Assembly (NCBI RefSeq): GCF_000024205.1
Contig: NC_013216.1
Location: 3,658,001-3,722,000 of the forward strand
Length of the DNA stretch: 64,000 nucleotides
Direction of reading: 5' to 3'
Source: Desulfofarcimen acetoxidans DSM 771
GTDB lineage: Bacteria; Bacillota; Desulfotomaculia; Desulfotomaculales; Desulfofarciminaceae
Shown here: piece after piece, positions 1 through 64,000 of the stretch
Position numbering within the stretch: position 1 is the first letter of the stretch
Layout of the letters: each line of letters opens with the position of its first letter
The notes under the pieces: generated by a model
What the model saw: the letters and a program-made list of their open reading frames with translations, nothing else
Told to the model about the DNA's origin: nothing
Database searches by the model: none
Translations under genes and position numbers: made by a program

Positions 1-34
1 TCTGTTTTTTTGTATAATACTTATAAATACTTTT

Positions 35-162
35 ATTAGTGATAATTCAAAACAAAAAACAGAAATCTTTCCAATTCATAGATCAGTTATTTTTATGGTT
101 GTAATTAATATTACTTATGCACCACTATTTTACAGATTTTAATTTTTATCTTGCAGAAGGTG
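35..162. repeat. Left end of an IS1634-like element (copy 1, inverted)
   Basis: This block is nearly identical to the reverse complement of about 3108-3237, which is the leader in front of the IS1634-like transposase starting at 3261. Identity begins near the ATTAGTGATAATTC string and stops at a GAAGGTGGG string, where the flanks diverge. The simplest reading is that a second copy of the same element lies just left of the window, transcribed leftward, and that its left end is here. The element itself is not visible, so this is inference from the shared block. Confidence 0.55.
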
Positions 163-194
163 GGAAGTATGAATGAGTGAATGGTATTTATTTA

Positions 195-344
195 ATGGTG
201 CCAAACCCCGGTAAAGATTTGGAAAGAATGATTTTCTCTTTTCAAATTTTTTCGAGCACACCTAATATTCAGCAGACTTTAACTTATACCCAGCCGGGCG
301 AGGATGATTTACAGAGGGCTGTGGAGGAGTTAAGCTGGGTATAA
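195..344 (+). pseudogene. C-terminal remnant of a tyrosine recombinase (integrase)
   Basis: A 49-codon open frame reads like the last segment of a phage-type integrase: a PNIQQTLTYTQ stretch corresponds to the region around the catalytic tyrosine, followed by a PGEDDLQRAVEEL tail typical of XerC/XerD-like proteins. The rest of the gene is absent, and the IS end at 35-162 abuts it upstream. A terminator-like hairpin follows at 383-404. It is probably the last trace of an integrated element. The family call rests only on this short tail. Confidence 0.45.
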
Positions 345-382
345 GAAACGATAGATTCTTAAGCACATGCGTTAAGAAACGA

Positions 383-404
383 AGGAGCCGTAAGGCTTCT
401 TTTT
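383..404 (+). terminator. Rho-independent terminator after the integrase remnant
   Basis: The hairpin GGAGCC-GTAA-GGCTTC (one G-U pair) is followed directly by five T residues on the plus strand, 40 bases after the stop of the integrase remnant. Confidence 0.5.
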
Positions 405-413
405 CCGTCTATA

Positions 414-452
414 GAAAAAAAGACCGAGCCTTTGTTGCTCGATCCGTTTTTA
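414..452 (-). terminator. Terminator of the hicAB operon (bidirectional)
   Basis: On the minus strand the arms GATCGAGC and GCTCGGTC (8 bp, one wobble) flank a 7-base loop and run into seven U residues. It lies just past the hicB stop. The opposite strand also has a T tract, so it may stop transcription from both sides. Confidence 0.65.
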
Positions 453-824
453 TTTAGGAGTATAGCCAACACCGCGAGATAACTGATAGTTTATATACTG
501 GTTAAGGCTAATATTTTCCTCTTTCGCTCTTTCAGCTAATATTCGATGAAGTGTTTTGGGTATACGAATTCTTAATTGGCCAGAATGTTCATCGGTTATT
601 GGTTCAGGTACAGGGCGGCCAAGTTCGCGGCATGTTTCAATCCAGGATTTTTTAGCATCTTCGATATTTGCAAGGGCTTCTACTGGTGTGTCGCCATCAG
701 ACATGCAGCCAGGAAGTAGCGGGATTTGAGCTAACCATCCTTCACCCTCATCTTCCGTGAGTTTTCGTAACTTTATATCATAATTGAGTTTGAGATAATA
801 TTCCATGTTTTTCAATTTACTCAT
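450..824 (-). CDS. hicB: HicB antitoxin
   Basis: The protein (124 aa) is the antitoxin of a type II HicAB pair. Residues about 15-60 form the HicB partial-RNase-H-like fold with the family pattern EGWLAQIPLLPGC followed by the DGDTPVEALANIEDA stretch. Residues about 84-120 look like a ribbon-helix-helix DNA-binding tail (RIRIPKTLHRILAERA). Known HicB proteins bind and silence HicA and repress the operon. The gene overlaps hicA by 8 bases. The start is uncertain: the ATG at 822-824 sits directly on a GAGG string, and a TTG at 810-812 has better spacing to it. Confidence 0.88.
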   Translation of the reverse strand: MSKLKNMEYYLKLNYDIKLRKLTEDEGEGWLAQIPLLPGCMSDGDTPVEALANIEDAKKSWIETCRELGRPVPEPITDEHSGQLRIRIPKTLHRILAERAKEENISLNQYINYQLSRGVGYTPK

Positions 825-1068
825 CCTCTTTTCTTAATTTTTCTATTGCGGCTATGGCGATTTTAACGTAAATGGCTTTAATTGGTTTATCTTTTGGGAC
901 TGTGACTATATCATCTATTTTATCGTGAAAGTAAGTGTAATGGCTGGAGCCTTTACTTGGTTGCCGCCGTTTAAAGTTATATTTTTTAAAAATTTTATCA
1001 AGCTCATCAAATTCTACATCTTTAGGATTACGAACTATTTTAGTGTATAGCTTGCTAAATTTAGTCAT
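817..1068 (-). CDS. hicA: HicA mRNA interferase toxin
   Basis: This is a small basic protein (83 aa from the chosen start) of the HicA family, which cleaves mRNA through a dsRBD-like fold with a catalytic histidine. The candidate residue is His43 in KGSSHYTYFH, after the KKYNFKRRQPSKGSSH pattern typical of HicA. I chose the ATG at 1066-1068 because AAGGCGGTGA sits 8 bases upstream. A GTG nine bases further upstream overlaps that ribosome site. It is the first gene of a two-gene operon with hicB, toxin first, as is usual for HicAB. Confidence 0.88.
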   Translation of the reverse strand: MTKFSKLYTKIVRNPKDVEFDELDKIFKKYNFKRRQPSKGSSHYTYFHDKIDDIVTVPKDKPIKAIYVKIAIAAIEKLRKEDE

Positions 1069-1126
1069 TAATGTCACCGCCTTAATGCTATGGTATCATA
1101 TGTGGAACCAATAATCAAGAAATTAT

Positions 1127-1201
1127 ACTGGCGTAGTTTAACGGTAAAACGAGTGACTTATAATCGCTTGATGCTGGGTTCAACTCCCGCAGCCAGTACC
1201 A
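1127..1201 (+). tRNA. tRNA-Ile (anticodon UAU), slightly degenerate
   Basis: The 75-base cloverleaf has acceptor arms ACTGGCG/AGCCAGT, a four-pair D stem GTTT/AAAC with GG in its loop, an anticodon stem AGTGA/TCGCT closing the loop CTTATAA, a five-base variable loop, a T loop TTCAACT, and an encoded CCA. The anticodon read from positions 34-36 is TAT, which decodes AUA. Most bacteria read AUA with a lysidine-modified CAU tRNA, so UAU is uncommon. Two mismatches, G-A at pair 7-66 and C-C at pair 49-65, lie at the acceptor/T-arm junction. They suggest decay or a mobile-element origin. Standard tRNA software would settle whether it is functional. Confidence 0.6.
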
Positions 1202-1719
1202 GACGCTCCTGCCACGCCTCTTGGCCAGACGGTCAATGAGTACCAGGGTAGGACTCAATGTCATCAGGTTATGCTACCAATATCTAACTAACCATATTAT
1301 GTATTTTTGTTTCACTGGCTTTGTGTAGAATGCGAAAGATAGTCAGAACAATAACTTTTGTAATTAAGGCAATAAAATGCCTGGGACTTGTATCCTAAGT
1401 TTTACAGTCCTTATATTCTTGATACACAACTATCCAATTTGAGATGATTTAGTCCTGTATTTCGCAAACTTAGATTAATATTCAGTAAAATATTAACTCA
1501 AGTGGCATTTACTTTGATTAAAGAAAATTATAAGTTGAATTAATCATCTAATGTATATTTAAAAAAGGACACAAATCTCTCGTTGTATTAAAATAATATC
1601 CATCTACAACCATATTGACGTATACAAAACAGATCATCCTTTTAGTACCAGAACAACCACCTTTTTAATAAAAATTGACATACTAAGAAGCTAAGACTAA
1701 CAAATCAACAATACACGAA
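1202..1719. other. Intergenic stretch without a recognisable gene
   Basis: This is AT-rich sequence between the tRNA and an IS-type transposase fragment. An imperfect hairpin (AATGAGT ... ACTCAAT) lies at about 1234-1258, just after the tRNA, and the octamer AGTACCAG of the tRNA 3' end recurs at about 1239. I see no open frame with a ribosome site. Confidence 0.5.
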
Positions 1720-3117
1720 CTAATTTATAGCATTTTGATCTAACCAAGTTTTATACCAGTCATCAATTGCCTGATCTAAAAGAACAAGTGTTTCTGAATT
1801 CAATTCATCAACAACTTTTATTGGATTAGGAAGACCTAATGTAGTCCAGAACCATTCAGCAAGTGAAGTATCATTGCCCAACGAGTAGGCAGTTAAATCC
1901 AACAGCTGAATTTTATTGCCTATCAGTAACATATCACCAAAAGACTCTTGAATCTTTTTTTCGGTAGTTTTAATTCCACCCTTTTCCTCAGCATACCACC
2001 GGAGAAAGGCTAAAACAAAATACGCGAGTGTCTTAGGAAACACATACGCTTCAATACGTTCGGGAAGTTGGAGAAATATTCTTTCTAAATCCAACAGGCC
2101 CTTTAAATCTTTAAAGTTTACCTCAATCTGATTACGCTCCCTGTATTTCTTAATAAGTTTATTTGCAGATACTCTGTCTGCGTCATAATTTGTCAGCAGA
2201 GCGAATATACCATCAAGTTTTTCTTCATGAGCAAGTGCCACTTCATCCCAAGTCCAGTTCATAATAACTGAATTATGCTCATTTGTTGAAAACACAACAT
2301 TAACAAATGATTTTATCTGTTTATAGCCATTCAACAAGGTTCTTAAGCTATTTTCACAAGCTTCTACCGTTTTTAGGCTACGTAGATTAATTTTCTTTTG
2401 AAATCCTTGTAACGCCATATCAAGTTTTTTGCGATTGGCTTCTCGTCCGGTTTTTTCATTAACTGCTCGTTCTTCATGGCGAAATATAACGCAACGCACA
2501 GGTATTTCTACATGCCGGATCGAGCCGTTTGGACGTCTTTTTTGACCGGGATCTAATTCAGGCTTAATTTCTTCCTTCAGTACCCACGTAGTTTCATATG
2601 CAGTCAACGAAGGTGGTATCTTATCACGAATTTCTTTGGCAGAGCGGTATTCAATCAGTTGCCATGAGTTTGATTCCCAAATACTAAACACCAAGTTTTT
2701 AAAATGCTTTCCGGCTAATCCTGTTTTTAATGGGGAAATCCAGTAACATGGTCTTTTATCCCATTGATTTTGTAAAAATAAAATGTTACTGAGGGTTGGG
2801 AAAGCCCGGTCCATAATCAACTCAATAGATCCCGGCGGGGCTACCCGATCTATTGCTTTAAAAGCATTTGGTAGTGTGTGACCATCAAAGGTATTACCCG
2901 GCCACAATTCGGACTTAATAGGAATACGCGAACCGGCTGCAGCAGTCAAACTTGCAATCAGCTGGCTGAATGAATTTCTACCACGACCGGGAACAACCTT
3001 TGGAGCCTTAGTAAATTCGCCATCTAACTCTAACAACGAGGTATCAAGGAAAAAACGATCCAGAGGCACACCAAACTTTTTAGATACGTGTATGGTTAGA
3101 AGACCCACCTTCCGCAA
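1720..3117 (-). pseudogene. IS1634-like transposase, N-terminus missing
   Basis: The frame encodes 465 residues resembling the catalytic and C-terminal parts of IS1634/IS4-type DDE transposases. The segment SKKFGVPLDRFFLDTS near its beginning aligns with SKKFGVPLNTFYNDTS at about residue 157 of the related protein encoded at 3261. About 150 N-terminal residues are therefore missing, and the apparent TTG start lies inside the leader block of the neighbouring element. Later features include ELIMDRAF and the RNQIEVNFKDLKGLLDLE region that holds the final acidic residue of such enzymes. It is most likely a gene cut by insertion of the element whose left end is at about 3108. Confidence 0.75.
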
Positions 3118-3260
3118 GATAAAAATTTAAACCTGTAAAATAGTGGAGCATAAGTAATATTAATTACAACCATAAAAAAAATTGATCCATAAACTGGAAG
3201 GATCTCTGTTTTTTGTGTCGAATTATCACTAATAAGAATAAATATTAGTGAGGGATCGTC

Positions 3261-4055
3261 ATGGACTTACAACCTATTTTAGAACAACTAGCTAAATTAC
3301 CCCCCGAAATATTGATGAAGATAATGCCCGAATTAAAAGTAGAAGTTCCGAAGGCAGATCCCTCAGGTGCAGTACTTATCGGTGTCTTTTTAGCAAGAAG
3401 CCTGGGCATCGGTAAAATAATTGACAACTTTATAGGCGAAGAATATGTTACTTATGAACATCTACGTGAAGACAGAGCCAACGGTTCTAAATATCGGGTA
3501 AGTACTGGTTTGGCATGTGAAATAATGGTTGGCGACATGCTGGGCAGAAATAAAGATCTCACCCGTTTATATAAATTTGAAGAAGCTTGTAAAAACTGGC
3601 AGGTCGAAACAATACTCGGTATACCGTCCGAAAAATTTAATGATGACAAAATGGGTAGAGCCCTTGACGCTATAAACTCAAATGCAAAATATATGGCTAA
3701 TGTATTGCAGGATATTGTTTTATCAGCATCCAAGAAATTTGGAGTTCCACTTAACACTTTTTACAATGACACATCCTCCATTCCAGTCTCTGGTGTTATG
3801 GAGGATAACGATAAAGTTCAATACGGGTATGGTGGTCTAACGGGTTTAAAACAATTAATCCTTAATCTTACGATAGCCTCTGGTGCATCTTTGCCGGTAA
3901 CATCATCAATTGATTCCGGTAATGTTCAAGGCGGTACGACTTTTGAGCGTTCATTCGAGAAGGTTAAAGAGATTACCGATGACCAAGAATTTGAGATGAT
4001 TATTGATCGTGGTATCCTAACCCAAGATAATATGCATTTGATGCTTACTATATAG
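3261..4055 (+). pseudogene. IS1634-like transposase, C-terminus missing
   Basis: The frame encodes 264 residues of the N-terminal half of an IS1634-like transposase (DUF4277-like region, then the first part of the DDE domain). Recognisable stretches are SLGIGKIIDNFIGEEY, TGLACEIMVGDMLGR, IPSEKFNDDKMGRALDA and the FYNDTSS and IIDRG catalytic blocks. It has a good ribosome site (GAGGG) and stops abruptly five codons after QDNMH, exactly where the IS630-like element begins. It is head-to-head with the related fragment at 1720-3117. Confidence 0.75.
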
Positions 4056-4082
4056 AACAGAAATAATAAATATCGTTATAAA

Positions 4083-4586
4083 TTAAACGCAAAGTCTCTT
4101 TTTCACATCTTCCGAACAGCATTTGATTTCCTCTAAAAACGAGTCAACAGATTTTTGAATTTCTGAAGCATTTTTATGAAAGCGATTATAAATAGCTGTA
4201 TTTTTTAACCATTTCCATAACTCTTCTATGCAATTCAGATTGGGTGAGTAGGGTTGAATAAATTTCAAAAACAGATGATCCTTATGCTCGTCTAAAAAGT
4301 CTTTAAGTAATTTTGCATGATGAACTCTTGCATTATCAAGAACAATGTAAATTTTAGAAATGTCATCTTTTAAAAAATGTGATACCAATTTTTTAAGAAA
4401 ATCTTTGAATTTTTCTGCATCGATTTTGTCATAATTTACACAAAAAACTTTACCCGTATAGTAGTTTAAAGCACCGTATAATGTAACTTTTGCATGGTGT
4501 CCATAGGTCTTAATCTTTTTTTGCTCACCTTTTGGGAACCATGCTCGTTGTAAACCTTGATAATCCCTAATGTGAGATGCATCCAC
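4083..4586 (-). CDS. IS630-like transposase, DDE part (orfB)
   Basis: The frame encodes the catalytic half of an IS630-family transposase. The three acidic blocks are visible: the aspartate in VDASHIRD (the codon given here as the GTG start), DNARVHHAK in the middle, and the glutamate in SPNLNCIEELWKWLK. IS630 enzymes cut and paste at TA dinucleotides. The reading frame is not preceded by its own ribosome site. The sequence between the two frames, read as ECEILLYVDASH, continues the protein of the upstream frame, so this is the second half of a frameshifted or slippage-expressed gene. Confidence 0.8.
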   Translation of the reverse strand: MDASHIRDYQGLQRAWFPKGEQKKIKTYGHHAKVTLYGALNYYTGKVFCVNYDKIDAEKFKDFLKKLVSHFLKDDISKIYIVLDNARVHHAKLLKDFLDEHKDHLFLKFIQPYSPNLNCIEELWKWLKNTAIYNRFHKNASEIQKSVDSFLEEIKCCSEDVKKRLCV

Positions 4587-4605
4587 ATATAGGAGTATTT
4601 CACAT

Positions 4606-5154
4606 TCAGTGAGATTTTTTTAACTCTTCCAGCTCATCTTGAAAAGCTTTTTGTTTTTCCGGATCAGCTTTGGCTAATACATAAGTGGGACGATTATAAC
4701 GAAAATCCATCTTAAGAAGCATGCGCCAAACACCATCTGATGTATATTTAACGCCGTATGTATCATAAATGTAAGCAGCGAGGGTTTTACAATTCCAAGT
4801 AGTATGGGTACTAAAACCAACCTCTGATGGTGATTGTTTCAGTACCTCTTTGACCTCTTCTTTTTGTTCATTGGTTAGCCTTGGCGGTCTTCCCGGCTTT
4901 TTTGATACATGAAGCAGTTTTTTAACTCCACCTTCATTAAAGTAAGCAACGTATTTTCTTATGGTTTGTTCACTTATATCAAGATATTCGGCAATCTGCT
5001 TTGCTTGTCTCCCTTTCATGACAAGAATAACAGCTTGAACTCTGCATCTTAGTTTATATGGTGTTTCTCTTTTTATCTTATTCAAATCCTCAATGGTTAA
5101 ATTTTGTGGATTGTTTAAATGCAATTTCCTCATGGTAATAATACCCCTCCCCAC
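4606..5154 (-). CDS. IS630-like transposase, helix-turn-helix part (orfA)
   Basis: The frame encodes 182 residues with an N-terminal winged helix-turn-helix (QAKQIAEYLDISEQTIRKYVAYF), a KKPGRPPRLTNEQ linker and a second helix-turn-helix. This is the DNA-binding half of IS630 transposases. It ends in EELEELKKSH, where the coding strand has seven consecutive A residues. Changing frame at that A7 run continues directly into the catalytic half at 4083-4586. Either transcriptional slippage at A7 makes the full enzyme or a single-base change has killed it. Confidence 0.8.
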   Translation of the reverse strand: MGRGIITMRKLHLNNPQNLTIEDLNKIKRETPYKLRCRVQAVILVMKGRQAKQIAEYLDISEQTIRKYVAYFNEGGVKKLLHVSKKPGRPPRLTNEQKEEVKEVLKQSPSEVGFSTHTTWNCKTLAAYIYDTYGVKYTSDGVWRMLLKMDFRYNRPTYVLAKADPEKQKAFQDELEELKKSH

Positions 5155-5361
5155 ACTTGATTCTATTTTACAGGATAGGAGTAAAAATTACCATTACTTT
5201 ATTAATCACTTCTATTTAGAAGGAGGACACTTATTCGAATTTAACGGTTTGAACAAGCTGTTTTAATATCCGTTACAATAAAAGATAATGTTATAACCTA
5301 AGCCTAGTTACATAATTTACCATACCGCATTATACAAAGATCTGCGGGTTGTGGCTAACTC

Positions 5362-5450
5362 ATGTAGTCCCAAATAAATTTTAGGGTTTATAAGCCCAGT
5401 AATATCAAGTATTGGCAGGTTATCTAGTATGGATTGGGACTACATTTTTT
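5362..5450 (+). terminator. Long hairpin with T-tract, possible structured RNA
   Basis: A perfect 12-bp inverted repeat, ATGTAGTCCCAA and TTGGGACTACAT, encloses 60 bases and is followed by six T residues. Inside are two further possible stems (GGG..CCC at about 5393-5397, CCAGTA/TATTGG near 5396-5415), so a branched fold is possible. It lies about 210 bases before the secreted protein at 5662. It may be a terminator with a long loop or a small structured RNA. I do not recognise a known class. Confidence 0.4.
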
Positions 5451-5475
5451 AAGAATATCCCTTGAGACCCTGATA

Positions 5476-5525
5476 TTCATGGCGTTAGAAATAAATTACG
5501 CCAAACTCGGGTTATAATTTATTTT
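5476..5525. repeat. Inverted repeats upstream of the NHL protein gene
   Basis: GGCGT and ACGCC form a small hairpin with a 12-base loop, and AAATAAATTA and TAATTTATTT form an overlapping 10-base inverted repeat. The two pairings exclude each other. Function is unknown. They lie in the 500-base gap between the IS630-like element and the gene at 5662. Confidence 0.3.
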
Positions 5526-5661
5526 AATTAACAAAGTAACCACTGTAAATACTGATGAAATATAGTGATATTTTTTTAATAAAATTGCTTATTTTATTAC
5601 TAGGGTTAATAGCCAAATTTTTATTAATAAATAAAAGAAAAGAAAGGTGAAAAAACCAAGG

Positions 5662-7005
5662 ATGAAAAAAGTAATTATTTTCGCGATAGCCTTTATCCTA
5701 GCTATTATTGTAGTATTTCCAGCCCTATCTGACCCGATGTACCACTACTTCCAAGATGATATCAAAATTATATCCGTCGTCTTCAAAATCAATACCCCTT
5801 TTTATACAGTTAACAATCCCCCAGGTGCCCCAATGGATGTATCACCGTTTTTGCATAACGACAGGATTTATGTACCTGTAAGGTTCCTTAGCAACGCCTT
5901 CGGTATAACTACTGGCAACATTACCTGGGACGACTCGACTCAAACAGTAACCATAAAAGATTCTGATACCATACTGCAAATGACAATAGGGCAAGATCAA
6001 GTCACTATTAACGGAAAGATTATGCAAATTAATGTAAGCCCTTTATTAATTCAGAATAGAGTTTTTCTCCCTGCTAGGTATATTGCCGAAGGTTTGGGCT
6101 ATCAAGTTGCATGGGACAACAAGAACCAAGCAGTCATTTGTTGGCCGCAAGGACAGCAACGAACCGACGTTAGTGGTGCTATTAATTGGTTAAATGGGCA
6201 ATCCCATCAGCCGATGAACCCTTCAACGCAGCTATTAACGGCTAGTGACAGCACTTGGGTAGATATTACTGGTAATGTAAATTTTAGTGGACTTGAGGAC
6301 ATAGCGGTGGACAGCTCCGGCAATGTTTATGTGGCAGATACAGGTAAAAGGAAAATTAAAAAACTGGTTAACGGCACTTGGACGGATATCATCTGCAATT
6401 TTGATTCTGACATTCCTGTTAAAGTGGCTATTGACAGTTCCGGGAATTTGTACGTGGTAGGTGTTAGGACAATCGAAAAATTTGTGAATGGCACATGGAT
6501 AGACATCACTGGCAATGGAGATTTTAAAATGCCTCATGGTTTGGCTGTGGACAGTTCCGGAAATGTGTATGTTGCAGATACATGGCATAGCAAAATCAAA
6601 AAACTGGCGAACGGCGGCAATGCCTGGGTGGACATCACCATCAATTTTGACGGGGAACCTTATGGAGTAGCTGTGGACGGTTCTGGAAATGTGTATGTTG
6701 CTGATCTAAATAATAACAAAATCAAAAAGCTAGTGAATGGCACCTGGACGGATATTACTGGCAACGCATGGCTAATATATCCTGATAGTTTGGCGGTGGA
6801 TAATTCCGGCAATGTGTATGTTATAACCAATAGATTTATTGGTGGCGTATTGTATCCTAGGATCGGAAAGCTAATGAATGGTATTTTGACTGACATTACC
6901 GGTAACGAAGGTTCTGAACGGCCTAGTGGCATAGCAATTGACAGTTACGGTAATATTTATGTATCAAATGCAGGTAGTAAAACGATTAAAAAGCTACTCA
7001 GATAG
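5662..7005 (+). CDS. Secreted copper-amine-oxidase-N-like / NHL-repeat protein
   Basis: The 447-residue protein begins with a hydrophobic export segment (about residues 3-22). Two copies of a copper amine oxidase N-terminal-like unit follow (about 45-165; RIYVPVRFLSNAFG and RVFLPARYIAEGLG are the hallmark strings), a stalk or wall-associated fold common in Firmicutes surface proteins. Residues about 180-447 form six NHL-type beta-propeller blades with the pattern VDSSGNVYVAD, each followed by KIKKLVNGTWTDI-like strings. I chose the ATG at 5662 because AGAAAGGTG lies about 11 bases upstream. A GTG at 5647 is part of that site. Its ligand is unknown, and no operon partner is adjacent. Confidence 0.75.
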   Translation: MKKVIIFAIAFILAIIVVFPALSDPMYHYFQDDIKIISVVFKINTPFYTVNNPPGAPMDVSPFLHNDRIYVPVRFLSNAFGITTGNITWDDSTQTVTIKDSDTILQMTIGQDQVTINGKIMQINVSPLLIQNRVFLPARYIAEGLGYQVAWDNKNQAVICWPQGQQRTDVSGAINWLNGQSHQPMNPSTQLLTASDSTWVDITGNVNFSGLEDIAVDSSGNVYVADTGKRKIKKLVNGTWTDIICNFDSDIPVKVAIDSSGNLYVVGVRTIEKFVNGTWIDITGNGDFKMPHGLAVDSSGNVYVADTWHSKIKKLANGGNAWVDITINFDGEPYGVAVDGSGNVYVADLNNNKIKKLVNGTWTDITGNAWLIYPDSLAVDNSGNVYVITNRFIGGVLYPRIGKLMNGILTDITGNEGSERPSGIAIDSYGNIYVSNAGSKTIKKLLR

Positions 7006-7081
7006 ATGCTGCCTATACATTTATAGAGTGTCAAGCAATGTTGTGCTTGGTAATTAGCTAAAGATGAGGGCTACACGAACT

Positions 7082-8182
7082 AGACTGTTTCAAAAATAAT
7101 CTTTTTTTGATTTACATTAATAATTTCAACTATCTCATTGGTATTAATAGGTAAAACTACAGTATTTGGTGGTTGTTTCTATCGAAAGATCATCAAACAA
7201 TTTAATTAAACAGCATAATGAAGCATACACAATACTATTCTTCCATATAATTCCTAACGAATAGACGCACTTATCCCTATACAACTATCGCAGGATTTTT
7301 TTAGCTAAAGAAAGTATTGCTTTGATATTATGTAAGGCCATATGGAGTTGCAACTTGAATCTATTTTTTTCAAGTCCATTATATTTACCCTTTCTGGCTC
7401 CATTTTTAGTAACACAATAAATTATTCTCTCAATCCGACTACGGAAACGATACTCCTCTTTAAACTCTGCTGTTTGTTGTTATTTACGTGCCTTTTGCAA
7501 TGATGCTTCATGCGGATGTATTCTTACTGTCCTGCCATCTTTGCTTTTGGTGCATTGATTTCTTAGATCGCAATTTTGATACTGTTTTTGGGGAAATTTA
7601 CAGCATACTTCCTTTTCTCCCAGTTCCCTATCTATTTCAAGTCGAAATCCGGCGGGGCATTCTATAAATTTGTTATCCAGATCAATGATGAATTTGTCTT
7701 TATTAAAACATCCATTTACATTGGTTGACGGAGGTACTTAGTGGTTTTTTTATTGTTAAGGTAATCATCACGATTGAGTTTTTGTCTTATATCTTCAATA
7801 AAGCCCTCAACGTCAGCCTGGCGTAATACCCGGGCTGTGGCTTTACGGATCACGGTAAAGGTACTTTGACGGGCGTCCCCTATTACTGGAATATAGATGG
7901 GCAAAGTCATCGTCTGGCAGGTTTTCTTCTGCCCATTAACGTACTTTATGCCAAAATGAATTTTGGGGTATTCGTTTATACCATTCATCTGTATCAGAAA
8001 AGTTAATTTGGTTTGTTAGTTTACCCATCATGGCTAAATACCCCCGCATACGGTTATTTATTTTAATTATACCATATTTACTCGTATTTTTGGGGATTTT
8101 CTTTGGATCTTATTAATTGGGTTAGAGCCTGCTTTGCAATATCTATACATTATGTTAGAGAAATTGATTTTTAAAACAGTCT
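7082..8182. mobile_element. Dead IS1182-like insertion sequence with both inverted repeats
   Basis: The ends match as a 16-base inverted repeat with one mismatch: AGACTGTTTCAAAAAT at 7082 and, read inward from 8182, AGACTGTTTTAAAAAT. AGACTGT..AAAA termini are common in IS1182-type elements. The element is about 1.1 kb, shorter than intact members, because its transposase gene has an internal deletion. It lies beside the truncated subtilase-like fragment at 8229 and may have removed the rest of that gene. Confidence 0.75.
7285..8031 (-). pseudogene. IS1182-family transposase, degenerate
   Basis: Three reading frames must be joined. The first frame begins MMGKLTNQINFSD and runs through YKRIPQNSFWHKVR, a stop, then EENLPDDDFAHLYSS, the standard IS1182 N-terminus. 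The next frame (7716-7988) contributes a middle segment ending KKTTKYLR. The third contains FIIDLDNKFIECPAGF, the cysteine cluster NCDLRNQCTKSKDG, RIHPHEASLQKARK, an in-frame TAA, then EFKEEYRFRSRIER and GLEKNRFKLQLHMAL to the end. Large parts of the catalytic domain are missing. The 90-codon open frame at 7716 should not be annotated as a separate gene. Confidence 0.8.
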
Positions 8183-8228
8183 CCTGATATGGAATGAACT
8201 TGTCAAGAATCCCAATAAATTCTATAAA

Positions 8229-8742
8229 CTATTCACTATCCCTAATATGTGGCCATTCCTCAGATAATAACGGCAATAAAATGCGTTCAATTCGCCACGC
8301 TTTTCCCTGCACAATTTCCCATAAAACAGCCACCTTATCCTGACCCTTCAAAGCAAACTTGTCGATCTTTGCTGCCAGTTCACTTAAGATTACGTCAACA
8401 GAAGCACCGATAATATAACCGTCCTCATGCTCCCCAATAACCTCTATTCCCATATTTTCTCGGCTCATCAAGCGGAAGCCCCAAAGGATCAATTTTCAAA
8501 AAAATTGACACGGCCTCAGGTATTTCAGGTAGTCCCTCCTGCTGTCTCATAGCCGTTGTTTCCTGCCATTCATCTCGAAGAGATGCAACTGATCTTCTTA
8601 AAAAATTGGCATGCCCAGCACAATTCTTCTTGTTTTGAGCTGTTACAGGCTTATTTTCAAATTTTCTCTTTGGTGGCTTTTTACGCGGAACATCTTTAAC
8701 CAAGATTAAATTAATATGTGAAAAGGGATTCACTTCTGCCAA
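8229..8742 (-). pseudogene. N-terminal fragment of a subtilase (S8)-family peptidase, frameshifted
   Basis: Two overlapping frames (8425-8742, then 8229-8492) join after FLKIDPLG into one product of about 170 residues. The pattern KPPKRKFENKPVTAQNK, then LRDEWQ, GLPEIPEA, LKIDP and MGIEVIGEHEDGYIIGASVD resembles the non-catalytic N-terminus of large bacterial S8 peptidases encoded next to an AAA ATPase. No Asp/His/Ser protease domain remains. The frame starts at a TTG overlapping the end of the ATPase remnant at 8746-8825, which supports the pair. The family call is from memory of such proteins and is not certain. Confidence 0.45.
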
Positions 8743-8745
8743 TTA

Positions 8746-8825
8746 TTCGCCACCCCTGTTCTCCAAAATAGCTTCCGTTAAATCCTCCTGAGTCACTATG
8801 TCATTGCCTTCCAGAACCACCTGCT
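8746..8825 (-). pseudogene. C-terminal tail of an AAA-type ATPase (partner of the S8 fragment)
   Basis: In a frame different from the Rhs fragment, the strand reads VVLEGNDIVTQEDLTEAIL and then ENRGGE and a stop, just before the TTG start of the subtilase-like fragment. A conserved D.I.ED...AI end is typical of AAA ATPases that are encoded ahead of this S8 peptidase type. Only about 27 codons remain. The upstream part was replaced by the Rhs fragment. Confidence 0.4.
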
Positions 8826-9895
8826 GGAAGGTCGATAAACAAAAAGTCACCAAGCAGATCTCCTTCAAGAGGTTTTTCATCAATATCATAATTAAAATCC
8901 CTAAAAAGTTGCTCATATTCAAGCATTATATGGCCATTTTTAACTGTATAGTCGTCAATATAATAATGAACAACATGATTATTATATATTGCTGTAGCTA
9001 TTCCAGCTTCACTATCCCAATATATCGAACCTCCAACAGTTTCAATCCATTGTCTTAATCCTATTAAACTAAGCTTTGATTCTAAATATTGTCCATAATC
9101 CGTAAATAACCATTTCCAATTGTCATCATTAGCAGCAATCAAAATTCGATTACGCTTGGATGAAGACAATTCTCTAAAGCTAGTTGTATACCCAACAGTC
9201 GCAACCATATTTTGCAACCCTTGCGGAGTTGAGGGAGTATATTCCTTATAAGCCTGTTCACCGCCACCATGTATGTTTAATGCCTCTTGGCCGTGGTCTG
9301 TATAGCTAAAGCCTAACGAGTTATATCCAATAACCTCTCCATAATTATTCCATACTTTGCCTCGTCCCGAAGGGTTAATCATGTTAATCGGGTCATTCTC
9401 ACAATAAGTGTACAGGTTCAAGCTTAATGGACTGTCAATCTGACCGGTATAGCTCTCATAGTATCGTGCCCGCAGGTAGTAAAACCCTGTTTCACTGTCA
9501 TAGAACTCTCCGGCGTATCTGATGGTATTCGCGTATTGTTCTGTTGCCAGGGTCGGGTTGCCAAAGATGTCGTAGTCGTACTGGTTTTCAACCGTGCCGT
9601 TTTCGGCAACGGTCTGCACCACATCACCGTGCCCGTTGTACATAAAGTAGGATATTTTGTTTGCTGCATCTATCCGGCAGATGTAGTTTATTCCATGGAT
9701 ATACCTTACTTTTACATTACCGGTCGTGTCTGTCTCCAGTATAACATGCGAGCCGCTGTAAAGGTAGTTGGTTACTTCGGGCGTATAGCCGGCGTCCAGT
9801 TTCTTGACCACTTTTTGAATTCTCAGATCGTCTCCGTTATAGGCAAATTCCGCCACTACTCGCTTGCCGGATTTGATTGTTTCAGCTTTTTTCAA
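8801..9895 (-). pseudogene. Rhs/YD-repeat protein, C-terminal fragment
   Basis: The 364 residues match the last part of an Rhs-family protein: YD-type repeats (YDGFNRLKKAE just upstream, YNGHGDVVQTV, YDYDIFGNP), the core end AGEFYDSETGFYYLRARYY, and LNLYTYCENDPINMINPSG, followed by a variable C-terminal domain of about 190 residues. Between RARYYESYTG and DSPLSLNLY about a dozen residues of the usual core (the RFISED segment) are missing. The open frame continues upstream without a start to about 10000, so the 5' part of the gene is lost. The variable tail contains a WIETVGGSIYWDSEAGIATAI string like a copper-amine-oxidase-N stalk. No toxin motif was recognised. Confidence 0.7.
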
Positions 9896-10000
9896 CCGGT
9901 TGAAGCCGTCATAGATATTGTCTGTGATTTCAATGGTGCTGTCTAAGGGCTGTTTTATGTTGTCGCTGTATGCCCCACAATATTTATTGTTTCCATTGTG

Positions 10001-10032
10001 CCTTTATTACGTAAAAATTAACGTAATAAAGG
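10001..10032. repeat. Perfect 12-bp inverted repeat
   Basis: CCTTTATTACGT and ACGTAATAAAGG flank the 8-base spacer AAAAATTA. It sits exactly at the truncated edge of the Rhs fragment, 70 bases before the blaI promoter. It could be a terminator, an operator or a rearrangement scar. Confidence 0.5.
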
Positions 10033-10101
10033 GAAAGCCGAGCAGACAGTTAGCCGCTGCCCAATACCATCAAATTAGAAATAAAGGTCAAAAACTCCCT
10101 C

Positions 10102-10156
10102 TTGACAATCGGGTCTACGTAGCATAAACTTCTATTAAGGTCTACAAATAGTAGCA
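10102..10156 (+). promoter_or_regulatory. blaI promoter with two operator-like dyads
   Basis: A near-consensus promoter TTGACA-N17-TAAACT starts at 10102. Inside its spacer is GTCTACGTAGCA, and about 25 bases downstream GTCTACAAATAGTAGCAC. Both share the GTCTAC...GTAGCA ends and the second resembles the TACA-N-TGTA type operator bound by BlaI/MecI repressors. This placement fits autorepression by the BlaI-like protein encoded at 10175. Confidence 0.55.
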
Positions 10157-10174
10157 CAAAGGGGGTTTAACCTT

Positions 10175-10537
10175 ATGGTTGATTATAGGTTAGCAGAAGC
10201 AGAATCAAAATTCGTTGACTTGATTTGGGAGAATGGGCCAATTAACTCGACAGAGCTTGTCCGTCTGTCGGAGGAAGTGATGAAATGGAAAAAGTCCACG
10301 ACATACACCATTTTGAAACGGCTGTGCGACAGAGGAATTCTCAAAAACGAAGGTGCGGTTGTGTCTGCGGCGATTAGCCGCGATGAATTTTTTGCGGGTC
10401 AGAGCCGCCGCTTTGTTGAGGACAGTTTCGGCGGTTCACTGCCACGTTTTCTCACTTCATTCATCGGTGGGAAAAAACTGTCCGACAAACAGGCAGAAGA
10501 ACTCGTGCGTTTAATTAACGATCATAAGGAGGGCTGA
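10175..10537 (+). CDS. BlaI/MecI-family transcriptional repressor
   Basis: The 120-residue protein is a winged-helix repressor of the BlaI/MecI/CopY family. The N-terminal half shows the family pattern LAEAESKFVDLIWENGPI, TYTILKRLCDRGIL and an acidic wing, and the C-terminal half is the dimerisation helix segment. Family members repress a downstream sensor protease gene and are cleaved when the sensor is activated. The next gene at 10541 encodes such a sensor, four bases downstream, so the two form one operon. Because that sensor is broken here, inducible release of this repressor may no longer work. Confidence 0.88.
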   Translation: MVDYRLAEAESKFVDLIWENGPINSTELVRLSEEVMKWKKSTTYTILKRLCDRGILKNEGAVVSAAISRDEFFAGQSRRFVEDSFGGSLPRFLTSFIGGKKLSDKQAEELVRLINDHKEG

Positions 10538-10540
10538 TTT

Positions 10541-11509
10541 ATGGAGAAAATTTTCCTTTCTGTCCTCAATATGAGCCTGACAGGGACATTTGTTATTGTG
10601 GCTATCACGCTTGCACGACTACCGCTTAAAAAAGCGCCGAAGATAATTTCTTACGCACTGTGGGCGGTGGCAGGGTTTCGGCTTGTGTTCCCGTTTTCAA
10701 TCCAGAGCGTGTTCAGTCTGCTTCCGTTCAAAGCTGCGCCTATCCCGCAGGACATTGGAATGCAAGCCATTCCGCGCATTAACAGCGGGATAAAGATTGT
10801 TGACAACGCCGTCAGCGCGATATTGCCCGCCGCTGCGCCCGCCTCCAGTGTAAATCCGTTGCAAATCTGGCTCACCATCGGCTCTTATATCTGGCTTTTC
10901 GGCATTGCCATCATGCTCATCTACAGCTTTGTATCAATCGTTTTATTAAAACACAAACTTCGTGGCACAGAGTTTATTGAAGGCAATATCTATGAAGCCG
11001 ATAATCTTAGAACACCGTTTGTCATTGGGCTTTTCAGATCAAAGATTTATATTCCGGCGGGGCTTTCGGATAAGGAACGCCGCTATATCGTTCTGCACGA
11101 GCAAACACACATCCGGCGGCATGACCACGCCGTCAAAATGCTGGCCTATTTTGTGCTGTGTCTGCATTGGTTTAATCCGCTGGTATGGATTGCGTTTATT
11201 TTGATGGGCGCAGATATGGAGATGTCCTGCGATGAGCGTGTGATGAAGGAACTCGGCGAAGACATCAAAAATGCCTATTCGCTGTCGCTCGTCCGCGTGG
11301 CGGCTGGACATAAAATCCTAAACGGAAGTCCGCTCGCATTCGGTGAGGGAGGTATGAAAGAGAGGGTCAAAAACGTGTTGAATTTCAAAAAACATTCGCG
11401 CGTGATTGTCATTGCGGCGCAAGGAAGCAAAACCAGCTTACCTCTTACTTGTCTGATTTGTTCAACAAAGCCTACGCGCCGCATTACGACGGTCTACGCT
11501 ACGAAATGA
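10541..11509 (+). pseudogene. BlaR1-like M56 zinc metallopeptidase sensor, truncated
   Basis: The frame encodes four predicted membrane segments in the first 240 residues and the M56 zinc site HEQTH at about 186-190 followed by RRHDH. It then reaches KKHSRVIVIAA, the point where intact proteins enter a fourth membrane helix and an extracellular sensor domain. Instead it runs 35 residues out of frame and stops. A fragment in another frame at 11449-11769 carries what looks like the sensor end. A deletion with frame change is the likely cause. The gene follows the blaI-like repressor with a 3-base gap. Confidence 0.75.
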
Positions 11510-11769
11510 CCAACTATGAGGAAACCACTGACTCTCTCGGCAACTATAGCTCGACATTCCTTTGGACAATGCATCACAAGGGCAATGGGCTTGATGTTCC
11601 TGACGATTTAGGCAAAGAGCAGGAAGGTAATTTCTTATTAAAGGCAACCGCAAAAATCAAAGCTACTGGTCTGCTTGACTTGGATACTATAGAGATACTC
11701 GCGGATAACAGCGCGACCGGGCCGTCGAATTATGAGATTCCGATTGAAGACTTCTTTCCCGAAAATTAA
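11449..11769 (+). pseudogene. C-terminal extracellular remnant of the M56 sensor
   Basis: The frame has no ribosome site and overlaps the end of the truncated sensor in another frame. It can be read upstream as KNQLTSYLSDLF, so its start is not a true gene start. Its roughly 106 residues are hydrophilic, with no membrane segment or known motif, and end FFPEN. The most economical view is that it is the distal part of the ligand-binding domain of the same gene. Confidence 0.45.
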
Positions 11770-11891
11770 GATCTTCAAAACGCTTAAGAACCGGCAGAAG
11801 TAGAGGATGAGGGAATACATAATATCAGCGAAATCTTTCATGTGTTCCATAAAGAAACAACTGTTTCATTTTGTAACACATTAATGTATCA

Positions 11892-12635
11892 TTATGAAAC
11901 ACTAATCCAATGCAATACTTGCAGTAATATGAGTATAAAGGTGATGGCTGAAAATAACACTATCACAACGTAATCGGCAAAATTAAAGTTCAATCGTCTG
12001 AGATAAGTGCGCCGTGTATAGGCCCTAAAACCCCGCGCTTCTAAAGCAACCGACAGATGCTGGGCTTTAAGCATCACCCCATAAACCACTGGAAAAAACA
12101 AGCTGCGGTATATTGTAATTTTGCGACTCCAGGGAACTTTCTTCAGTTCGACTCCCCTCAATTGAACTGCGTTAACCGCATTAATCAGCTCGTCCCGGAA
12201 AACCGGTAAAAAACGCAGAGCTATGAAAACCATAAAGGCAATTTCATAGGGGACTTTCCACTGCACCAGCCCCAGGATAAAATCACGGGAACTAAATGTG
12301 GTTAACAGCATAGCGGAGGCAATAACCACCATGCTGCGCAGAATGAAACAGGCGCCTGACGACAAACCACTGCTGCTTACCAGGGGTACCGGACCCAAAG
12401 AAAGCAGCACCTTGCCACCCGAAGTAAAAATACACTGGAGAACAAAAACAATCAGCATCAAAAATAAAAAGGGTTTCAGGTATCCCCATACCGCGATTAC
12501 ATTAAAACGAAAAATCAGCAACAGCGCTATTGTGGCCGCAAGGACCGGCAGAAGACGGACCGGAGTATCGTAAATCAAAGCTAAACCGGAGAGACAGACA
12601 ACCATCAGCATTTTTGTCCGGGGATCAAGCTTCAT
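11892..12635 (-). CDS. ecfT: ECF transporter transmembrane protein EcfT
   Basis: The protein (about 247 aa from the chosen start) is the energy-coupling membrane subunit of an ECF vitamin/metal transporter. It has several hydrophobic helices, and near its C-terminus the coupling-helix motif LEARGFRAYTRRTYLR, whose ARG triplet docks into the ATPases; the other coupling motif is at AVQLRGVELKK. I chose the ATG at 12633-12635 because AAAGGAG lies nine bases upstream. This gives an 11-base overlap with the upstream ATPase gene. It is the last gene of the minus-strand array. The S component is probably the one encoded at 25698. The substrate cannot be read from the sequence. Confidence 0.88.
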   Translation of the reverse strand: MKLDPRTKMLMVVCLSGLALIYDTPVRLLPVLAATIALLLIFRFNVIAVWGYLKPFLFLMLIVFVLQCIFTSGGKVLLSLGPVPLVSSSGLSSGACFILRSMVVIASAMLLTTFSSRDFILGLVQWKVPYEIAFMVFIALRFLPVFRDELINAVNAVQLRGVELKKVPWSRKITIYRSLFFPVVYGVMLKAQHLSVALEARGFRAYTRRTYLRRLNFNFADYVVIVLFSAITFILILLQVLHWISVS

Positions 12636-13317
12636 GGCCTGAATCTCCTTTCCGCCCGTCATTCCCGACAATCCGTCCTTCTGCCAGTGTGATAACACGC
12701 TCCGCCACCTTGTTCACAAAGGCCAAGTCATGACTAACCAGGATCATGCCCCTGCCCAGCAGGGCTGTTTTTATTAAAAAAGCTTCTAAAAGCTTCTTGC
12801 GGTAAGCATCCAAGCCGATTGTGGGCTCATCCAAAATCAGAAAATCAGGTTCACTGGCTAGTACAGCAGCTATCGCCAGGCGTTGTTTTTCCCCCTGACT
12901 CAAATATAGCGGAAAAGCATTGCGACAAGCTGCCAGCTCAAAATAATCCAGATAGAACTCAACCCTTTCCCGCACCGTATACGGGTTGCAGCCGCGGTAG
13001 ATTAACCCGAAACCTATTTCCTCCTCCACAGTATTGCAAAAAAGCTGCAAATCCGGGTTTTGAAAAACATATCCAATGCGGCACCCGATTTCAGCCAGCG
13101 AATAATTGTCAATAGATCGCCCCGCCAGATAAATTTCCCCCGCACTGGCCCGTAACAGCCCAACCATTAGCTTGGTCAGAGTGGTCTTACCACTGCCATT
13201 CGCTCCGACAATAGCTGTTATTTCTTTTTTCTCCAATGCCAGGTTAATCCCGGTCAACAAAGTTGTTTTCTTACGGGGATAGGAGAAAGCTACCTGGCTC
13301 AACTCCAAATATGCCAC
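12625..13317 (-). CDS. ECF transporter ATPase (EcfA-type)
   Basis: The 230-residue ABC ATPase has all canonical motifs: Walker A GANGSGKTT, Q loop FQNPDLQLFCNTVEEEI, signature LSQGEKQR, Walker B FLILDEPTIGLD, and the switch histidine in LVSHD. The FQNPD..L....V..E pattern is characteristic of ECF/cobalt-type ATPases. Translation starts at a GTG (13315-13317) with GGAG nine bases upstream. It overlaps ecfT by 11 bases and follows the second ATPase by 34 bases, so the three are co-expressed. Confidence 0.9.
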   Translation of the reverse strand: MAYLELSQVAFSYPRKKTTLLTGINLALEKKEITAIVGANGSGKTTLTKLMVGLLRASAGEIYLAGRSIDNYSLAEIGCRIGYVFQNPDLQLFCNTVEEEIGFGLIYRGCNPYTVRERVEFYLDYFELAACRNAFPLYLSQGEKQRLAIAAVLASEPDFLILDEPTIGLDAYRKKLLEAFLIKTALLGRGMILVSHDLAFVNKVAERVITLAEGRIVGNDGRKGDSGHEA

Positions 13318-13351
13318 GTGTTACCACTCCTCAGCTTTATCGGCTTTAAAA

Positions 13352-14083
13352 TCAGCAAATTAACCGAATGGCAGCCATAAAGTCGCGATCGGCCAAAAGC
13401 GTTTCCATCCGGTCAAAGCGAACCGCTGCCCCATTCTCCAACACCAGCAGACGATCAGCAAAAGCAACAGCTTCCAGATCATGCTCTACAACTATAATTG
13501 TTTTTCCCCCGTCGCGAAGTTTTTTCAACACAGTTGACACTCTCTTTTTACCTGCTGCGTCAAGCTGAGACATAACTTCGTCCAATATCAGCACCGGCGG
13601 GTCAAGAGACAAAACCGCGGCCAGAGCCACCAAGTGTTTCTCGCCACCGGAAAGCTGGTAAGGATTTGCCTCTCTTAAGTCAGCAATTCCCACTAAAGCA
13701 AGCACACCATCCACCCGTTCCCGAATACGATCAGGCGGCAAGCACAGGTTCTCCGGTGCAAAAGCAATTTCGTCTTCCACCGTGGGTGAAAAAAGCTGCA
13801 TATCAGGATCCTGAAAGACCATTCCCACTTCCAGGGCCAACTTTGCCGCTCTCATTTCCCGGACATTTTTACCGTTTACCACTACTTCACCCTTCATTAC
13901 CCCATAACGGTTGCATTGAACAGTACCGCTGATACAACCACAGAGAGTGCTTTTGCCACAGCCGCTCAAGCCAGCTACCACAACCATTTCTCCTTGGGTC
14001 ACCTTAAAGTTTATACACTTTAATATAGATGGCCCGCCTGCCTGGTATTGATAAGCTAATCCCTTAACCGCCACAGCATCCAT
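13352..14083 (-). CDS. ECF transporter ATPase, second copy
   Basis: This 243-residue partner ATPase has Walker A GLSGCGKST, Q loop FQDPDMQLFSPTVEDEI, signature LSGGEKH, Walker B VLILDEVMSQLD and the switch region VVEHD. Two positions depart from the usual form: the signature lacks the final QR, and the Walker B loop has V-M-S-Q where most have P-T-S-A. With the neighbouring ATPase it would form the heterodimeric motor under EcfT. It is separated from the upstream TrmO-FmdE gene by 35 bases. Confidence 0.88.
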   Translation of the reverse strand: MDAVAVKGLAYQYQAGGPSILKCINFKVTQGEMVVVAGLSGCGKSTLCGCISGTVQCNRYGVMKGEVVVNGKNVREMRAAKLALEVGMVFQDPDMQLFSPTVEDEIAFAPENLCLPPDRIRERVDGVLALVGIADLREANPYQLSGGEKHLVALAAVLSLDPPVLILDEVMSQLDAAGKKRVSTVLKKLRDGGKTIIVVEHDLEAVAFADRLLVLENGAAVRFDRMETLLADRDFMAAIRLIC

Positions 14084-14118
14084 AAGCGAGCTTCACCTCT
14101 CCATTTTTTGCTGCCGCA

Positions 14119-14979
14119 TTACATTGAACGCGGTTTCTTTTGCACATATGCAAACAAAACGTCTTCACCGATATTCAGTACTTCACTTGCTTCGGAGTAA
14201 ATTTGATCATTTAGCCTGATTTCCACATCACTTTCTCTGCCGATAAGCTTTAGCTTCCACTGTCCGGGTGAGGTATTTTTCTCTTCAAAAACCATGTTTC
14301 CCTGTAAAACACTGCACCCGGTAGCACCCTCAATACCCTGAGCAAAGAAATGCCCGCCTGCAACCTCAGCTACAACCGCTTCTCCGCGACAGATGCCTAT
14401 TTCCTGCAATGCTTTGGCTCCTGTCCTGAGCCCCAGAGTAAGCCCGACATTAATAGTATTCCAGTGAAAATGACGGGAAGTGGTAATCAAATCATTAGCT
14501 TTACACCAATTCAACGGTGTTTCCGCTAAAGGAAACGCGTCATAATGGGGAATATAAATTTTTATGTCCAAAACCGGAGTTCCGTCAAGAGCGTCAAGAC
14601 CTTTGACATAGATACGGTTCTCTTCACGTTTAACCAGTTCAACAACACAGGACCCCATGGCCGAAGGACGTGACGGAGAACGTGTGGAATAAACTCCCTG
14701 GCAGGCCGGTTCGCCGGCAAAGGGAATTGTTATGGGTGGCTCAGCTTGTTCCCATTCAATCAGTTTCAACCACTCTTCCCTGCGATGATGGTAATAAATT
14801 ACATGAAGATGGGAAAAATATTCGATACCGATGAGAGCATTTGTAAGATCTTCTCTCATGCATACAATGCTTTCTTTACTATAGTCAAAAGTACGGCTGC
14901 ATTTTTTAAAATCGGATATAACAACGCCTACCGGCTTGATTAAAACCGGTTCTTCCGGAACAATGGCCATTTGCATCAA
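14119..14979 (-). CDS. TrmO-like / FmdE-like fusion protein (copy 1)
   Basis: The 286-residue cytosolic protein joins two domains. Residues about 12-155 are a TsaA/UPF0066 domain, the fold of TrmO, which methylates the threonylcarbamoyl group of t6A37 in tRNA. GLDALDGTPVLDIKIY is its hallmark, but the usual RPNPIGLS string is altered to RPSAMGSC, so tRNA methylation may be lost. Residues about 165-240 match the FmdE family (HFHWNTINVGLTLGLR, then GATGCSVLQGNMVFEE), a metal-binding fold named after formylmethanofuran dehydrogenase subunit E. It precedes the ECF ATPases in the same operon, and a paralog is encoded at 41559. The start is one of several close ATG/TTG codons. Confidence 0.7.
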   Translation of the reverse strand: MMQMAIVPEEPVLIKPVGVVISDFKKCSRTFDYSKESIVCMREDLTNALIGIEYFSHLHVIYYHHRREEWLKLIEWEQAEPPITIPFAGEPACQGVYSTRSPSRPSAMGSCVVELVKREENRIYVKGLDALDGTPVLDIKIYIPHYDAFPLAETPLNWCKANDLITTSRHFHWNTINVGLTLGLRTGAKALQEIGICRGEAVVAEVAGGHFFAQGIEGATGCSVLQGNMVFEEKNTSPGQWKLKLIGRESDVEIRLNDQIYSEASEVLNIGEDVLFAYVQKKPRSM

Positions 14980-15049
14980 CCCCCGTTAATTAACTCTTAT
15001 GACTTAAAAATAGTTTCTCATTAAATAATGCAAAGTAATATTTATACAT

Positions 15050-15790
15050 TTAAAAACAACTCAGCCCACAATTTGTTATCCTGTAACCACATTCATCACA
15101 TACATTGCCGAACAAAAACGTACTGACTCCCAACTTTTCAGCCATACTGCGAGCCTGCGCGCAGCTAATCGATCGAGCCGCACACTGCAACTGCAGTAGA
15201 TGTTTGATTCTTTCCCTTTTTTCCATATAACCGGCAAATAAAACATCCAATTCGTCTTTCATTCCCTTTAATGAGTCTTCCTGACCGTTTTTAGCTATAT
15301 TAAGAATATCAGGACAAATTTTTATTATTTTATTTATTAAATCTTCGTTTTCTTCGTCTTCTAAGCTATTTAACACAATGATATCCGCTTTCCGCATCCA
15401 ATCAATGGCCTGTTCCCAATCCGACACAGGCAAATGAACCATAACAAATTGGCAGGCCCAGGGAAAATCAGTGCAGCCATTACACCCATCCAAAAAAACC
15501 TTTTCAAATTTCTTCTCTTCGTCAAAAAACAACATTTGACGAACAATTCGCTGCAATTTATCCTTGGGTCCACGGAGTTCCAAAAAATTTCCGGATTGAT
15601 CCCAGAACTTTTGAACATGCTGTTGTAAATCTTCATACTCTTCCGGTTGGCATAATTGCAGCCGGTCTTCCTTATAATCCTGAGAGCAGCTGAGCTTAAT
15701 CACCTTAAAATCATCAAATAACCCCAACAGCTTTGACCCCAAATTTTTTTCCTTTACCGTTCCCAAATAATTTAACGCTACCGGCAGCAT
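15050..15790 (-). CDS. Uncharacterised protein with cysteine-rich C-terminus
   Basis: The 246-residue protein has no signal peptide or membrane segment. Residues about 100-113 hold a DGCNGCTDFPWAC cluster, and the last 45 residues read CAQARSMAEKLGV...CDECGYRITNCGLSCF, which looks like a small winged-helix ending in a cysteine pair. I have seen this type of tail near molybdenum-related genes but cannot name the family. Its ATG has AAAGGTGG seven bases upstream. It lies between the TrmO-FmdE gene and the SLH proteins in the same orientation, so a cytosolic metal- or redox-sensing role is possible but not shown. Confidence 0.5.
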   Translation of the reverse strand: MLPVALNYLGTVKEKNLGSKLLGLFDDFKVIKLSCSQDYKEDRLQLCQPEEYEDLQQHVQKFWDQSGNFLELRGPKDKLQRIVRQMLFFDEEKKFEKVFLDGCNGCTDFPWACQFVMVHLPVSDWEQAIDWMRKADIIVLNSLEDEENEDLINKIIKICPDILNIAKNGQEDSLKGMKDELDVLFAGYMEKRERIKHLLQLQCAARSISCAQARSMAEKLGVSTFLFGNVCDECGYRITNCGLSCF

Positions 15791-15853
15791 TTATCATCCA
15801 CCTTTAACAGATATTAACTGCATATAAAATTTCAAACATACTTTAGAACTCTT

Positions 15854-17500
15854 TTATTTCAGAAAATTAGCAATAACCGTGACTGCCTCCGCCCTTGTGG
15901 CATTTCCCCGGGGCAAAATAGTATTATCCGGGTATCCCTTCATAATCCCATTGCTGACTGCAATGGCAATGGCTTCTCCGGCCCACTGAGAAATATTTTC
16001 GCTATCGGCAAAGTTCGCTTTTTCCGTTGTCATGTTAAGTTTCAAAGCCTTAACAATCATCACTGCCATCTGCTCACGAGTAATCAGATCATCAGGTCCA
16101 AACCTTCCGGCGTCATAACCGCCGGCTATCCCGTTGGCTGCTGCCGCGGCAATATAGTCTTTGGCCCAGTGCCCGGCTGTGTCTGCAAATGTTTTGCCAC
16201 TCTGAGGCGCCAGTTTGAGCGCTTTTACCAACACGGCAGCAAATTCGGCCCTGGTAATCTTATTGTCCGGTTTGAAAGTTCCGTCAGGATAACCGCTTAT
16301 GCAGCCCATATCCACCAGCTTATTGATGCTGTTATGTGCCCAGTGATTGGCAATGTCCTTGAATGCTGCCGGCAATTCTCCGGTTGTCTGTGCTTCTTCT
16401 TTTTCCGCAGTCATTACGGCATACTTGGTAAAGTGATCCACCTGAACGCTTATGGTGTTGCCGGATATGGTACCACCGAGGTTTATCCATTCACCCTTTG
16501 TCTCATCGCAGCGGTAAATAGCCGGGGTTTTCTCTGAATCAAAAGAGCCGGCATCAAAGCTCAGTGTAACAGTCACTTTCTTGGCAAAGCTGTAACTGCT
16601 CTCACCCCCCACGCTGAACTCGTATATGCTGCCCGCCAGCCTGAAACCCGCAGGAATTGCGGGAGTAACAGTTAATTTTTGTATTTTTACTTCCAATGCT
16701 TTACTTCCGGTCAGAGCGTAAGCAGGTATATTAACTGCAGCATCGCTGCCGAGACTGATATTACCGCCCGCATTGGGTGTGACCGCAGCAGATCCGGTGG
16801 TAGACTTTACTGCCTGCGATGTTGCACTGCCCCCGCCACCACCTCCACCGCTGGATTTTGCAGCGGTGGTAACGGTAATACTGGGCCCGTCAGTACTCCA
16901 GTTACCGGCAGCATCACCGGCTTCAACCTTAAAAGTATAATCGGTGCCGGCACTTAATCCGGTAACATTGTAACTCGTACCGGTAAGCGGCTCTGCTGTA
17001 ATCAGGGTGCTACCCTGGTAAACCTTGTACCCTGTCACCGCCAGATTATCCTGCGCCGCGTTCCAGGTCAGGGTCAGGCCTGTTTGGCTGATGTTGCCGG
17101 AGTTTAGGCCGGCATTAGTCCAGGTCGGAGGCGTCGTATCGGACTGGCCTGCCGCCACTGTCATAGTCCGGTTAGCCACACTGCTGCCTTCACCTGCAAC
17201 TACCGTCAATAAACCTGAAGCACCTGATGGCACTTTGAAATTTATGCTATAATTCCCGCTCGCATCTGATTTTGTCTGGTCATAAACTATTATAGATCCG
17301 AGTTCATCTACTACCTTGAGGGGAACCCATGAGTTTTTTTCTGCCGTGCCTGAAGCTGCAACATTTTCTCCAGCTGATACATTAATTTTGCTTAATGACA
17401 AACTTATATCAGTTAAAGTTGCTGCCGCGGAAACCGAAGGCATACAAACCGTTAACAGCATCAATACTATTTGAAAATATGCTGCAATTCTGAGTTTCAA
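15854..17500 (-). CDS. SLH-anchored surface protein with fibronectin III domain
   Basis: The 548-residue exported protein has a signal peptide ending near AAA (residues 1-27) and an Ig-like unit (about 28-118). A fibronectin type III domain follows (about 122-214, from DTTPPTWTNAG to ITVTT), then a glycine linker and a beta-rich domain of about 170 residues (AGGNISLGSDAAVNIP to VQVDHFTKYAVM). Three SLH repeats end the protein (about 380-548), with FKDIANHWAHNSINKLV, GYDAGRFGPDDLITREQM and a final EAVTVIANFLK. SLH triplets bind pyruvylated wall polymer. The 170-residue domain and the SLH set are shared with the protein at 42395, so two paralogs stand near the two ends of the array. Confidence 0.85.
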   Translation of the reverse strand: MKLRIAAYFQIVLMLLTVCMPSVSAAATLTDISLSLSKINVSAGENVAASGTAEKNSWVPLKVVDELGSIIVYDQTKSDASGNYSINFKVPSGASGLLTVVAGEGSSVANRTMTVAAGQSDTTPPTWTNAGLNSGNISQTGLTLTWNAAQDNLAVTGYKVYQGSTLITAEPLTGTSYNVTGLSAGTDYTFKVEAGDAAGNWSTDGPSITVTTAAKSSGGGGGGGSATSQAVKSTTGSAAVTPNAGGNISLGSDAAVNIPAYALTGSKALEVKIQKLTVTPAIPAGFRLAGSIYEFSVGGESSYSFAKKVTVTLSFDAGSFDSEKTPAIYRCDETKGEWINLGGTISGNTISVQVDHFTKYAVMTAEKEEAQTTGELPAAFKDIANHWAHNSINKLVDMGCISGYPDGTFKPDNKITRAEFAAVLVKALKLAPQSGKTFADTAGHWAKDYIAAAAANGIAGGYDAGRFGPDDLITREQMAVMIVKALKLNMTTEKANFADSENISQWAGEAIAIAVSNGIMKGYPDNTILPRGNATRAEAVTVIANFLK

Positions 17501-17524
17501 ATTACATCACCCCTATTTCTTTCT

Positions 17525-18811
17525 CTAATCAACTGCTTGCAATATAGTCGGATTAAAGTTAATATCGTTGGTTATGTCATCAACAATATAAGCATTGACT
17601 ACATCTCCGGGCTGAACATTAAAACCGGCCTGAGCAATATCAACCAAATCAAAATCAGCCTTTGTTATATTTAAGCTGAGTTGGACACCGTTTCTTGTAT
17701 GAACAAAGACAACCGCTTCCAAACCATCATGTGCTGTTGCCGGCACTACCTGTACACCAAAATATTTCATACCGGAATGACCGTTTTTTACTGTCATGGT
17801 ATTAATCCCTTCAACATTTGTATCGTTTTGATATGCCGCATCTGCCACAGGTATTACTGTATACACCGGATTTGTCACCATACTGTTAATTATCTGGCTA
17901 ACATTTGCATCCCGGTAACCAGTTGCTTTAACCACAACCTGATACGTTCCGGCAACAGTAAAGACACCGGCATTGACGGCAATCTGCCCGGCAGACAAAG
18001 CATACTGGCCGGCAATTGTATTGCCGTTAACAGTGATATCACTTATATTGCTGCGCCAGCCAATATCATCAGTAAAGGTTAGATAAACAATTTGTCCCAC
18101 AGTGTTATGAGTCGTGTCGGCTATTACAGACGGAGGGGTTGCCGGAAGCAGATTACCGTCTACATCAATCTCATTAACATATTTGGCAAACCTGCCGCTG
18201 GTTGCATCTGTTATATTATTGGGATCCTGTCCAAAGCAAAGCCTCAGCGTATTTACACCATCCATCATGTTAAACTGCGGAGCAGTATCAAATCTTTTAT
18301 AGTAAGATTTAGTGGCCAGGATTGGATCTACCTGTATCCCGCCAGCCAGAGCATCACCATAAATACAGTGATTTACCGAATCCCAATAAGTAGTTATATT
18401 AGGATAGTAGTAACGGGGCGTATCCAGCAAATATTGTTTGGCTACTGAGATTGAATAACCGTCCGTCGACTTAAATTTAATATTTTGCACTGAATTGACG
18501 TCGATCCCGGCATCAGTCAGTATATCTGTCACCTTGACACCTCTAGCCGCCGTCATGCATGGCGCCGGCATACTGTCAATCGAAGAGTAACCCTGCGTAA
18601 CCTGAGTCATACCTTCCAATTCACTAATTGAATAGGTTTTCACCGTATTATCATTAAGTTTAACCGTTAGCGATGTTGCAGGTGTCCCGGTTGCCGCATT
18701 GGCCGTGACCGGCAAAAATGTCCCGAGAACAGCGAATAACAAAGTTAACATGATCAAACAAGTAAGCATCTTTTTTGTTCCGCGTTCAAACACAAATCCC
18801 GTTAATTGCAT
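17525..18811 (-). CDS. Exported sulfite-oxidase-like fold protein with HID domain
   Basis: From the ATG at 18809-18811 (GGAGGAGG just upstream) the protein has 428 residues. A signal peptide ends at TANA (about residue 38). Residues about 45-225 form a sulfite-oxidase-like molybdopterin-binding fold with the array's shared motifs: DSMPAPCM, a DILTDAGID helix, LLDTPRYYYPN and RLCFGQ. Residues about 230-310 match the hemoglobin-interacting (HID) domain of streptococcal Shr (WRSNISDITVNG, YQVVVKATGYRD). Residues about 315-428 are a module also found at the end of the phosphatase encoded at 18970. It has no wall anchor, so it may be released or bound to other surface proteins. Cofactor binding is unproven. 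Confidence 0.7.
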   Translation of the reverse strand: MQLTGFVFERGTKKMLTCLIMLTLLFAVLGTFLPVTANAATGTPATSLTVKLNDNTVKTYSISELEGMTQVTQGYSSIDSMPAPCMTAARGVKVTDILTDAGIDVNSVQNIKFKSTDGYSISVAKQYLLDTPRYYYPNITTYWDSVNHCIYGDALAGGIQVDPILATKSYYKRFDTAPQFNMMDGVNTLRLCFGQDPNNITDATSGRFAKYVNEIDVDGNLLPATPPSVIADTTHNTVGQIVYLTFTDDIGWRSNISDITVNGNTIAGQYALSAGQIAVNAGVFTVAGTYQVVVKATGYRDANVSQIINSMVTNPVYTVIPVADAAYQNDTNVEGINTMTVKNGHSGMKYFGVQVVPATAHDGLEAVVFVHTRNGVQLSLNITKADFDLVDIAQAGFNVQPGDVVNAYIVDDITNDINFNPTILQAVD

Positions 18812-18969
18812 TTTTCCTCCTCCTTTTTTAACAGAGCTCCAGATAATATGCTCCTCTATCAAACAGTGCCGCAGCGCAATAGTTGCCCTGCAACCCTTCT
18901 CTCCGATTAATATTTATTCCGTATGCCAATAATTTCTTTCCTTTGAAACATCTGCGCAAATATCACCTT

Positions 18970-20568
18970 TTATTGTAAAACCTTCGGATTCGAATCAACC
19001 TCATTGGTTAAACCATCTACCATGAAGACTTTAATAACATCTCCGGGCTGAACATTAAAACCGGACTGAGCGATATCAACCACATCAAAATCTGCCTTAG
19101 TAATGTTCAAGTTAAGTTGGATGCCGTTTCTTTCGTGTGTAAAGACGAGCGATTCATTTCCGTGATGCTCTGTAATCGAAGCAACTTGCACACTAAAATA
19201 TTTCATCCCGGCAACACCGCTATTTACTGTCATTTTGCTTATCCCGTCTTCCGCTGCATCGGACTGATAATTAACATCGGGCAGCGGCGTGACTGTATAC
19301 GCGGCATCAACATTAACCGGCTGCTTGATATACATGTAACTGTCAATAACCCGTCCCTCGGCATCTTTGGCTGTCAATGACAAAGTATCTCCGTTGATGT
19401 TTATAACTTCATAGTTGCTGGCATTGGACACTTCTTTGGCGATATAATCATAATTGGGTCCGGCTGCGTAATATTTGTTTCCTGCAAGGCCCATGATGTA
19501 AACAATGCCCTGTCCGTCAGGCTGAACCTGATTGCCCAGCAGCGGTTTAGTCCGCATATAGACATGCTGGTGCCCGACAAAGACCATGTCGACTCCTCCC
19601 TGTTCAAAAAGGGGAACCCAGTTTTCCTGAAGATTTTCCGCATGATTATCCGGAACAACCGGGTATGGCGGGTAATGCAGAACTACAAACTTCCATTGTT
19701 TGAGACTGCCGGCAAGATCGTTCTTCAGCCAGGTACTAATCTTGTCATAGCCCGAATCGGCAGGTGTGCCCAGATAATTGCTGTCCAGCACAACAAAATG
19801 ACAATTGCCGTAATCAAAGGAATAGTCTTTTTCCTCATACCCTGAAGGCCCGTTTCCCGGCAAGGCAAAATATTTAAAATATAATGATGCGTCGGTATTT
19901 TCATGATTGCCTTCGGCAGGCATTAAAGGAATATAATTAAAAACACCGGCAGCCGCGCTGAATAACTGCGACCATTGTTCCGGATCATCCGCTTCGTCAA
20001 CCAAATCACCCGCTTGCAGGGCGAATTTTACATCCGGACAACCGGCAATGGCTTGCGCCAAAAGCTGCTGCCATAAACCCGCACTCATATCATTATGACC
20101 GGCGTGCACATCACCCATAAACATAAAGGAAAATTTATCTGTCGGGGCCGCTGTGGTAAAGGCGGCCGGTTCACTCCAGCAACCGTCAGAACCTACGCGA
20201 TAGACATAGTCAGTACCCGGCTGCAGATTATCCAACTCCGCCTCAAAATGGTTAAATCCGCCATGCAGCTCAGTACAGGCAGCAGCCTTCTCCAGCGCAC
20301 CGCTAAAATCATCTGTTTTATCGCTTTCCCTCATATACTGAATCTTGCCGCTGCCAACAGCGTACGCCCGCCAGCATACGGTCTGGGTAGTCTCAGGCTC
20401 ACCTGTCCATGACAGTATTATTTCATCGGGCCTACCGGAACCGGCGCTGTTATCAGCGGCCATACATTGATTAACCACCATCAATAAGCTGCTGACTATA
20501 CCCCATATAACCAGATAACGAAATATCTTAGAGTGTTTTGACTTGCCGTTTCTTTTTATCAACTTCAC
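18970..20568 (-). CDS. Secreted purple-acid-phosphatase-like metallophosphoesterase
   Basis: The 532-residue protein has a signal segment (about 12-38) and an N-terminal fibronectin-like domain of the purple acid phosphatase type (RPDEIILSWTGEPETTQTV...YRVGSDG). A calcineurin-like metallophosphoesterase domain follows at about 143-380. All metal-ligand blocks are present: GDVHAG, GDLVDE, GNHENTD, the histidine in VVLHYPP, and GHQHVY. It should hydrolyse phosphomonoesters or diesters outside the cell. The C-terminal 115 residues are the same module as in the protein at 17525 (YTVTPLPDVNYQ to VLQ). A close relative is encoded at 31496, which ends in a different module. Confidence 0.82.
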   Translation of the reverse strand: MKLIKRNGKSKHSKIFRYLVIWGIVSSLLMVVNQCMAADNSAGSGRPDEIILSWTGEPETTQTVCWRAYAVGSGKIQYMRESDKTDDFSGALEKAAACTELHGGFNHFEAELDNLQPGTDYVYRVGSDGCWSEPAAFTTAAPTDKFSFMFMGDVHAGHNDMSAGLWQQLLAQAIAGCPDVKFALQAGDLVDEADDPEQWSQLFSAAAGVFNYIPLMPAEGNHENTDASLYFKYFALPGNGPSGYEEKDYSFDYGNCHFVVLDSNYLGTPADSGYDKISTWLKNDLAGSLKQWKFVVLHYPPYPVVPDNHAENLQENWVPLFEQGGVDMVFVGHQHVYMRTKPLLGNQVQPDGQGIVYIMGLAGNKYYAAGPNYDYIAKEVSNASNYEVININGDTLSLTAKDAEGRVIDSYMYIKQPVNVDAAYTVTPLPDVNYQSDAAEDGISKMTVNSGVAGMKYFSVQVASITEHHGNESLVFTHERNGIQLNLNITKADFDVVDIAQSGFNVQPGDVIKVFMVDGLTNEVDSNPKVLQ

Positions 20569-20701
20569 ATAATTCCCCTCCCATTAGGCAGGCGACTAAT
20601 TTTTATTGGTATAAAAATCAAATAAATAGGCGGCAAACTCCGGTTATTGTTAAAAATAAATTACAGAGCATCCAATCTTCTTTACTGAAAGTCCAAACCC
20701 G

Positions 20702-22219
20702 TTATGGAATACGCCAGTAAGGCACAAACATATTATTATTGCTGAATATCGCTTCCGCTCCGACTAATTTACCGGACATGCTTCCCTGATTGGCAGTAAT
20801 TATAACTTTACCGGACCATTTACTGATAATTTTAGACAGATAATTATCTAACGAACTAATTGCCTGCATCGTCGGCCTGGCTATTTCACCGTAACGCTGC
20901 CCGGTTTCATCAATATCATGAAAGCGAACCATTATTAAATCATAGCCCTTATCCAGATTAGCCAAGGCCGTTTCATACAGGTCATCATCAGTATTGCCAT
21001 CGGAATTCCGATCGGTAACGGGCAGTGGTTGTATTTCAGTATCAAGCCGGTTTGGAGCAGCCTCCAAAAACAGTACCTTTTTACTCAACCTGTTCGCCTC
21101 CGCAAAAATCGATGATGCTTTTAACTGCCGGTCTTTTTCGCTTACAATACCATTTTCTTCAGGAGCTTGACCGGTTAACAGAGCAGCCAAACCCACATTG
21201 GACGCAGGCGGATAAACACCGGAAGCCTTTACGGCAGTCCCGTATCTTTTTAGAAACGGCATATAGCCGTTAGCCGCAGCATAGCTGTACTGATTGTAGT
21301 TAAGCCCGTCCAGCACTAGCACCAGCAACCTGTCGCCTCCCTCAAGATAATGCCGTGCATCATAATAAGTGTCCATGATGCTGGCGGCGGGCGGGCGAAG
21401 GATTACTCCCCGCACTTGTTCCAGAATAGTCCGGTCCTCTGGCTGCAGGTAACTGATATTATTATCTCTTACTTCAAAATAACCGCTGTTATCCACCATA
21501 CGGTATTTTCCCTTTTCCGTCATTACCAGGAGGTTATCTCCTTCTTTGACCGGCGTTACGTCACTTAATTTAAAAACCAGCCTCTTGGTGTAAACCTGAG
21601 ATTCATAATCTTTACCATTGTTTTGAACGGCGGCCCTCCCCTCCGGGTAAAAATACCGCGTTAACGGCCTGCTCAGCAACTGCCCCGGTGTAACCCGCAC
21701 CAGGTTGTTTTCCGTGTCTATAACATTTAAGGCAAAATCCCCGGAACTGCCATCCGATACAACCACGATTTCTGTAAGCATTTTGGTATTGCTGCTCACT
21801 GGGTGTTTCAAATTGACAGCTTCCCAGCCATTTTGGTGAGTAAAAGAAATATAGCAATCTTCAATCTCTGCTGCTTTGATAGCCGGAGTAAACCCATCCA
21901 GACCGGCTAAATACAGCTGACTTGGATTGGCCACCGGTTCAGCCTTACTGATGATATCCGACAGTTTAATGGCCTTGTATTTGGTTCCCTGAAAACTAAT
22001 CTGTTCCAGCTTACCGATTTCGTTTGGGCTTTGCAGACAATAGCTGTTGGAAACATCACCAATTATCCTTAATGGCGGTATGTAACAGGGAGCCTTATAT
22101 ATAAAGCTTAAAGCAGCCGCCCCGATTACCAACAGCAGCAATCCCAAACAAAACTCCTTCGACAATTTTTCCTTAACTTTAATTTTTATTATCCCCTCCC
22201 TCACTGAGCCTTTGCACAA
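20702..22219 (-). CDS. Membrane-anchored alkaline-phosphatase-fold protein, likely inactive
   Basis: The 505-residue protein has one N-terminal membrane segment (about 24-44). A sulfite-oxidase-like domain follows (about 50-200) and then an alkaline-phosphatase superfamily domain (about 295-505) with VLVLDGLNYNQ and a PPASNVGLAALLTG block for the nucleophile. Later metal ligands are replaced: the usual D..GH.YG appears as DETGQRYG, and the usual S-D-H-G appears as ANQGSM. Catalysis by the standard two-metal mechanism is therefore doubtful. The start is unclear: a strong GGGAGGGG site is followed at proper spacing only by ATT, while TTG at the given start lacks a site. Confidence 0.7.
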   Translation of the reverse strand: MCKGSVREGIIKIKVKEKLSKEFCLGLLLLVIGAAALSFIYKAPCYIPPLRIIGDVSNSYCLQSPNEIGKLEQISFQGTKYKAIKLSDIISKAEPVANPSQLYLAGLDGFTPAIKAAEIEDCYISFTHQNGWEAVNLKHPVSSNTKMLTEIVVVSDGSSGDFALNVIDTENNLVRVTPGQLLSRPLTRYFYPEGRAAVQNNGKDYESQVYTKRLVFKLSDVTPVKEGDNLLVMTEKGKYRMVDNSGYFEVRDNNISYLQPEDRTILEQVRGVILRPPAASIMDTYYDARHYLEGGDRLLVLVLDGLNYNQYSYAAANGYMPFLKRYGTAVKASGVYPPASNVGLAALLTGQAPEENGIVSEKDRQLKASSIFAEANRLSKKVLFLEAAPNRLDTEIQPLPVTDRNSDGNTDDDLYETALANLDKGYDLIMVRFHDIDETGQRYGEIARPTMQAISSLDNYLSKIISKWSGKVIITANQGSMSGKLVGAEAIFSNNNMFVPYWRIP

Positions 22220-22226
22220 CCACAGC

Positions 22227-23342
22227 TTACTTCAGAACCTCAATAGAGAGCAGATTATCCACCTTATTAATGCCGGATCCACCGGAGGTGATAAAAGTCA
22301 GAAATCCGCCGTCATTTTGATAAACCAAACCGTTGCCCAGATTATCAGCCGCTAATTCAACACTCCTGCCGTCAGCGCCGGTAAACCTATAGTTATTGCC
22401 TCCTGTCATGCCAATCTGCTTAAAAATCTGTGATAATGCAATTCCTTCTTTATTTTCAACAGTCTGTTTGGGCAAACAGGTTATTGCCTCAGTACAATCG
22501 AATATGGCAGTCTGATCATAGACAACATAAAGCAAATCACGTATATGCATACCTGTCGGAAGTGACGGCGCGATAAATTTAGGTGCGTCTTTACCGCTTA
22601 TTTTGATATAGGCGGACAGAAAATTAGCACCGGTTTCATTTTTCTGCAAGCCGTCGCCGGCCTTTAGGAAAACACTGCCCACAGCTTTATCATCGTTGCC
22701 GACATATTTTGTTATAAGGTCCCTGGTTTTAATAACTTTATCCACACTGTCGAAGTACCGGTAATCCTCCTGGGGCAAGTTGCCGGCTGCCGTTTCGAGA
22801 AATACTACTTTATTGACTGACTTTCGGCTGTCACCAGTTTCAAAACCCATGAAAACAGTGCCTCTAACCCAATACATGGAACGCTCACCGGGAATAATGA
22901 TGTGAAGCGGGTACCAATCTTCCGGCATGGGCTCCCCATCATTAATGTAGGACAAAATAATCTGCCGGTTAGCCAGGATCTCATGCGGAACGGCAATTGA
23001 ATATCTGTCTTTAGCCGTAAAACGGACGCGGCTAAAATCTTTCTGGCTCTTTCCATACTGCCGCAGGAAAGTATCCAGCAAAGGGCCGGTGGCGTCTACA
23101 CTGACTGTTTCTCCATTAGCCCGTGTGGCTTCCCCATGTTTGGTTACTGCCGGCAATTTTTTCAGATCACCCAGTGTTATTGTAAAGTCCCGGTCACGCA
23201 ATCCCTGCACGATAATCTTCTCTCCGTCAAAAGGACCCGGGGTGCCGGCGGCTGCTCCCGGCTTCCAGCTTTTGCAGGCAGTTATGCTCATCAGCAAAAG
23301 CAAGCTCAACAACATCGGTATGGTAAAATTCTTATTCATCAT
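22227..23342 (-). CDS. Lipoprotein with two sulfite-oxidase-like domains
   Basis: The 371-residue protein starts with a lipoprotein signal (LLLMSITAC, lipidation at about Cys23). It then has two domains of the sulfite-oxidase-like fold. The first (about 40-205) carries ITLGDLKKLPAVTKHG, GPLLDTFLRQYG, PLHIIIPGE and YWVRG, which is closest to the typical family. The second (about 245-371) is more divergent. It would sit on the outer face of the membrane. The gene ends seven bases before the start given for the phosphatase-fold gene at 20702, suggesting coupled translation. No cysteine equivalent to the molybdenum ligand of sulfite oxidase was identified. Confidence 0.72.
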   Translation of the reverse strand: MMNKNFTIPMLLSLLLLMSITACKSWKPGAAAGTPGPFDGEKIIVQGLRDRDFTITLGDLKKLPAVTKHGEATRANGETVSVDATGPLLDTFLRQYGKSQKDFSRVRFTAKDRYSIAVPHEILANRQIILSYINDGEPMPEDWYPLHIIIPGERSMYWVRGTVFMGFETGDSRKSVNKVVFLETAAGNLPQEDYRYFDSVDKVIKTRDLITKYVGNDDKAVGSVFLKAGDGLQKNETGANFLSAYIKISGKDAPKFIAPSLPTGMHIRDLLYVVYDQTAIFDCTEAITCLPKQTVENKEGIALSQIFKQIGMTGGNNYRFTGADGRSVELAADNLGNGLVYQNDGGFLTFITSGGSGINKVDNLLSIEVLK

Positions 23343-23361
23343 TCGACTTCTCTCTTTTTAA

Positions 23362-23895
23362 TCATTGTAATTCCAGGCTCACCAGCCAATTGGTAAAGCG
23401 CTGCCCGAACTCATCGTTACATATAATTATTTTCATGCTTCCTTCTCCGCCTGTTTTAGTTTTCAACGGTTTGCCGAAATCAGCATAAGCAATATACACA
23501 TTATCAGGCTGGAGAACTTCAGACATATCTATGACAGAGGTATAATTATCAATACCTTTTGCAATAATTTTTTTATATTTTTGAGTTAAATCCTGGTCGA
23601 TACTGTTTAAGACTGCCAGAAGGGGGGTACAGGTAAAATCACTCTCGGTATTACCCAGGCCGGAATGAACAGTCATTTTCTTTTCAACTGCCGGCAATTT
23701 CCTGATATCGGCAATACTTAAACTGCCCAATCCAGTTTCACCGGCTTTAATTACAAGCGTGCCTTCTTTCAGGACTGCACCGTCATGATTTAAAAAAGAG
23801 AAGAAGGCAATACACAGGAAAAGCAAAACTATAACCGCAGCAAGCAATTTATTTAAATTAAACAAATCGCCTTTTCCAACATTTGTTTCGACCAT
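23362..23895 (-). CDS. Membrane-anchored single sulfite-oxidase-like domain protein (copy 1)
   Basis: The 177-residue protein has an N-terminal membrane anchor (about 16-36) and one sulfite-oxidase-like domain with IADIRKLPAVEKKM, LLAVLNSID, VLQPDNVYIAYADFG and GEGSMKIIICND. Its paralog at 30224 has the same layout and nearly the same C-terminal sentence (GQRFTNWLVSLELQ versus GQRFTKWLVSLELQ). Both begin MVETN or MVETK. The two may be membrane partners of the larger secreted proteins. Confidence 0.72.
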   Translation of the reverse strand: MVETNVGKGDLFNLNKLLAAVIVLLFLCIAFFSFLNHDGAVLKEGTLVIKAGETGLGSLSIADIRKLPAVEKKMTVHSGLGNTESDFTCTPLLAVLNSIDQDLTQKYKKIIAKGIDNYTSVIDMSEVLQPDNVYIAYADFGKPLKTKTGGEGSMKIIICNDEFGQRFTNWLVSLELQ

Positions 23896-23960
23896 CCTGC
23901 CGCCTCCTTGCTTCTCAATTATGAGCTACGAATACAATACTCATTTAAACACAACACAGG

Positions 23961-25541
23961 TTATTTCAACACTTGCAAAATAGACGTCACAGCCTCCGCC
24001 CTGGTCGCCTTAGCCAGAGGATGGAAGGTATTGTCGGGATATCCCTTCATCATCCCGTTCGCTGCCGCGGTGCTAACAGCATCCCTGGCCCAACCGGAAA
24101 TGCCATTATTGTCCGCAAAACGGTTTACTTCCGTAGCCGGGGCAAGTTTGGCTGCTTTGACAAGCATTACGGCCATCTGCTCGCGCGTAATCAAGTCATC
24201 CGGGCCGAAAATATTATCGTCATAACCGCTAGCTATACCATAGGAGACAGCGGCGCCGACATACTCTTTCGCCCAGTGCTCTTTCGTATCGGCAAAGACT
24301 TTAGCACTCTGAAGCGGCATCTTTAATGCTTTTGCCAAAACAACTACAAATTCTGCCCGGCTAATTGATTCATCAGGCTTGAAATTGCCATCCGGGTAAC
24401 CGCCAACCGCGCCTAAGTCAATCATTTCTTTGATGCTGTTTTCAGCCCAGTGACCGGCAATATCTTTTAAAGCAACTGAAGTTTTTTGAACAGACGGAGT
24501 GTTATTTGTTTTATTGGCGATGTCATTGACTGCTGCGGGATTTACGGTTACAGCACATACAGCTGATTTGCCGCCGTCTGTTGTGGTCACAGTTATCCTG
24601 GCTGAGCCAGGTGCAACAGCGGTCACCAGCCCGGTACCGCTTACCTCAGCAACTGAACTGTCACTGGATTTCCAGGTCACAGCCTGGTTGTCGGCATCTG
24701 ACGGAGCGACCAAAGCCTTCAGCTGCTCTGTGCCGCCGACAGTAATTATGGCGGAAGACTTATTCAGCGAAACACCGGAAACAGAGACAGCAGATGTAGA
24801 TGCACCTGAAGACGAGCCTCCGGAAGAGGGCGGTTTACCGCTCAGCGTTACGTCAATCTGATACACCCATTTAACCGCATACGGAGCGGTGATTTCGGTC
24901 AAATCGTTATAGGGCTGGCCAATGACCAGTCTATACCTGGTGGAACTGTCCTGCGTACTGAAATCCGGAGCCATACCTCCCCGTACCCAGTTATCAGATA
25001 TACACATCATCGGCTCGACCGGAACAGCACCTTCCAAAGCTTTATAAGTTACATCCGTAACACTATCCTCAGCCATAAAATTATGAGTGTCCGGGTTCCA
25101 ATATTTCATTTCGTTTGGGTAGTAGTAACGTGACAAAAACAAAAAAGACTTGGTTAAAGTTTTCCATGGCCTGCCGGAAACATCTGTTGTATAAAATGAC
25201 AATGATTCTATTTTATTAAAATCAATACCGGCTCTTGACAGGAGATTTTTCAGCGGTATTCCCGTTACCGCGTCCATGCATGGCGACGGCATGCTGTCCA
25301 TAAAGGAATAGCCCTGTTGAAAGGCGCCGCCAAAATCGCTGTCGGTGAAAACTTTTGCCTCGGTAAAACTCCCACCGGAATAGCCAACTCTGATTGTAAG
25401 CGATGCCGCCGGACTGCTGCTTGTGTAGGGATCGGCGTCGGACGTACCCGGCAGGTTAACCGATAACATAAAAAACAGAGCAAGCATTAGCAAGAATTTA
25501 TTAATTTTCCATGCTTTACTTTTTAATGCCCATAGATTCAT
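23961..25541 (-). CDS. SLH-anchored sulfite-oxidase-like protein with Big2 domain
   Basis: The 526-residue protein has a signal peptide (about 14-36) and a sulfite-oxidase-like domain (about 45-235) with DSMPSPCM, SRYYYPN and YRLVIGQ. A serine/glycine linker, a bacterial Ig-like group 2 domain (about 258-338, VSLNKSSAIITVGGTEQL and VTWKSSDSSVAEVSGTGLV) and three SLH repeats (about 358-526) follow. It is thus a wall-bound version of the array's common domain. The DSMP-x-x-CM cysteine is shared with the proteins at 17525 and 27312. Confidence 0.82.
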   Translation of the reverse strand: MNLWALKSKAWKINKFLLMLALFFMLSVNLPGTSDADPYTSSSPAASLTIRVGYSGGSFTEAKVFTDSDFGGAFQQGYSFMDSMPSPCMDAVTGIPLKNLLSRAGIDFNKIESLSFYTTDVSGRPWKTLTKSFLFLSRYYYPNEMKYWNPDTHNFMAEDSVTDVTYKALEGAVPVEPMMCISDNWVRGGMAPDFSTQDSSTRYRLVIGQPYNDLTEITAPYAVKWVYQIDVTLSGKPPSSGGSSSGASTSAVSVSGVSLNKSSAIITVGGTEQLKALVAPSDADNQAVTWKSSDSSVAEVSGTGLVTAVAPGSARITVTTTDGGKSAVCAVTVNPAAVNDIANKTNNTPSVQKTSVALKDIAGHWAENSIKEMIDLGAVGGYPDGNFKPDESISRAEFVVVLAKALKMPLQSAKVFADTKEHWAKEYVGAAVSYGIASGYDDNIFGPDDLITREQMAVMLVKAAKLAPATEVNRFADNNGISGWARDAVSTAAANGMMKGYPDNTFHPLAKATRAEAVTSILQVLK

Positions 25542-25637
25542 CCATTCTTCCCCCTTGTCTCTCCGCTTGTTTCATAAAATTATGTATTATATAAAAAAGA
25601 CCTGGCAGTGTCAGACAGTTGCTCTTTTTATTATTTT

Positions 25638-25677
25638 AAGAAAGCAAATTACCATCTTTAAATTAATTTGCTTTCTT
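25638..25677. terminator. 14-bp perfect hairpin between ecfS-like gene and SLH gene
   Basis: AAGAAAGCAAATTA and TAATTTGCTTTCTT flank a 12-base loop, 20 bases past the stop of the S-component gene. There is no clean U tract on the minus strand, so it may act as a weak terminator or an RNA-stability element separating two transcripts of the array. Confidence 0.45.
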
Positions 25678-25697
25678 TCAAACTAAAATAATGAAAA

Positions 25698-26279
25698 CTA
25701 ACCGGCGTCATCTTTAGAAGATTGCCAGTCCCGTTTTTGGAATTTCCATAGCCGCTGTACAATTTTAAAAGCTATCAAACCACCCAGGCCGCCGGACAAT
25801 GCAGCGGTACTCAAACTTAAAGCCAAAGGAATTGCAGGAAGCCGGTAATAAATGAAATTTACCATAGCAGTACCGGCAATATTGCACAACGCCCCTGCCA
25901 GAAAGGAACAGGGCAGGCAGCAAACCCGGTGGCCAATGAGCAGCAGCCCCAGATCGGCCAAAAGTCCCGGCGCGGTATAACTCAGCAAGCTCATCACCCC
26001 TTGCGAGCCAACCATGCCGGTGGCCATTACCAGGATAGCCTGGATAAGGCCAATCAGGGTCATCGTTCCTCTTTTCCCGGTGATACCAAAACCCAAAACC
26101 AGCCACAACATATAGAAGCCGCCTGCCACAGCTCCCCCTGGTATAAAAAGTGCTCCGGTTATAATATGAGACAGGGGAACTATGATAGGTTTGACAGCTA
26201 TTCCCAGGGCAGACATCATGGCTATGATAATCAAATCATAAAGAGAAAACCTATCCAAAAACCTTTGCCAAAAACTCAC
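25698..26279 (-). CDS. ECF transporter substrate-binding (S) component
   Basis: The 193-residue protein is almost wholly hydrophobic with about six membrane helices. It begins with a short amphipathic stretch and LYDLIIIAMMSALGIAVKPI, in which small residues match the AxxxA-type surface that S components use to dock on EcfT. It lacks a recognisable vitamin-specific signature such as that of biotin, thiamin or riboflavin transporters. It is encoded 13 kb away from ecfT and the two ATPases but in the same orientation and between the proton channel genes and surface proteins. That placement suggests it uses that module. Confidence 0.75.
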   Translation of the reverse strand: MSFWQRFLDRFSLYDLIIIAMMSALGIAVKPIIVPLSHIITGALFIPGGAVAGGFYMLWLVLGFGITGKRGTMTLIGLIQAILVMATGMVGSQGVMSLLSYTAPGLLADLGLLLIGHRVCCLPCSFLAGALCNIAGTAMVNFIYYRLPAIPLALSLSTAALSGGLGGLIAFKIVQRLWKFQKRDWQSSKDDAG

Positions 26280-26369
26280 TGATATTTACCCCACCTTTTA
26301 ACATTCATTACCGAATCATTTCCTTCGTTATTTTTAATGTGCTAAGTATTGGTACAGGGAATAATTAAT

Positions 26370-26651
26370 TTACTGGTTAGTCAGCATAAAAAGCTTTCCC
26401 GTGGCAGGGTCTTTGTAGACCGTGCCCATCTTTTCATAAAGCTTGCCCTGATCCTGGGTTTCAATTAAATTGCTTTGTATATCCTGGTTTTGTGTCACTT
26501 CCTGACCACGCTTCATGTCAACACGGGCTCCTGGCTGATCGAGATTGACATTCCAGTGAATAACCAGAGATAACATCAACCCGCAGGCAAACACCAGCAT
26601 GGCATCCACTATGTTAACAGCACCCTCTAAAGGATTGACCTCGTCGCGCAT
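26370..26651 (-). CDS. DUF2149 membrane protein, ExbB-channel partner
   Basis: The 93-residue protein has the DUF2149 hallmarks: MRDEVNPLEGAVNIVDAMLVFACGL, one membrane helix, and the C-terminal YEKMGTVYKDPATGKL. In methanogenic archaea DUF2149 genes adjoin MotA/TolQ/ExbB channel genes. A single helix plus an outer domain suggests an ExbD-like role. I chose the ATG at 26649-26651 because it follows the upstream stop by ten bases and gives the family's usual N-terminus. The longer frame would overlap the upstream gene. Confidence 0.78.
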   Translation of the reverse strand: MRDEVNPLEGAVNIVDAMLVFACGLMLSLVIHWNVNLDQPGARVDMKRGQEVTQNQDIQSNLIETQDQGKLYEKMGTVYKDPATGKLFMLTNQ

Positions 26652-26661
26652 CCTGATTCTT

Positions 26662-27315
26662 CTACTCCTCAACCCCCCGTTCACGGGCAAGCACCTCCAG
26701 TAAGCTTTCCATCATGGCCTCAAGAGAACTCAAGTAATCCTCATACCACCTTTTCCGCAGCCTGGAGATAACAAAAGCAACACCGGCGGCCGCCAAACCG
26801 GACACCGTTGCGTCAAAGGCGGTGAGCAGCGAATCTGCCAGAGTTTTGGTATCACCCTGACCAAGGGCAATCATGCCCGGCCCCAGAGGAATCAGAGTGG
26901 CCATCAATCCAAGCATGGGCCCCAAACGTGCAACCAAATCAGTCCTGTTGGTTATTTTAACATAATGCAATTCCTCACCGGCAAGCAAACGGCGGGCCAG
27001 GGCCCGCAAGGAAGCGGCAGGCAAGTTGCTGTGCCTGCTTAGCTCGCCAAGAACTGCTTTCTGGCGCCGGAACAAGCGGCTTTTCTCAATTTCCTCCATG
27101 ATCTTCCCGGCATTTTTCCCCTGAAATTTTTCGACCATTTCCGGCACGTTTATCTTTACCTTACGCCGATCCGTAAGGGCTTCCGCCAGCAAGCCACCCA
27201 ACTCCACCACTGCCAAAGCCATAAACAGCAGCAAAATAATAATAGTAGGAATTAGTAAAGCAGACGAAATAGTATGCATCGTATCTCTAAGCAGCGTCAA
27301 CATAGAAACTGTCAC
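26662..27315 (-). CDS. MotA/TolQ/ExbB-type proton channel
   Basis: The 217-residue protein has three membrane helices: about 17-40, then ARLGPMLGLMATLIPLGPGMIAL and FDATVSGLAAAGVAFVISRL, separated by a long cytosolic stretch, as in ExbB/TolQ. Family members convert the proton gradient into mechanical work on a partner protein. Its GTG start overlaps the stop of the upstream surface-protein gene in a GTGA, so the two are translationally coupled, and DUF2149 follows after ten bases. No TonB-like or outer-membrane receptor gene is present, as expected for a monoderm. Confidence 0.85.
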   Translation of the reverse strand: MTVSMLTLLRDTMHTISSALLIPTIIILLLFMALAVVELGGLLAEALTDRRKVKINVPEMVEKFQGKNAGKIMEEIEKSRLFRRQKAVLGELSRHSNLPAASLRALARRLLAGEELHYVKITNRTDLVARLGPMLGLMATLIPLGPGMIALGQGDTKTLADSLLTAFDATVSGLAAAGVAFVISRLRKRWYEDYLSSLEAMMESLLEVLARERGVEE

Positions 27316-28598
27316 CTAACAACCTCCCTTATATGTTCCATGTATCTTTTACCTGACCCCCCAAGCAATAAGACACCAAGCAATACTGCCGCAAAAATAT
27401 CCAGTGTATTTTGCCGCTTCTGCTGCTGCAAAGGCACAGCATCAGATGACATCTCATATACGCGCCAGGGCTGGCTGCCCGACTGTTCGGAAGCGGCAGG
27501 GGCAGCTGTGGAAACAGCGGCTGTGATCTCCTTTTTCGCCAGGTGTTGCCGGTTGTCTTCAGACACCGGCAACCCGAACGGATTATCAACTTCTCCGTTC
27601 TTTTGAGGACCGGCGCCGAAAGGCTCAGAACTTTGACCGGGCCCGGTCTCCCTGGGACCGTTTACGATACATGTTGCCGTTAAATTACCCACTACAGTAC
27701 TGACTGCAATGGTAGCCGCGCCCGGACCCACAACTGTCACCAGACCGTTGTGATCCACTGTGGCCACACCGGGATCGCTGGAACTCCAGGTCACGCTCTT
27801 GTCCGTAGCTTCATACGGGGCCACGGTAGCCGTCAACCGTACCGTACTGCCTACTTTAAGATTGACTGCATTCTGATCCAGAGTAACTCCGGCAGGAGGC
27901 ATGCCCCCCAACATCACATCGATGGAATGCACCCATTTGGCAGACTGCGGAGCGGTACATTCATCAGGCTCCTTCTGACCAAACAGCAGCCTGAACCTGG
28001 TTGAAGTGTCGTAAACGCTGAAATCCGGAACTTCGCCATAACGCTGCCAGTTATCCTTGTACGCAATAATAGGATCTACACGGATCGCCCCGTAAACTGC
28101 TTCAAGTGTAGAAGAACCCTTTTCATAGTCCCAGCCCGCAGGCAGATTAGGATAATAATAACGGGGGGTATCCAGCAGGTAGGACTTATCTAAACATTGA
28201 TACCAGCCCTTTCTTATATCGGTGGCATAAAAATAAAATTTTTGCACAGAATTGACATCAATACCGGCATCCGCCAGCAAGTCTGTCAACCTGACTCCGG
28301 TGGCCGCATCCATACACACAGACGGCATGCTGTCAATAAAAGTATAAGCCTGTTTTACCTGTGAAAGCTGATCAAAATCACTAAGAGTATAAACCTTCTT
28401 TGTATAGTAAGGCCCGCCAAAATAACCAACCTTAATCACAAGCGTATCAGACGGCACTCCTTGTATACCGGTGCCACAGCCTGTACTGGCCATACCCGGC
28501 CCGGCAATGTACAACAGGCTAAGCAATGCGGCCGGAACCAGCCCAAGAAGAACTGCTTTTCGCAACCGGAATTTAAACTCCAACCATCTCAACCTCAT
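27312..28598 (-). CDS. Membrane-anchored sulfite-oxidase-like protein with Big2 domain
   Basis: The 428-residue protein has a signal segment (about 12-38) and a sulfite-oxidase-like domain (about 50-235) with DSMPSVCM, DLLADAGID, LLDTPRYYYPN and FRLLFGQ. A Big2 domain (about 238-315) and a linker lead to a C-terminal membrane helix (about 398-414) followed by a short basic cytosolic tail. It is the only large member held by a C-terminal helix, and its stop codon overlaps the start of the ExbB-type gene. It is the best candidate in the array for the protein moved by the proton channel. That function is inference. Confidence 0.75.
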   Translation of the reverse strand: MRLRWLEFKFRLRKAVLLGLVPAALLSLLYIAGPGMASTGCGTGIQGVPSDTLVIKVGYFGGPYYTKKVYTLSDFDQLSQVKQAYTFIDSMPSVCMDAATGVRLTDLLADAGIDVNSVQKFYFYATDIRKGWYQCLDKSYLLDTPRYYYPNLPAGWDYEKGSSTLEAVYGAIRVDPIIAYKDNWQRYGEVPDFSVYDTSTRFRLLFGQKEPDECTAPQSAKWVHSIDVMLGGMPPAGVTLDQNAVNLKVGSTVRLTATVAPYEATDKSVTWSSSDPGVATVDHNGLVTVVGPGAATIAVSTVVGNLTATCIVNGPRETGPGQSSEPFGAGPQKNGEVDNPFGLPVSEDNRQHLAKKEITAAVSTAAPAASEQSGSQPWRVYEMSSDAVPLQQQKRQNTLDIFAAVLLGVLLLGGSGKRYMEHIREVVR

Positions 28599-28660
28599 TG
28601 CTCTTCACTCCATCGTGACCGGTTAGATACTTTTAATGTAAATCATTATCAACGCTTAAA

Positions 28661-30181
28661 TTATTGCAGCAAGTTATATAATCGTAAAATCATGACAGCC
28701 GCTTCAGCCCTGGTAGTAAGCAATTGGGGGGCAAATCTGTCTTCGCTCACTCCGCTTACTATTCCACAGCTTACTGCCAGTGCAATATCCTGCCTTGCCC
28801 AGGGTGATATAGCATCTTTATCCGCGAACTTGTCAGTTGCCTGCTGTGTAATAGCATGGGACAAATCTTTAGTTGACTTCATTTTCAAGGCCCTGGTGAT
28901 AATTACGGATATTTGTTCTCTGGTTATGCATTCATTCGGAGCATAAGTATTATCATCATTACCCTTAATTAACCCCGCCTTGACTGCTGCGGCTACATAA
29001 TCGTGATACCACGCGCTTGCCGGCACATCCTTAAAGGAAAGGTCTTCGCCCTGATTAACTTCAATATGCAAAGCCTTAACGAGCCACTGGGCGAATTGGG
29101 CGCGTGTTGTTTTTTCATCCGGCTTGAATTCCGTTTCGGTTCCATCAATAACCCCTTTTTCCACCAAAGTGTTAATGTCTTCTTTAGCCCAGTGATTTTG
29201 TAGGTCTATAAAATCGCTGATCATGTCTTCTGCTTTATTGACCGTATTTTTCCCGGTCCCATCAGCAGGGGCAGATACCCCGGTGTTATATTGAAAAGTT
29301 TTTACCTCGCTGTCTAATTTGCCAAAACCAATTGTTCTTGCTTTAACTGTTACAGTACCATTAATAGGTATTGGTTTATTCATTTCCTCCGGGCGGAACT
29401 GAGGGTAGCTGATATTAAAAATATTGCTTCCGTAAGTTGGATCAGATCCATCCAGAGTATAGTACACCATAATATTTTCCGGTATATCATCAGGCCTTTT
29501 TAATGTTACTTTTGTGCCCGGGGCAACCGTACCGGGATTAGTATCAACAGAGGGAGCTTCCCAATGCTCCAGGGGCTCCGTTGATACTTCAATGGTTCCT
29601 CCTGCCAACATTTGCTGAATCATAACACAATCACCAATAGTTGGTTCATTCGGCTTCCGCTGTCCAAAGCAAATTCTTCCATCTGAATCATTCATTGCTA
29701 TTATCGTTTCGACCGGTATTTTTCCTTTTTCACTGCGCTTGGGCGGCCATTCCACACAGTCACCGGGACTTTCACCATCAGGAAAATAATAACGCGGTTC
29801 CTCCAGTAATTGTGCTCTGGTATAATCCATACGCACAAAACCTCCTCCGGAAGGTCTGAGTGTAAACAAGGTGGCATTGTCTTTTAAGCCCGCCACATCT
29901 AAAATGCTCTTAAGCGTTGGTCCGGTTAGATTTTTAAATACTTTTAGTGAAGGCCAATGGTTATATCCGGAATAGGTATAAGTTTTTTGCGGCAGTGCCC
30001 TCAAATCGGCCATAGTGAAATTTACTACTTTATTAACCCCGTCGCCTTTAACCGTCAACACCACCGGTTCCCCCGCAGAAGACGCTAGCGGCGCAACTGT
30101 ACTAAGCAACCCGGCAATAATACAGAGCGCCACCAGGCAGACCGGCAGTTTTATTATCCCATAAGTTTTAAGTTTTTCCAT
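28661..30181 (-). CDS. SLH-anchored sulfite-oxidase-like protein with chitobiase-like domain
   Basis: The 506-residue protein has a signal peptide (about 12-36) and a sulfite-oxidase-like domain (about 38-205) with FTMADLRALPQKTYTYSG, LLEEPRYYFPDG and RICFGQ. A chitobiase/beta-hexosaminidase C-terminal-type beta domain follows (about 210-300; VYYTLDGSDPTYG, VTVKARTIG), then three SLH repeats (about 335-506). The first 300 residues closely parallel the protein at 39721, which has a different ending, so domain swapping at the C-terminus has shaped this set. Confidence 0.82.
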   Translation of the reverse strand: MEKLKTYGIIKLPVCLVALCIIAGLLSTVAPLASSAGEPVVLTVKGDGVNKVVNFTMADLRALPQKTYTYSGYNHWPSLKVFKNLTGPTLKSILDVAGLKDNATLFTLRPSGGGFVRMDYTRAQLLEEPRYYFPDGESPGDCVEWPPKRSEKGKIPVETIIAMNDSDGRICFGQRKPNEPTIGDCVMIQQMLAGGTIEVSTEPLEHWEAPSVDTNPGTVAPGTKVTLKRPDDIPENIMVYYTLDGSDPTYGSNIFNISYPQFRPEEMNKPIPINGTVTVKARTIGFGKLDSEVKTFQYNTGVSAPADGTGKNTVNKAEDMISDFIDLQNHWAKEDINTLVEKGVIDGTETEFKPDEKTTRAQFAQWLVKALHIEVNQGEDLSFKDVPASAWYHDYVAAAVKAGLIKGNDDNTYAPNECITREQISVIITRALKMKSTKDLSHAITQQATDKFADKDAISPWARQDIALAVSCGIVSGVSEDRFAPQLLTTRAEAAVMILRLYNLLQ

Positions 30182-30223
30182 AGCTCTCCGCCTTTCCTGA
30201 CTATCCTTAATAAATTTTCTGTA

Positions 30224-30784
30224 TTACTGCAATTCCAAGCTCACCAGCCATTTGGTAAAACGCTGCCCGGTCTTGTCATTGCAAATAATCAATTGCATGC
30301 TGCCCTCCCCGCCTGCCTGCGTTATTAACGGCTTGCCATGATCAGCATAGACAATATACACATTATCCGGCTGCATAACTTCAGACATATCCAACACCTG
30401 GCTGTAGTAATCAACACCCCTGGCAATAATCTTGGTGTACTTTCGAGTAAGTCCGGGATCTATACCATCCAGAACTCCCAGTAGCAATGTGCCGGTATAA
30501 TCATGCTCGCTGCTATTTGCAGAATTATTGCTACATGAACTACTACAATTGGTTTGAACCACCATTTTCTTCTCCACAGCCGGCAGTTTCTGAAGATCAG
30601 CTACAGTAAAACTACCCAATGTCCCGTCACCGGCTTTTATTACTAACCTTCCTTCCTGCTGAACGCTGCTGAAGTGGTTTAATAACGAGAAACCAACAAC
30701 AGCCAGGACCAGCAGCATAATTCCTCCAATTAACCATTTTGTAGAGTTAAAGCCTTTACTTGCGTTAAACTTGGTTTCAACCAT
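30224..30784 (-). CDS. Membrane-anchored single sulfite-oxidase-like domain protein (copy 2)
   Basis: The 186-residue protein has a membrane anchor (about 16-36) and one sulfite-oxidase-like domain: VADLQKLPAVEKKM, LLGVLDGID, VMQPDNVYIVYADHG and GEGSMQLIICND. A NCSSSCSNNSANS insert near residue 85 with two cysteines is absent from the paralog at 23362. The gene lies directly downstream of the short module-A protein gene and upstream of the SLH protein at 28661. Confidence 0.72.
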   Translation of the reverse strand: MVETKFNASKGFNSTKWLIGGIMLLVLAVVGFSLLNHFSSVQQEGRLVIKAGDGTLGSFTVADLQKLPAVEKKMVVQTNCSSSCSNNSANSSEHDYTGTLLLGVLDGIDPGLTRKYTKIIARGVDYYSQVLDMSEVMQPDNVYIVYADHGKPLITQAGGEGSMQLIICNDKTGQRFTKWLVSLELQ

Positions 30785-30827
30785 CCTGTTGCCTCCAGGT
30801 TAATTATGAAAAAATCAACGGTTTTGG

Positions 30828-30858
30828 GCACCGGTTCCGCTATCAACCGAGCCGGTGC
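30828..30858. repeat. Hairpin between 30784 and 30903 genes
   Basis: GCACCGG and CCGGTGC (7 bp) enclose a GGTT..AACC inner pairing. On the plus strand it is followed by four T residues. On the coding (minus) strand it lacks a U tract. It marks the 118-base gap between two genes of the array. Function is not known. Confidence 0.35.
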
Positions 30859-30902
30859 TTTTATCTCCTATTTACGCATAATATTCGGTTTAGCCGGCGT
30901 TA

Positions 30903-31436
30903 TTACGGATTTACGGTAAAACTCATGCTATGGTTGGGAGCAGCCAGCGGTACCTGGGCATCCCAGCCGTTCCAAGCATAAACATCCACATATGCTGTCC
31001 CGCTCAAACCGGACGGAAGAACAAAATCCGAAGTAACGGTTGATCCTGTAACGGGAATACCGGATGATACTCCAACACAGTCCAGCACTTTGCCACCTTC
31101 TTCAACCGTGGCTCCTGTACCATGTCTCACCTGCACAATAACTAACCCGTCAGTTGTCTCATTACTGTTATTAGTTATCTGAGCTTGCACCCGGTACCCG
31201 TGTTGCCCCGCTACAGTATTTATTTCTTCATTATTTGAAGGAGTCAATACCTGCACGTTACTGATATTAAGCTCATTTACTGCACCGCCGCCGGCATTAT
31301 TGATTTGCTGAGTAACGGGAGCAACCGTCAGTCTCGGGAGGGTCTGAAGAAGAGAGTTAACTTCGTCTGCCAAACCGGCCGGTATAAAACTCAAAAATAT
31401 GATGATGCAAATTAATAGCGACAATATTTTTTTCAC
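30903..31436 (-). CDS. Secreted protein consisting of module A
   Basis: The 177-residue protein has a signal peptide (ending at GLA, about residue 23), a short linker and one copy of a roughly 110-residue beta-type module. Its key strings are GYRVQAQITNNS, GLVIVQVRHGTGAT, GGKVLDCVGV and GLSGTAYVDVYAW, ending SMSFTVNP. The same module ends the proteins at 31496, 33328 and 39721. I do not recognise it as a named domain. It starts at a GTG with GGAGGG nine bases upstream. Confidence 0.65.
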   Translation of the reverse strand: MKKILSLLICIIIFLSFIPAGLADEVNSLLQTLPRLTVAPVTQQINNAGGGAVNELNISNVQVLTPSNNEEINTVAGQHGYRVQAQITNNSNETTDGLVIVQVRHGTGATVEEGGKVLDCVGVSSGIPVTGSTVTSDFVLPSGLSGTAYVDVYAWNGWDAQVPLAAPNHSMSFTVNP

Positions 31437-31495
31437 TTTTTCATGCCCTCCGACTCAACAAATTAATTATTGAATTAACTTTCTCTCTTCTTACT

Positions 31496-33232
31496 TTAAG
31501 ACGTAATATCAAAGCTAAATTTTTGATAAGGTATGTCAATGGGTACATTTGATTCATCAAAAACATAAACATCCACATACGCCTTGCCGGCCGGAAGACC
31601 GGACAGGTTAAAATCAGCATAGATATCCACTCCTACCACCGGAACGTCGGTCTTTAAACTGGCTATCCCCAATGGTTTTCCACCACAATTCGCTGCGGCA
31701 CCATCACTACCACGCACTTGGAGCACAGCCACAGTGGTCTGCTGCTTTCCGGTATTATTGTTAAGATGTACCTGCAAGCGGAAAGCTCCCTGCACGGGAA
31801 CGGAGGTTATCTCCTGATACGAACTGTTCAAAAGCTTGACGCCGCTTACGCTCACACTTGCATCCATACTACTGCCCTTATCAACCTTATATTCATCCAA
31901 CACATTACCATCCACATCTCTGGTAATCATGGTCAGAACATCACCTTCTATTTTTATATACGTATAACAAGTCACATTTGACAATACTTTGGCAACGTAA
32001 TCATGCTGTTTCGGATTGATGTAAAACTTGTTGCCCGCATTACCCATCAAGTAAGTAATCCCGCCTGTCGGTCTATCCTGAACCTGGCCCTGGTAGATGG
32101 GATAGGTGCGCATATACATATGCTGGTGTCCTACGAAAACCATGTCAACTCCGTTACGCTCCAACACCGGCACCCAGTATTGCCTGATGATATCGGAAGC
32201 TGCAGCGTCATTGTCACCTATATTGATGGTATAGGCAGGCACATGAAACATAACAAATTTCCATTTCTTATTACTTTGCTGTAAATCGTTTTCCAGCCAA
32301 GTTATGCCGGCCTGGTAAGCATCGCCATCACAACCCATCAGGCTGCTGTCCAGCACAACAAAATGAGCATTACCATAGTCAAATGAATAGTTATGTCCTT
32401 CATACCCAACCGGCCCGTTTTGGGGCAAGGCAAAATATTTATTAAACAGATCAGCATCGCCACTATCATGATTCCCTTCGGCAGGCATTAGCGGTATATG
32501 ATCAAAAACACCTGCTGCAGCAGTGAACAGTTGAGACCAATCCCCGGTGTCTTCCGAATTGTCAACTATGTCACCGGCTTGCAAGGCAAATTTTATATCC
32601 GGATATGCGCTGCAGGCCTGTGCCAGAAGCTGCTGCCAGATACCGGCACTGGTATCATAATAACCGGAATGCACGTCACCCATAAACATAAAAGAAAAAT
32701 TATTTGTCGCAGCCGCCGTAGTAAAGGTAGCCGGCTCGCTCCAGCCACTGTCCTTGCCGACACGGTAGACATATGTGGTACCAGGCTGCAAATTATCCAA
32801 CTCAGCCACAAAATGATTGAAACCGCCGTACAACTGGCTGCCAGCAATATCCTTTTCCTGCGCGCTGCTGAAATCATCCGTACTGCCACTTTGCGGCAAA
32901 TACTGAATCTTACTGCCGGCAACACCGTATACTCGCCAGGATACAGTCTGGGTGGTCTGCGGATCGGCCGTCCAAGTCAGGATAATCTGGTCCGGCCGGG
33001 TGCTGTATAGCTGGGAATCAACATTCTGATCTGCTTGCGCAGGAATCTCATCCACATTTAGAGCAGCACCATACACCTGCGAGGAAATTGATTGGACTGC
33101 CGACGAACTGTTCAGATCAGGCTGGGCAAGGGTTTCTAGTGCCAGCCCCTGTCCTGTAAAAATTAAGCCGGCTATCAGCATTATCGCTAGCAACAGGCTA
33201 AACCCCATTAACCGGCATCTTTTCTCTGCCAT
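31496..33232 (-). CDS. Secreted purple-acid-phosphatase-like metallophosphoesterase with module A
   Basis: From the ATG at 33230-33232 (AAAGGAG seven bases upstream) the protein has 578 residues: a signal segment, a spacer, and the purple-acid-phosphatase N-terminal domain (RPDQIILTWTADPQTTQTV). The metallophosphoesterase domain has GDVHSG, GDIVDN, GNHDSGD, the histidine in FHVPAYT, and GHQHMYM, so all metal ligands are present. Module A (about the last 110 residues) follows. It is about two-thirds identical by eye to the enzyme at 18970 over the catalytic region, indicating duplication inside the array followed by exchange of the C-terminal module. Confidence 0.82.
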   Translation of the reverse strand: MAEKRCRLMGFSLLLAIMLIAGLIFTGQGLALETLAQPDLNSSSAVQSISSQVYGAALNVDEIPAQADQNVDSQLYSTRPDQIILTWTADPQTTQTVSWRVYGVAGSKIQYLPQSGSTDDFSSAQEKDIAGSQLYGGFNHFVAELDNLQPGTTYVYRVGKDSGWSEPATFTTAAATNNFSFMFMGDVHSGYYDTSAGIWQQLLAQACSAYPDIKFALQAGDIVDNSEDTGDWSQLFTAAAGVFDHIPLMPAEGNHDSGDADLFNKYFALPQNGPVGYEGHNYSFDYGNAHFVVLDSSLMGCDGDAYQAGITWLENDLQQSNKKWKFVMFHVPAYTINIGDNDAAASDIIRQYWVPVLERNGVDMVFVGHQHMYMRTYPIYQGQVQDRPTGGITYLMGNAGNKFYINPKQHDYVAKVLSNVTCYTYIKIEGDVLTMITRDVDGNVLDEYKVDKGSSMDASVSVSGVKLLNSSYQEITSVPVQGAFRLQVHLNNNTGKQQTTVAVLQVRGSDGAAANCGGKPLGIASLKTDVPVVGVDIYADFNLSGLPAGKAYVDVYVFDESNVPIDIPYQKFSFDITS

Positions 33233-33327
33233 AGTGCTTCTCCTTTCCATTCTATTCATGCTCTGCGGTTTGCCTGAGTAAGCTCAGCCCCGGGCCGTAA
33301 CCCCAGCCCAGGCCAAGCTTTGCTCAA

Positions 33328-36093
33328 CTATTGTGTAATATTAAAAGACAAGTTTTGATTGGGTTTAGCCCGCGGCACCATGGTGTCCCAACCGTCCCAA
33401 ACAAAAACATCCACAAAAGCCGGCCCGCTTAAACCAGCCGGCATGGTGAAATCAGCGCTAACCGGCTGACCGTCCACAGGAACCTCACCTTCCACCCCAA
33501 TACAACCCAGTACCCGGCCGCCACCGCTACTGGTAGCGCCAGGGCCTCCACGCACTTGTAAGATAGCCAACCCTTTGCTGGAACCACTATTATTATTGGC
33601 TATACTGGCCTGGATGCGATAGCCACCCTGGCAGGCTACAGAATTTATGCTCTTGCCTGACGAATCGTATAGACCGACATTGTTGACGACAAAATAGTGT
33701 CCGGCCAACACATTAACCCCGGCCAGCAGTGCGTTCCTCTGCAGGGCATCACCTGCCGTCCCAGCACCAATATATTGAAGCGTACCATCCCGGTAAATGG
33801 CGGTCGAACCCCGTAATACCTTTAACACATTGGCCAAACCGGATACTTTTTCAACATCTATCGTTGATCTATACCCCCAGACCACGACACTGCCGTCTGT
33901 CTTTACGGCAAAGATACCATCATCACCGCTCGTTACTGAGGCAACATCATGCAAACCAACGGGCACATTGCGCCTGCCATAGCTATTATCACCCCAAACC
34001 ACCACAGTGCCGTCGGCTTTTAACGCTGCGCAAGCAGAACCAACGGAAAGATCCACTACGTTGTTTAAACCATCCGGCACGTCATATTGTCCGGATGTAT
34101 ATCCCCAAACCACTAAGGTACCATCGTTTTTCAATGCGAAGGAGGTATTACCAAAAGCATAAATACGTGCTACGCCGGTTAAACCGGGCGGCACATCGCA
34201 CTGTCCGTTGGTGTTATCACCCCAGGCCGCCACCGTGCCGTCTTCACACAAGGCAAGATTATGGTATGATCCCGCTGCTATGGCCGTGATGCCTCCCAGA
34301 CCGGCCGAAACATCACATTGCCCCTTATTGTTTCTGCCCCAGACCACCACCATACCATCCTCACGCAAGGCAAGACAATGGTAATAACCCGTTGCTATGG
34401 ACGCAACATCATTAGCTTGTTCCGGCACGTCACACTGACCGTCGGCGTTATTGCCCCAAACCACCACCGTACCGTCCTCTTTTAAAGCCACAATATCAAT
34501 GGCAAGTGTCATTACTCCTATAGATTTAACGTTTTTTACACTTGCCGGCACCCTAGATATGCCAAATTGTTCATCTGTAATCGGACTGTTGTAATATAAC
34601 TTTAAATTGCCATCCATATTTACTGCAACCTGATATTCAGCTACATCATAAACTTTAGCAGCAGCCCGAACATAATCGCTGGCAGCGTAGGCCGCCGGGG
34701 TCTGTGGAATATTGGGAACCGGGCCGCTATAGGGAGGCGGGTCGTCTGTAAGCAAGTTCAGCCCCTGAGGCACATTGCATTGGCCGTTATAATTACCATA
34801 ATGTAAGTCAGTCAAATCACCCCAGGCCGCTACCGTACCATCCTCACGCAAAGTCAGCAGGTGTCGATTATTACCATAACCGCTGACAGCCAGAACTCTT
34901 TTATCTGATATTAGGGGGACACCCAAATCAACATTTTGGCCGGTATTATTACCCCAAACGGCCAGGCTGCCGTCCCACTTTAATGCGGCGGCATGGTATG
35001 CTCCAACTGCAATTGCCTTAACAAATTGCAAGTTTAAATTCTTAAATTCATTACCTTGACTATCTGTTCCCCAGATAACCAGAGTGCCATCGTCTCTTAA
35101 AGCAATACTGCTCTTGAAGCCGGCAGCAACCGCCACCACATGATCTAATCCGGCCGGCACCATACACTGGCCAGAGTTGTTGCCGCCCCAGGCCACCACC
35201 GTACCATCCGCTTTGAGGGCCAGCATATGCTCATAACCGCACTGAATGTCCACCACATTATTCAAGCCGGACGGCACCGTACACTGGCCTTTACTATTGT
35301 CGCCCCAGACTACTACCCTACCATCTTCCTCCAGGGCAGCAGAAAAATACCTACCGGCAGAAACAGCCACCACTTCACTCAAGCCAGTCGGCACATTACA
35401 TTGACCTTTAATATTATCGCCCCAGGCTACCACCCTGCCGTCAGCCTTACAGGCCAGGCTGTGTGCATTTCCTGCCGCCAGGGCGGTGACATTGGCCAAG
35501 TTGATCGGCACGTTACACTGTTTTTTATCATTGCCGCCCCAGGCCACCACCCTGCCGTTCTTTTTCAAGGCCAAGCTGTAATTATTGCCAACAGCCAGAC
35601 AGCATCTATAGCGGGCATAGTCGCTAGCCTGATAGGCAGCCGGTGTCCGGGGCAGAGGAGCCAGAGCAAAATCAAAACTGACCCGCTTGATATGAAGATC
35701 ATATGTGCTCTGACTGCCACTTGCAGAAGTAACCGTGATGGGAATAAGGTTGTCACCCACCGCTAAATCCCGACCATAGACCACAGCAGCCACGCCAGCC
35801 GCAACCTGAACACCGTTAATCCGCAAAGTGGCAGTAACACTGGCAGGCTGGGCAACTATTCGCACTTCCTCCACCCCATAGGCCACATCAACCACGCTCT
35901 CGGTCTGCTCACTGCTGAAAGCGGGATAAAGGCCGCAGGAAATCACCTTCTCCGCCCCGTCCTGATAAACCAAGCTTGCCACGGTAAGATTGCCTAGCGT
36001 ATTGTCATCACCGTCTGCATAAGTCACTGTCGCCAGGGGCAACGAACCAACCAACAGAGCCAGACAGAGGATCATTAAGCATATCTTTTTCAT
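33328..36093 (-). CDS. Secreted RCC1-repeat propeller protein with module A
   Basis: The 921-residue protein has a signal peptide (about 1-26) and a cadherin-like beta-sandwich domain (about 28-135, ending STYDLHIKR). Two blocks of RCC1-type propeller repeats follow (about 160-440 and 475-770), with repeated VVAWGDN..GQC.VP strings and LALKEDGTV-type strands. Module A ends the protein (about 810-921). Each block could form a separate seven-bladed propeller. It has no SLH repeats. RCC1-like propellers are interaction scaffolds, and the ligand here is unknown. The DNA repeats are periodic (about 150 bases) because of the protein repeats. Confidence 0.8.
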   Translation of the reverse strand: MKKICLMILCLALLVGSLPLATVTYADGDDNTLGNLTVASLVYQDGAEKVISCGLYPAFSSEQTESVVDVAYGVEEVRIVAQPASVTATLRINGVQVAAGVAAVVYGRDLAVGDNLIPITVTSASGSQSTYDLHIKRVSFDFALAPLPRTPAAYQASDYARYRCCLAVGNNYSLALKKNGRVVAWGGNDKKQCNVPINLANVTALAAGNAHSLACKADGRVVAWGDNIKGQCNVPTGLSEVVAVSAGRYFSAALEEDGRVVVWGDNSKGQCTVPSGLNNVVDIQCGYEHMLALKADGTVVAWGGNNSGQCMVPAGLDHVVAVAAGFKSSIALRDDGTLVIWGTDSQGNEFKNLNLQFVKAIAVGAYHAAALKWDGSLAVWGNNTGQNVDLGVPLISDKRVLAVSGYGNNRHLLTLREDGTVAAWGDLTDLHYGNYNGQCNVPQGLNLLTDDPPPYSGPVPNIPQTPAAYAASDYVRAAAKVYDVAEYQVAVNMDGNLKLYYNSPITDEQFGISRVPASVKNVKSIGVMTLAIDIVALKEDGTVVVWGNNADGQCDVPEQANDVASIATGYYHCLALREDGMVVVWGRNNKGQCDVSAGLGGITAIAAGSYHNLALCEDGTVAAWGDNTNGQCDVPPGLTGVARIYAFGNTSFALKNDGTLVVWGYTSGQYDVPDGLNNVVDLSVGSACAALKADGTVVVWGDNSYGRRNVPVGLHDVASVTSGDDGIFAVKTDGSVVVWGYRSTIDVEKVSGLANVLKVLRGSTAIYRDGTLQYIGAGTAGDALQRNALLAGVNVLAGHYFVVNNVGLYDSSGKSINSVACQGGYRIQASIANNNSGSSKGLAILQVRGGPGATSSGGGRVLGCIGVEGEVPVDGQPVSADFTMPAGLSGPAFVDVFVWDGWDTMVPRAKPNQNLSFNITQ

Positions 36094-36213
36094 GGTTTCC
36101 TTCCTTTCCTAGTTTATCCTTTAATTAATTATTATAAAAATATGGACCGCAGCAGCTTGCGGCTAAACTATAAAATTTTCATTGTATAATGAACGTTGAT
36201 TTTAAATTATTAA

Positions 36214-36813
36214 TTATTGATATAAACGGATCTTACTAATGTTCTTCACCCAGTTGCCCATAACTGCCTCCGTTGCTGATGTCTGGCCATAAAAATTCCT
36301 GAGACAATCAGTAGAACTTATAGTCCCACCTAAATCCCCAAATTCGGTGGCAATTATTGCTGGTACAACTACATAATTTTGATTACTATCAATATAATAG
36401 CGGGTACCAAACAAATCGCTCTTGCTAATTGTTTTGCTGAAATCATCTGAAGTTCCTTCTGTTCCATCTGCTCCAATATCTAATATCTTGACACTGGTAA
36501 TTTGGCTTAAAGAAACCCCGCTTCCATTTAAAGCAGCCGTTAGTACTTGCTCCAATTCTGGTCCATAGGCAGTGAAATAATGATACTGATAGTCCTTGCA
36601 ATTATAAGATGAATAATCGTAAGCAGCAGTTGTACCAAAACCCTCTAAATCATTAGTATCATAAGTTGCAAGGGAATTTGCATTATTACCCAGATAAATG
36701 CTTACCTCACCTGTATTGGCAAGTGCAATCGCACTGTTTAAGCAGAGCACCAGGGACAACACCATCAATACACCCAGTATTTTTGCGCCTGTCTTTTTCA
36801 TCCTTTCATCCAC
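36214..36813 (-). CDS. Small secreted sulfite-oxidase-like domain protein
   Basis: The 199-residue protein has a signal peptide (about 10-33) and then only the shared domain: VSIYLGNNANSLATYD, a YDSSY-like strand, LEQVLTAALNGSGVSLSQI, TRYYID, VVPAIIATEFGD and a NFYGQ string in the position of the FGQ motif of the others. It is the most compact member and the simplest target for structure work. It lies between the RCC1 protein and the large SLH protein. Confidence 0.65.
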   Translation of the reverse strand: MDERMKKTGAKILGVLMVLSLVLCLNSAIALANTGEVSIYLGNNANSLATYDTNDLEGFGTTAAYDYSSYNCKDYQYHYFTAYGPELEQVLTAALNGSGVSLSQITSVKILDIGADGTEGTSDDFSKTISKSDLFGTRYYIDSNQNYVVVPAIIATEFGDLGGTISSTDCLRNFYGQTSATEAVMGNWVKNISKIRLYQ

Positions 36814-36871
36814 CCCGTAATTAAAATATTTTTGCTGCTGCGGCCCAATATAATCTAAATAATCTTCAATA

Positions 36872-39682
36872 CTATGTTTTATCCCCCTCCCCTGTTGATT
36901 GATTATTGTCTATTTGCTGCTCAACAGGCTGGTCAGTGCTGATAAAATTAATATAGGTTAAGAACCGTTTCAACATTACCGCACTTTGAGCTCTGTCGGC
37001 ATTTGCCTTGGGCGCAAAATTACCACCCGGCATTCCTTCGATAATCCCTATCTTGACAGCCAGAGCCACATCCTTTGTTGCCCAGGAGGCAATCTCTTTC
37101 TTGTCCTTAAACTGGTCCAACTGCTGAACCTGCTCGCTGGCGGATAAAGTATCTTCTTTCCCCGCAACTCGCGCTGCCCGGGCGATCATGACCGCCACTT
37201 TCTCCCTGGTAATGTTGTCAGCCGGCTTAAATAAGCCGCCGTCATAACCCGCAATGATGTTTTCACCTGTAGCAGCGGCAACACTGCCGGCATACCAGTC
37301 GCTAACCAATACATCCTTAAATTGCCCTTCATGCAAAACTCCTTCTTCCAGGGCCAGAGCTCTGACTAAGAGGGTTGCAAATTCAGCCCGGGTAATATTG
37401 CTGTCCGGTTCATAAGTAGTGTCATTTTTACCGGAAATCAACATCTTGCCAGCCAGCATTTCAATATCATCCTTGGCCCAGTTTCCTTGAATATCTGAAA
37501 AGCTCTTGCTTGACTGCAAAACAGTATACAAACTGTTGGTACGGTTTAAAATAATTGCGTAGCTCTTACCGTCCCTGGTTTCAAAGCGGGTAGGCACAGG
37601 TTTAAATCTATTTTTCGCCTCGTTCCAAACAGCACCCGTGGCACACCCGGCATTTACGCCTTTGTCCAGCTCGATTTCACGCTCCACATAATTACTGCCG
37701 AATGATTTATACTCCACTTTTTTACCGCCTGGAGCACTAATTTCTATGCTGAACTCCACCGGATCAACCAACATTTCTTGTCCCGCCTGAATACCGGCAA
37801 CCAGTTTATTTTTAACATCTTCAGCTGCCCTGGAGATAACAATATTCATATTCAATTCTTTCGGCTTGACATCCATTCCGGCCGCTATTTCATCAAGGTT
37901 TAGAGAATCAAGCGGCAGTGTATAATTACCTATAGCACTATTTATACCCAACAACATCCCTTTTTCTTTGGCTTTTTGCAGTATAGTTGATGAAACTTCG
38001 GTGTTTACTTCATCCACTAAAGCAGTAGAATTAACCGCCAGTCTGCTCCCCTGGGTTCCCTTTTCTATGTCTTCCAGAACTCCTTCCTGTAAAGTTAGCT
38101 TCTCCCCTTTGCGACCTTTTTCCAGGCTTATTTCTTCTTTTTTGATATTCTCTTCACTAACGGTTTGTTGAGGGACTAAACCACCGCTACCACCAACGGG
38201 AGCCACCGGTGTTCCTCCGGCAACCGTAAACATCAAGGTTAGAACATCACTGCCCAGCTTGCCGTTTCCCTCAGCCATCGCTTTAATCGTAGTGTCTTGA
38301 TTCACTACAATCGGTACGTTTAAAGAGGGAACATGGGCGCTGACATTGTACATCTTGCTGTTAATGTCCGGATTACTACCATCAGTGGTATAACGAAGTT
38401 TTGTTCTCGGCTCACTTTGCAAAACAATTTTGGAACCGCTTTTAATTTGGCCACCCTGCGTCGCAGTTTTTTGCTTGGTATCGGGATCGATAATTTGTGC
38501 TGTCGGCTTGGACCATTTACCCGGAGAATTCGTATTAACAGTAATATATTTCAAATGTTTAACAAAACCCATAAGGGTATAATCCGATTTTATACGCTGT
38601 CCGAAACACAAAACCGGTGTTTCACTTTCTGTCATATTGCCAAAATTAGAAGAAGCCTCTACCCGTTTCAAGGCTATTAACGGCTCCACCGGTGTTTGAC
38701 CGGGAAATTTATATCGTGTTGTATTCAATAATTCATCTACGGTATAGTTCCAATAGTAACCGTCACTGCCGGTAAAAGTAATCATCTGGGCCCCCGGACT
38801 CATTTCAGCCTGATCCAATAAGGTGCGCAGCGGCACACCTTCAGCAGCCTCAAATAAATCTTGAGGCCAATCATTTGTGGCTGAGAACAGATCTCTTTCC
38901 TGATCCATAGCTTCCAACTCGGCACGGGTATAAGACACTTGTTTAGCCACCCCGTTGCCGTTTATGAAAAGAATAGCATCCGGTTTGTCAGAAGTACCGC
39001 CCCCCGGGCCTGTACCACCAGAAGTTACAGTAAACTGATAAATTTGGGCTGCAGCCAACCCATCCCCGGTTACATTAATTGTATAAGTACCGCCGACGGC
39101 GTCAGCCGCCAGGGTAAAAGCGGTGGCAAAACTACCGTTTTCTATCGGCGGTTGGGCCACGTAAACCCGCCCGTTATTACTGTTGCGAACACAAATAGCA
39201 ATTGAACCTGTTCTCTGAGCTGTACCTTCTATTTCAACAACGTCACCTGCTTTAAAAGAACTATCGGCTACAGGTTTGTTCAGAGAAACGGCGGCTCCAC
39301 CCGCACTTTGCACCTGAAACCGGTAAATTCTCAGATCAGGCAAGCCCAGGCAACCGATATTAATGGTATATTGACCTTCGGCCGCCGAAGCCTCCAATGT
39401 AAAGCCAGTGGTAAAAACACCGTCTTGCACCCGGGGTTGGGCCGTAAATGCCAGGCCCCCCTGTTCATTCCGAACAGCTATTGATACTTCGGCTAATCCC
39501 TGGGCCGTGCCGCTTATCTCTACAGTGTCACCGGGCTTGTACACTTGATGGGCACCAGGAGAAGTCAGATTTACAGCGACACCCTGGTTACCGGCGTAAC
39601 CAACACCGGTTAACGGCAACAATATCGCTAAAATCATTAAGATACATAATAGATTTTTCCTGATCCGCAGTATCCTCATCAT
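36872..39682 (-). CDS. Large SLH-anchored sulfite-oxidase-like multidomain protein
   Basis: The 936-residue protein contains, in order, a signal peptide (about 1-30), two Ig-like repeats (about 35-130 and 135-225; VYKPGDTVEISGTAQ and SFKAGDVVEIEGTAQ) and a sulfite-oxidase-like domain (about 235-395; TRAELEAMDQE, NTTRYKFPG, PVLCFGQ). A chitobiase-like domain (about 400-500), a roughly 230-residue region without recognised fold (many charged residues, YVEREIELDKG, NAGCATGAVWNE) and three SLH repeats (about 745-915) follow. It is the largest protein of the array. Confidence 0.8.
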   Translation of the reverse strand: MMRILRIRKNLLCILMILAILLPLTGVGYAGNQGVAVNLTSPGAHQVYKPGDTVEISGTAQGLAEVSIAVRNEQGGLAFTAQPRVQDGVFTTGFTLEASAAEGQYTINIGCLGLPDLRIYRFQVQSAGGAAVSLNKPVADSSFKAGDVVEIEGTAQRTGSIAICVRNSNNGRVYVAQPPIENGSFATAFTLAADAVGGTYTINVTGDGLAAAQIYQFTVTSGGTGPGGGTSDKPDAILFINGNGVAKQVSYTRAELEAMDQERDLFSATNDWPQDLFEAAEGVPLRTLLDQAEMSPGAQMITFTGSDGYYWNYTVDELLNTTRYKFPGQTPVEPLIALKRVEASSNFGNMTESETPVLCFGQRIKSDYTLMGFVKHLKYITVNTNSPGKWSKPTAQIIDPDTKQKTATQGGQIKSGSKIVLQSEPRTKLRYTTDGSNPDINSKMYNVSAHVPSLNVPIVVNQDTTIKAMAEGNGKLGSDVLTLMFTVAGGTPVAPVGGSGGLVPQQTVSEENIKKEEISLEKGRKGEKLTLQEGVLEDIEKGTQGSRLAVNSTALVDEVNTEVSSTILQKAKEKGMLLGINSAIGNYTLPLDSLNLDEIAAGMDVKPKELNMNIVISRAAEDVKNKLVAGIQAGQEMLVDPVEFSIEISAPGGKKVEYKSFGSNYVEREIELDKGVNAGCATGAVWNEAKNRFKPVPTRFETRDGKSYAIILNRTNSLYTVLQSSKSFSDIQGNWAKDDIEMLAGKMLISGKNDTTYEPDSNITRAEFATLLVRALALEEGVLHEGQFKDVLVSDWYAGSVAAATGENIIAGYDGGLFKPADNITREKVAVMIARAARVAGKEDTLSASEQVQQLDQFKDKKEIASWATKDVALAVKIGIIEGMPGGNFAPKANADRAQSAVMLKRFLTYINFISTDQPVEQQIDNNQSTGEGDKT

Positions 39683-39720
39683 ATTCTCCTTTCTCTTTCT
39701 TAAAACCGGTGGGGTAATAG

Positions 39721-41394
39721 CTAATTTAATTTAATATCAAAATTCAAATCATGACTGTCCTTGCCCAACGGGTTCTGTTCACTGCTATTATCCCAAACCA
39801 GCGCATCCACATAAGCCTTTCCGGTCAGATTACCGGGCATAGTAAATTCCACCGTAGCCTTGCCACCCTCAATATCAACCTCAGTTTGTAAGGCAACAAA
39901 GCCCACCACAACACCCCCGGTAGTTGCGGTTGCCTCATCACCACTGCGCACCTGAATAATCAGCAAAGCATTTTGGAGTAGATTTATATCATTGGCATAC
40001 TGTACTTCAATACAATAGCCTCCGCCAGGTGCGACGGAAGTAATGAGCTGACCTGTATAATCCAGCAATTTAACACTACTAATGGTTATCTCATTTGCAA
40101 TGCTGATCAAATTGATCATATTGATGTGTTTTAACCGGTTATCTACCAGGTTACTGCTGTTACGCAGAATTTCAATCGTCTGATCCCCGGACACATCGGC
40201 AATCTCAACACCATTAACTTCATAGGCCAACATACACTGCTGGTCTTTCAGTTCCTGTATCGAACCGGCCTCGATTTTTTCACCAGTGGTTGTAACAAAC
40301 TCAACTCCCCACCTGCTGGAGACATTAAGTTGGTCAAGCAATGTACCCAGCAGCACACCTTTACCGGTCAGGGCAACTGTCTGCCCTTGTTCGGAGCATT
40401 GGTAGCTCACCACTGACGGAGTCATGCTTTTTAATGCTTCAACCGTATAGTTAGCAGGTTGGCTTAACCCTGAGCCCTGGATAGTGCAAGCCGGTACACC
40501 TGTATTGTAGCAAAAAGTCACTACATCACCATCCGATTTACCCCAACCGATTAACCTGGCTTTAATAGTTACATCACCATTTACCGGTATAGGTTTATTC
40601 ATTTCTTTAGGTCGGAAATCGGGATAGCTAATGTTGTATATGTAGCTGCCGTAAGTAGGTTCACTCCCGTCCAGAGTATAGTAGATCATGGTATCATCCG
40701 GCGTTCCATCCGGGTAGGTCAGGGTTATCAGCGTACCGGGAACAACTGTTGTTCCTGATGGGATATTGGTATAAGGAGTTCCCCATTTATCAAGGGATTC
40801 AATGGACACATAAATGGTTCCCCCGGTGCAAATAGCTTCGATCATGGCACAATTCCCCCCCTGAGGTTCATTCGGAGCCACCTGACCAATACACAATCTG
40901 CCGTCTGCATTGTTCAAAGCAAGTATGGTTGGAACCGATACCTTTCCTTCTTCACTGCGCACGGGCGGCCAATCTGAACAATCACCTTCTTCACCAACAG
41001 GAAAATAATAGCGTGGAGTATCCAACAACTGTTCTTTGGTATAATCTTTATATGCAAAAGCACCACCTGCTCTAAACTTGAGCAATGTGGCATTATCCTT
41101 TAATCCCGCCCGGTCCAAAATACTTTGCAGGGTTGGCCCGGTCATATCTTTAAATATTTTTAAGGCCGGCCAGTGATTATAGCCGGAATAGGTATGAGTT
41201 TCCTGGGGCAGCGCCTGTAAATCGGCCATGGTAAACTGCACCGTTTTGTTAACTCCATTGCCTGTCACCGTCAACACCACCGGATCCGCCGCTTCTGACA
41301 CCTGCGGTGCCAGCAGGATCAGGAATCCCAACATAATGCAAAATACTGCCACATTAGCCAACAATTCCATTAGAAAACTACTCAATTTTTTCAT
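39721..41394 (-). CDS. Secreted protein with two sulfite-oxidase-like domains and module A
   Basis: The 557-residue protein has a signal peptide (about 10-35) and a first sulfite-oxidase-like domain (about 36-205; FTMADLQALPQETHTYSG, LLDTPRYYFPVG, RLCIGQ). A chitobiase-like domain (about 210-300), a second, more divergent sulfite-oxidase-like domain (about 305-420; YTVEALKSMTPSVVSYQC, GVLLGTLLDQL) and module A (about 430-557) follow. It has no SLH repeats, unlike its near-twin at 28661. This suggests paired wall-bound and free forms. Confidence 0.78.
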   Translation of the reverse strand: MKKLSSFLMELLANVAVFCIMLGFLILLAPQVSEAADPVVLTVTGNGVNKTVQFTMADLQALPQETHTYSGYNHWPALKIFKDMTGPTLQSILDRAGLKDNATLLKFRAGGAFAYKDYTKEQLLDTPRYYFPVGEEGDCSDWPPVRSEEGKVSVPTILALNNADGRLCIGQVAPNEPQGGNCAMIEAICTGGTIYVSIESLDKWGTPYTNIPSGTTVVPGTLITLTYPDGTPDDTMIYYTLDGSEPTYGSYIYNISYPDFRPKEMNKPIPVNGDVTIKARLIGWGKSDGDVVTFCYNTGVPACTIQGSGLSQPANYTVEALKSMTPSVVSYQCSEQGQTVALTGKGVLLGTLLDQLNVSSRWGVEFVTTTGEKIEAGSIQELKDQQCMLAYEVNGVEIADVSGDQTIEILRNSSNLVDNRLKHINMINLISIANEITISSVKLLDYTGQLITSVAPGGGYCIEVQYANDINLLQNALLIIQVRSGDEATATTGGVVVGFVALQTEVDIEGGKATVEFTMPGNLTGKAYVDALVWDNSSEQNPLGKDSHDLNFDIKLN

Positions 41395-41558
41395 GCTATT
41401 TTCACCTTTCCATTGTTAAATGGTAAATGAACAATCAATTGGACGACAAAATTCCATTTGAGAAGGCTTTAGACTATTTTTATAATCTAAGAAATTATGC
41501 TTATGATAAATTTGTGAGTAAGCTAAGATTAACCATGCGAATTTAAATGATATTTGCC

Positions 41559-42374
41559 CTATCCCTTAAATTCAATTGTAAAAAGCTTCCGGTCATCAGC
41601 ATAAAAAAACTCATCGCCTACAACTGGCAATCTGGCTGTTATCCTCAGGGTGCTGCCATTCTTTTCCCATATACTTTGTCGCAAATCATGGTTTTCAACA
41701 TACTTAAACCGTGGGGGATTAGCCAAGCGCGCGTTACTTAAACCCTGCAGCACATCGGCCAGGCAAGGAGGACCGTTTACCGATACTTTCAGTTCCCTTG
41801 AATTGAGGTGACCCAAATAATCATCTGCTACAAGAGCCATGCGCACACCCAACAATAAATCAGCACATTTTTCCTGGTGGTGGAGCAATGCCTGTTTCAT
41901 GAATATTGCTTGACGCATTTCTCTTTTTAGCGGGCGAAGATATGGAGTTACCGGTGAAAAAACGATTTCCTGCTCATAATAGGGTTTGATGTCCAGCACA
42001 GGAGTATCATCCAGGGCATCCAAACCGCTGACCCAAAGTAAATTGTCTTCCACCCGCTCCAATCGAACCAGGGATAAAGCAATGGGATTGGGCCGGTTAA
42101 AGGCGCGCAGGCAGAAAACCCCATATTCAGGAAGATTCGGGTTAACCTTAACCGGAACAACTCTCAAAATATCGCGATTCGCCTTGTGAAACCACAATTG
42201 AATCCACAGATGAGAATTTTCCTCAATGCGCAATAAACCATCCTTGTATTCGGGAAATATTTCGATCAGAGAACTTCCCCCCGTAAGCGGCACTTGATCC
42301 AACGCTTTAAAATCAGATCTGACAACCCCTACCGGCTTTATTGTAATCATGTCGGTTTCATTAAATGATGCCAC
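41559..42374 (-). CDS. TrmO-like / FmdE-like fusion protein (copy 2)
   Basis: The 271-residue cytosolic protein has a TsaA/TrmO domain (about 10-150) with the family strings FNRPNPIALSLVRLE and GLDALDDTPVLDIKPYY, closer to active TrmO enzymes than copy 1. Its C-terminal part resembles FmdE (HHQEKCADLLLGVRMAL and GPPCLADVLQGLSNARL), here with a K-C and a P-C cysteine. It sits between two surface-protein genes. The paralog at 14119 sits at the far end of the array. TrmO acts on t6A in tRNA, and tsaD, the t6A synthase gene, is at 61626, but whether these fusions methylate tRNA is unknown. Confidence 0.72.
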   Translation of the reverse strand: MASFNETDMITIKPVGVVRSDFKALDQVPLTGGSSLIEIFPEYKDGLLRIEENSHLWIQLWFHKANRDILRVVPVKVNPNLPEYGVFCLRAFNRPNPIALSLVRLERVEDNLLWVSGLDALDDTPVLDIKPYYEQEIVFSPVTPYLRPLKREMRQAIFMKQALLHHQEKCADLLLGVRMALVADDYLGHLNSRELKVSVNGPPCLADVLQGLSNARLANPPRFKYVENHDLRQSIWEKNGSTLRITARLPVVGDEFFYADDRKLFTIEFKG

Positions 42375-42394
42375 TCTTACACATCCTTTCTAGA

Positions 42395-43777
42395 TTACTT
42401 ATTAACATTCATAATAGCCGTTACCGCTTCCGCCCTGGTGGCATTGCCCTGTGGCTGAACAGTGTTATTGGTATAACCCTTGATAATTCCTTTTTGCGCA
42501 GCGGTAGCGATGGCTTCACGGGCCCAACCGGAAATGCTATCGCTGTCGGCAAAACTAACCTCACCTGCTGTCGGTACCGGCTTTGCCGCCTTGACGATCA
42601 TTACCGCCATCTGCTCGCGAGTAATAAGGTCATCCGGACCAAAGGTGCCGGCATCATAGCCGTTAACTACACCGTAGGCTGCCGCCGCGGCAATATATTT
42701 TCTTGCCCAGTGCCCGGCTGTGTCTGCAAATGTTTTATTGTCATTCAAAGGCAGCTTAAACGACTTCACTAACACAGCAGCAAATTCAGCCCTGGTAATT
42801 TTGCTGTCAGGCTTGAAACTGCCATCTGGATAACCGCTTATACAACCCATGTCTACCAGTTTGTTAATGTTGTCAAAGGCCCAGTGTCCGGCAATGTCCG
42901 TTAATGTTATTGACGGATTTTCAACCGACCCGGCTTCTTTTTTAACAGCCATTACGGCAAACTTGGTGAAATGGTCAACCTGCACGCTTATAGTGTTGCC
43001 TGATACAGTACCGCCAAGGTTAACCCACTGGGATAAGGTTTCATTATAATATTCGATAGCAGGTGTCTCTCCCTCACCAATCTCATCAGGCTCAAAACTG
43101 AATTTGATTGTGACATTCTTGGAAAAGCTGTATTTATTCTCGGCCCCCACACTAAATTCGTACACACTGCCGATCAGCCTGAAACCAGCAGGTGCAGCAA
43201 AAGTATTGGTCACTTTCTGTACTGTAACTTCCACCGCTCCGCTGCCTTTAAGCGCTCCGACCGGCAATTCAACACCGGCTTCGCTGCCCAAACTTATTGT
43301 TCCACCGGCACTTGGTGTGACAGTGGCCTTTCCGGTAGTGGATGTGACTGCTTTCAATGTTGAGCTTCCACCGCCACCAGTTTTAGAGTTATTGTTGTTA
43401 TTACTGTCGCTGCTGCTAACCATAAAAGTAAATTCAGCCGGCTCAGCTAATTCTTCGGCACCAATTCTAATCGTATATTGTCCTGCTGCTGCACCGTCAT
43501 TTAGTTGAAATTCCGTAGAAAAAGAACCGTCTGCCACGGCAGGCTGAGCTGCATAAACCATGCCGCCCCCTGCGCTACGCACCAAAACAGAAACCTGCGC
43601 AATATTTTGTGCTTTTCCGCTAATCGAAACGTTATCTCCCGGTTTATAGATTTGGGAAGAAGCAGGTGTATAGAGGTTGACTGACGTCTCATTACTCTCA
43701 GCAAAAGCAATTCCCATAAAAAGCAAGCAAATAAGCGGAACAGATAATAAGCCAATCAGTTTTCTCACAAATACCAT
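42395..43777 (-). CDS. SLH-anchored surface protein, first gene of the array
   Basis: The 460-residue protein has a signal peptide (ending AFA, about residue 26), an Ig-like unit (about 30-120, IYKPGDNVSISGKAQ) and an N/G/S-rich linker. The same roughly 170-residue domain as the protein at 15854 follows (AGGTISLGSEAGVELP to VQVDHFTKFAVM), then three SLH repeats (about 285-460). It lacks the sulfite-oxidase-like domain. As the first gene after an 840-base non-coding region, it probably follows the main promoter of the array. Confidence 0.85.
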   Translation of the reverse strand: MVFVRKLIGLLSVPLICLLFMGIAFAESNETSVNLYTPASSQIYKPGDNVSISGKAQNIAQVSVLVRSAGGGMVYAAQPAVADGSFSTEFQLNDGAAAGQYTIRIGAEELAEPAEFTFMVSSSDSNNNNNSKTGGGGSSTLKAVTSTTGKATVTPSAGGTISLGSEAGVELPVGALKGSGAVEVTVQKVTNTFAAPAGFRLIGSVYEFSVGAENKYSFSKNVTIKFSFEPDEIGEGETPAIEYYNETLSQWVNLGGTVSGNTISVQVDHFTKFAVMAVKKEAGSVENPSITLTDIAGHWAFDNINKLVDMGCISGYPDGSFKPDSKITRAEFAAVLVKSFKLPLNDNKTFADTAGHWARKYIAAAAAYGVVNGYDAGTFGPDDLITREQMAVMIVKAAKPVPTAGEVSFADSDSISGWAREAIATAAQKGIIKGYTNNTVQPQGNATRAEAVTAIMNVNK

Positions 43778-44553
43778 CCCTTTTCAATAATTTGCGTTTG
43801 ATAATTAAATCATCACTATGAGACAATACCTGGGCTGATGATAATCCCTTTTGTATCGGACTCAAACCTTTAAGACCTCCTATCAGATTTTCTTCTCCTT
43901 CCTGACAATAAATTTCAGATAACAGCTGCTGTTAACACTTTATTGGAGCCGACATCACCTCTCATTCAAGGCAAGCAATCCTACCTCATTTAATAACTAA
44001 AAAATATACTGTTTAACTTATAAGCTTTAATAATTATTTGGAATTTTCATAATGGCTGCGAAGAGTTGATATGAATTATATGAATTAAACCGGATTAATC
44101 TGGAAAATTTACATGAAGTATGAATGAGGTTAAAACTCGAAACCGGAGGACAGATGAGATTTTAAGTCTAGTTTAGCCCATCTATAATTTAACGATTATT
44201 TTTATCTAATTATTTTATACGTTCAACCATCCTGCTTGCATATCTCAATAATTAACTAATAATCATATTTTAAAGATTTTTAACAATTATACATCACAAA
44301 CAGACACGACGCAACATAAATTAACAATACGTTATAAAATGATAGAACATAACGATTTTATATTTAAATTAATAATATATAAATAAACATAAATAAACTA
44401 GTGATAATTATAAACAAGAAGCTCCGAAGACCACAGTCTGCCGCCTGCGTTAGCAAGAACATTGCTTTGCTGTACAAGGTCATTTAGCTGCCACTAGCCT
44501 TATATCGGGTCTGTGATCGCCCCTGAGTTATTAAAATCCTTGCCGGATACACG
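43778..44553. other. Long intergenic region upstream of the surface array
   Basis: There is no gene with a ribosome site in these 776 bases. They contain a 7+1+7 dyad TAACAGC-T-GCTGTTA at 43920-43934, an operator-like site about 145 bases upstream of the first array gene. AT-rich DNA follows at about 44000-44400, then the structured block at 44429-44518. This is the likely regulatory region for transcription of the minus-strand array. Confidence 0.45.
44429..44518. ncRNA. Candidate structured RNA, unknown class
   Basis: An outer pairing GACCACAG/CTGTGATC (one mismatch) encloses two hairpins: AGCAA-GAACA-TTGCT at 44452-44466 and AAGG...TAG-CTGCCA-CTA..CCTT at 44476-44501. It is GC-richer than the AT-rich DNA around it. 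It lies between the mobB terminator and the surface array. I could not match it to a known riboswitch, and the transcribed strand is not certain. Confidence 0.3.
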
Positions 44554-44590
44554 CAAAAAAGCCCCTATCACAAAAAAAATGATACGGGCC
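44554..44590 (-). terminator. Terminator of mobB
   Basis: On the minus strand GCCCGTATCA and TGATAGGGGC (one mismatch) close a U-rich loop and are followed by six U residues, 30 bases past the mobB stop. Confidence 0.75.
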
Positions 44591-44620
44591 TTTCCCAATT
44601 CACTTTTCGAACTTAATAAT

Positions 44621-45118
44621 TTATTTCGGTAAATTATACTTTTCAACTAACAAGTCCGCTACGCCGACTGCATCATCCAACCCAAACAAAGGAACACCTA
44701 TGTCCCATTCAGCATCTGTTACCAAAGCAATCAATTCATCCGGAGCACATACGAGTTCACTGCTGTGCTCTGTACGGTTGATTTCTATTTTAGGTTTATT
44801 CGACCTTTTATAACCTTCAGTCAAAAGTATATCCATATCGGTAACCATAGCCACCACCTGATCCAATGATAATTCTTCCGGCACCTTTTTTATGATGGCC
44901 ACTTTACTTGGAGAAGAAATTACCACAGTATCAGCCCCGGCTTGAGCATGACGCCAGGTATCCTTTCCCGGTTTATCAATATCAAATCCATGCACATCAT
45001 GCTTTATGGTACCGACTTTTATTTTTCGCAGCTTAAGCTCTTTTAACAGTTTTTCCAAGAAAGTTGTCTTCCCGGCGTCAGACCTGCCTACAACAGCCAC
45101 AACCGGTGCCTCTTTCAT
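44621..45118 (-). CDS. mobB: Molybdopterin-guanine dinucleotide biosynthesis protein MobB
   Basis: The 165-residue P-loop protein has Walker A GRSDAGKTT at its N-terminus, GTIKHDVHGFDIDKPGKDT, and DILLTEGYKRSNKPKIEI, all standard MobB strings. MobB binds GTP and assists MobA in attaching GMP to molybdopterin, which the bis-MGD formate dehydrogenases encoded nearby require. It is transcribed divergently from the moeA-type gene at 45465, and the shared 346-base gap holds the riboswitch-like leader of that gene. Confidence 0.9.
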   Translation of the reverse strand: MKEAPVVAVVGRSDAGKTTFLEKLLKELKLRKIKVGTIKHDVHGFDIDKPGKDTWRHAQAGADTVVISSPSKVAIIKKVPEELSLDQVVAMVTDMDILLTEGYKRSNKPKIEINRTEHSSELVCAPDELIALVTDAEWDIGVPLFGLDDAVGVADLLVEKYNLPK

Positions 45119-45295
45119 AAAAACACCTCTTTTTTATTTTTTCAGTAATAATATTAATCTTAAATATTTTAAATTAATCTGTCAATTTTAAAAAATAAGC
45201 AGGATTTACTCATTAAAAATAGAAAATATAAATTAACTAAATATTTTTTATTTTCCGAGCTGTATTACCTAAATGTATTTACTGCACACGGTAAT

Positions 45296-45440
45296 CATGC
45301 CGGGTTCTTCAATGGAGCCCCGGGTTTAACCGGAAACGGTTATGCCTCCACTTACTTTTAGGAAAGGAAAATTTTACGGCATTTAAGTGTCGCTTATTTT
45401 CCATGCCCAAAAGATGGTAAATATTGCCGGCACTTTTTTA
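45296..45440 (+). promoter_or_regulatory. Riboswitch-like leader of the moeA operon (candidate Moco-type)
   Basis: Ordered hairpins are GGGTTC/GAGCCC (45302-45320) and TAACCG-GAAA-CGGTTA (45327-45342, a GNRA tetraloop). CACTTA (45349) can pair with TAAGTG (45384). TAAGTG overlaps AAGTGTCG (45385), which alternatively pairs with CGGCACTT (45428) just before six T residues, forming a terminator. The two pairings exclude each other, the layout of a transcription-terminating riboswitch. Its position before molybdenum-cofactor genes suggests the known Moco RNA class or a relative. I could not test the class consensus. Confidence 0.6.
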
Positions 45441-45464
45441 ATGCCATTGCGGAGGTTAGCATAA

Positions 45465-46490
45465 ATGAAGTCTATCAGGGTTGAAGATGCAGTTGGATCA
45501 GTTTTGTGTCATGATATAACCAGGATTATTCCCGGAGAAAGCAAAGGGCCTGCTTTTAAAAAAGGTCATATCATAACTGAGGAAGATATACCCGCATTCT
45601 TGGATTTAGGTAAAGAGCATGTTTTTGTTTGGGAAGTAAAAGAAGGTATAATCCACGAAAACGAAGCTGCAGAACGCATGGCTATAGCTGCTGCGGGAGA
45701 AAACATTGTATTAATGGAACCGTCGGAAGGAAAGGTTACTCTAAAAGCAAAAATCAAAGGGTTGTTAAAAATTGATGTTGCCACCTTAAATATAATCAAT
45801 GAAACTGATGAATTAATGATGGGCACATTACGCAATAATCGTCTGGTATATAAGGATACCATAATTGCAGGTACCAAAATTATACCGCTAATTATTGATG
45901 AAGAAAAAATTAAACGAGTGGAAGATATTTGTCAAAAACAGGGTCCGATTATCAGGGTATTACCTCTCTTGCCCAAACGTACAGCTATTATTATTACCGG
46001 CAACGAGGTCTACAGGGGAAGGATAAAAGATTCCTTTACACCTATTGTAGCCAAAAAATTAAAGAAAATGGGCTGCGAAATTTTTAAACAAACTATAGTT
46101 GATGATAATGTTGACAAAATTGCTGCAACCGTTTTAGAAAACCTGGCTGAAGGGGCTGAAATGATTCTGGTTACCGGCGGCATGTCAGTTGATCCTGACG
46201 ATCTCACCCCGGCCGGTATTAAAAAAGCCGGCGGCACTATAGTCACTTACGGTACACCTGTACTGCCGGGAGCCATGTTTATGATGTCCTATATTAACGG
46301 TATTCCGGTTCTTGGCCTGCCGGGCTGTGTGATGTACTCTAAAACAACTATTTTTGATATTGTATTGCCGCGGATTCTAAGCGGAGAAGTTTTACAAAAA
46401 TCTGATTTTGCTCAATTGGGTCACGGTGGTCTTTGCCAAAAGTGTAAAACCTGTCGTTTCCCCGATTGTGCACTAAATACCGGTAATTAG
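45465..46490 (+). CDS. MoeA-type molybdopterin-binding protein with cysteine tail
   Basis: The 341-residue protein belongs to the MoaB/MogA/MoeA molybdopterin-binding family. Residues about 165-310 hold the core with TAIIITGNEVYRGRIKDSF and LVTGGMSVDPDDLTPAGIK, which bind molybdopterin and act in adenylation or metal insertion. The N-terminal 160 residues replace the usual MoeA domains I and II with a shorter region. The last 20 residues add a cysteine cluster (CQKCKTCRFPDC), which may bind metal. The ATG has GGAGG ten bases upstream. The gene follows the riboswitch-like leader and is four bases from the next moeA. Confidence 0.78.
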   Translation: MKSIRVEDAVGSVLCHDITRIIPGESKGPAFKKGHIITEEDIPAFLDLGKEHVFVWEVKEGIIHENEAAERMAIAAAGENIVLMEPSEGKVTLKAKIKGLLKIDVATLNIINETDELMMGTLRNNRLVYKDTIIAGTKIIPLIIDEEKIKRVEDICQKQGPIIRVLPLLPKRTAIIITGNEVYRGRIKDSFTPIVAKKLKKMGCEIFKQTIVDDNVDKIAATVLENLAEGAEMILVTGGMSVDPDDLTPAGIKKAGGTIVTYGTPVLPGAMFMMSYINGIPVLGLPGCVMYSKTTIFDIVLPRILSGEVLQKSDFAQLGHGGLCQKCKTCRFPDCALNTGN

Positions 46491-46502
46491 GGGATGACTG
46501 AT

Positions 46503-47735
46503 ATGTTACAATCAATTCCACTTGAAAAAGCCCTGCAAATATTGCATGAATTCTCGGCACCCAGAGGCATTGAGGAAATCGCTGTTGCCGAGGCTTTCGG
46601 CAGAATTCTGGCTGAAGATATTATTGCCGGCTTCCCGCTGCCTCCTTTTAACAGATCACCGCTGGACGGCTATGCTTTAATGGCGGAGGATACTTTTTCC
46701 GCAGCAAAAGACAACCCTGTACGGCTTAAACTAACGCAAACCGTTTATGCGGGTGAACTGCCTTCAGCACCGGTAATAAAAGGTGAGACTACAGCAATTA
46801 CGACAGGCGCGCCTCTCCCCTCGGGTACCAATGCCATCATAAAATTCGAGGATATAAAAAAAGATGGGGATTACATTTTAATTTTTTCACCTTTGAAGCC
46901 GGGAGATAATTTTGTCCCGGCGGGAGAAGATGTAGTTGAGGGAGAAAAAATACTTGTTATTGGGGAAAAAATCACGCCGGCCTCACTCGGACTTCTGGTA
47001 TCGCTGGGGCGAGGAACAGTAAAAGTATTCAGAAAACCAAGAATCGCAGTTTTTTCCTGCGGAGATGAATTGCTGGATATCGGTCAGCCACGGCAAACCG
47101 GCAAAATATATAACAGCAACCTTTACGCAATAACCGCGCAAATTACCGAAGCCGGTGGACTGGCTGTACCTATTAAGAGCGTTCCGGATGATAAAAACAA
47201 AATTGCTTCCGCGCTAAACCAGGCTTTACAGGAAAATGATTTAGTTATTACCACGGGCGGTGTCTCGGTAGGAGAAAAGGACTATGTAAAAGAAGCCATC
47301 AAAATTAGCAACATTAATACTTTGTTTTGGAAAGTCGGCATGAAACCCGGCACTCCGGCGGTATGCGGAGAAAGAGACGGGCAGTTGGTTATAGGCTTAT
47401 CCGGAAATCCGGCTGCCTCTATGATAACATTCGTTTTGCTGGCCAGGCCAATAATTCAGTCTATCTGCGGCAAAAAAGGTGAGAATTTGCCTGAGGTAAA
47501 AGCTGTTATGGATGTTCCCTTTAAGAAAAAGAGCGGCCAGAGGCGTTTTATGAGAGCTGTTCTAACCTGGAAAGACGGCATTTACCATGCCGCACCGGCC
47601 GGAATACAAAGTCCGGGAGCTTTGAAGTCAATGCTGCAGTGCAATGCTCTGATTGATATACCTAAAGGACACGGGCCTTTGGATATAGGAGATGAGGTTA
47701 AGGCACTTTTGCTGCCGGAAGGCTATTGCATGTAA
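46503..47735 (+). CDS. moeA: Molybdopterin molybdenumtransferase MoeA
   Basis: The protein (410 aa from the chosen ATG) is a full-length MoeA: domain III/I strings EAFGRILAEDI, PPFNRSPLDGYALMAED and ITTGAPLPSGTNAIIKFED, then the molybdopterin-binding core with FSCGDELLDIGQPRQTGKIYNSN and TTGGVSVGEKDYVKEA, and GLSGNPAASMITF. It inserts molybdate (or tungstate) into adenylated molybdopterin. The ATG at 46503 is nine bases after GGGG. The ATG at 46494 lies almost on that site. It is co-transcribed with the moeA-type gene and mobA. Confidence 0.92.
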   Translation: MLQSIPLEKALQILHEFSAPRGIEEIAVAEAFGRILAEDIIAGFPLPPFNRSPLDGYALMAEDTFSAAKDNPVRLKLTQTVYAGELPSAPVIKGETTAITTGAPLPSGTNAIIKFEDIKKDGDYILIFSPLKPGDNFVPAGEDVVEGEKILVIGEKITPASLGLLVSLGRGTVKVFRKPRIAVFSCGDELLDIGQPRQTGKIYNSNLYAITAQITEAGGLAVPIKSVPDDKNKIASALNQALQENDLVITTGGVSVGEKDYVKEAIKISNINTLFWKVGMKPGTPAVCGERDGQLVIGLSGNPAASMITFVLLARPIIQSICGKKGENLPEVKAVMDVPFKKKSGQRRFMRAVLTWKDGIYHAAPAGIQSPGALKSMLQCNALIDIPKGHGPLDIGDEVKALLLPEGYCM

Positions 47736-47758
47736 TATTTCGTAAAGGATGAGACAAA

Positions 47759-48364
47759 TTGAACATATCGGGCATAATTCTGGCCGGTGGAAAAAGCAGT
47801 CGTATGGGCACTAATAAAGCACTTCTGGATATTGACGGTATCCCACTGATAGAAAGGGTTGCCCGCATTATAGCCCCGGTATGTTCCGAAATAATTATTG
47901 CCGGCGGGGATGAAAAAACTTACGGACATACCGGTTATAAGATTATCCCGGATATTTACCCCGGCTGTGGACCTCTGTCCGGGATACATGCAGGCTTACT
48001 GTCCGCCAAACATTTTTATAGTTTTGTAGCAGCCTGTGATATCCCTTATCCTAATGTCCAAACCATTCAATTGCTGACAAAAAGCATAGAAGATTATGAT
48101 GTTGTTATGCTTTCTATACAAAATCATTTAGAACCGCTGTTTTCCATATACAGCAAAAATTTTGCCGCGGTCGCGGAAACCGCTTTAAAGCAGGGAATAT
48201 ATAAGATTATTGATCTGATACCTCTAACCAGGTGGAAAACTTTTGAACTGCAAACATCCGATATGATCTTTGATCAACAGAAAAATTTGATGAATGCCAA
48301 TACACCGGAGGATTTTAAAAAAGCAAAGGAATACAGCAGAATAAACCGGCGCCTTCGGCAATAA
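47759..48364 (+). CDS. mobA: Molybdenum cofactor guanylyltransferase MobA
   Basis: The 201-residue nucleotidyltransferase starts at a TTG with AAGGATG nine bases upstream. Near the N-terminus it shows the MobA signature LAGGKSSRMGTNKALL, followed by DIYPGCGPLSGIHAGL and AACDIPYPN. MobA adds GMP to molybdopterin to make the guanine dinucleotide cofactor used by formate dehydrogenase. It is the last gene of the three-gene operon. No terminator was obvious in the 290 bases after it. Confidence 0.9.
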   Translation: MNISGIILAGGKSSRMGTNKALLDIDGIPLIERVARIIAPVCSEIIIAGGDEKTYGHTGYKIIPDIYPGCGPLSGIHAGLLSAKHFYSFVAACDIPYPNVQTIQLLTKSIEDYDVVMLSIQNHLEPLFSIYSKNFAAVAETALKQGIYKIIDLIPLTRWKTFELQTSDMIFDQQKNLMNANTPEDFKKAKEYSRINRRLRQ

Positions 48365-48656
48365 GTTTATGTTACATTGTAATTGCTCTTTTGGAAAGAA
48401 TAAATATAATTTGGAAATACTTTTTGTAAAGCATTGACACCTGTACTTATATTATTTAATATTATTGTAGCAATGTTATGTCTATTTATATTGAGTTTAA
48501 TAAAGTGCAACTAAATAATTTAATTATGTAGTATACAGTTATATTATGTATATTCATATCAATTAATTATATCAACAAACAATCATTTACCCTATAAACA
48601 ACTTAAACTAATATAGAATTTATTTGTTCTGTGTTACTGTCATTATTGTATTGTAA
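48365..48656. other. AT-rich gap between convergent mobA and fdhA
   Basis: The stretch is about 75 percent A+T with no open frame preceded by a ribosome site and no clear hairpin other than the fdhA terminator at its right edge. Confidence 0.5.
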
Positions 48657-48686
48657 TGAAAAAACCGGAGCTCGACACTCCGGTTT
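48657..48686 (-). terminator. Terminator of the formate dehydrogenase operon
   Basis: On the minus strand AAACCGGAG and CTCCGGTTT (9 bp) close a 7-base loop and run into a U tract, six bases after the fdhA stop codon. Confidence 0.85.
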
Positions 48687-48691
48687 CTTCT

Positions 48692-51394
48692 TTAAGCACC
48701 TATTTCTTTCGACTCTTGAATTTTTTCTAATTTAACAGCGGCCACCTTATACTCACCAGTCTTACTGATCGGGTCAAACGCATCGACAGTAAGCTCGTTA
48801 GTAGGTGTCTCCCAGTAGTGGAAGCTCATCCAAATCAATCCTGCCGGTACCTTGTCGGTTACGACGACCTTGGTTACCACAGAACCTCGGCGGGAAGTAA
48901 CTCTAAGTTTACCACCTGTTTCCACACCAAACTTACAGGCATCAACCGGATTAATCTGAGCCATTTCTTCCGGTCTGTGAGCATCCAAACCTTGCGAGTA
49001 ACGGGTTGTGATATTGTAGTGATACAGTATCCGCCCGGTGGACAACAGGTACGGATATTCAGCATCAGGCATTTCAGCCGGTGGAACATGATCAATACCC
49101 TTGAACAAACCCTTACCTCTGGTAAAGCTCTGCGTATGCAGTACAGGGGTACCCGGGTGATCCAGGGTCGGGCAAGGCCATTGCAATCCCTTCGCATCTA
49201 TTCTTTCATAATTCATCCCACAATAGGAGGGAGTCAATGAAGCCATTTCATTGAAGATTTCTTCCGGCGAAGCAAAATTCATGGGATACCCCATATGGTT
49301 GCTCACTTCGCAGACAATTTGCCAGTCAGCTTTGGTATTTGCTATCGGATCAATAGCCTTGCGAACCCTCTGCACTCTTCTTTCAGAGTTGGAGAAGGTA
49401 CCGTCTTTTTCACCAAAACTTGCTCCGGGCAGTATTACATCAGCGTATTTGGCTGTCTCTGACATGAATAATTCCTGCACTACCAGGAAGTCCAGTTTAC
49501 TCATAGCCTTGCGGATATGATGAGCGTCAGGATCTGTGAGCACGGGATCTTCGCCCAATATATACATGGCCTTGACTTTTCCTTCCACCGCCGCGTCCAT
49601 CATATCAGGAATAGTCAAACCAAGCTTGCCGGATAAAGGAACACCCCATGCCTTTTCAAACTTGGCCTGAGCATCCGGGTTAATAACAGGTTGGTAACCG
49701 GGATAAACGTTAGGCAGTGCACCCATATCACAGGCACCTTGCACGTTATTCTGACCGCGCTGCGGGTTCACGCCGGAACCGGGCCTGCCGATATGTCCGG
49801 TAAGCATAGCCAGGTTGGCAATACTCATAACGTTGAACACACCGCAAATATGCTCGGTGATACCCAGTGTATAGCAAATAAGCGCATTGTAGGAGGTTGC
49901 ATAGAGTCTTGCCACATCATATAAGTCTTCTACCGGAATACCTGTCATTTCCGAAACTTTTTCCGGCGGGTAATTTTCTACCGTAGCCTTGAGTTCCTCA
50001 AAACCTTCGGTTCGCTCTTCCACGAACTTCTTATCGTAGAGATCTTCCTTGATAATAATATGCATTAAACCGTTTAACAACGGAATATCTGTACCGGGCT
50101 TAAGCTGCAGCCAGTAATCAGCCTTTTCTGCCAGTTCAATGCGGCGAGGGTCAACTACTACCATCTTAATGCCCTTCTGAACTGCCTGAAGCATTTTAGC
50201 ACCTGCCATCGGGTGTGCTTCAGTTGCGTTTGAACCGATTACAAACAGCAAATCAGTTTTCAATATATCGCTAAAAGAGTTTGTCATTGCGCCACTACCA
50301 AAACTTGTAGCCAGACCAGCTACTGTGGGAGCGTGTCAGGTACGGGCGCAGTGATCGACGTTATTGGTGCCGATTGCCGCGCGAAGAAGTTTTTGTAGTA
50401 CATAATTGTCTTCATTGGTACAACGGGCTGAAGAAAGTGCGGCTACAGCATCACTGCCGTACTTATTCTTCACTTCAGTCAATTTAGAAGCAACCAGGTC
50501 AAGAGCCTCATCCCAACCGGCTTCAACAAATTCACCGTTTTTCTTAATTAGAGGCGTGGTTAAACGTTTCGGGTTATGAATATAATCTATCCCAAAACGG
50601 CCTTTTACGCACAAATGACGGCCATTAACCGGGCTGTCGGGATTGGAGGTAGAACCGATAACTTTACCGTCGGCAACATTCAGGTCGAAGTTGCAGCCTA
50701 CTCCACAGAACGGGCAAGTGGTGCGCACCTTTTTAATATCCCAGATACGTGCTTTACCGCTCATAGCTTTCTCAGTCAGGGCACCCACCGGGCAAACAGC
50801 CACACAACTGCCGCAGAATACACATTCCGATTCAATCAAAGGCAAATCCATGGCGGTGGCCACTTTAGCATTAAAACCCCTGTAAGCAAAATCAATCACA
50901 CCGCGGCCCTGCACCTCTGCACAAGCGCGAACACATTTGCCGCACAGAATGCATTTATTCATATCTCTTATAATGAACGGGTTGCTGTCTTCGATAGGAT
51001 AATTATGCTTCTCCCCGAAGAAAACGTCTCCCCTGATATTATAACGATAGGCATAATCTTGCAATCTGCAGTCACCGTTTTTGCTGCAAGTCAGGCAGTC
51101 AGCCGGGTGATTGGCCAACATCAATTCGAGAATTGTTTTGCGTGCCTCCACTACCGTTTCGGACTCAGTGTATACCACCATACCGTCCGTTGCTTCGGTA
51201 ACACAGGAAGCAGGCAGGTTGCGCATGCCCGGTACTTCCACAACACAGATACGGCAAGCTCCGAATCTGGCAAGCTCCTGGTCATGGCAGAAAGTAGGAA
51301 TATCAATTCCTATTTTTCTGGCAGCGTACAAGACGGAAGTACCCTTAGGAACCGTAACCTGTTGATCATTAATGGTTAATGTAACAGAACCCAA
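48692..51394 (-). CDS. fdhA: Selenocysteine-containing formate dehydrogenase catalytic subunit (FdhA1)
   Basis: The 900-residue product is read through an in-frame TGA at 50336-50338. Domains in order: [2Fe-2S] ferredoxin (about 1-78), His-Cys [4Fe-4S] segment (79-118), two [4Fe-4S] clusters (about 138-208), CPFCGVGC cluster of the Mo-bis-PGD family (about 230), and the catalytic and C-terminal molybdopterin domains to the end. The TGA stands in ARTUHAPTVAG where formate dehydrogenases place selenocysteine and where the paralog at 55225 has Cys. Frame, length and homology are continuous on both sides. It starts at TTG with GGAGG upstream. It should oxidise formate (or reduce CO2) using W or Mo, with electrons passed to the NADH-linked partners encoded upstream. 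Confidence 0.93.
50296..50338 (-). promoter_or_regulatory. UGA selenocysteine codon and bSECIS hairpin
   Basis: Immediately after the in-frame UGA the mRNA can fold a stem GTAGC/GCTAC whose apical loop contains GGTCT, at the distance expected for SelB binding. The loop and spacing resemble the well-known E. coli fdhF element, which has the same GGTCT loop. The second fdhA gene, with a Cys codon, still retains a related sequence. Confidence 0.85.
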
Positions 51395-51557
51395 TCAATT
51401 TTCCTCCTTTCCGGAATTCAAAATATCAAACGATTCAGCAAATCCGGTGTCCGCCACGGAATATCACATAAATTCCCTCAATAACAATATCTTAACCTAG
51501 TTTAATACCTGACTTACACCGGCTTAACCGAATCCCTCGCATAGCTAAAGTTCTTAT

Positions 51558-52496
51558 CTATTTCTCATTACTATTGTTCATCTTTAAGATTTTTGCCAAT
51601 ACTTCTTCTATGTTCAGTGCTTCCGCCCAAGAAACTTGAGAGAATACACCGTCCTTCTTAATAAACGGCAAAGCAGGCTCATCCATATACTTCAACTGTA
51701 AACCCAAACGGCCCTTCAGACAAAGCGGACGTCCAACTGCTGTAGACTTGGGTACCACCCCGATAGTCTTACCCTGTTTCTTAAGTAAATTAAATTTACA
51801 GCCACTGTCGCAGAAGGTACAGGTAACTTCCTCTTTCTCCATTTCCCATACCCGTCCTTTTCCTGCCAGCGGTTTCCAAGTCAGGGCCCCGACCGGACAA
51901 ACAGCTACACATCTACCGCAATAAACACAATCCGATTCAGCCAAAGGCAGATCCATACCGGTCACAATCTTGGTATTAAAACCACGGTAACCGAAATCAA
52001 TCACACTGCGCTCAGGAATAGCATTGCAAGTACTGACACACCTGCCACATAGAATACACTTATTGGGATCACGCACTATATAGGGGTTGGAATCATCAAG
52101 AGGATGATTTTTCTTTTCCCCTTCAAACGGACTTTCTTTCACTCCGTATTGAAAAGCATAGTCCTGCAAGCGGCAATCGCCGTTTCTCTCACAGGTCAAG
52201 CAATCCTTGGGATGGTTGGCCAGAAGCAACTCTAAAATAGTTTTCCGTGCTTCTACCACTGCCGGTGATTCTGTGTATACTTCCATACCTTCCGTTACTT
52301 CAGTTACACACGAAGCAGGCAGGTTACGCATACCAGGAATATCTACCACACAGATACGGCAAGCTCCGAACCTAGGAAATTCTGGATCATGGCAAAAAGT
52401 AGGTATAAAAATTCCCGCTTGTTTGGCTGCGTCAAGCACAGTGGTACCCTTAGGAACATTTACCTTTTTACCATTGATAGTTAAATTAACAGACAT
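51558..52496 (-). CDS. NuoG-like iron-sulfur subunit of the formate dehydrogenase complex
   Basis: The 312-residue protein matches the N-terminal electron-wire part of the FdhA proteins: [2Fe-2S] domain with CHDPEFPRFGACRIC, CLTCERNGDCRLQ, two ferredoxin clusters (CILCGRCVSTC, CVYCGRCVAVC) and a CTFCDSGC cluster. It stops before any molybdopterin catalytic domain, so it is a pure electron carrier. It lies between nuoF-like and fdhA1 genes in the same operon and probably links them. It starts at ATG, with no strong ribosome site. Confidence 0.85.
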   Translation of the reverse strand: MSVNLTINGKKVNVPKGTTVLDAAKQAGIFIPTFCHDPEFPRFGACRICVVDIPGMRNLPASCVTEVTEGMEVYTESPAVVEARKTILELLLANHPKDCLTCERNGDCRLQDYAFQYGVKESPFEGEKKNHPLDDSNPYIVRDPNKCILCGRCVSTCNAIPERSVIDFGYRGFNTKIVTGMDLPLAESDCVYCGRCVAVCPVGALTWKPLAGKGRVWEMEKEEVTCTFCDSGCKFNLLKKQGKTIGVVPKSTAVGRPLCLKGRLGLQLKYMDEPALPFIKKDGVFSQVSWAEALNIEEVLAKILKMNNSNEK

Positions 52497-52603
52497 TTAT
52501 GAACACCGAAACCGCGCTGTATTACCCAGTTTTATGCTTTGCAAAGAAGACTGCACAACGCTTCCCGGCTTCCCTCCCTTCCATATATTATAATAATATT
52601 ACC

Positions 52604-54463
52604 TTAGGCTTTGTAAATAGCGTCAAACTTACAACCGGCCAGACAGGCACCGCATTTGATGCACTTGGTGATATCAATTTCATGCGGCATTTTCTTCTCA
52701 CCGGTAATAGCTCCGGCAGGACAACTCCTTGCGCACTTACCGCAGCCGTTGCATTTTTCCTTATCAATCACAAAGGTTAACAATTCTGTGCAGGCACCGG
52801 CCGGACAGCGTTTGTCATTAATGTGGGCAAGATATTCATCTTTGAAATAACGCATGGTAGAGAGAATCGGGTTGGCACAGGTTTGTCCCAAACCACACAA
52901 AGCTGTCTTGGTGATTACTCTGCCCATACGCTCCAGTGTCTCAATATCTTCCGGCTTACCTGTACCCTCACAGATACGGGTCAAGGTTTCCAGCATGCGC
53001 TTGGTACCCTCACGGCAGGGGGTACATTTACCGCAGGACTCTGCCTGGGTGAAGTTTAGGAAGAAACGGGCCACATCCACCATACAGGTGGTTTCGTCCA
53101 TGACAACCAAACCGCCGGAACCCATAATCGCACCGGCAGCGTTCAGTGAATCATAGTCTACCGGCAAATCCAGCTTTTCTTCCGGCAAGCAGCCGCCGGA
53201 AGGACCGCCGGCCTGAACAGCCTTAAATTTCTTGTCGTCTTGAATGCCGCCGCCGACTTTATAGATAATATCTCTGACGCTGATACCCATGGGAACTTCC
53301 ACTAAACCGGTATTCTTAATCTTGCCGGTCAGACAGAACACTTTACTGCCTTTGCTCTTCTCGGTACCCATGGAGGCGTACCATTCGCCGCCCTTACGGA
53401 TAATGAAAGGCACGTTGGCATAGGTTTCAACATTGTTTAAGTTAGTCGGCTTCTCCCAAAGGCCTTTAACAGCCGGGAAGGGAGGACGCACGCGAGGCAT
53501 ACCGCGGTTACCTTCGATAGAGGTCAAGAGAGCTGTTTCTTCACCGCATACGAAAGCACCGGCACCGGCCTTGATGCGCAGTTTAAAGTTAAAGCCTGTA
53601 TCTAAAATGTTTTCGCCCAGCATGCCAATCTCTTCTGCCTGGGCAATTGCCAGATTTAAACGGTGAATAGCCAGGGGATACTCGGCCCTCACATAGATAT
53701 AGCCTTCATCGGCACCGATAGCATAACCTGCAATGATCATACCTTCTAAAACTGAGTGCGGATCACCCTCTAAGACGCTGCGATCCATGAAAGCACCGGG
53801 GTCGCCTTCGTCAGCGTTGCAAACGATATACTTTTTATCTCCGGGTGAGTTATGGGTAAACTGCCACTTCATACCGGTGGGGAAGCCACCGCCCCCACGG
53901 CCACGCAGGCCGGAAGTTTTGATCTCATCAATAACTTGCTGCTGAGTCATACCGGAGAGAATCTTCTCCAGACCTTCATAACCGCCGGTGGCAATGTAAT
54001 CTACAATGCTCTCCGGGTTGGTTCTGCCCAGTCTGGATGTAACTGTGCGAACCTGCATTTTATAAAAGTCGTAATCTTCCATCAAGGTAATGCCTTCATA
54101 AGCTTTGGCACCGTTCTCAACTATTTGGAGAATCGCCATATCTTCAACCGGCTTTTTACCTATTACATGCTCATCAATCAAACGGATAACGTTCTCAGGA
54201 TTAACATCCCCGTATATAACACTGGCTTCACCGGGGAGAGCTACTTCTACGGTAGGTTCCGCATAGCACATCCCGATACAGCTGGTAAAGTCGACATCTA
54301 TATCCAAAACACGGCCGGCAACTATAGCTTGCAGAGCCTTCATTACTTTGTCACCGCCGGCTGCAATTCCGCAAGTACCAAGGCCAACCACCACACGGGC
54401 ACGGGTAAACTTCTGCTTATACTCTTCTCCCATCTTAGCCCGTACTTCAGCCAAACTTTTCAT
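52604..54463 (-). CDS. NuoF-like NADH-binding subunit (HndC/HymB type)
   Basis: The 619-residue flavoprotein has an N-terminal thioredoxin-like ferredoxin domain (about 15-110), the FMN/NADH fold with GRGGGGFPTGMKW and CNADEGDPGAFMDR, an SLBB region, the [4Fe-4S] motif SCGKCTPCREGT, and a C-terminal pair of ferredoxin clusters (CNGCGKCARSC, CIKCGACLAGC). It exchanges electrons with NAD(H), possibly with ferredoxin in a bifurcating complex. GGGAGGTG lies just before its ATG. It follows the nuoE-like gene by 15 bases. Confidence 0.9.
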   Translation of the reverse strand: MKSLAEVRAKMGEEYKQKFTRARVVVGLGTCGIAAGGDKVMKALQAIVAGRVLDIDVDFTSCIGMCYAEPTVEVALPGEASVIYGDVNPENVIRLIDEHVIGKKPVEDMAILQIVENGAKAYEGITLMEDYDFYKMQVRTVTSRLGRTNPESIVDYIATGGYEGLEKILSGMTQQQVIDEIKTSGLRGRGGGGFPTGMKWQFTHNSPGDKKYIVCNADEGDPGAFMDRSVLEGDPHSVLEGMIIAGYAIGADEGYIYVRAEYPLAIHRLNLAIAQAEEIGMLGENILDTGFNFKLRIKAGAGAFVCGEETALLTSIEGNRGMPRVRPPFPAVKGLWEKPTNLNNVETYANVPFIIRKGGEWYASMGTEKSKGSKVFCLTGKIKNTGLVEVPMGISVRDIIYKVGGGIQDDKKFKAVQAGGPSGGCLPEEKLDLPVDYDSLNAAGAIMGSGGLVVMDETTCMVDVARFFLNFTQAESCGKCTPCREGTKRMLETLTRICEGTGKPEDIETLERMGRVITKTALCGLGQTCANPILSTMRYFKDEYLAHINDKRCPAGACTELLTFVIDKEKCNGCGKCARSCPAGAITGEKKMPHEIDITKCIKCGACLAGCKFDAIYKA

Positions 54464-54478
54464 CTTTTCACCTCCCGA

Positions 54479-54970
54479 TTACTCGTATTGTTCCAAAATC
54501 CCCTGGATATCTCCGGGAACCAGACGGCCATGGGTGTCGTCATTGATCATCAATACCGGTGCCAAACCGCAAGCGCCCAGACAGGCCACTGTTTCCAGGG
54601 TAAAACGCAAATCTTCAGTGGTTCCGCCTTCACTAATTCCCAGAACCTTTTCCACCGCTTCGAAGATCTTCTTGCCGCCCCGCACGTGGCATGCAGTACC
54701 CTGACAGACGCGGACAATATTGCGCCCGCGTGGTTTCAAGTGAAACTGGGCATAAAAGGTTGACACACCGTAAATCTTACTAAAGGGAACCCTTAAGTCC
54801 TTAGAGATCTGCTGCATTACCTCTTTGGGGAGGTAGCCGTAAATATCCTGTGCTCCCTGCAGAACAGGAATGATTGCTCCTTTATATCCCTTAAACTTTT
54901 GCAATAGTTCCTGCAGGGCCTGCTGTTTCGGATCAATAGTGTTGTTTGAACATCCACATGTACAAGCCAA
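54479..54970 (-). CDS. NuoE-like [2Fe-2S] subunit
   Basis: The 163-residue thioredoxin-fold ferredoxin has the four cluster cysteines in CQGTACHVRGG and CLGACGLAP, plus an N-terminal CTCGC string not usual in NuoE. It partners the NuoF-like protein in NADH-linked hydrogenases and formate dehydrogenases. It starts at a TTG (54968-54970) with GGAGGG upstream, the same arrangement as in the decayed second copy at 58369. Confidence 0.9.
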   Translation of the reverse strand: MACTCGCSNNTIDPKQQALQELLQKFKGYKGAIIPVLQGAQDIYGYLPKEVMQQISKDLRVPFSKIYGVSTFYAQFHLKPRGRNIVRVCQGTACHVRGGKKIFEAVEKVLGISEGGTTEDLRFTLETVACLGACGLAPVLMINDDTHGRLVPGDIQGILEQYE

Positions 54971-54989
54971 TTTTTTATTTCCCTCCTCT

Positions 54990-55205
54990 CAACTTTTAGA
55001 CAACTTTCATGATTACCCGGTTTTCAGTTACTATATAGTGTACCGGGCAATCATGACTTTAATGGCAGACCTTAACATAAATTTGCATTTTCATGGGTCT
55101 TTTTCATAATTCGCTTTTCGACATAAAAATTCCTCTATAAAATTCTGACTTATTAAAAGATTTAAATTCTTCATTCAAAAATTGATTTCCTCTAATGAAA
55201 GGAGG
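54990..55205 (-). pseudogene. Remnant of a duplicated 5-formyl-THF cyclo-ligase gene and its leader
   Basis: Bases about 54990-55110 closely match the 3' end of the gene at 58717 (the GATTACCCGGTTTTC and GTGTACCGGGCAATCATGAC strings). Bases about 55110-55205 match the start and leader of that gene (GACTTATTAAAAGATTTAAAT and a TTTCCTCT..AGGAGGAAG hairpin). The middle of the gene is deleted. It is evidence of a tandem duplication of the operon. Confidence 0.75.
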
Positions 55206-55224
55206 AAGTTTAAAAATCTTTTAC

Positions 55225-57903
55225 TTATTCAGCTTTTTCCAGTTTAACAGCAGCTATCTTATATTCACCAGTCTTGCTAACCGGGTCAAAAGCATTAACA
55301 GTAAGCTGGTTAGTAGGAGTCTCCGCATGGTGAAAGCTCATCCAGATCATTCCCGGCGGTACTTTATCGGTTACTGCTATCTTAGTTGTAAGAGAACCGC
55401 GGCGTGATGCAACTTCCACTTTATCACCGGTATTAACCCCCAGAACGCAGGCATCAATTGGGTTAACTTGAGCCATTTCTTCAGGTCTGTGAGTGCCCAA
55501 ACCTTTCGAATGACGAGTCGTAACATTATAGTGGTATAAAATGCGGCCGGTCGACAACAGATACGGGTATTCAGCGTCAGGCAGTTCTGCCGGAGGCACA
55601 TGTTCGATGCCCTTTAACAACCCTTTGCCTCTGGTGAAGCTCTGAGTATGCAGTATCGGCGTTCCCGGGTGATCCAGCGTCGGGCAGGGCCATTGCAAGC
55701 CTTTTGCATCAATTCTGTCATAATTCATCCCGCCATATGAGGGAGTTAAAGCAGCCATTTCATCAAATATTTCTCCGGGCCAACTGTAATTCATGGGATA
55801 ACCCATACGGTTGCTGACAGAACAAACGATTTCCCAGTCAGCTTTAGAATCCGCAATAGGCTCGATAGCCTTACGAACCCTCTGCACTCTTCTCTCAGAG
55901 TTAGTGAAGGTACCGTCCTTCTCCGCAAAACTTGCCCCCGGGAGTATTACATCAGCATATTTAGCCGTTTCTGACATAAAAATTTCCTGCACCACTAAGA
56001 ATTCAAGATTATTCATAGCTTTGTGAATATGGTGCGCATCAGGATCTGTTAGCACCGGATCTTCTCCCATTATATACATAGCCTTTATTTTGCCTTCAAC
56101 AGCGGAATCCATAATATCCGGAATCATTAAACCAAGTTTGCCGGACAGCTTAACTCCCCATGCCTTCTCAAACTTAGCCTGTGCCTCCGGACTAACCACT
56201 TGTTGATACCCTGGATACACATTGGGCAATGCCCCCATATCACAGGCACCCTGCACATTATTCTGACCACGCTGCGGATTCACACCCGAACCTGCCCTGC
56301 CGATATGACCTGTCAGCATAGCCATATTGGCAGTACTCATAACATTGTCCACACCGCACACATGCTCAGTAATACCCAGTGTGTAGCAAATCAGCGCATT
56401 ATGAGAAGTGGCATAAAGTCTCGCCACATCATATAAGATCTCTGCCGGAACACCGGTGATTTCTGAGACTTTTTCCGGCGGGTATTTTTCTACTGTTGCC
56501 TTAAGTTCTTCAAAACCCTCAGTGCGTTCTTCCACGAATCTTTTATCATAAAGATCTTCTTTAATAATAATATGCATTAACCCATTCATCAACGGGATAT
56601 CTGTACCAGGTTTGTGCTGCAACCAGTAATCGGCTCTCTCCGCCAGTTCAATTCTGCGGGGATCAGCCACCACTAATTTAGTACCTTTCTGCACAGCCTG
56701 AAGCATTTTAGCACCGGCTATCGGGTGTGCTTCAGTAGCATTAGCACCGATAACAAACAATAAATCAGTTGTTAAGATATCATTAAAAGAGTTGGTCATT
56801 GCACCACTTCCAAAACTTATAGCCAAACCGGCCACAGTCGAGGCATGGCAAGTGCGTGCACAGTGATCGACATTATTGGTGCCTATGCGGGCACGGATGA
56901 ATTTTTGCAGCACATAATTATCTTCATTGGTGCAGCGTGCTGAAGAAAGTGCGGCAATGGCATCACTGCCGTATTTATCTTTTATTTCACCTAATTTGGC
57001 TGCCACCAGATCCAAAGCCTCATCCCAGGTGGCTTCAACAAATTCACCGTTTTTCTTAATCAAAGGCCTGGTTAAACGCTGCGGGCTGTGAATATAATCT
57101 GTTCCAAAACGTCCTTTTATGCACGTATGGCGCCCGTTAACCGGACTGTCCGGGTTGGAGGTAACACCGATTACTTTTCCGTCCTTGACGTTCAAGTCAT
57201 AATTGCAGCCTACACCGCAGAAGGGGCAGGTAGTGCGAACCTTTTTAACTTCCCAGGTACGTCCTTTACCCAACATAGCCTTTTCACTCAAAGCACCCAC
57301 CGGGCAAACAGCAACACAACTGCCGCAAAAAACGCATTCCGATTCTCCTAAAGGCAAATCCATGGCCGGGCTTACTTTAGCATCAAAGCCTCGATAAGCA
57401 AAATCAATCACACTGCGGCCTTGTATTTCCGCACAAGCCCGGACGCACTTGCCGCAAAGAATACATTTATTCATGTCTCTAACAATAAAGGGGTTTTCAT
57501 TTTCGATAGGATAATTGTGTTTTTCTCCGGGAAAGGCATTTCCCTGAACATCGTAACGGTAAGCATAATTCTGCAGGCTGCAGGCACCGTTTTTACTACA
57601 TATCAGGCAATCTATTGGATGATTGGCCAGCATCAGTTCAAGAATTGTTTTACGAGCTTCTACCACAGCTTCGGATTCGGTAAAAACCACCATTCCGTCC
57701 GTCGCTTCGGTAACACAAGAAGCCGGCAGGTTACGCATGCCCGGAATTTCCACAACACATATACGGCAGGCTCCAAATCTGGTGAGTTCCTGATCATGAC
57801 AAAGGGTGGGAATATCAACGCCTATTTTTCTGGCAGCATACAACACAGAGGTTCCTTTGGGAACAGTCACTTGTTGACCATTAATAGTTAAAGTTACAGA
57901 AGA
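55225..57903 (-). CDS. Cysteine-type formate dehydrogenase catalytic subunit (FdhA2)
   Basis: The protein (892 aa from the GTG at 57901-57903, eight bases after GAGGAGGT) has the same domain order as FdhA1 and is very similar throughout. At the active-site position it has Cys in ARTCHASTVAG instead of selenocysteine. Cysteine enzymes of this family are usually slower but independent of selenium supply. Its own nuoE, nuoF and iron-sulfur partner genes are decayed or missing, so it must share the subunits encoded at 51558-54970 or work alone. Confidence 0.92.
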   Translation of the reverse strand, partial: SSVTLTINGQQVTVPKGTSVLYAARKIGVDIPTLCHDQELTRFGACRICVVEIPGMRNLPASCVTEATDGMVVFTESEAVVEARKTILELMLANHPIDCLICSKNGACSLQNYAYRYDVQGNAFPGEKHNYPIENENPFIVRDMNKCILCGKCVRACAEIQGRSVIDFAYRGFDAKVSPAMDLPLGESECVFCGSCVAVCPVGALSEKAMLGKGRTWEVKKVRTTCPFCGVGCNYDLNVKDGKVIGVTSNPDSPVNGRHTCIKGRFGTDYIHSPQRLTRPLIKKNGEFVEATWDEALDLVAAKLGEIKDKYGSDAIAALSSARCTNEDNYVLQKFIRARIGTNNVDHCARTCHASTVAGLAISFGSGAMTNSFNDILTTDLLFVIGANATEAHPIAGAKMLQAVQKGTKLVVADPRRIELAERADYWLQHKPGTDIPLMNGLMHIIIKEDLYDKRFVEERTEGFEELKATVEKYPPEKVSEITGVPAEILYDVARLYATSHNALICYTLGITEHVCGVDNVMSTANMAMLTGHIGRAGSGVNPQRGQNNVQGACDMGALPNVYPGYQQVVSPEAQAKFEKAWGVKLSGKLGLMIPDIMDSAVEGKIKAMYIMGEDPVLTDPDAHHIHKAMNNLEFLVVQEIFMSETAKYADVILPGASFAEKDGTFTNSERRVQRVRKAIEPIADSKADWEIVCSVSNRMGYPMNYSWPGEIFDEMAALTPSYGGMNYDRIDAKGLQWPCPTLDHPGTPILHTQSFTRGKGLLKGIEHVPPAELPDAEYPYLLSTGRILYHYNVTTRHSKGLGTHRPEEMAQVNPIDACVLGVNTGDKVEVASRRGSLTTKIAVTDKVPPGMIWMSFHHAETPTNQLTVNAFDPVSKTGEYKIAAVKLEKAE

Positions 57904-58009
57904 CACTATTTTATACCTCCTCATGGAAATTAATTAAAGCATAACAAATAACAGGATATTATATAAATATCCACACTTTACATAATTTCTGTTACATGGG
58001 AGGCAGTCA

Positions 58010-58200
58010 GATTATTCACAGCAGGTATATCCACTATGCATACATTATAACTTCCCTAACTGGGAAATCATGGATGATGTCAAAAAGTAGAAATAAACAC
58101 CCTGGCTGGCCTGGCTGCTTCCAAAACAGTTATTTTATTGGCTACGGCAATTTTGATTCCGCTTACAATTGAAGTAACGGACATTTTTTATCACCGAAAC
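58010..58200 (-). pseudogene. Remnant of the NuoG-like subunit gene (second copy)
   Basis: The stretch aligns with the first 170 bases of the gene at 51558, read in the same orientation, including GATCATGG..TGTCAAAAAGTAG and AATTGAAGTAACGGACATTT, but with many changes and no open frame. The sequence after it (about 58190-58260) also matches the gap upstream of 52496. Confidence 0.65.
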
Positions 58201-58368
58201 CGTGCTGTCACTATGTCTCTAGAAATTGACAACACTTCCCGGTTTTCCCCCTCTCTGTTATTAAATTAAGTAAGCCCGGCACACGCAAATACTGCACAGG
58301 GCAAGATAGAACTACGCAACAATCGGTAAAAAAATCTTACATTTCAACTCATTAATACCCTGACTTGC

Positions 58369-58700
58369 TCAACTAATCTTTACAAATGGCATCAAACTCA
58401 CAGCCCCGCACGTGGCAGGCTGTACCCTGACAGACATGAATATGTTACGCCCACGGGGTTTTAAGTGAAACTGGGCATAGAAGGTGGCCACACCGTAAAT
58501 TTTGCTAAAGAGAATCCTCAAATCTTCAGCAATTTGCTGCATTACCTCCTTTGGGAGATATCCGTAAATATCCTGCCCTCCCGGCAGTACAGGAACAATT
58601 ACCCCTTTATATCCCATAAACTTTTGCAATAGCTCCTGCAATGCCTGCTGTTTCGGAATAATAGTGTTGTTTGAACATCCACATGTGCAAACAACCGGTT
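58369..58700 (-). pseudogene. Fused remnant of nuoE-like and nuoF-like genes (second copy)
   Basis: The frame follows the NuoE-like protein from the CTCGC N-terminus through YKGVIVPVLPGGQDIYGYLP and FHLKPRGRNI. It shifts frame before the cluster cysteines and then joins, at a GCACGTGGCAGGC string, the last codons of the nuoF-like gene (matching the sequence around 52604). Almost all of nuoF and the end of nuoE were lost in one deletion. The TTG start of the intact copy is changed here. Confidence 0.75.
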
Positions 58701-58716
58701 TTTTATTTCCCTCCTC

Positions 58717-59298
58717 TCAACTTTCAGACAGTTTCTTGATTACCCGGTTTTCTGTTACTACATAGTGTACCGGGCAATCATGACTTTGTTGATAAACCTT
58801 GGCATGAATTTGCATTTCAAAAGCCAGGGCTATAAATACTGTACCCGGCCTGGTGCGGGGTAGAAACCTGTCATAAAACCCTGCCCCGTAACCCAACCGG
58901 TTACATTCCTCATCAAAAGCTACTCCAGGAACAATAATTAAATCCAAATCCTCCGGTTCCAGAGGTCTAATGCATTCCTGTCTGGGTTCCAATATACCGT
59001 AAGTACCTTCGGTTAAGTCACCGGGATAATCCATAATCTGTGAAGGGGTAAGACGCTTGGTAGCAACATCAGAGACGGGTATGGATATTCTCTTCCCTTT
59101 GGAAAGAGCATCAATAATTATTTTATCAGTCTGAACTTCATTGCGGAAATCCAGATAAAGCATGATAGTGGAGGCCTTTGCATATTCATCCATAGACAAC
59201 ACCCGCTGCTGTATTATATCACTCTTTTCTTTAGCTTCCGCGGCAGGAATAGCTTTCCTGTCCTCCATAACTCTTTTTCTCAATTCACTTTTCGACAC
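58717..59298 (-). CDS. 5-formyltetrahydrofolate cyclo-ligase
   Basis: The 193-residue enzyme converts 5-formyl-THF to 5,10-methenyl-THF with ATP. Visible features are the N-terminal SKSELRKRVMEDRKAI, YLDFRNEVQT, and the signature VPGVAFDEECNRLGYGAGFYDRFL. It starts at GTG with GGAGGAG upstream. It heads the formate dehydrogenase operon, and a remnant duplicate stands in the same place before the other copy. The pairing links formate and one-carbon folate metabolism, as expected for an anaerobe with a Wood-Ljungdahl-type route. Confidence 0.9.
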   Translation of the reverse strand: MSKSELRKRVMEDRKAIPAAEAKEKSDIIQQRVLSMDEYAKASTIMLYLDFRNEVQTDKIIIDALSKGKRISIPVSDVATKRLTPSQIMDYPGDLTEGTYGILEPRQECIRPLEPEDLDLIIVPGVAFDEECNRLGYGAGFYDRFLPRTRPGTVFIALAFEMQIHAKVYQQSHDCPVHYVVTENRVIKKLSES

Positions 59299-59359
59299 GG
59301 GAACTCCTCCCTAAAATTCTGACTTATTAAAAGATTTAAATTCTTCGTTACAAATAAAA

Positions 59360-59382
59360 TTTCCTCCTGCAAAAGGAGGAAA
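59360..59382 (-). terminator. Hairpin in the leader of the cyclo-ligase gene
   Basis: TTTCCTCC and GGAGGAAA form an 8-bp hairpin followed by TTTTATTT on the minus strand. It lies between the ACT-protein gene and the cyclo-ligase gene and may end upstream transcription or attenuate the fdh operon. A related but weaker version is kept in the duplicated leader at about 55190. Confidence 0.5.
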
Positions 59383-59415
59383 AATAGAACTTTTCAAAAT
59401 AAACTTATAATTCAA

Positions 59416-59436
59416 ATACCGGGAGATTCCCGGTAT
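59416..59436 (-). terminator. Hairpin overlapping the ACT-gene stop
   Basis: ATACCGGGA and TCCCGGTAT (9 bp, 3-base loop) overlap the stop codon and are followed by TTTG then AT-rich sequence on the minus strand. Confidence 0.6.
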
Positions 59437-59867
59437 TACAACCTGTATACTTCATCTCCGGCCAATATATTAACATTTTTTTCTTGTAAAGCTATTATGG
59501 CCTCGTCTATTTGTTCTACGCGAAAGACTACCAATGCAGCGTTGGAGGCTTTCTGTAAAAAGGCATACAAATATTCAATATTAATGCCCGCCTGTTTTAA
59601 TACTTCCAGTATATTGCTGAGACCGCCCGGCTCATCTCTAACTTCAACTGCCAGAACCTCGGTGACACTGACAGTAAAACCGTCCTCTTTCAGCACAGTA
59701 AAAGCCTTGTCAGGGTCATTGACAATTAAACGCAAAATGCCGAAATCTGTAGTATCGGCAATGGAGAGAGCCCGGATATTGATATTATTGTTGCCCAGCA
59801 CCTGAGTTACCCTGGCTAAACGGCCTGATTTGTTTTCCAGAAAGACTGATACTTGTTTTACTTTCAC
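59436..59867 (-). CDS. Tandem ACT-domain protein
   Basis: The 143-residue protein has two ACT domains (about 1-68 and 69-143), with [33 protein letters not shown] and [21 protein letters not shown]. Such stand-alone tandem ACT proteins are thought to sense small ligands, often amino acids, and no catalytic domain is attached. I chose the GTG at 59865-59867 because AGGAGGTG lies upstream; the longer TTG-started frame contains that ribosome site. Confidence 0.8.
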
Positions 59868-60065
59868 AAACAAACACCTCCTACGCAACTATTTAATAAA
59901 TAAAGTATAACATATCGGTGAATAAAAAATATATACTCTGTTTTGGTTGCATACCAATCAATGGGGTTAGGGCTTCGCTGGGATAACCATAGCACACCCT
60001 ACATCCTCCATATTTGAGAAAATACTTTACCATACAATATTGCTGTACCATTAATTAACCGCGAA

Positions 60066-61499
60066 TTATAAAGCCACAACTACAATACCAAATTCCTCCG
60101 ACAGGTCTAAGTAGGATTTGCCTGATAAATCCCTTCCCTTTAGATCAAAGGCCAAACCGGGTAAAAGTATTAAATCAGGCTGCCAGCCGGAATCATTAAG
60201 CCATTCCCTTAAAGCCAGGGCAAAATCATCTACAGTCAAAAGTCCGGCGGACATTATTGAACCTCCGAAAAAGTGGTTTGCCGCAGCCAGAACTTGTACT
60301 TCCGCCGGGTAATCAAAAAATCTTTCTACACCTATTTTGATTAATTGCTCCGCCAGAACAGAAGTCAGCACCAGTACACTGTTCGCCCGATTTTTTCTTG
60401 CCGCATCAACCATATCGTAAATCATATCAGGATGCAGGTCATAATCCATTACCAGTCCCGATGTTTGGCCTCTCTCTTTAAAAACCCGCACTTCAAGCTC
60501 TTCACTTGCATCGTCAATAGCTGCATTATACTCATAAGAAATATTGCCCGGCAAAGTTATACCGGATTTCTTTGTTCTTCGCACCCTCAGTCGAGGATTA
60601 GAGGCCACTAATATATTGCTGAAAACCTGTACCCTAGTTAACGCTTCTTTACCGTTTACAGACAGTACCCTGTCTCCGGCTCTCAGCCCGGCTGCCTGGG
60701 CCGGAGAGGCTTTTAACACACCGGTTATTTCCGCTCTAAGATCCGCCAGCATTTGGGGTTCAAAGGTTAAGGGGAGACTCACCTTTGACCTTAGCTCAAG
60801 CACGAAGTTTTTTAATTCCGACCAGAGGGAAAGCTTAAAGCGCAGCTGTTTTTCCGCCAGATTGGTATAGCCGGGCATGAATATTCTTACAGTTTGAGCA
60901 CCGCAGCTTTCCATATAGAGAACGGTTTTCTCTATGTCCGTCCAACCGGTCAACCAGGGCATGGCTACTATGCTGCCGTGCCATTCTAAACCTGCACTGC
61001 CCAGTAACTCCGCTGCCAGCACAGCCTCTTGAGCCCGCCGGTCAGACATCAGTATCTGACGCATTCTAACATCTGCGCTGTTAAGTGACAGGTTAATGGT
61101 TATGCCGCCCAGAGAAGCTAAAAAATCAATCATTATTTTATCCAAAAGGGTACCGTTAGAAGTAATGCGAATATTGGCAGCAGGCATTCTTTCACGTATT
61201 AGTTTAAGCACCGAAACTATCTGCGGGTGTGTAAAGGGTTCCCCCTCCAGTATTCTGGTTACAGACTCACCTATGACAACAGGTTTGTTCGCATCCATAA
61301 AATCCAATGTTTCTTTTATTTCCCGCAAGCTTCGATGACCGGTACGAAAAGCCTCCACAGAAGGCGGATTCTGGCGGTGACTGCAAAATATGCACTGCAC
61401 ATTACAAACAGATGTTAGCGGTAAAATATTAGCGTTCTGTGCACTTTGCAAAACAAGAGTTCGAATATAGTTATTTGAGTTTTTTATGTACATATTCAC
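60066..61499 (-). CDS. Radical SAM protein with PDZ and DUF512-like domains
   Basis: The 477-residue protein has a radical SAM core (about 25-235) with the cluster motif CNVQCIFC, GEPFTHP and ITSNGTLLD. A PDZ domain (about 255-305, ASPAQAAGLRAGDRVLSVNG) sits inside rather than at an end. The C-terminus (about 395-477) is similar to DUF512 proteins (VLAANHFFGGSIMSAGLLTVDD). Typical family members start with PDZ. The order here is different. The substrate is unknown. The start at 61499 has no clear ribosome site. Confidence 0.72.
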   Translation of the reverse strand: MNMYIKNSNNYIRTLVLQSAQNANILPLTSVCNVQCIFCSHRQNPPSVEAFRTGHRSLREIKETLDFMDANKPVVIGESVTRILEGEPFTHPQIVSVLKLIRERMPAANIRITSNGTLLDKIMIDFLASLGGITINLSLNSADVRMRQILMSDRRAQEAVLAAELLGSAGLEWHGSIVAMPWLTGWTDIEKTVLYMESCGAQTVRIFMPGYTNLAEKQLRFKLSLWSELKNFVLELRSKVSLPLTFEPQMLADLRAEITGVLKASPAQAAGLRAGDRVLSVNGKEALTRVQVFSNILVASNPRLRVRRTKKSGITLPGNISYEYNAAIDDASEELEVRVFKERGQTSGLVMDYDLHPDMIYDMVDAARKNRANSVLVLTSVLAEQLIKIGVERFFDYPAEVQVLAAANHFFGGSIMSAGLLTVDDFALALREWLNDSGWQPDLILLPGLAFDLKGRDLSGKSYLDLSEEFGIVVVAL

Positions 61500-61526
61500 C
61501 CACAGGCTAACCCCTTATATAATAAG

Positions 61527-61570
61527 TTATCAACAGACTTATCCACAATATCCACAGAAATAAATCCACA
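61527..61570. other. Cluster of DnaA-box-like 9-mers
   Basis: Within 44 bases lie TTATCAACA (61527), TTATCCACA (61539, exact consensus TTATNCACA), ATATCCACA (61548) and AAATCCACA (61562), all on the plus strand. They occupy the gap between tsaD and the radical SAM gene. They could be a DnaA-binding regulatory or titration site. No AT-rich unwinding element or dnaA/dnaN gene is present to support an origin. Confidence 0.45.
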
Positions 61571-61625
61571 GACTCTTCAAGTTGTCAATATAGAACAGGA
61601 TACTAAATTATTTTCGTATTTTCAA

Positions 61626-62648
61626 CTAATATCGACATTCGCCCAGTCTTAAACCGGGTATGGCATTGAGCGTCAGCGGCGCAAATTCTCCTCTTATATA
61701 TTTAAAGTGAGCAGCACAGCCGATCATAGCCGCATTATCTGTGCATAAAACCAGCGAGGGATATACTAAACGACGACCGGAAGAACAGACAGCTTTCTGA
61801 AGCTCTGTCCGCAAAAGGCTGTTGGCTGCCACCCCTCCGGCCAGCATAATTAACGACACATTATGCTCCTGTGCGGCGGTAATTGTTTTATCCACTAAAA
61901 CATCCACAGCCGCCTGTTGAAAACTTGCCGCCAGATTGGGAATATGCACAGCTTCACCACGCTGGCGGGCCCGGTGCAGGTAATTGATTACCGAAGATTT
62001 CAGTCCGCTGAAGCTAAAATCCAAACTGCCTTCCTCCAGATAGGCACGGGGAAACATAACCGCCTGAGGGTTTCCTTCCACAGCGGCTTTTTCAATCTGC
62101 GGACCGCCCGGATAACCTAAACCCAGAGTGCGGGCTACCTTGTCAAAGGCCTCTCCGGCAGCGTCATCCCTGGTCCTGCCTATCACCCGGTATTCGCCGT
62201 GACCGGCGATATATACCAGGTCAGTATGCCCGCCGGAAACTACCAGACAGAGCAAAGGAAAGGCCAAATCAGGTTCGCGGAGAAAATTGGCATATATATG
62301 CCCTTCCAGGTGATTCACACCAATGAGAGGAATATCTGCCGCGTAAGCTATAGCTTTACCGGCAGACAGCCCTACCAGCAGAGCACCGACCAGACCGGGC
62401 CCGTAAGTCACTGCAACCGCGTCCAGTTCTCCAAAACAAAGCCCGGCAGCCTGCAAAGCCTCGGCAATAACATGATTAATTAATTCCAGGTGTTTGCGGG
62501 AAGCAACCTCCGGCACAACTCCGCCAAACTTGCGATGAACGTCAATCTGTGATGAAATGATGTTGCTCAGGATCCTGGTCCCCCCGTCCAATACGGCGGC
62601 AGAAGTTTCATCACAGGATGTTTCAATTGCCAATATTTTTTCAGCCAT
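61626..62648 (-). CDS. tsaD: tRNA N6-adenosine threonylcarbamoyltransferase TsaD
   Basis: The 340-residue protein is a full-length Kae1/TsaD enzyme that transfers the threonylcarbamoyl group to A37 of ANN-decoding tRNAs. Signatures are [16 protein letters not shown], the metal-binding [18 protein letters not shown], and [15 protein letters not shown] chose the ATG at 62646-62648 because TGAGG lies nine bases upstream; the longer frame starts inside that site. The TrmO-like proteins at 14119 and 41559 belong to the family that modifies this same nucleoside further. Confidence 0.95.
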
Positions 62649-62785
62649 ATTTATAAACCTCATTAATATTATCAGATAAGGTATTATAACACGATCGGAG
62701 CTATGCTGCCATTTATCAAGCTAAAGCATACACTATACAGAGATACTTTTTAAACAAGAGAGACGAATAATCGGGAGTTTAACTC

Positions 62786-63496
62786 ATGACTAAACCAATA
62801 AAAATACTTTCCTTCAATATTCAAAGCGGTATGGGCATGGATAACCGGCGTTCTTTATCCAGGATCGCCTGGGTAATTAAGTGCAGTGGAGCAGATTTGG
62901 TAGGCCTGCAGGAAACGGATAAATATATGAAAAGAAGTTGCTTTAGTTCTCAAGCCAGGAAATTGGCCCGCCTGCTGGGAATGCATTATGTTTTCGGCGG
63001 AGCCTGCAAACCCGCGTTTTTTTCCCGCTTTGGCAACACCATATTGAGCAAATACCCTATCAAAGGACATAAAAACACCCTGCTGCCCGGTACCGGAGAG
63101 CAGAGAGCACTTTTAGATGTATTAATCAATATTAATAATAAAAAGATCAGGTTCTGTAATACTCACCTTGGTTTAAGTACATCTTCCAGGCAAAAACAGG
63201 TTAATAAGATTATTGAACTGCTGGGAGAGATACAACTGCCTACCATTTTAACAGGCGATTTCAACACCACACCGAATGATCCTGTTATTGAGCAGCTTAG
63301 AGCCTGTTTGGAGCGGAAATCAGTTTCTACAGAAAGCAAAAATAATGATCTTAAAACATACCCGTCTGACCGCCCGTCAGAAAAATTGGATTATATCTTT
63401 CTCTCAGCCCATTGGAAAGAAATCTGCCAGACAACATTGCCCGGCCAGGCTTCGGATCACCTGCCGCTGCTGGCAGCAGCCAGATTTATAAGCTAA
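62786..63496 (+). CDS. Endonuclease/exonuclease/phosphatase (EEP)-family protein
   Basis: The 236-residue protein has the EEP metal-site motifs in order: NIQSGMG, GLQETD, the histidine in NTHLGL, GDFNTTP and the final SDHLPL. Such enzymes hydrolyse phosphodiesters in nucleic acids, lipids or inositol phosphates. There is no signal peptide, so it acts in the cytosol. It is divergent from tsaD and stands alone. Confidence 0.85.
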   Translation: MTKPIKILSFNIQSGMGMDNRRSLSRIAWVIKCSGADLVGLQETDKYMKRSCFSSQARKLARLLGMHYVFGGACKPAFFSRFGNTILSKYPIKGHKNTLLPGTGEQRALLDVLININNKKIRFCNTHLGLSTSSRQKQVNKIIELLGEIQLPTILTGDFNTTPNDPVIEQLRACLERKSVSTESKNNDLKTYPSDRPSEKLDYIFLSAHWKEICQTTLPGQASDHLPLLAAARFIS

Positions 63497-63530
63497 AATA
63501 AAAATCCGTCATTATAGGATATTCTCAAAA

Positions 63531-63566
63531 TTACTATGATCAAAACCAAGCTTTTGATCATAGTAA
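63531..63566. terminator. 15-bp perfect hairpin after the EEP gene
   Basis: TTACTATGATCAAAA and TTTTGATCATAGTAA flank the loop CCAAGC. It lies 35 bases after the stop codon. There is no U tract after it, so it may be an RNA 3'-end stabiliser or a repeat element as easily as a terminator. Confidence 0.5.
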
Positions 63567-63659
63567 CTCCTCAGCTGCGCGTTGCTAACATATAAAAAAT
63601 TATTAACCTCCGGGGGTAATTCCGTTTTTTCACTTACATAAATTGTTCATCATGCGTTT

Positions 63660-63760
63660 GCCCCTGGTGTCAGGTTCGCTGGTTATGGGCCTACTTTTGC
63701 GTCTGGCTGACAGCGACGCTGGTATTACCCCTAAAACTAAGGCGGCTTAAAAAGCCGTCT
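63660..63760. repeat. Series of GC-rich hairpins
   Basis: Three hairpins follow each other: GCCC...GGGC (63660-63690), GCGTC...GACGC (63699-63719) and GGCGGCTT-AAAA-AGCCGTC (63741-63759). They are GC-richer than the flanks. They may be a repeat element or a structured RNA. No similarity to another part of the window was seen. Confidence 0.35.
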
Positions 63761-63838
63761 ATAACGTTTCCTTATAGAATAATTTTTAAAAAATTATTGA
63801 CATTGATCTATGGTTCCCATGTATCTAATAATTAGCAA

Positions 63839-64000
63839 TTAATCTATGTTAAATTCAGCAGTTAGGTCATATGTCCTCCGTTCAGGGTCATCTATCCGTT
63901 GAGTCGTTGAAACAGTTTTGCATACACGATACCTGCCTGACTGGTAATCATACTGTTCAGGGTATAAATGGATAATAAAGTCTTTAGACTCTTGAGGAAG
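63839..64000 (-). CDS. Partial hypothetical protein, C-terminal end only
   Basis: A 53-codon frame without a stop runs in from the right edge of the window and ends at 63839-63841. The visible sequence includes DFIIHLYPEQYDYQSG and DDPERRTYDLTAEF. I do not recognise it, and it is cut by the window end, so it could be a gene or a pseudogene fragment. Confidence 0.4.
   Translation of the reverse strand, partial: LPQESKDFIIHLYPEQYDYQSGRYRVCKTVSTTQRIDDPERRTYDLTAEFNID

Follow-up and report, generated by a model that had tools for sequence, protein, structure and literature searches.

ExbB-type motors are understood as carriers of energy to the outer membrane, and the locus described here raises the question of what such a motor could drive in a cell bounded by a single membrane. 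It lies in a window of 64,000 nucleotides (the whole stretch of DNA that was analysed) from Desulfofarcimen acetoxidans DSM 771, whose genome is a single contig of 4,545,624 bases. The sequence-only reading of this window had proposed that an ExbB-type channel acts across the single membrane on a surface protein encoded next to it. A comparison with about 120 relatives supports and extends this claim, with no biochemical test behind the support; the coupling of motor and receptor is likely, being well supported by comparison, without biochemistry or a prediction of the complex. More broadly, the comparison suggests that motors of this kind act on surface proteins capturing metal cofactors, in the window probably that of molybdenum or tungsten.

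Gene content and organization

The core of the locus consists of three minus-strand genes. They code for a surface receptor, or client, of 428 residues (27312..28598), identified from its open reading frame, Pfam matches, an AlphaFold2 model and homologues; for a channel subunit of 217 residues belonging to the ExbB (MotA/TolQ/ExbB) family (26662..27315), assigned by profile and tree; and for an ExbD-like DUF2149 subunit (26370..26684), assigned by profile, alignment and a low-confidence model. The channel reaches 32.1 bits with PF01618 (MotA_ExbB, curated cut-off 22.9) and the DUF2149 subunit 39.7 bits with PF09919 (DUF2149, the HmuV family, curated cut-off 27.1), each meeting the criterion of its family. 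Our profile of the channel family (A1) also retrieves flagellar MotA structures (E 1.6e-4). A flagellar MotA identity was nevertheless rejected, since the channel clusters with HmuU-like proteins, and the only other MotA_ExbB gene of the genome lies apart from it, at 675.8 kb.

The receptor comprises a signal peptide, a SUOX-fold domain, a Big_2 domain, a disordered linker, a juxtamembrane box and a C-terminal membrane helix; its N-terminus is a hydrophobic signal, and hydropathy maxima are found at residues 15, 285 and 398. Two details of the earlier reading held. According to hydropathy, no other large minus-strand surface protein encoded in the cluster ends in a C-terminal membrane helix. 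Likewise, its stop codon overlaps the start of the channel gene: the receptor ends in GTT AGG TGA and the channel begins with GTG ACA, GTGA being common to both. This 4-base overlap recurs in 31 of 75 non-redundant homologous pairs and is therefore not due to chance, most other pairs being separated by 1-20 bases. A third detail, that DUF2149 follows exbB after ten bases, which implies a start at ATG 26651, is probably wrong. The segment NGGLRSRR, encoded upstream of this ATG, is kept at the N-terminus of DUF2149 homologues, and for this reason GTG 26684 (or TTG 26690) is the likelier start, giving an overlap of 23-29 bases with exbB.

Profile searches of the genome gave no match to the outer-membrane marker Omp85 (PF01103), to TonB_C (PF03544) or to ExbD (PF02472). 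The channel therefore has no standard Ton system to serve, and a canonical Ton system was rejected on these grounds. Ton genes of monoderms have previously been called likely non-functional (PMC12204202).

In alignments, the DUF2149 subunit shows a single membrane helix with an invariant aspartate, D29 (TTG numbering), and a C-terminal GTVYKDPxTGKL hairpin. D29 lines up, with a weak score, with the membrane aspartate of Escherichia coli ExbD, and the membrane-Asp criterion of the ExbD/TolR family is met. Only the helix was aligned in the profile comparison of DUF2149 with ExbD (probability 4.8, P 0.008), and no globular, extracytoplasmic domain of the ExbD type is detectable in DUF2149; the structure model shows just the hairpin, at low confidence (pLDDT 61), and was left out of the fold search.

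Predicted fold of the receptor

The AlphaFold2 model of the receptor is confident over residues 50-312, which contain two domains. The main one (residues about 50-232; 27903..28451, minus strand; pLDDT mostly >90) is predicted to adopt the Mo-pterin fold of sulfite oxidase, hereafter SUOX. In VIA, the predicted model of this domain matched sulfite dehydrogenase 2c9x (Z 12.7, 2.9 Å over 133 residues) and PruR 7kom (Z 12.6, 2.8 Å over 125 of the 134 residues of PruR), the pterin-binding PruR being its nearest small structural match. It is followed by a bacterial Ig-like Big_2 domain (residues 237-312; 27663..27890, minus strand; Pfam E 1.7e-16; 7quz, Z 15.7, 0.7 Å). Pfam sees just Big_2, yet the predicted structure reveals the SUOX domain, and an adhesin-only reading was rejected for this reason. 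A molybdoenzyme identity was also rejected, as neither the homologue alignment nor the N-domain profile shows a conserved cysteine that could serve as Mo ligand in the N-domain of the class A receptors (the branch defined below). PruR likewise has no Mo-ligand cysteine and binds reduced pterins (PMC13259868); however, it is a small soluble periplasmic sensor paired with DcpA, whereas the domain in the window is part of a large, anchored, motor-paired protein. That the ligand is a Mo/W cofactor or a pterin is an inference without ligand data or a residue-level comparison of the SUOX pocket, and is only slightly more likely than not.

Conservation of the motor-client pairing

Of 398 genomes sampled from the phylum of the window, 34 have DUF2149; in the phylum to which a methanogen relative belongs, the count is 134 of 150 genomes. 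The 80 named ExbB loci belong mostly to Desulfotomaculaceae, Syntrophomonadaceae and gut Clostridia, and a homologous C-terminally anchored surface protein lies directly upstream of ExbB in 68 of them, so that the pairing of the genes is shown by sequence. All 79 loci with a window-type client fall into one branch of the ExbB tree (class A; 88 rows, support 100/100). In three class A rows (L053, L055, L062) the receptor domain has been swapped: a protein with a signal peptide, a C-terminal anchor and the box IFEI or IFEV is found there, carrying a CobN fragment (PF02514) in L055. Open reading frames were called by a simple script, many of the genomes were assembled from metagenomes, and contig ends truncate some of the loci.

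The motor is accompanied by other clients elsewhere. In bacterial loci of a second branch (class B), DUF2162, ExbB and DUF2149 are followed by a CobN-like protein of 1300-1690 residues with a signal peptide and a C-terminal helix, and in methanogens large surface proteins with FmdE domains, DUF11 repeats or no known domain lie beside the motor. Of the 59 long class A loci only L033 has DUF2162, and this locus belongs to the CobN branch. Natural fusions of a client with DUF2149 were sought among the loci and none was seen. A wide occurrence of channel and DUF2149 without a surface protein of the window type had been named as what would refute the original proposal. This is literally the case in the CobN-client and archaeal branches, but a different C-anchored surface protein that carries the same box usually occupies the place there, and the idea is generalised rather than refuted.

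Juxtamembrane box and C-terminal helix

The box of the receptor, VYEMSSDAVPL (residues 380-390; 27429..27461, minus strand), is an acidic-hydrophobic segment just outside the membrane, conserved in 75 homologues (E382 in 68%, L390 in 79%). The C-terminal helix (residues 398-427; 27318..27407, minus strand; model pLDDT 72-79) contains the membrane span and G414, the only residue that is fully invariant across the 75 receptors; Y419 and E425, just behind it, are also conserved. Similar boxes occur in unrelated clients, namely RAYEL, KAYEI, RAFEL and the like 10-20 residues before the C-terminal helix of the CobN-like proteins, and KNAYEL, KSYEV or NAYEV before the helix of the FmdE, DUF11 and unclassified clients of methanogens. 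The compared loci contain 49 C-anchored proteins of other types, 21 of which show a strict form of the box, [AVSI][YF]E[ILMV], against about 0.7% expected by chance from shuffled tails. Those lacking it mostly lie away from the motor or have a variant (SVEV, SIEI, HEI). In class A itself the box is partly degenerate, the strict form being found in 23 of 36 scored receptors. A control with random regions is weak, with one signal-plus-C-anchor protein in 40 regions; the shuffles and the C-anchored proteins of the same loci away from the motor are better controls. The strict box was not seen in the tail of the one Bacteroidota HmuS examined, from an Aureibacter plasmid, to which this check is confined because DUF2149 is absent from 147 other genomes of the phylum around a ‘Parabacteroides’ MAG.

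The shared box and the invariant glycine are shown by the sequences, and these conserved features, together with the upstream position of the client and the missing Omp85, TonB_C and ExbD, are what supports the coupling of motor and client. The D-box of TonB is a beta-strand beside a helix that ExbD captures through strand recruitment (PMC10907165), and the window-type box matches it in position and in beta-strand alternation, without binding data. We infer that box and helix may form a D-box-like docking site for DUF2149 and ExbB, no complex having been predicted or measured; by analogy, the client would be a TonB with a built-in receptor, anchored at the opposite end.

Neighbouring genes

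The profile of the SUOX-type domain is matched by five further proteins of the cluster, several of them S-layer anchored, suggesting a relay. Proteins with such a domain, all encoded on the minus strand, include an SLH-anchored surface protein directly upstream of the receptor (28661..30181; N-domain profile i-E 4e-21, SLH E 4.3e-38), an S-layer-anchored (SLH) protein that also has Big_2 (23961..25541; i-E 1e-47) and a secreted protein with Shr-like_HID (17525..18862; i-E 1e-55, PF07550 E 6.8e-24). Matches to PF00174 (Oxidored_molyb) identify a small N-anchored SUOX protein (30224..30784; E 1.1e-8) and a SUOX-like lipoprotein (22227..23342; E 2e-7), and one just below cut-off a second small N-anchored SUOX-like protein (23362..23895; E 1.3e-4). 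On the same strand are genes for a surface phosphodiesterase/nucleotide pyrophosphatase (20702..22219; PF01663 E 5.6e-11) and two secreted purple-acid-phosphatase-like proteins (18970..20568 and 31496..33259; both PF16656 and PF00149).

The cluster also harbors a complete ECF importer, again on the minus strand: a substrate (S) component of the ABC_cobalt type (25698..26279; PF09819 E 8.7e-14) with homologues beside class A loci, an EcfT-type transmembrane subunit of the CbiQ family (11892..12698; Pfam E 2.1e-26) and two EcfA-type ATPases (12625..13317, ABC_tran E 8e-31, with a homologue in the operon of L111; 13352..14083, ABC_tran E 3.8e-26). The criterion for membership in this family is met, and the set resembles known ECF importers (CbiMNQO/EcfAAT type) in having S component, two ATPases and EcfT in one cluster. 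It differs from them in its link to a proton-motive-force (PMF) motor and a surface receptor, and the specificity of the S component is unknown. This importer linkage is shown by sequence, with ECF or FecCD importer genes lying near only part of the compared loci; gut Clostridia have a FecCD/Peripla_BP_2 importer, and tungsten-type aldehyde ferredoxin oxidoreductase (AOR) genes are close to two of the gut loci.

Molybdenum cofactor (Moco) genes lie beside the cluster. A mobB gene for molybdopterin guanine dinucleotide synthesis is found upstream of it (44621..45118, minus strand; PF03205 E 8e-47), and a Moco riboswitch, RF01055 (45241..45385, plus strand; 76.8 bits, gathering score 36), heads a divergent moeA/mobA operon whose MoCF_biosynth protein, moeA and mobA-like genes were recognised by Pfam (45465..48364, plus strand). 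No riboswitch belonging to the motor cluster itself was found in the window.

Association with riboswitches

In the relatives, a link between motor operon and Moco riboswitch is shown by sequence: a riboswitch precedes the operon in 27 class A loci, of which about 24 are distinct, counting those where both share a strand and no long gene of opposite orientation intervenes. For example, RF01055 stands at the operon head in Sporobacter (L144) and Dethiobacter (L111), where one same-strand run includes the receptor and ExbB, and in the latter also DUF2149, the S component, two ATPases and EcfT. From 14 class A riboswitches a covariance model was made. Run on 1.58 Mb of class A sequence, which includes these training RNAs, it returned 59 matches; 1.27 Mb of control sequence (CobN-branch, archaeal, Bacteroidota and random) gave no match. 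Most of these RNAs (52 of 59) do not exceed 126 nt, a length that would fit a missing P3 element, and Regulski and co-workers tied P3-lacking Moco RNAs to the tungsten cofactor (PMC2408646). Cobalamin riboswitches accompany seven of the 11 class B loci from bacteria and none of the class A loci scanned, and the CobN branch gave no Moco riboswitch. The fold of the client tracks the riboswitch class in those bacterial loci that were examined, CobN going with cobalamin and SUOX with the Mo/W cofactor.

A putative energised scavenging system

The best explanation, which we favor by a modest margin, is that the ExbB-DUF2149 motor pulls directly on a receptor that also serves as TonB and picks up Mo/W cofactor or a pterin for an adjacent ECF or FecCD importer. 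In this view, surface SUOX proteins would capture the ligand, perhaps after trimming by the phosphatases and the pyrophosphatase, and the S-layer-anchored SUOX proteins upstream would probably pass it through the wall, as NEAT proteins do for haem. It would then arrive at the SUOX-fold domain of the anchored receptor, whose predicted order from the outside inwards is SUOX domain, Ig spacer, disordered linker, box and helix. DUF2149 would capture the D-box-like strand while the C-terminal helix packs on ExbB, and proton flow via ExbB and the DUF2149 aspartate would pull or turn the linker. Finally, the bound ligand would be released or handed to the neighbouring importer, of ECF type here and of FecCD type in gut Clostridia. 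The contacts, the force transmission, proton conduction by a pentamer, the identity of the ligand and the hand-over are all inferred.

A bolder reading, to which we give less credence and which may well prove too broad, is that of a general class of machines with a built-in TonB in single-membrane bacteria and archaea, in which an ExbB-DUF2149 motor would act on interchangeable C-anchored clients by way of a common juxtamembrane box and helix, class A being a dedicated, PMF-driven scavenger of the intact Mo/W cofactor or its pterin. If true, HmuS would become the client of HmuUV in the haem operon.

Comparison with known systems

The sequence-only reading had called the arrangement new in bacteria, which needs qualifying: the motor pair corresponds to HmuU/HmuV of the known hmu haem operon of Bacteroidota (PMC10434189), also present in the Aureibacter plasmid. 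In that operon, the task of the motor is assumed to be energising HmuR, the receptor in the outer membrane; HmuS acts as a de-chelatase and has a helix at either end, and HmuT remains unexplained (PMC12583661). The hmu system (HmuU/HmuV/HmuT/HmuS) and the present loci share the ExbB and DUF2149 families and, in relatives of the window, a CobN-like client with the box beside the motor. They differ in that hmu belongs to diderms, has a motor assumed to work for HmuR and has no SUOX client, whereas class A is essentially without the DUF2162-type 7TM protein. The Hmu criterion, a CobN-like HmuS and a DUF2162-type protein beside the motor, is not met by the SUOX/Big_2 client of the window. With TonB-ExbB-ExbD the locus shares an ExbB-family channel, a small partner with a membrane aspartate and a single-pass client with a putative D-box-like strand beside its helix; however, this client is C-terminally anchored and carries the ligand domain itself, and DUF2149 has no recognisable ExbD globular domain. 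The Isd/NEAT haem relay of Gram-positives places one domain family in wall- and membrane-anchored proteins beside an importer. The repeated domain family in S-layer/wall- and membrane-anchored proteins next to an importer is similar here, with SUOX in place of NEAT, an added proton motor and an ECF or FecCD importer as the differences.

In the open-access literature searched, which leaves out most subscription journals, we found no description of the present arrangement, and no paper on the function of DUF2149 outside Bacteroidota, on ExbB joined with Moco RNA function or on a Moco riboswitch in Desulfotomaculum. What the locus adds is an intact ExbB-type motor in single-membrane cells with an apparent client of its own, and docking features that recur in unrelated clients across methanogens and Clostridia. 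This provides a testable function for DUF2149 and a new view of the role of HmuUV in haem de-chelation. It also provides a candidate uptake route for the Mo/W cofactor, for which synthesis within the cell is generally regarded as the only source; to our knowledge, no bacterial uptake system for the intact cofactor or its pterin is known.

Alternative explanations

The rival that survives best, and remains possible, keeps the coupling and changes the ligand to molybdate/tungstate, a metallophore, or a haem- or corrinoid-like tetrapyrrole. It is supported by the control of oxyanion transporters by Moco riboswitches (PMC2408646), by the family of the gut FecCD/Peripla_BP_2 importers, which carries haem, B12 and siderophores, by the CobN-like nature of other clients of the motor and by the Shr-like_HID protein in the cluster. 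However, known SUOX members bind pterins or Moco, not oxyanions or tetrapyrroles (PMC13259868), and the scanned class A loci have Moco and no cobalamin riboswitches.

It is unlikely that the motor drives a mechanical or enzymatic cycle of metal removal or insertion in its client rather than a transport hand-over. It would then replace the ATPase of a class 1 chelatase where clients are CobN-like, and open the domain to load or unload metal where they are SUOX proteins. The de-chelation of haem by HmuS, with its helices at both ends (PMC12583661), and the box-bearing CobN-like clients adjoining the motor would fit this model, but the SUOX domain of class A has no conserved metal-ligand cysteine and the importers beside many loci point to uptake.

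A sensory complex, in which pterins outside the cell would be detected by the SUOX protein and the ExbB channel gated in response, much as PruR signals to DcpA, has the precedent of PruR as a sensory SUOX protein (PMC13259868) and is very unlikely, as no signalling enzyme was recognised in the examined operons, whereas importers and surface relay proteins were. Equally improbable is a mere co-regulation of neighbours, with ExbB-DUF2149 serving an unknown partner elsewhere: a few loci without an adjacent client (for example L123) would agree with it, but the conserved overlap, the invariant membrane glycine, the box common to unrelated clients and the presence of a single other MotA_ExbB gene in the genome speak against it.

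Methanogen and plasmid loci

A methanogen surface protein (L182:16983-19874) combines two FmdE stretches and an Shr-like_HID domain, the last just below the cut-off, with the box, the juxtamembrane pattern [AVSI][YF]E[ILMV] proposed as docking site, and could be a client scavenging a metal or cofactor. At two further methanogen loci (L195 and L196), CbiM-like ECF components lie near ExbB-DUF2149 and may point to cobalt or nickel uptake in archaea, the CbiM call resting on a sequence motif only. FmdE domains occur in the archaeal surface clients of the ExbB-DUF2149 motor at all three loci (L182, L195 and L196). Plasmid pAT2 of Aureibacter tunicatorum (L181) carries a complete hmu haem operon, and the strict box is absent from its HmuS tail.

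Irregular loci

The class A genes of a contig binned as Parabacteroides (L119) cluster with Anaerovorax, and this assignment is likely a mis-binning. Anaerovorax odorimutans (L123) is an exception among the loci: ExbB-DUF2149 is present with SUOX-type surface proteins nearby, and no C-anchored client adjoins it.

Other features of the window and its relatives

Two TrmO_N proteins of the window (14119-14979 and 41559-42374) have a weak FmdE-like C-terminal part, FmdE domains being present too in the archaeal clients named above. This environmental anaerobe also encodes a protein (17525-18862) in which the client's SUOX-type N-domain is fused to an Shr-like haemoglobin-interacting domain. A secreted protein of 921 aa (33328-36093) is rich in repeats (WGDNxxGQCxVP) that look like those of RCC1-type beta-propellers. 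Finally, G383 and the Syntrophomonas-type genomes G061, G134, G015 and G330 harbor 13-26 Moco riboswitches each, some in tandem, an unusual expansion.
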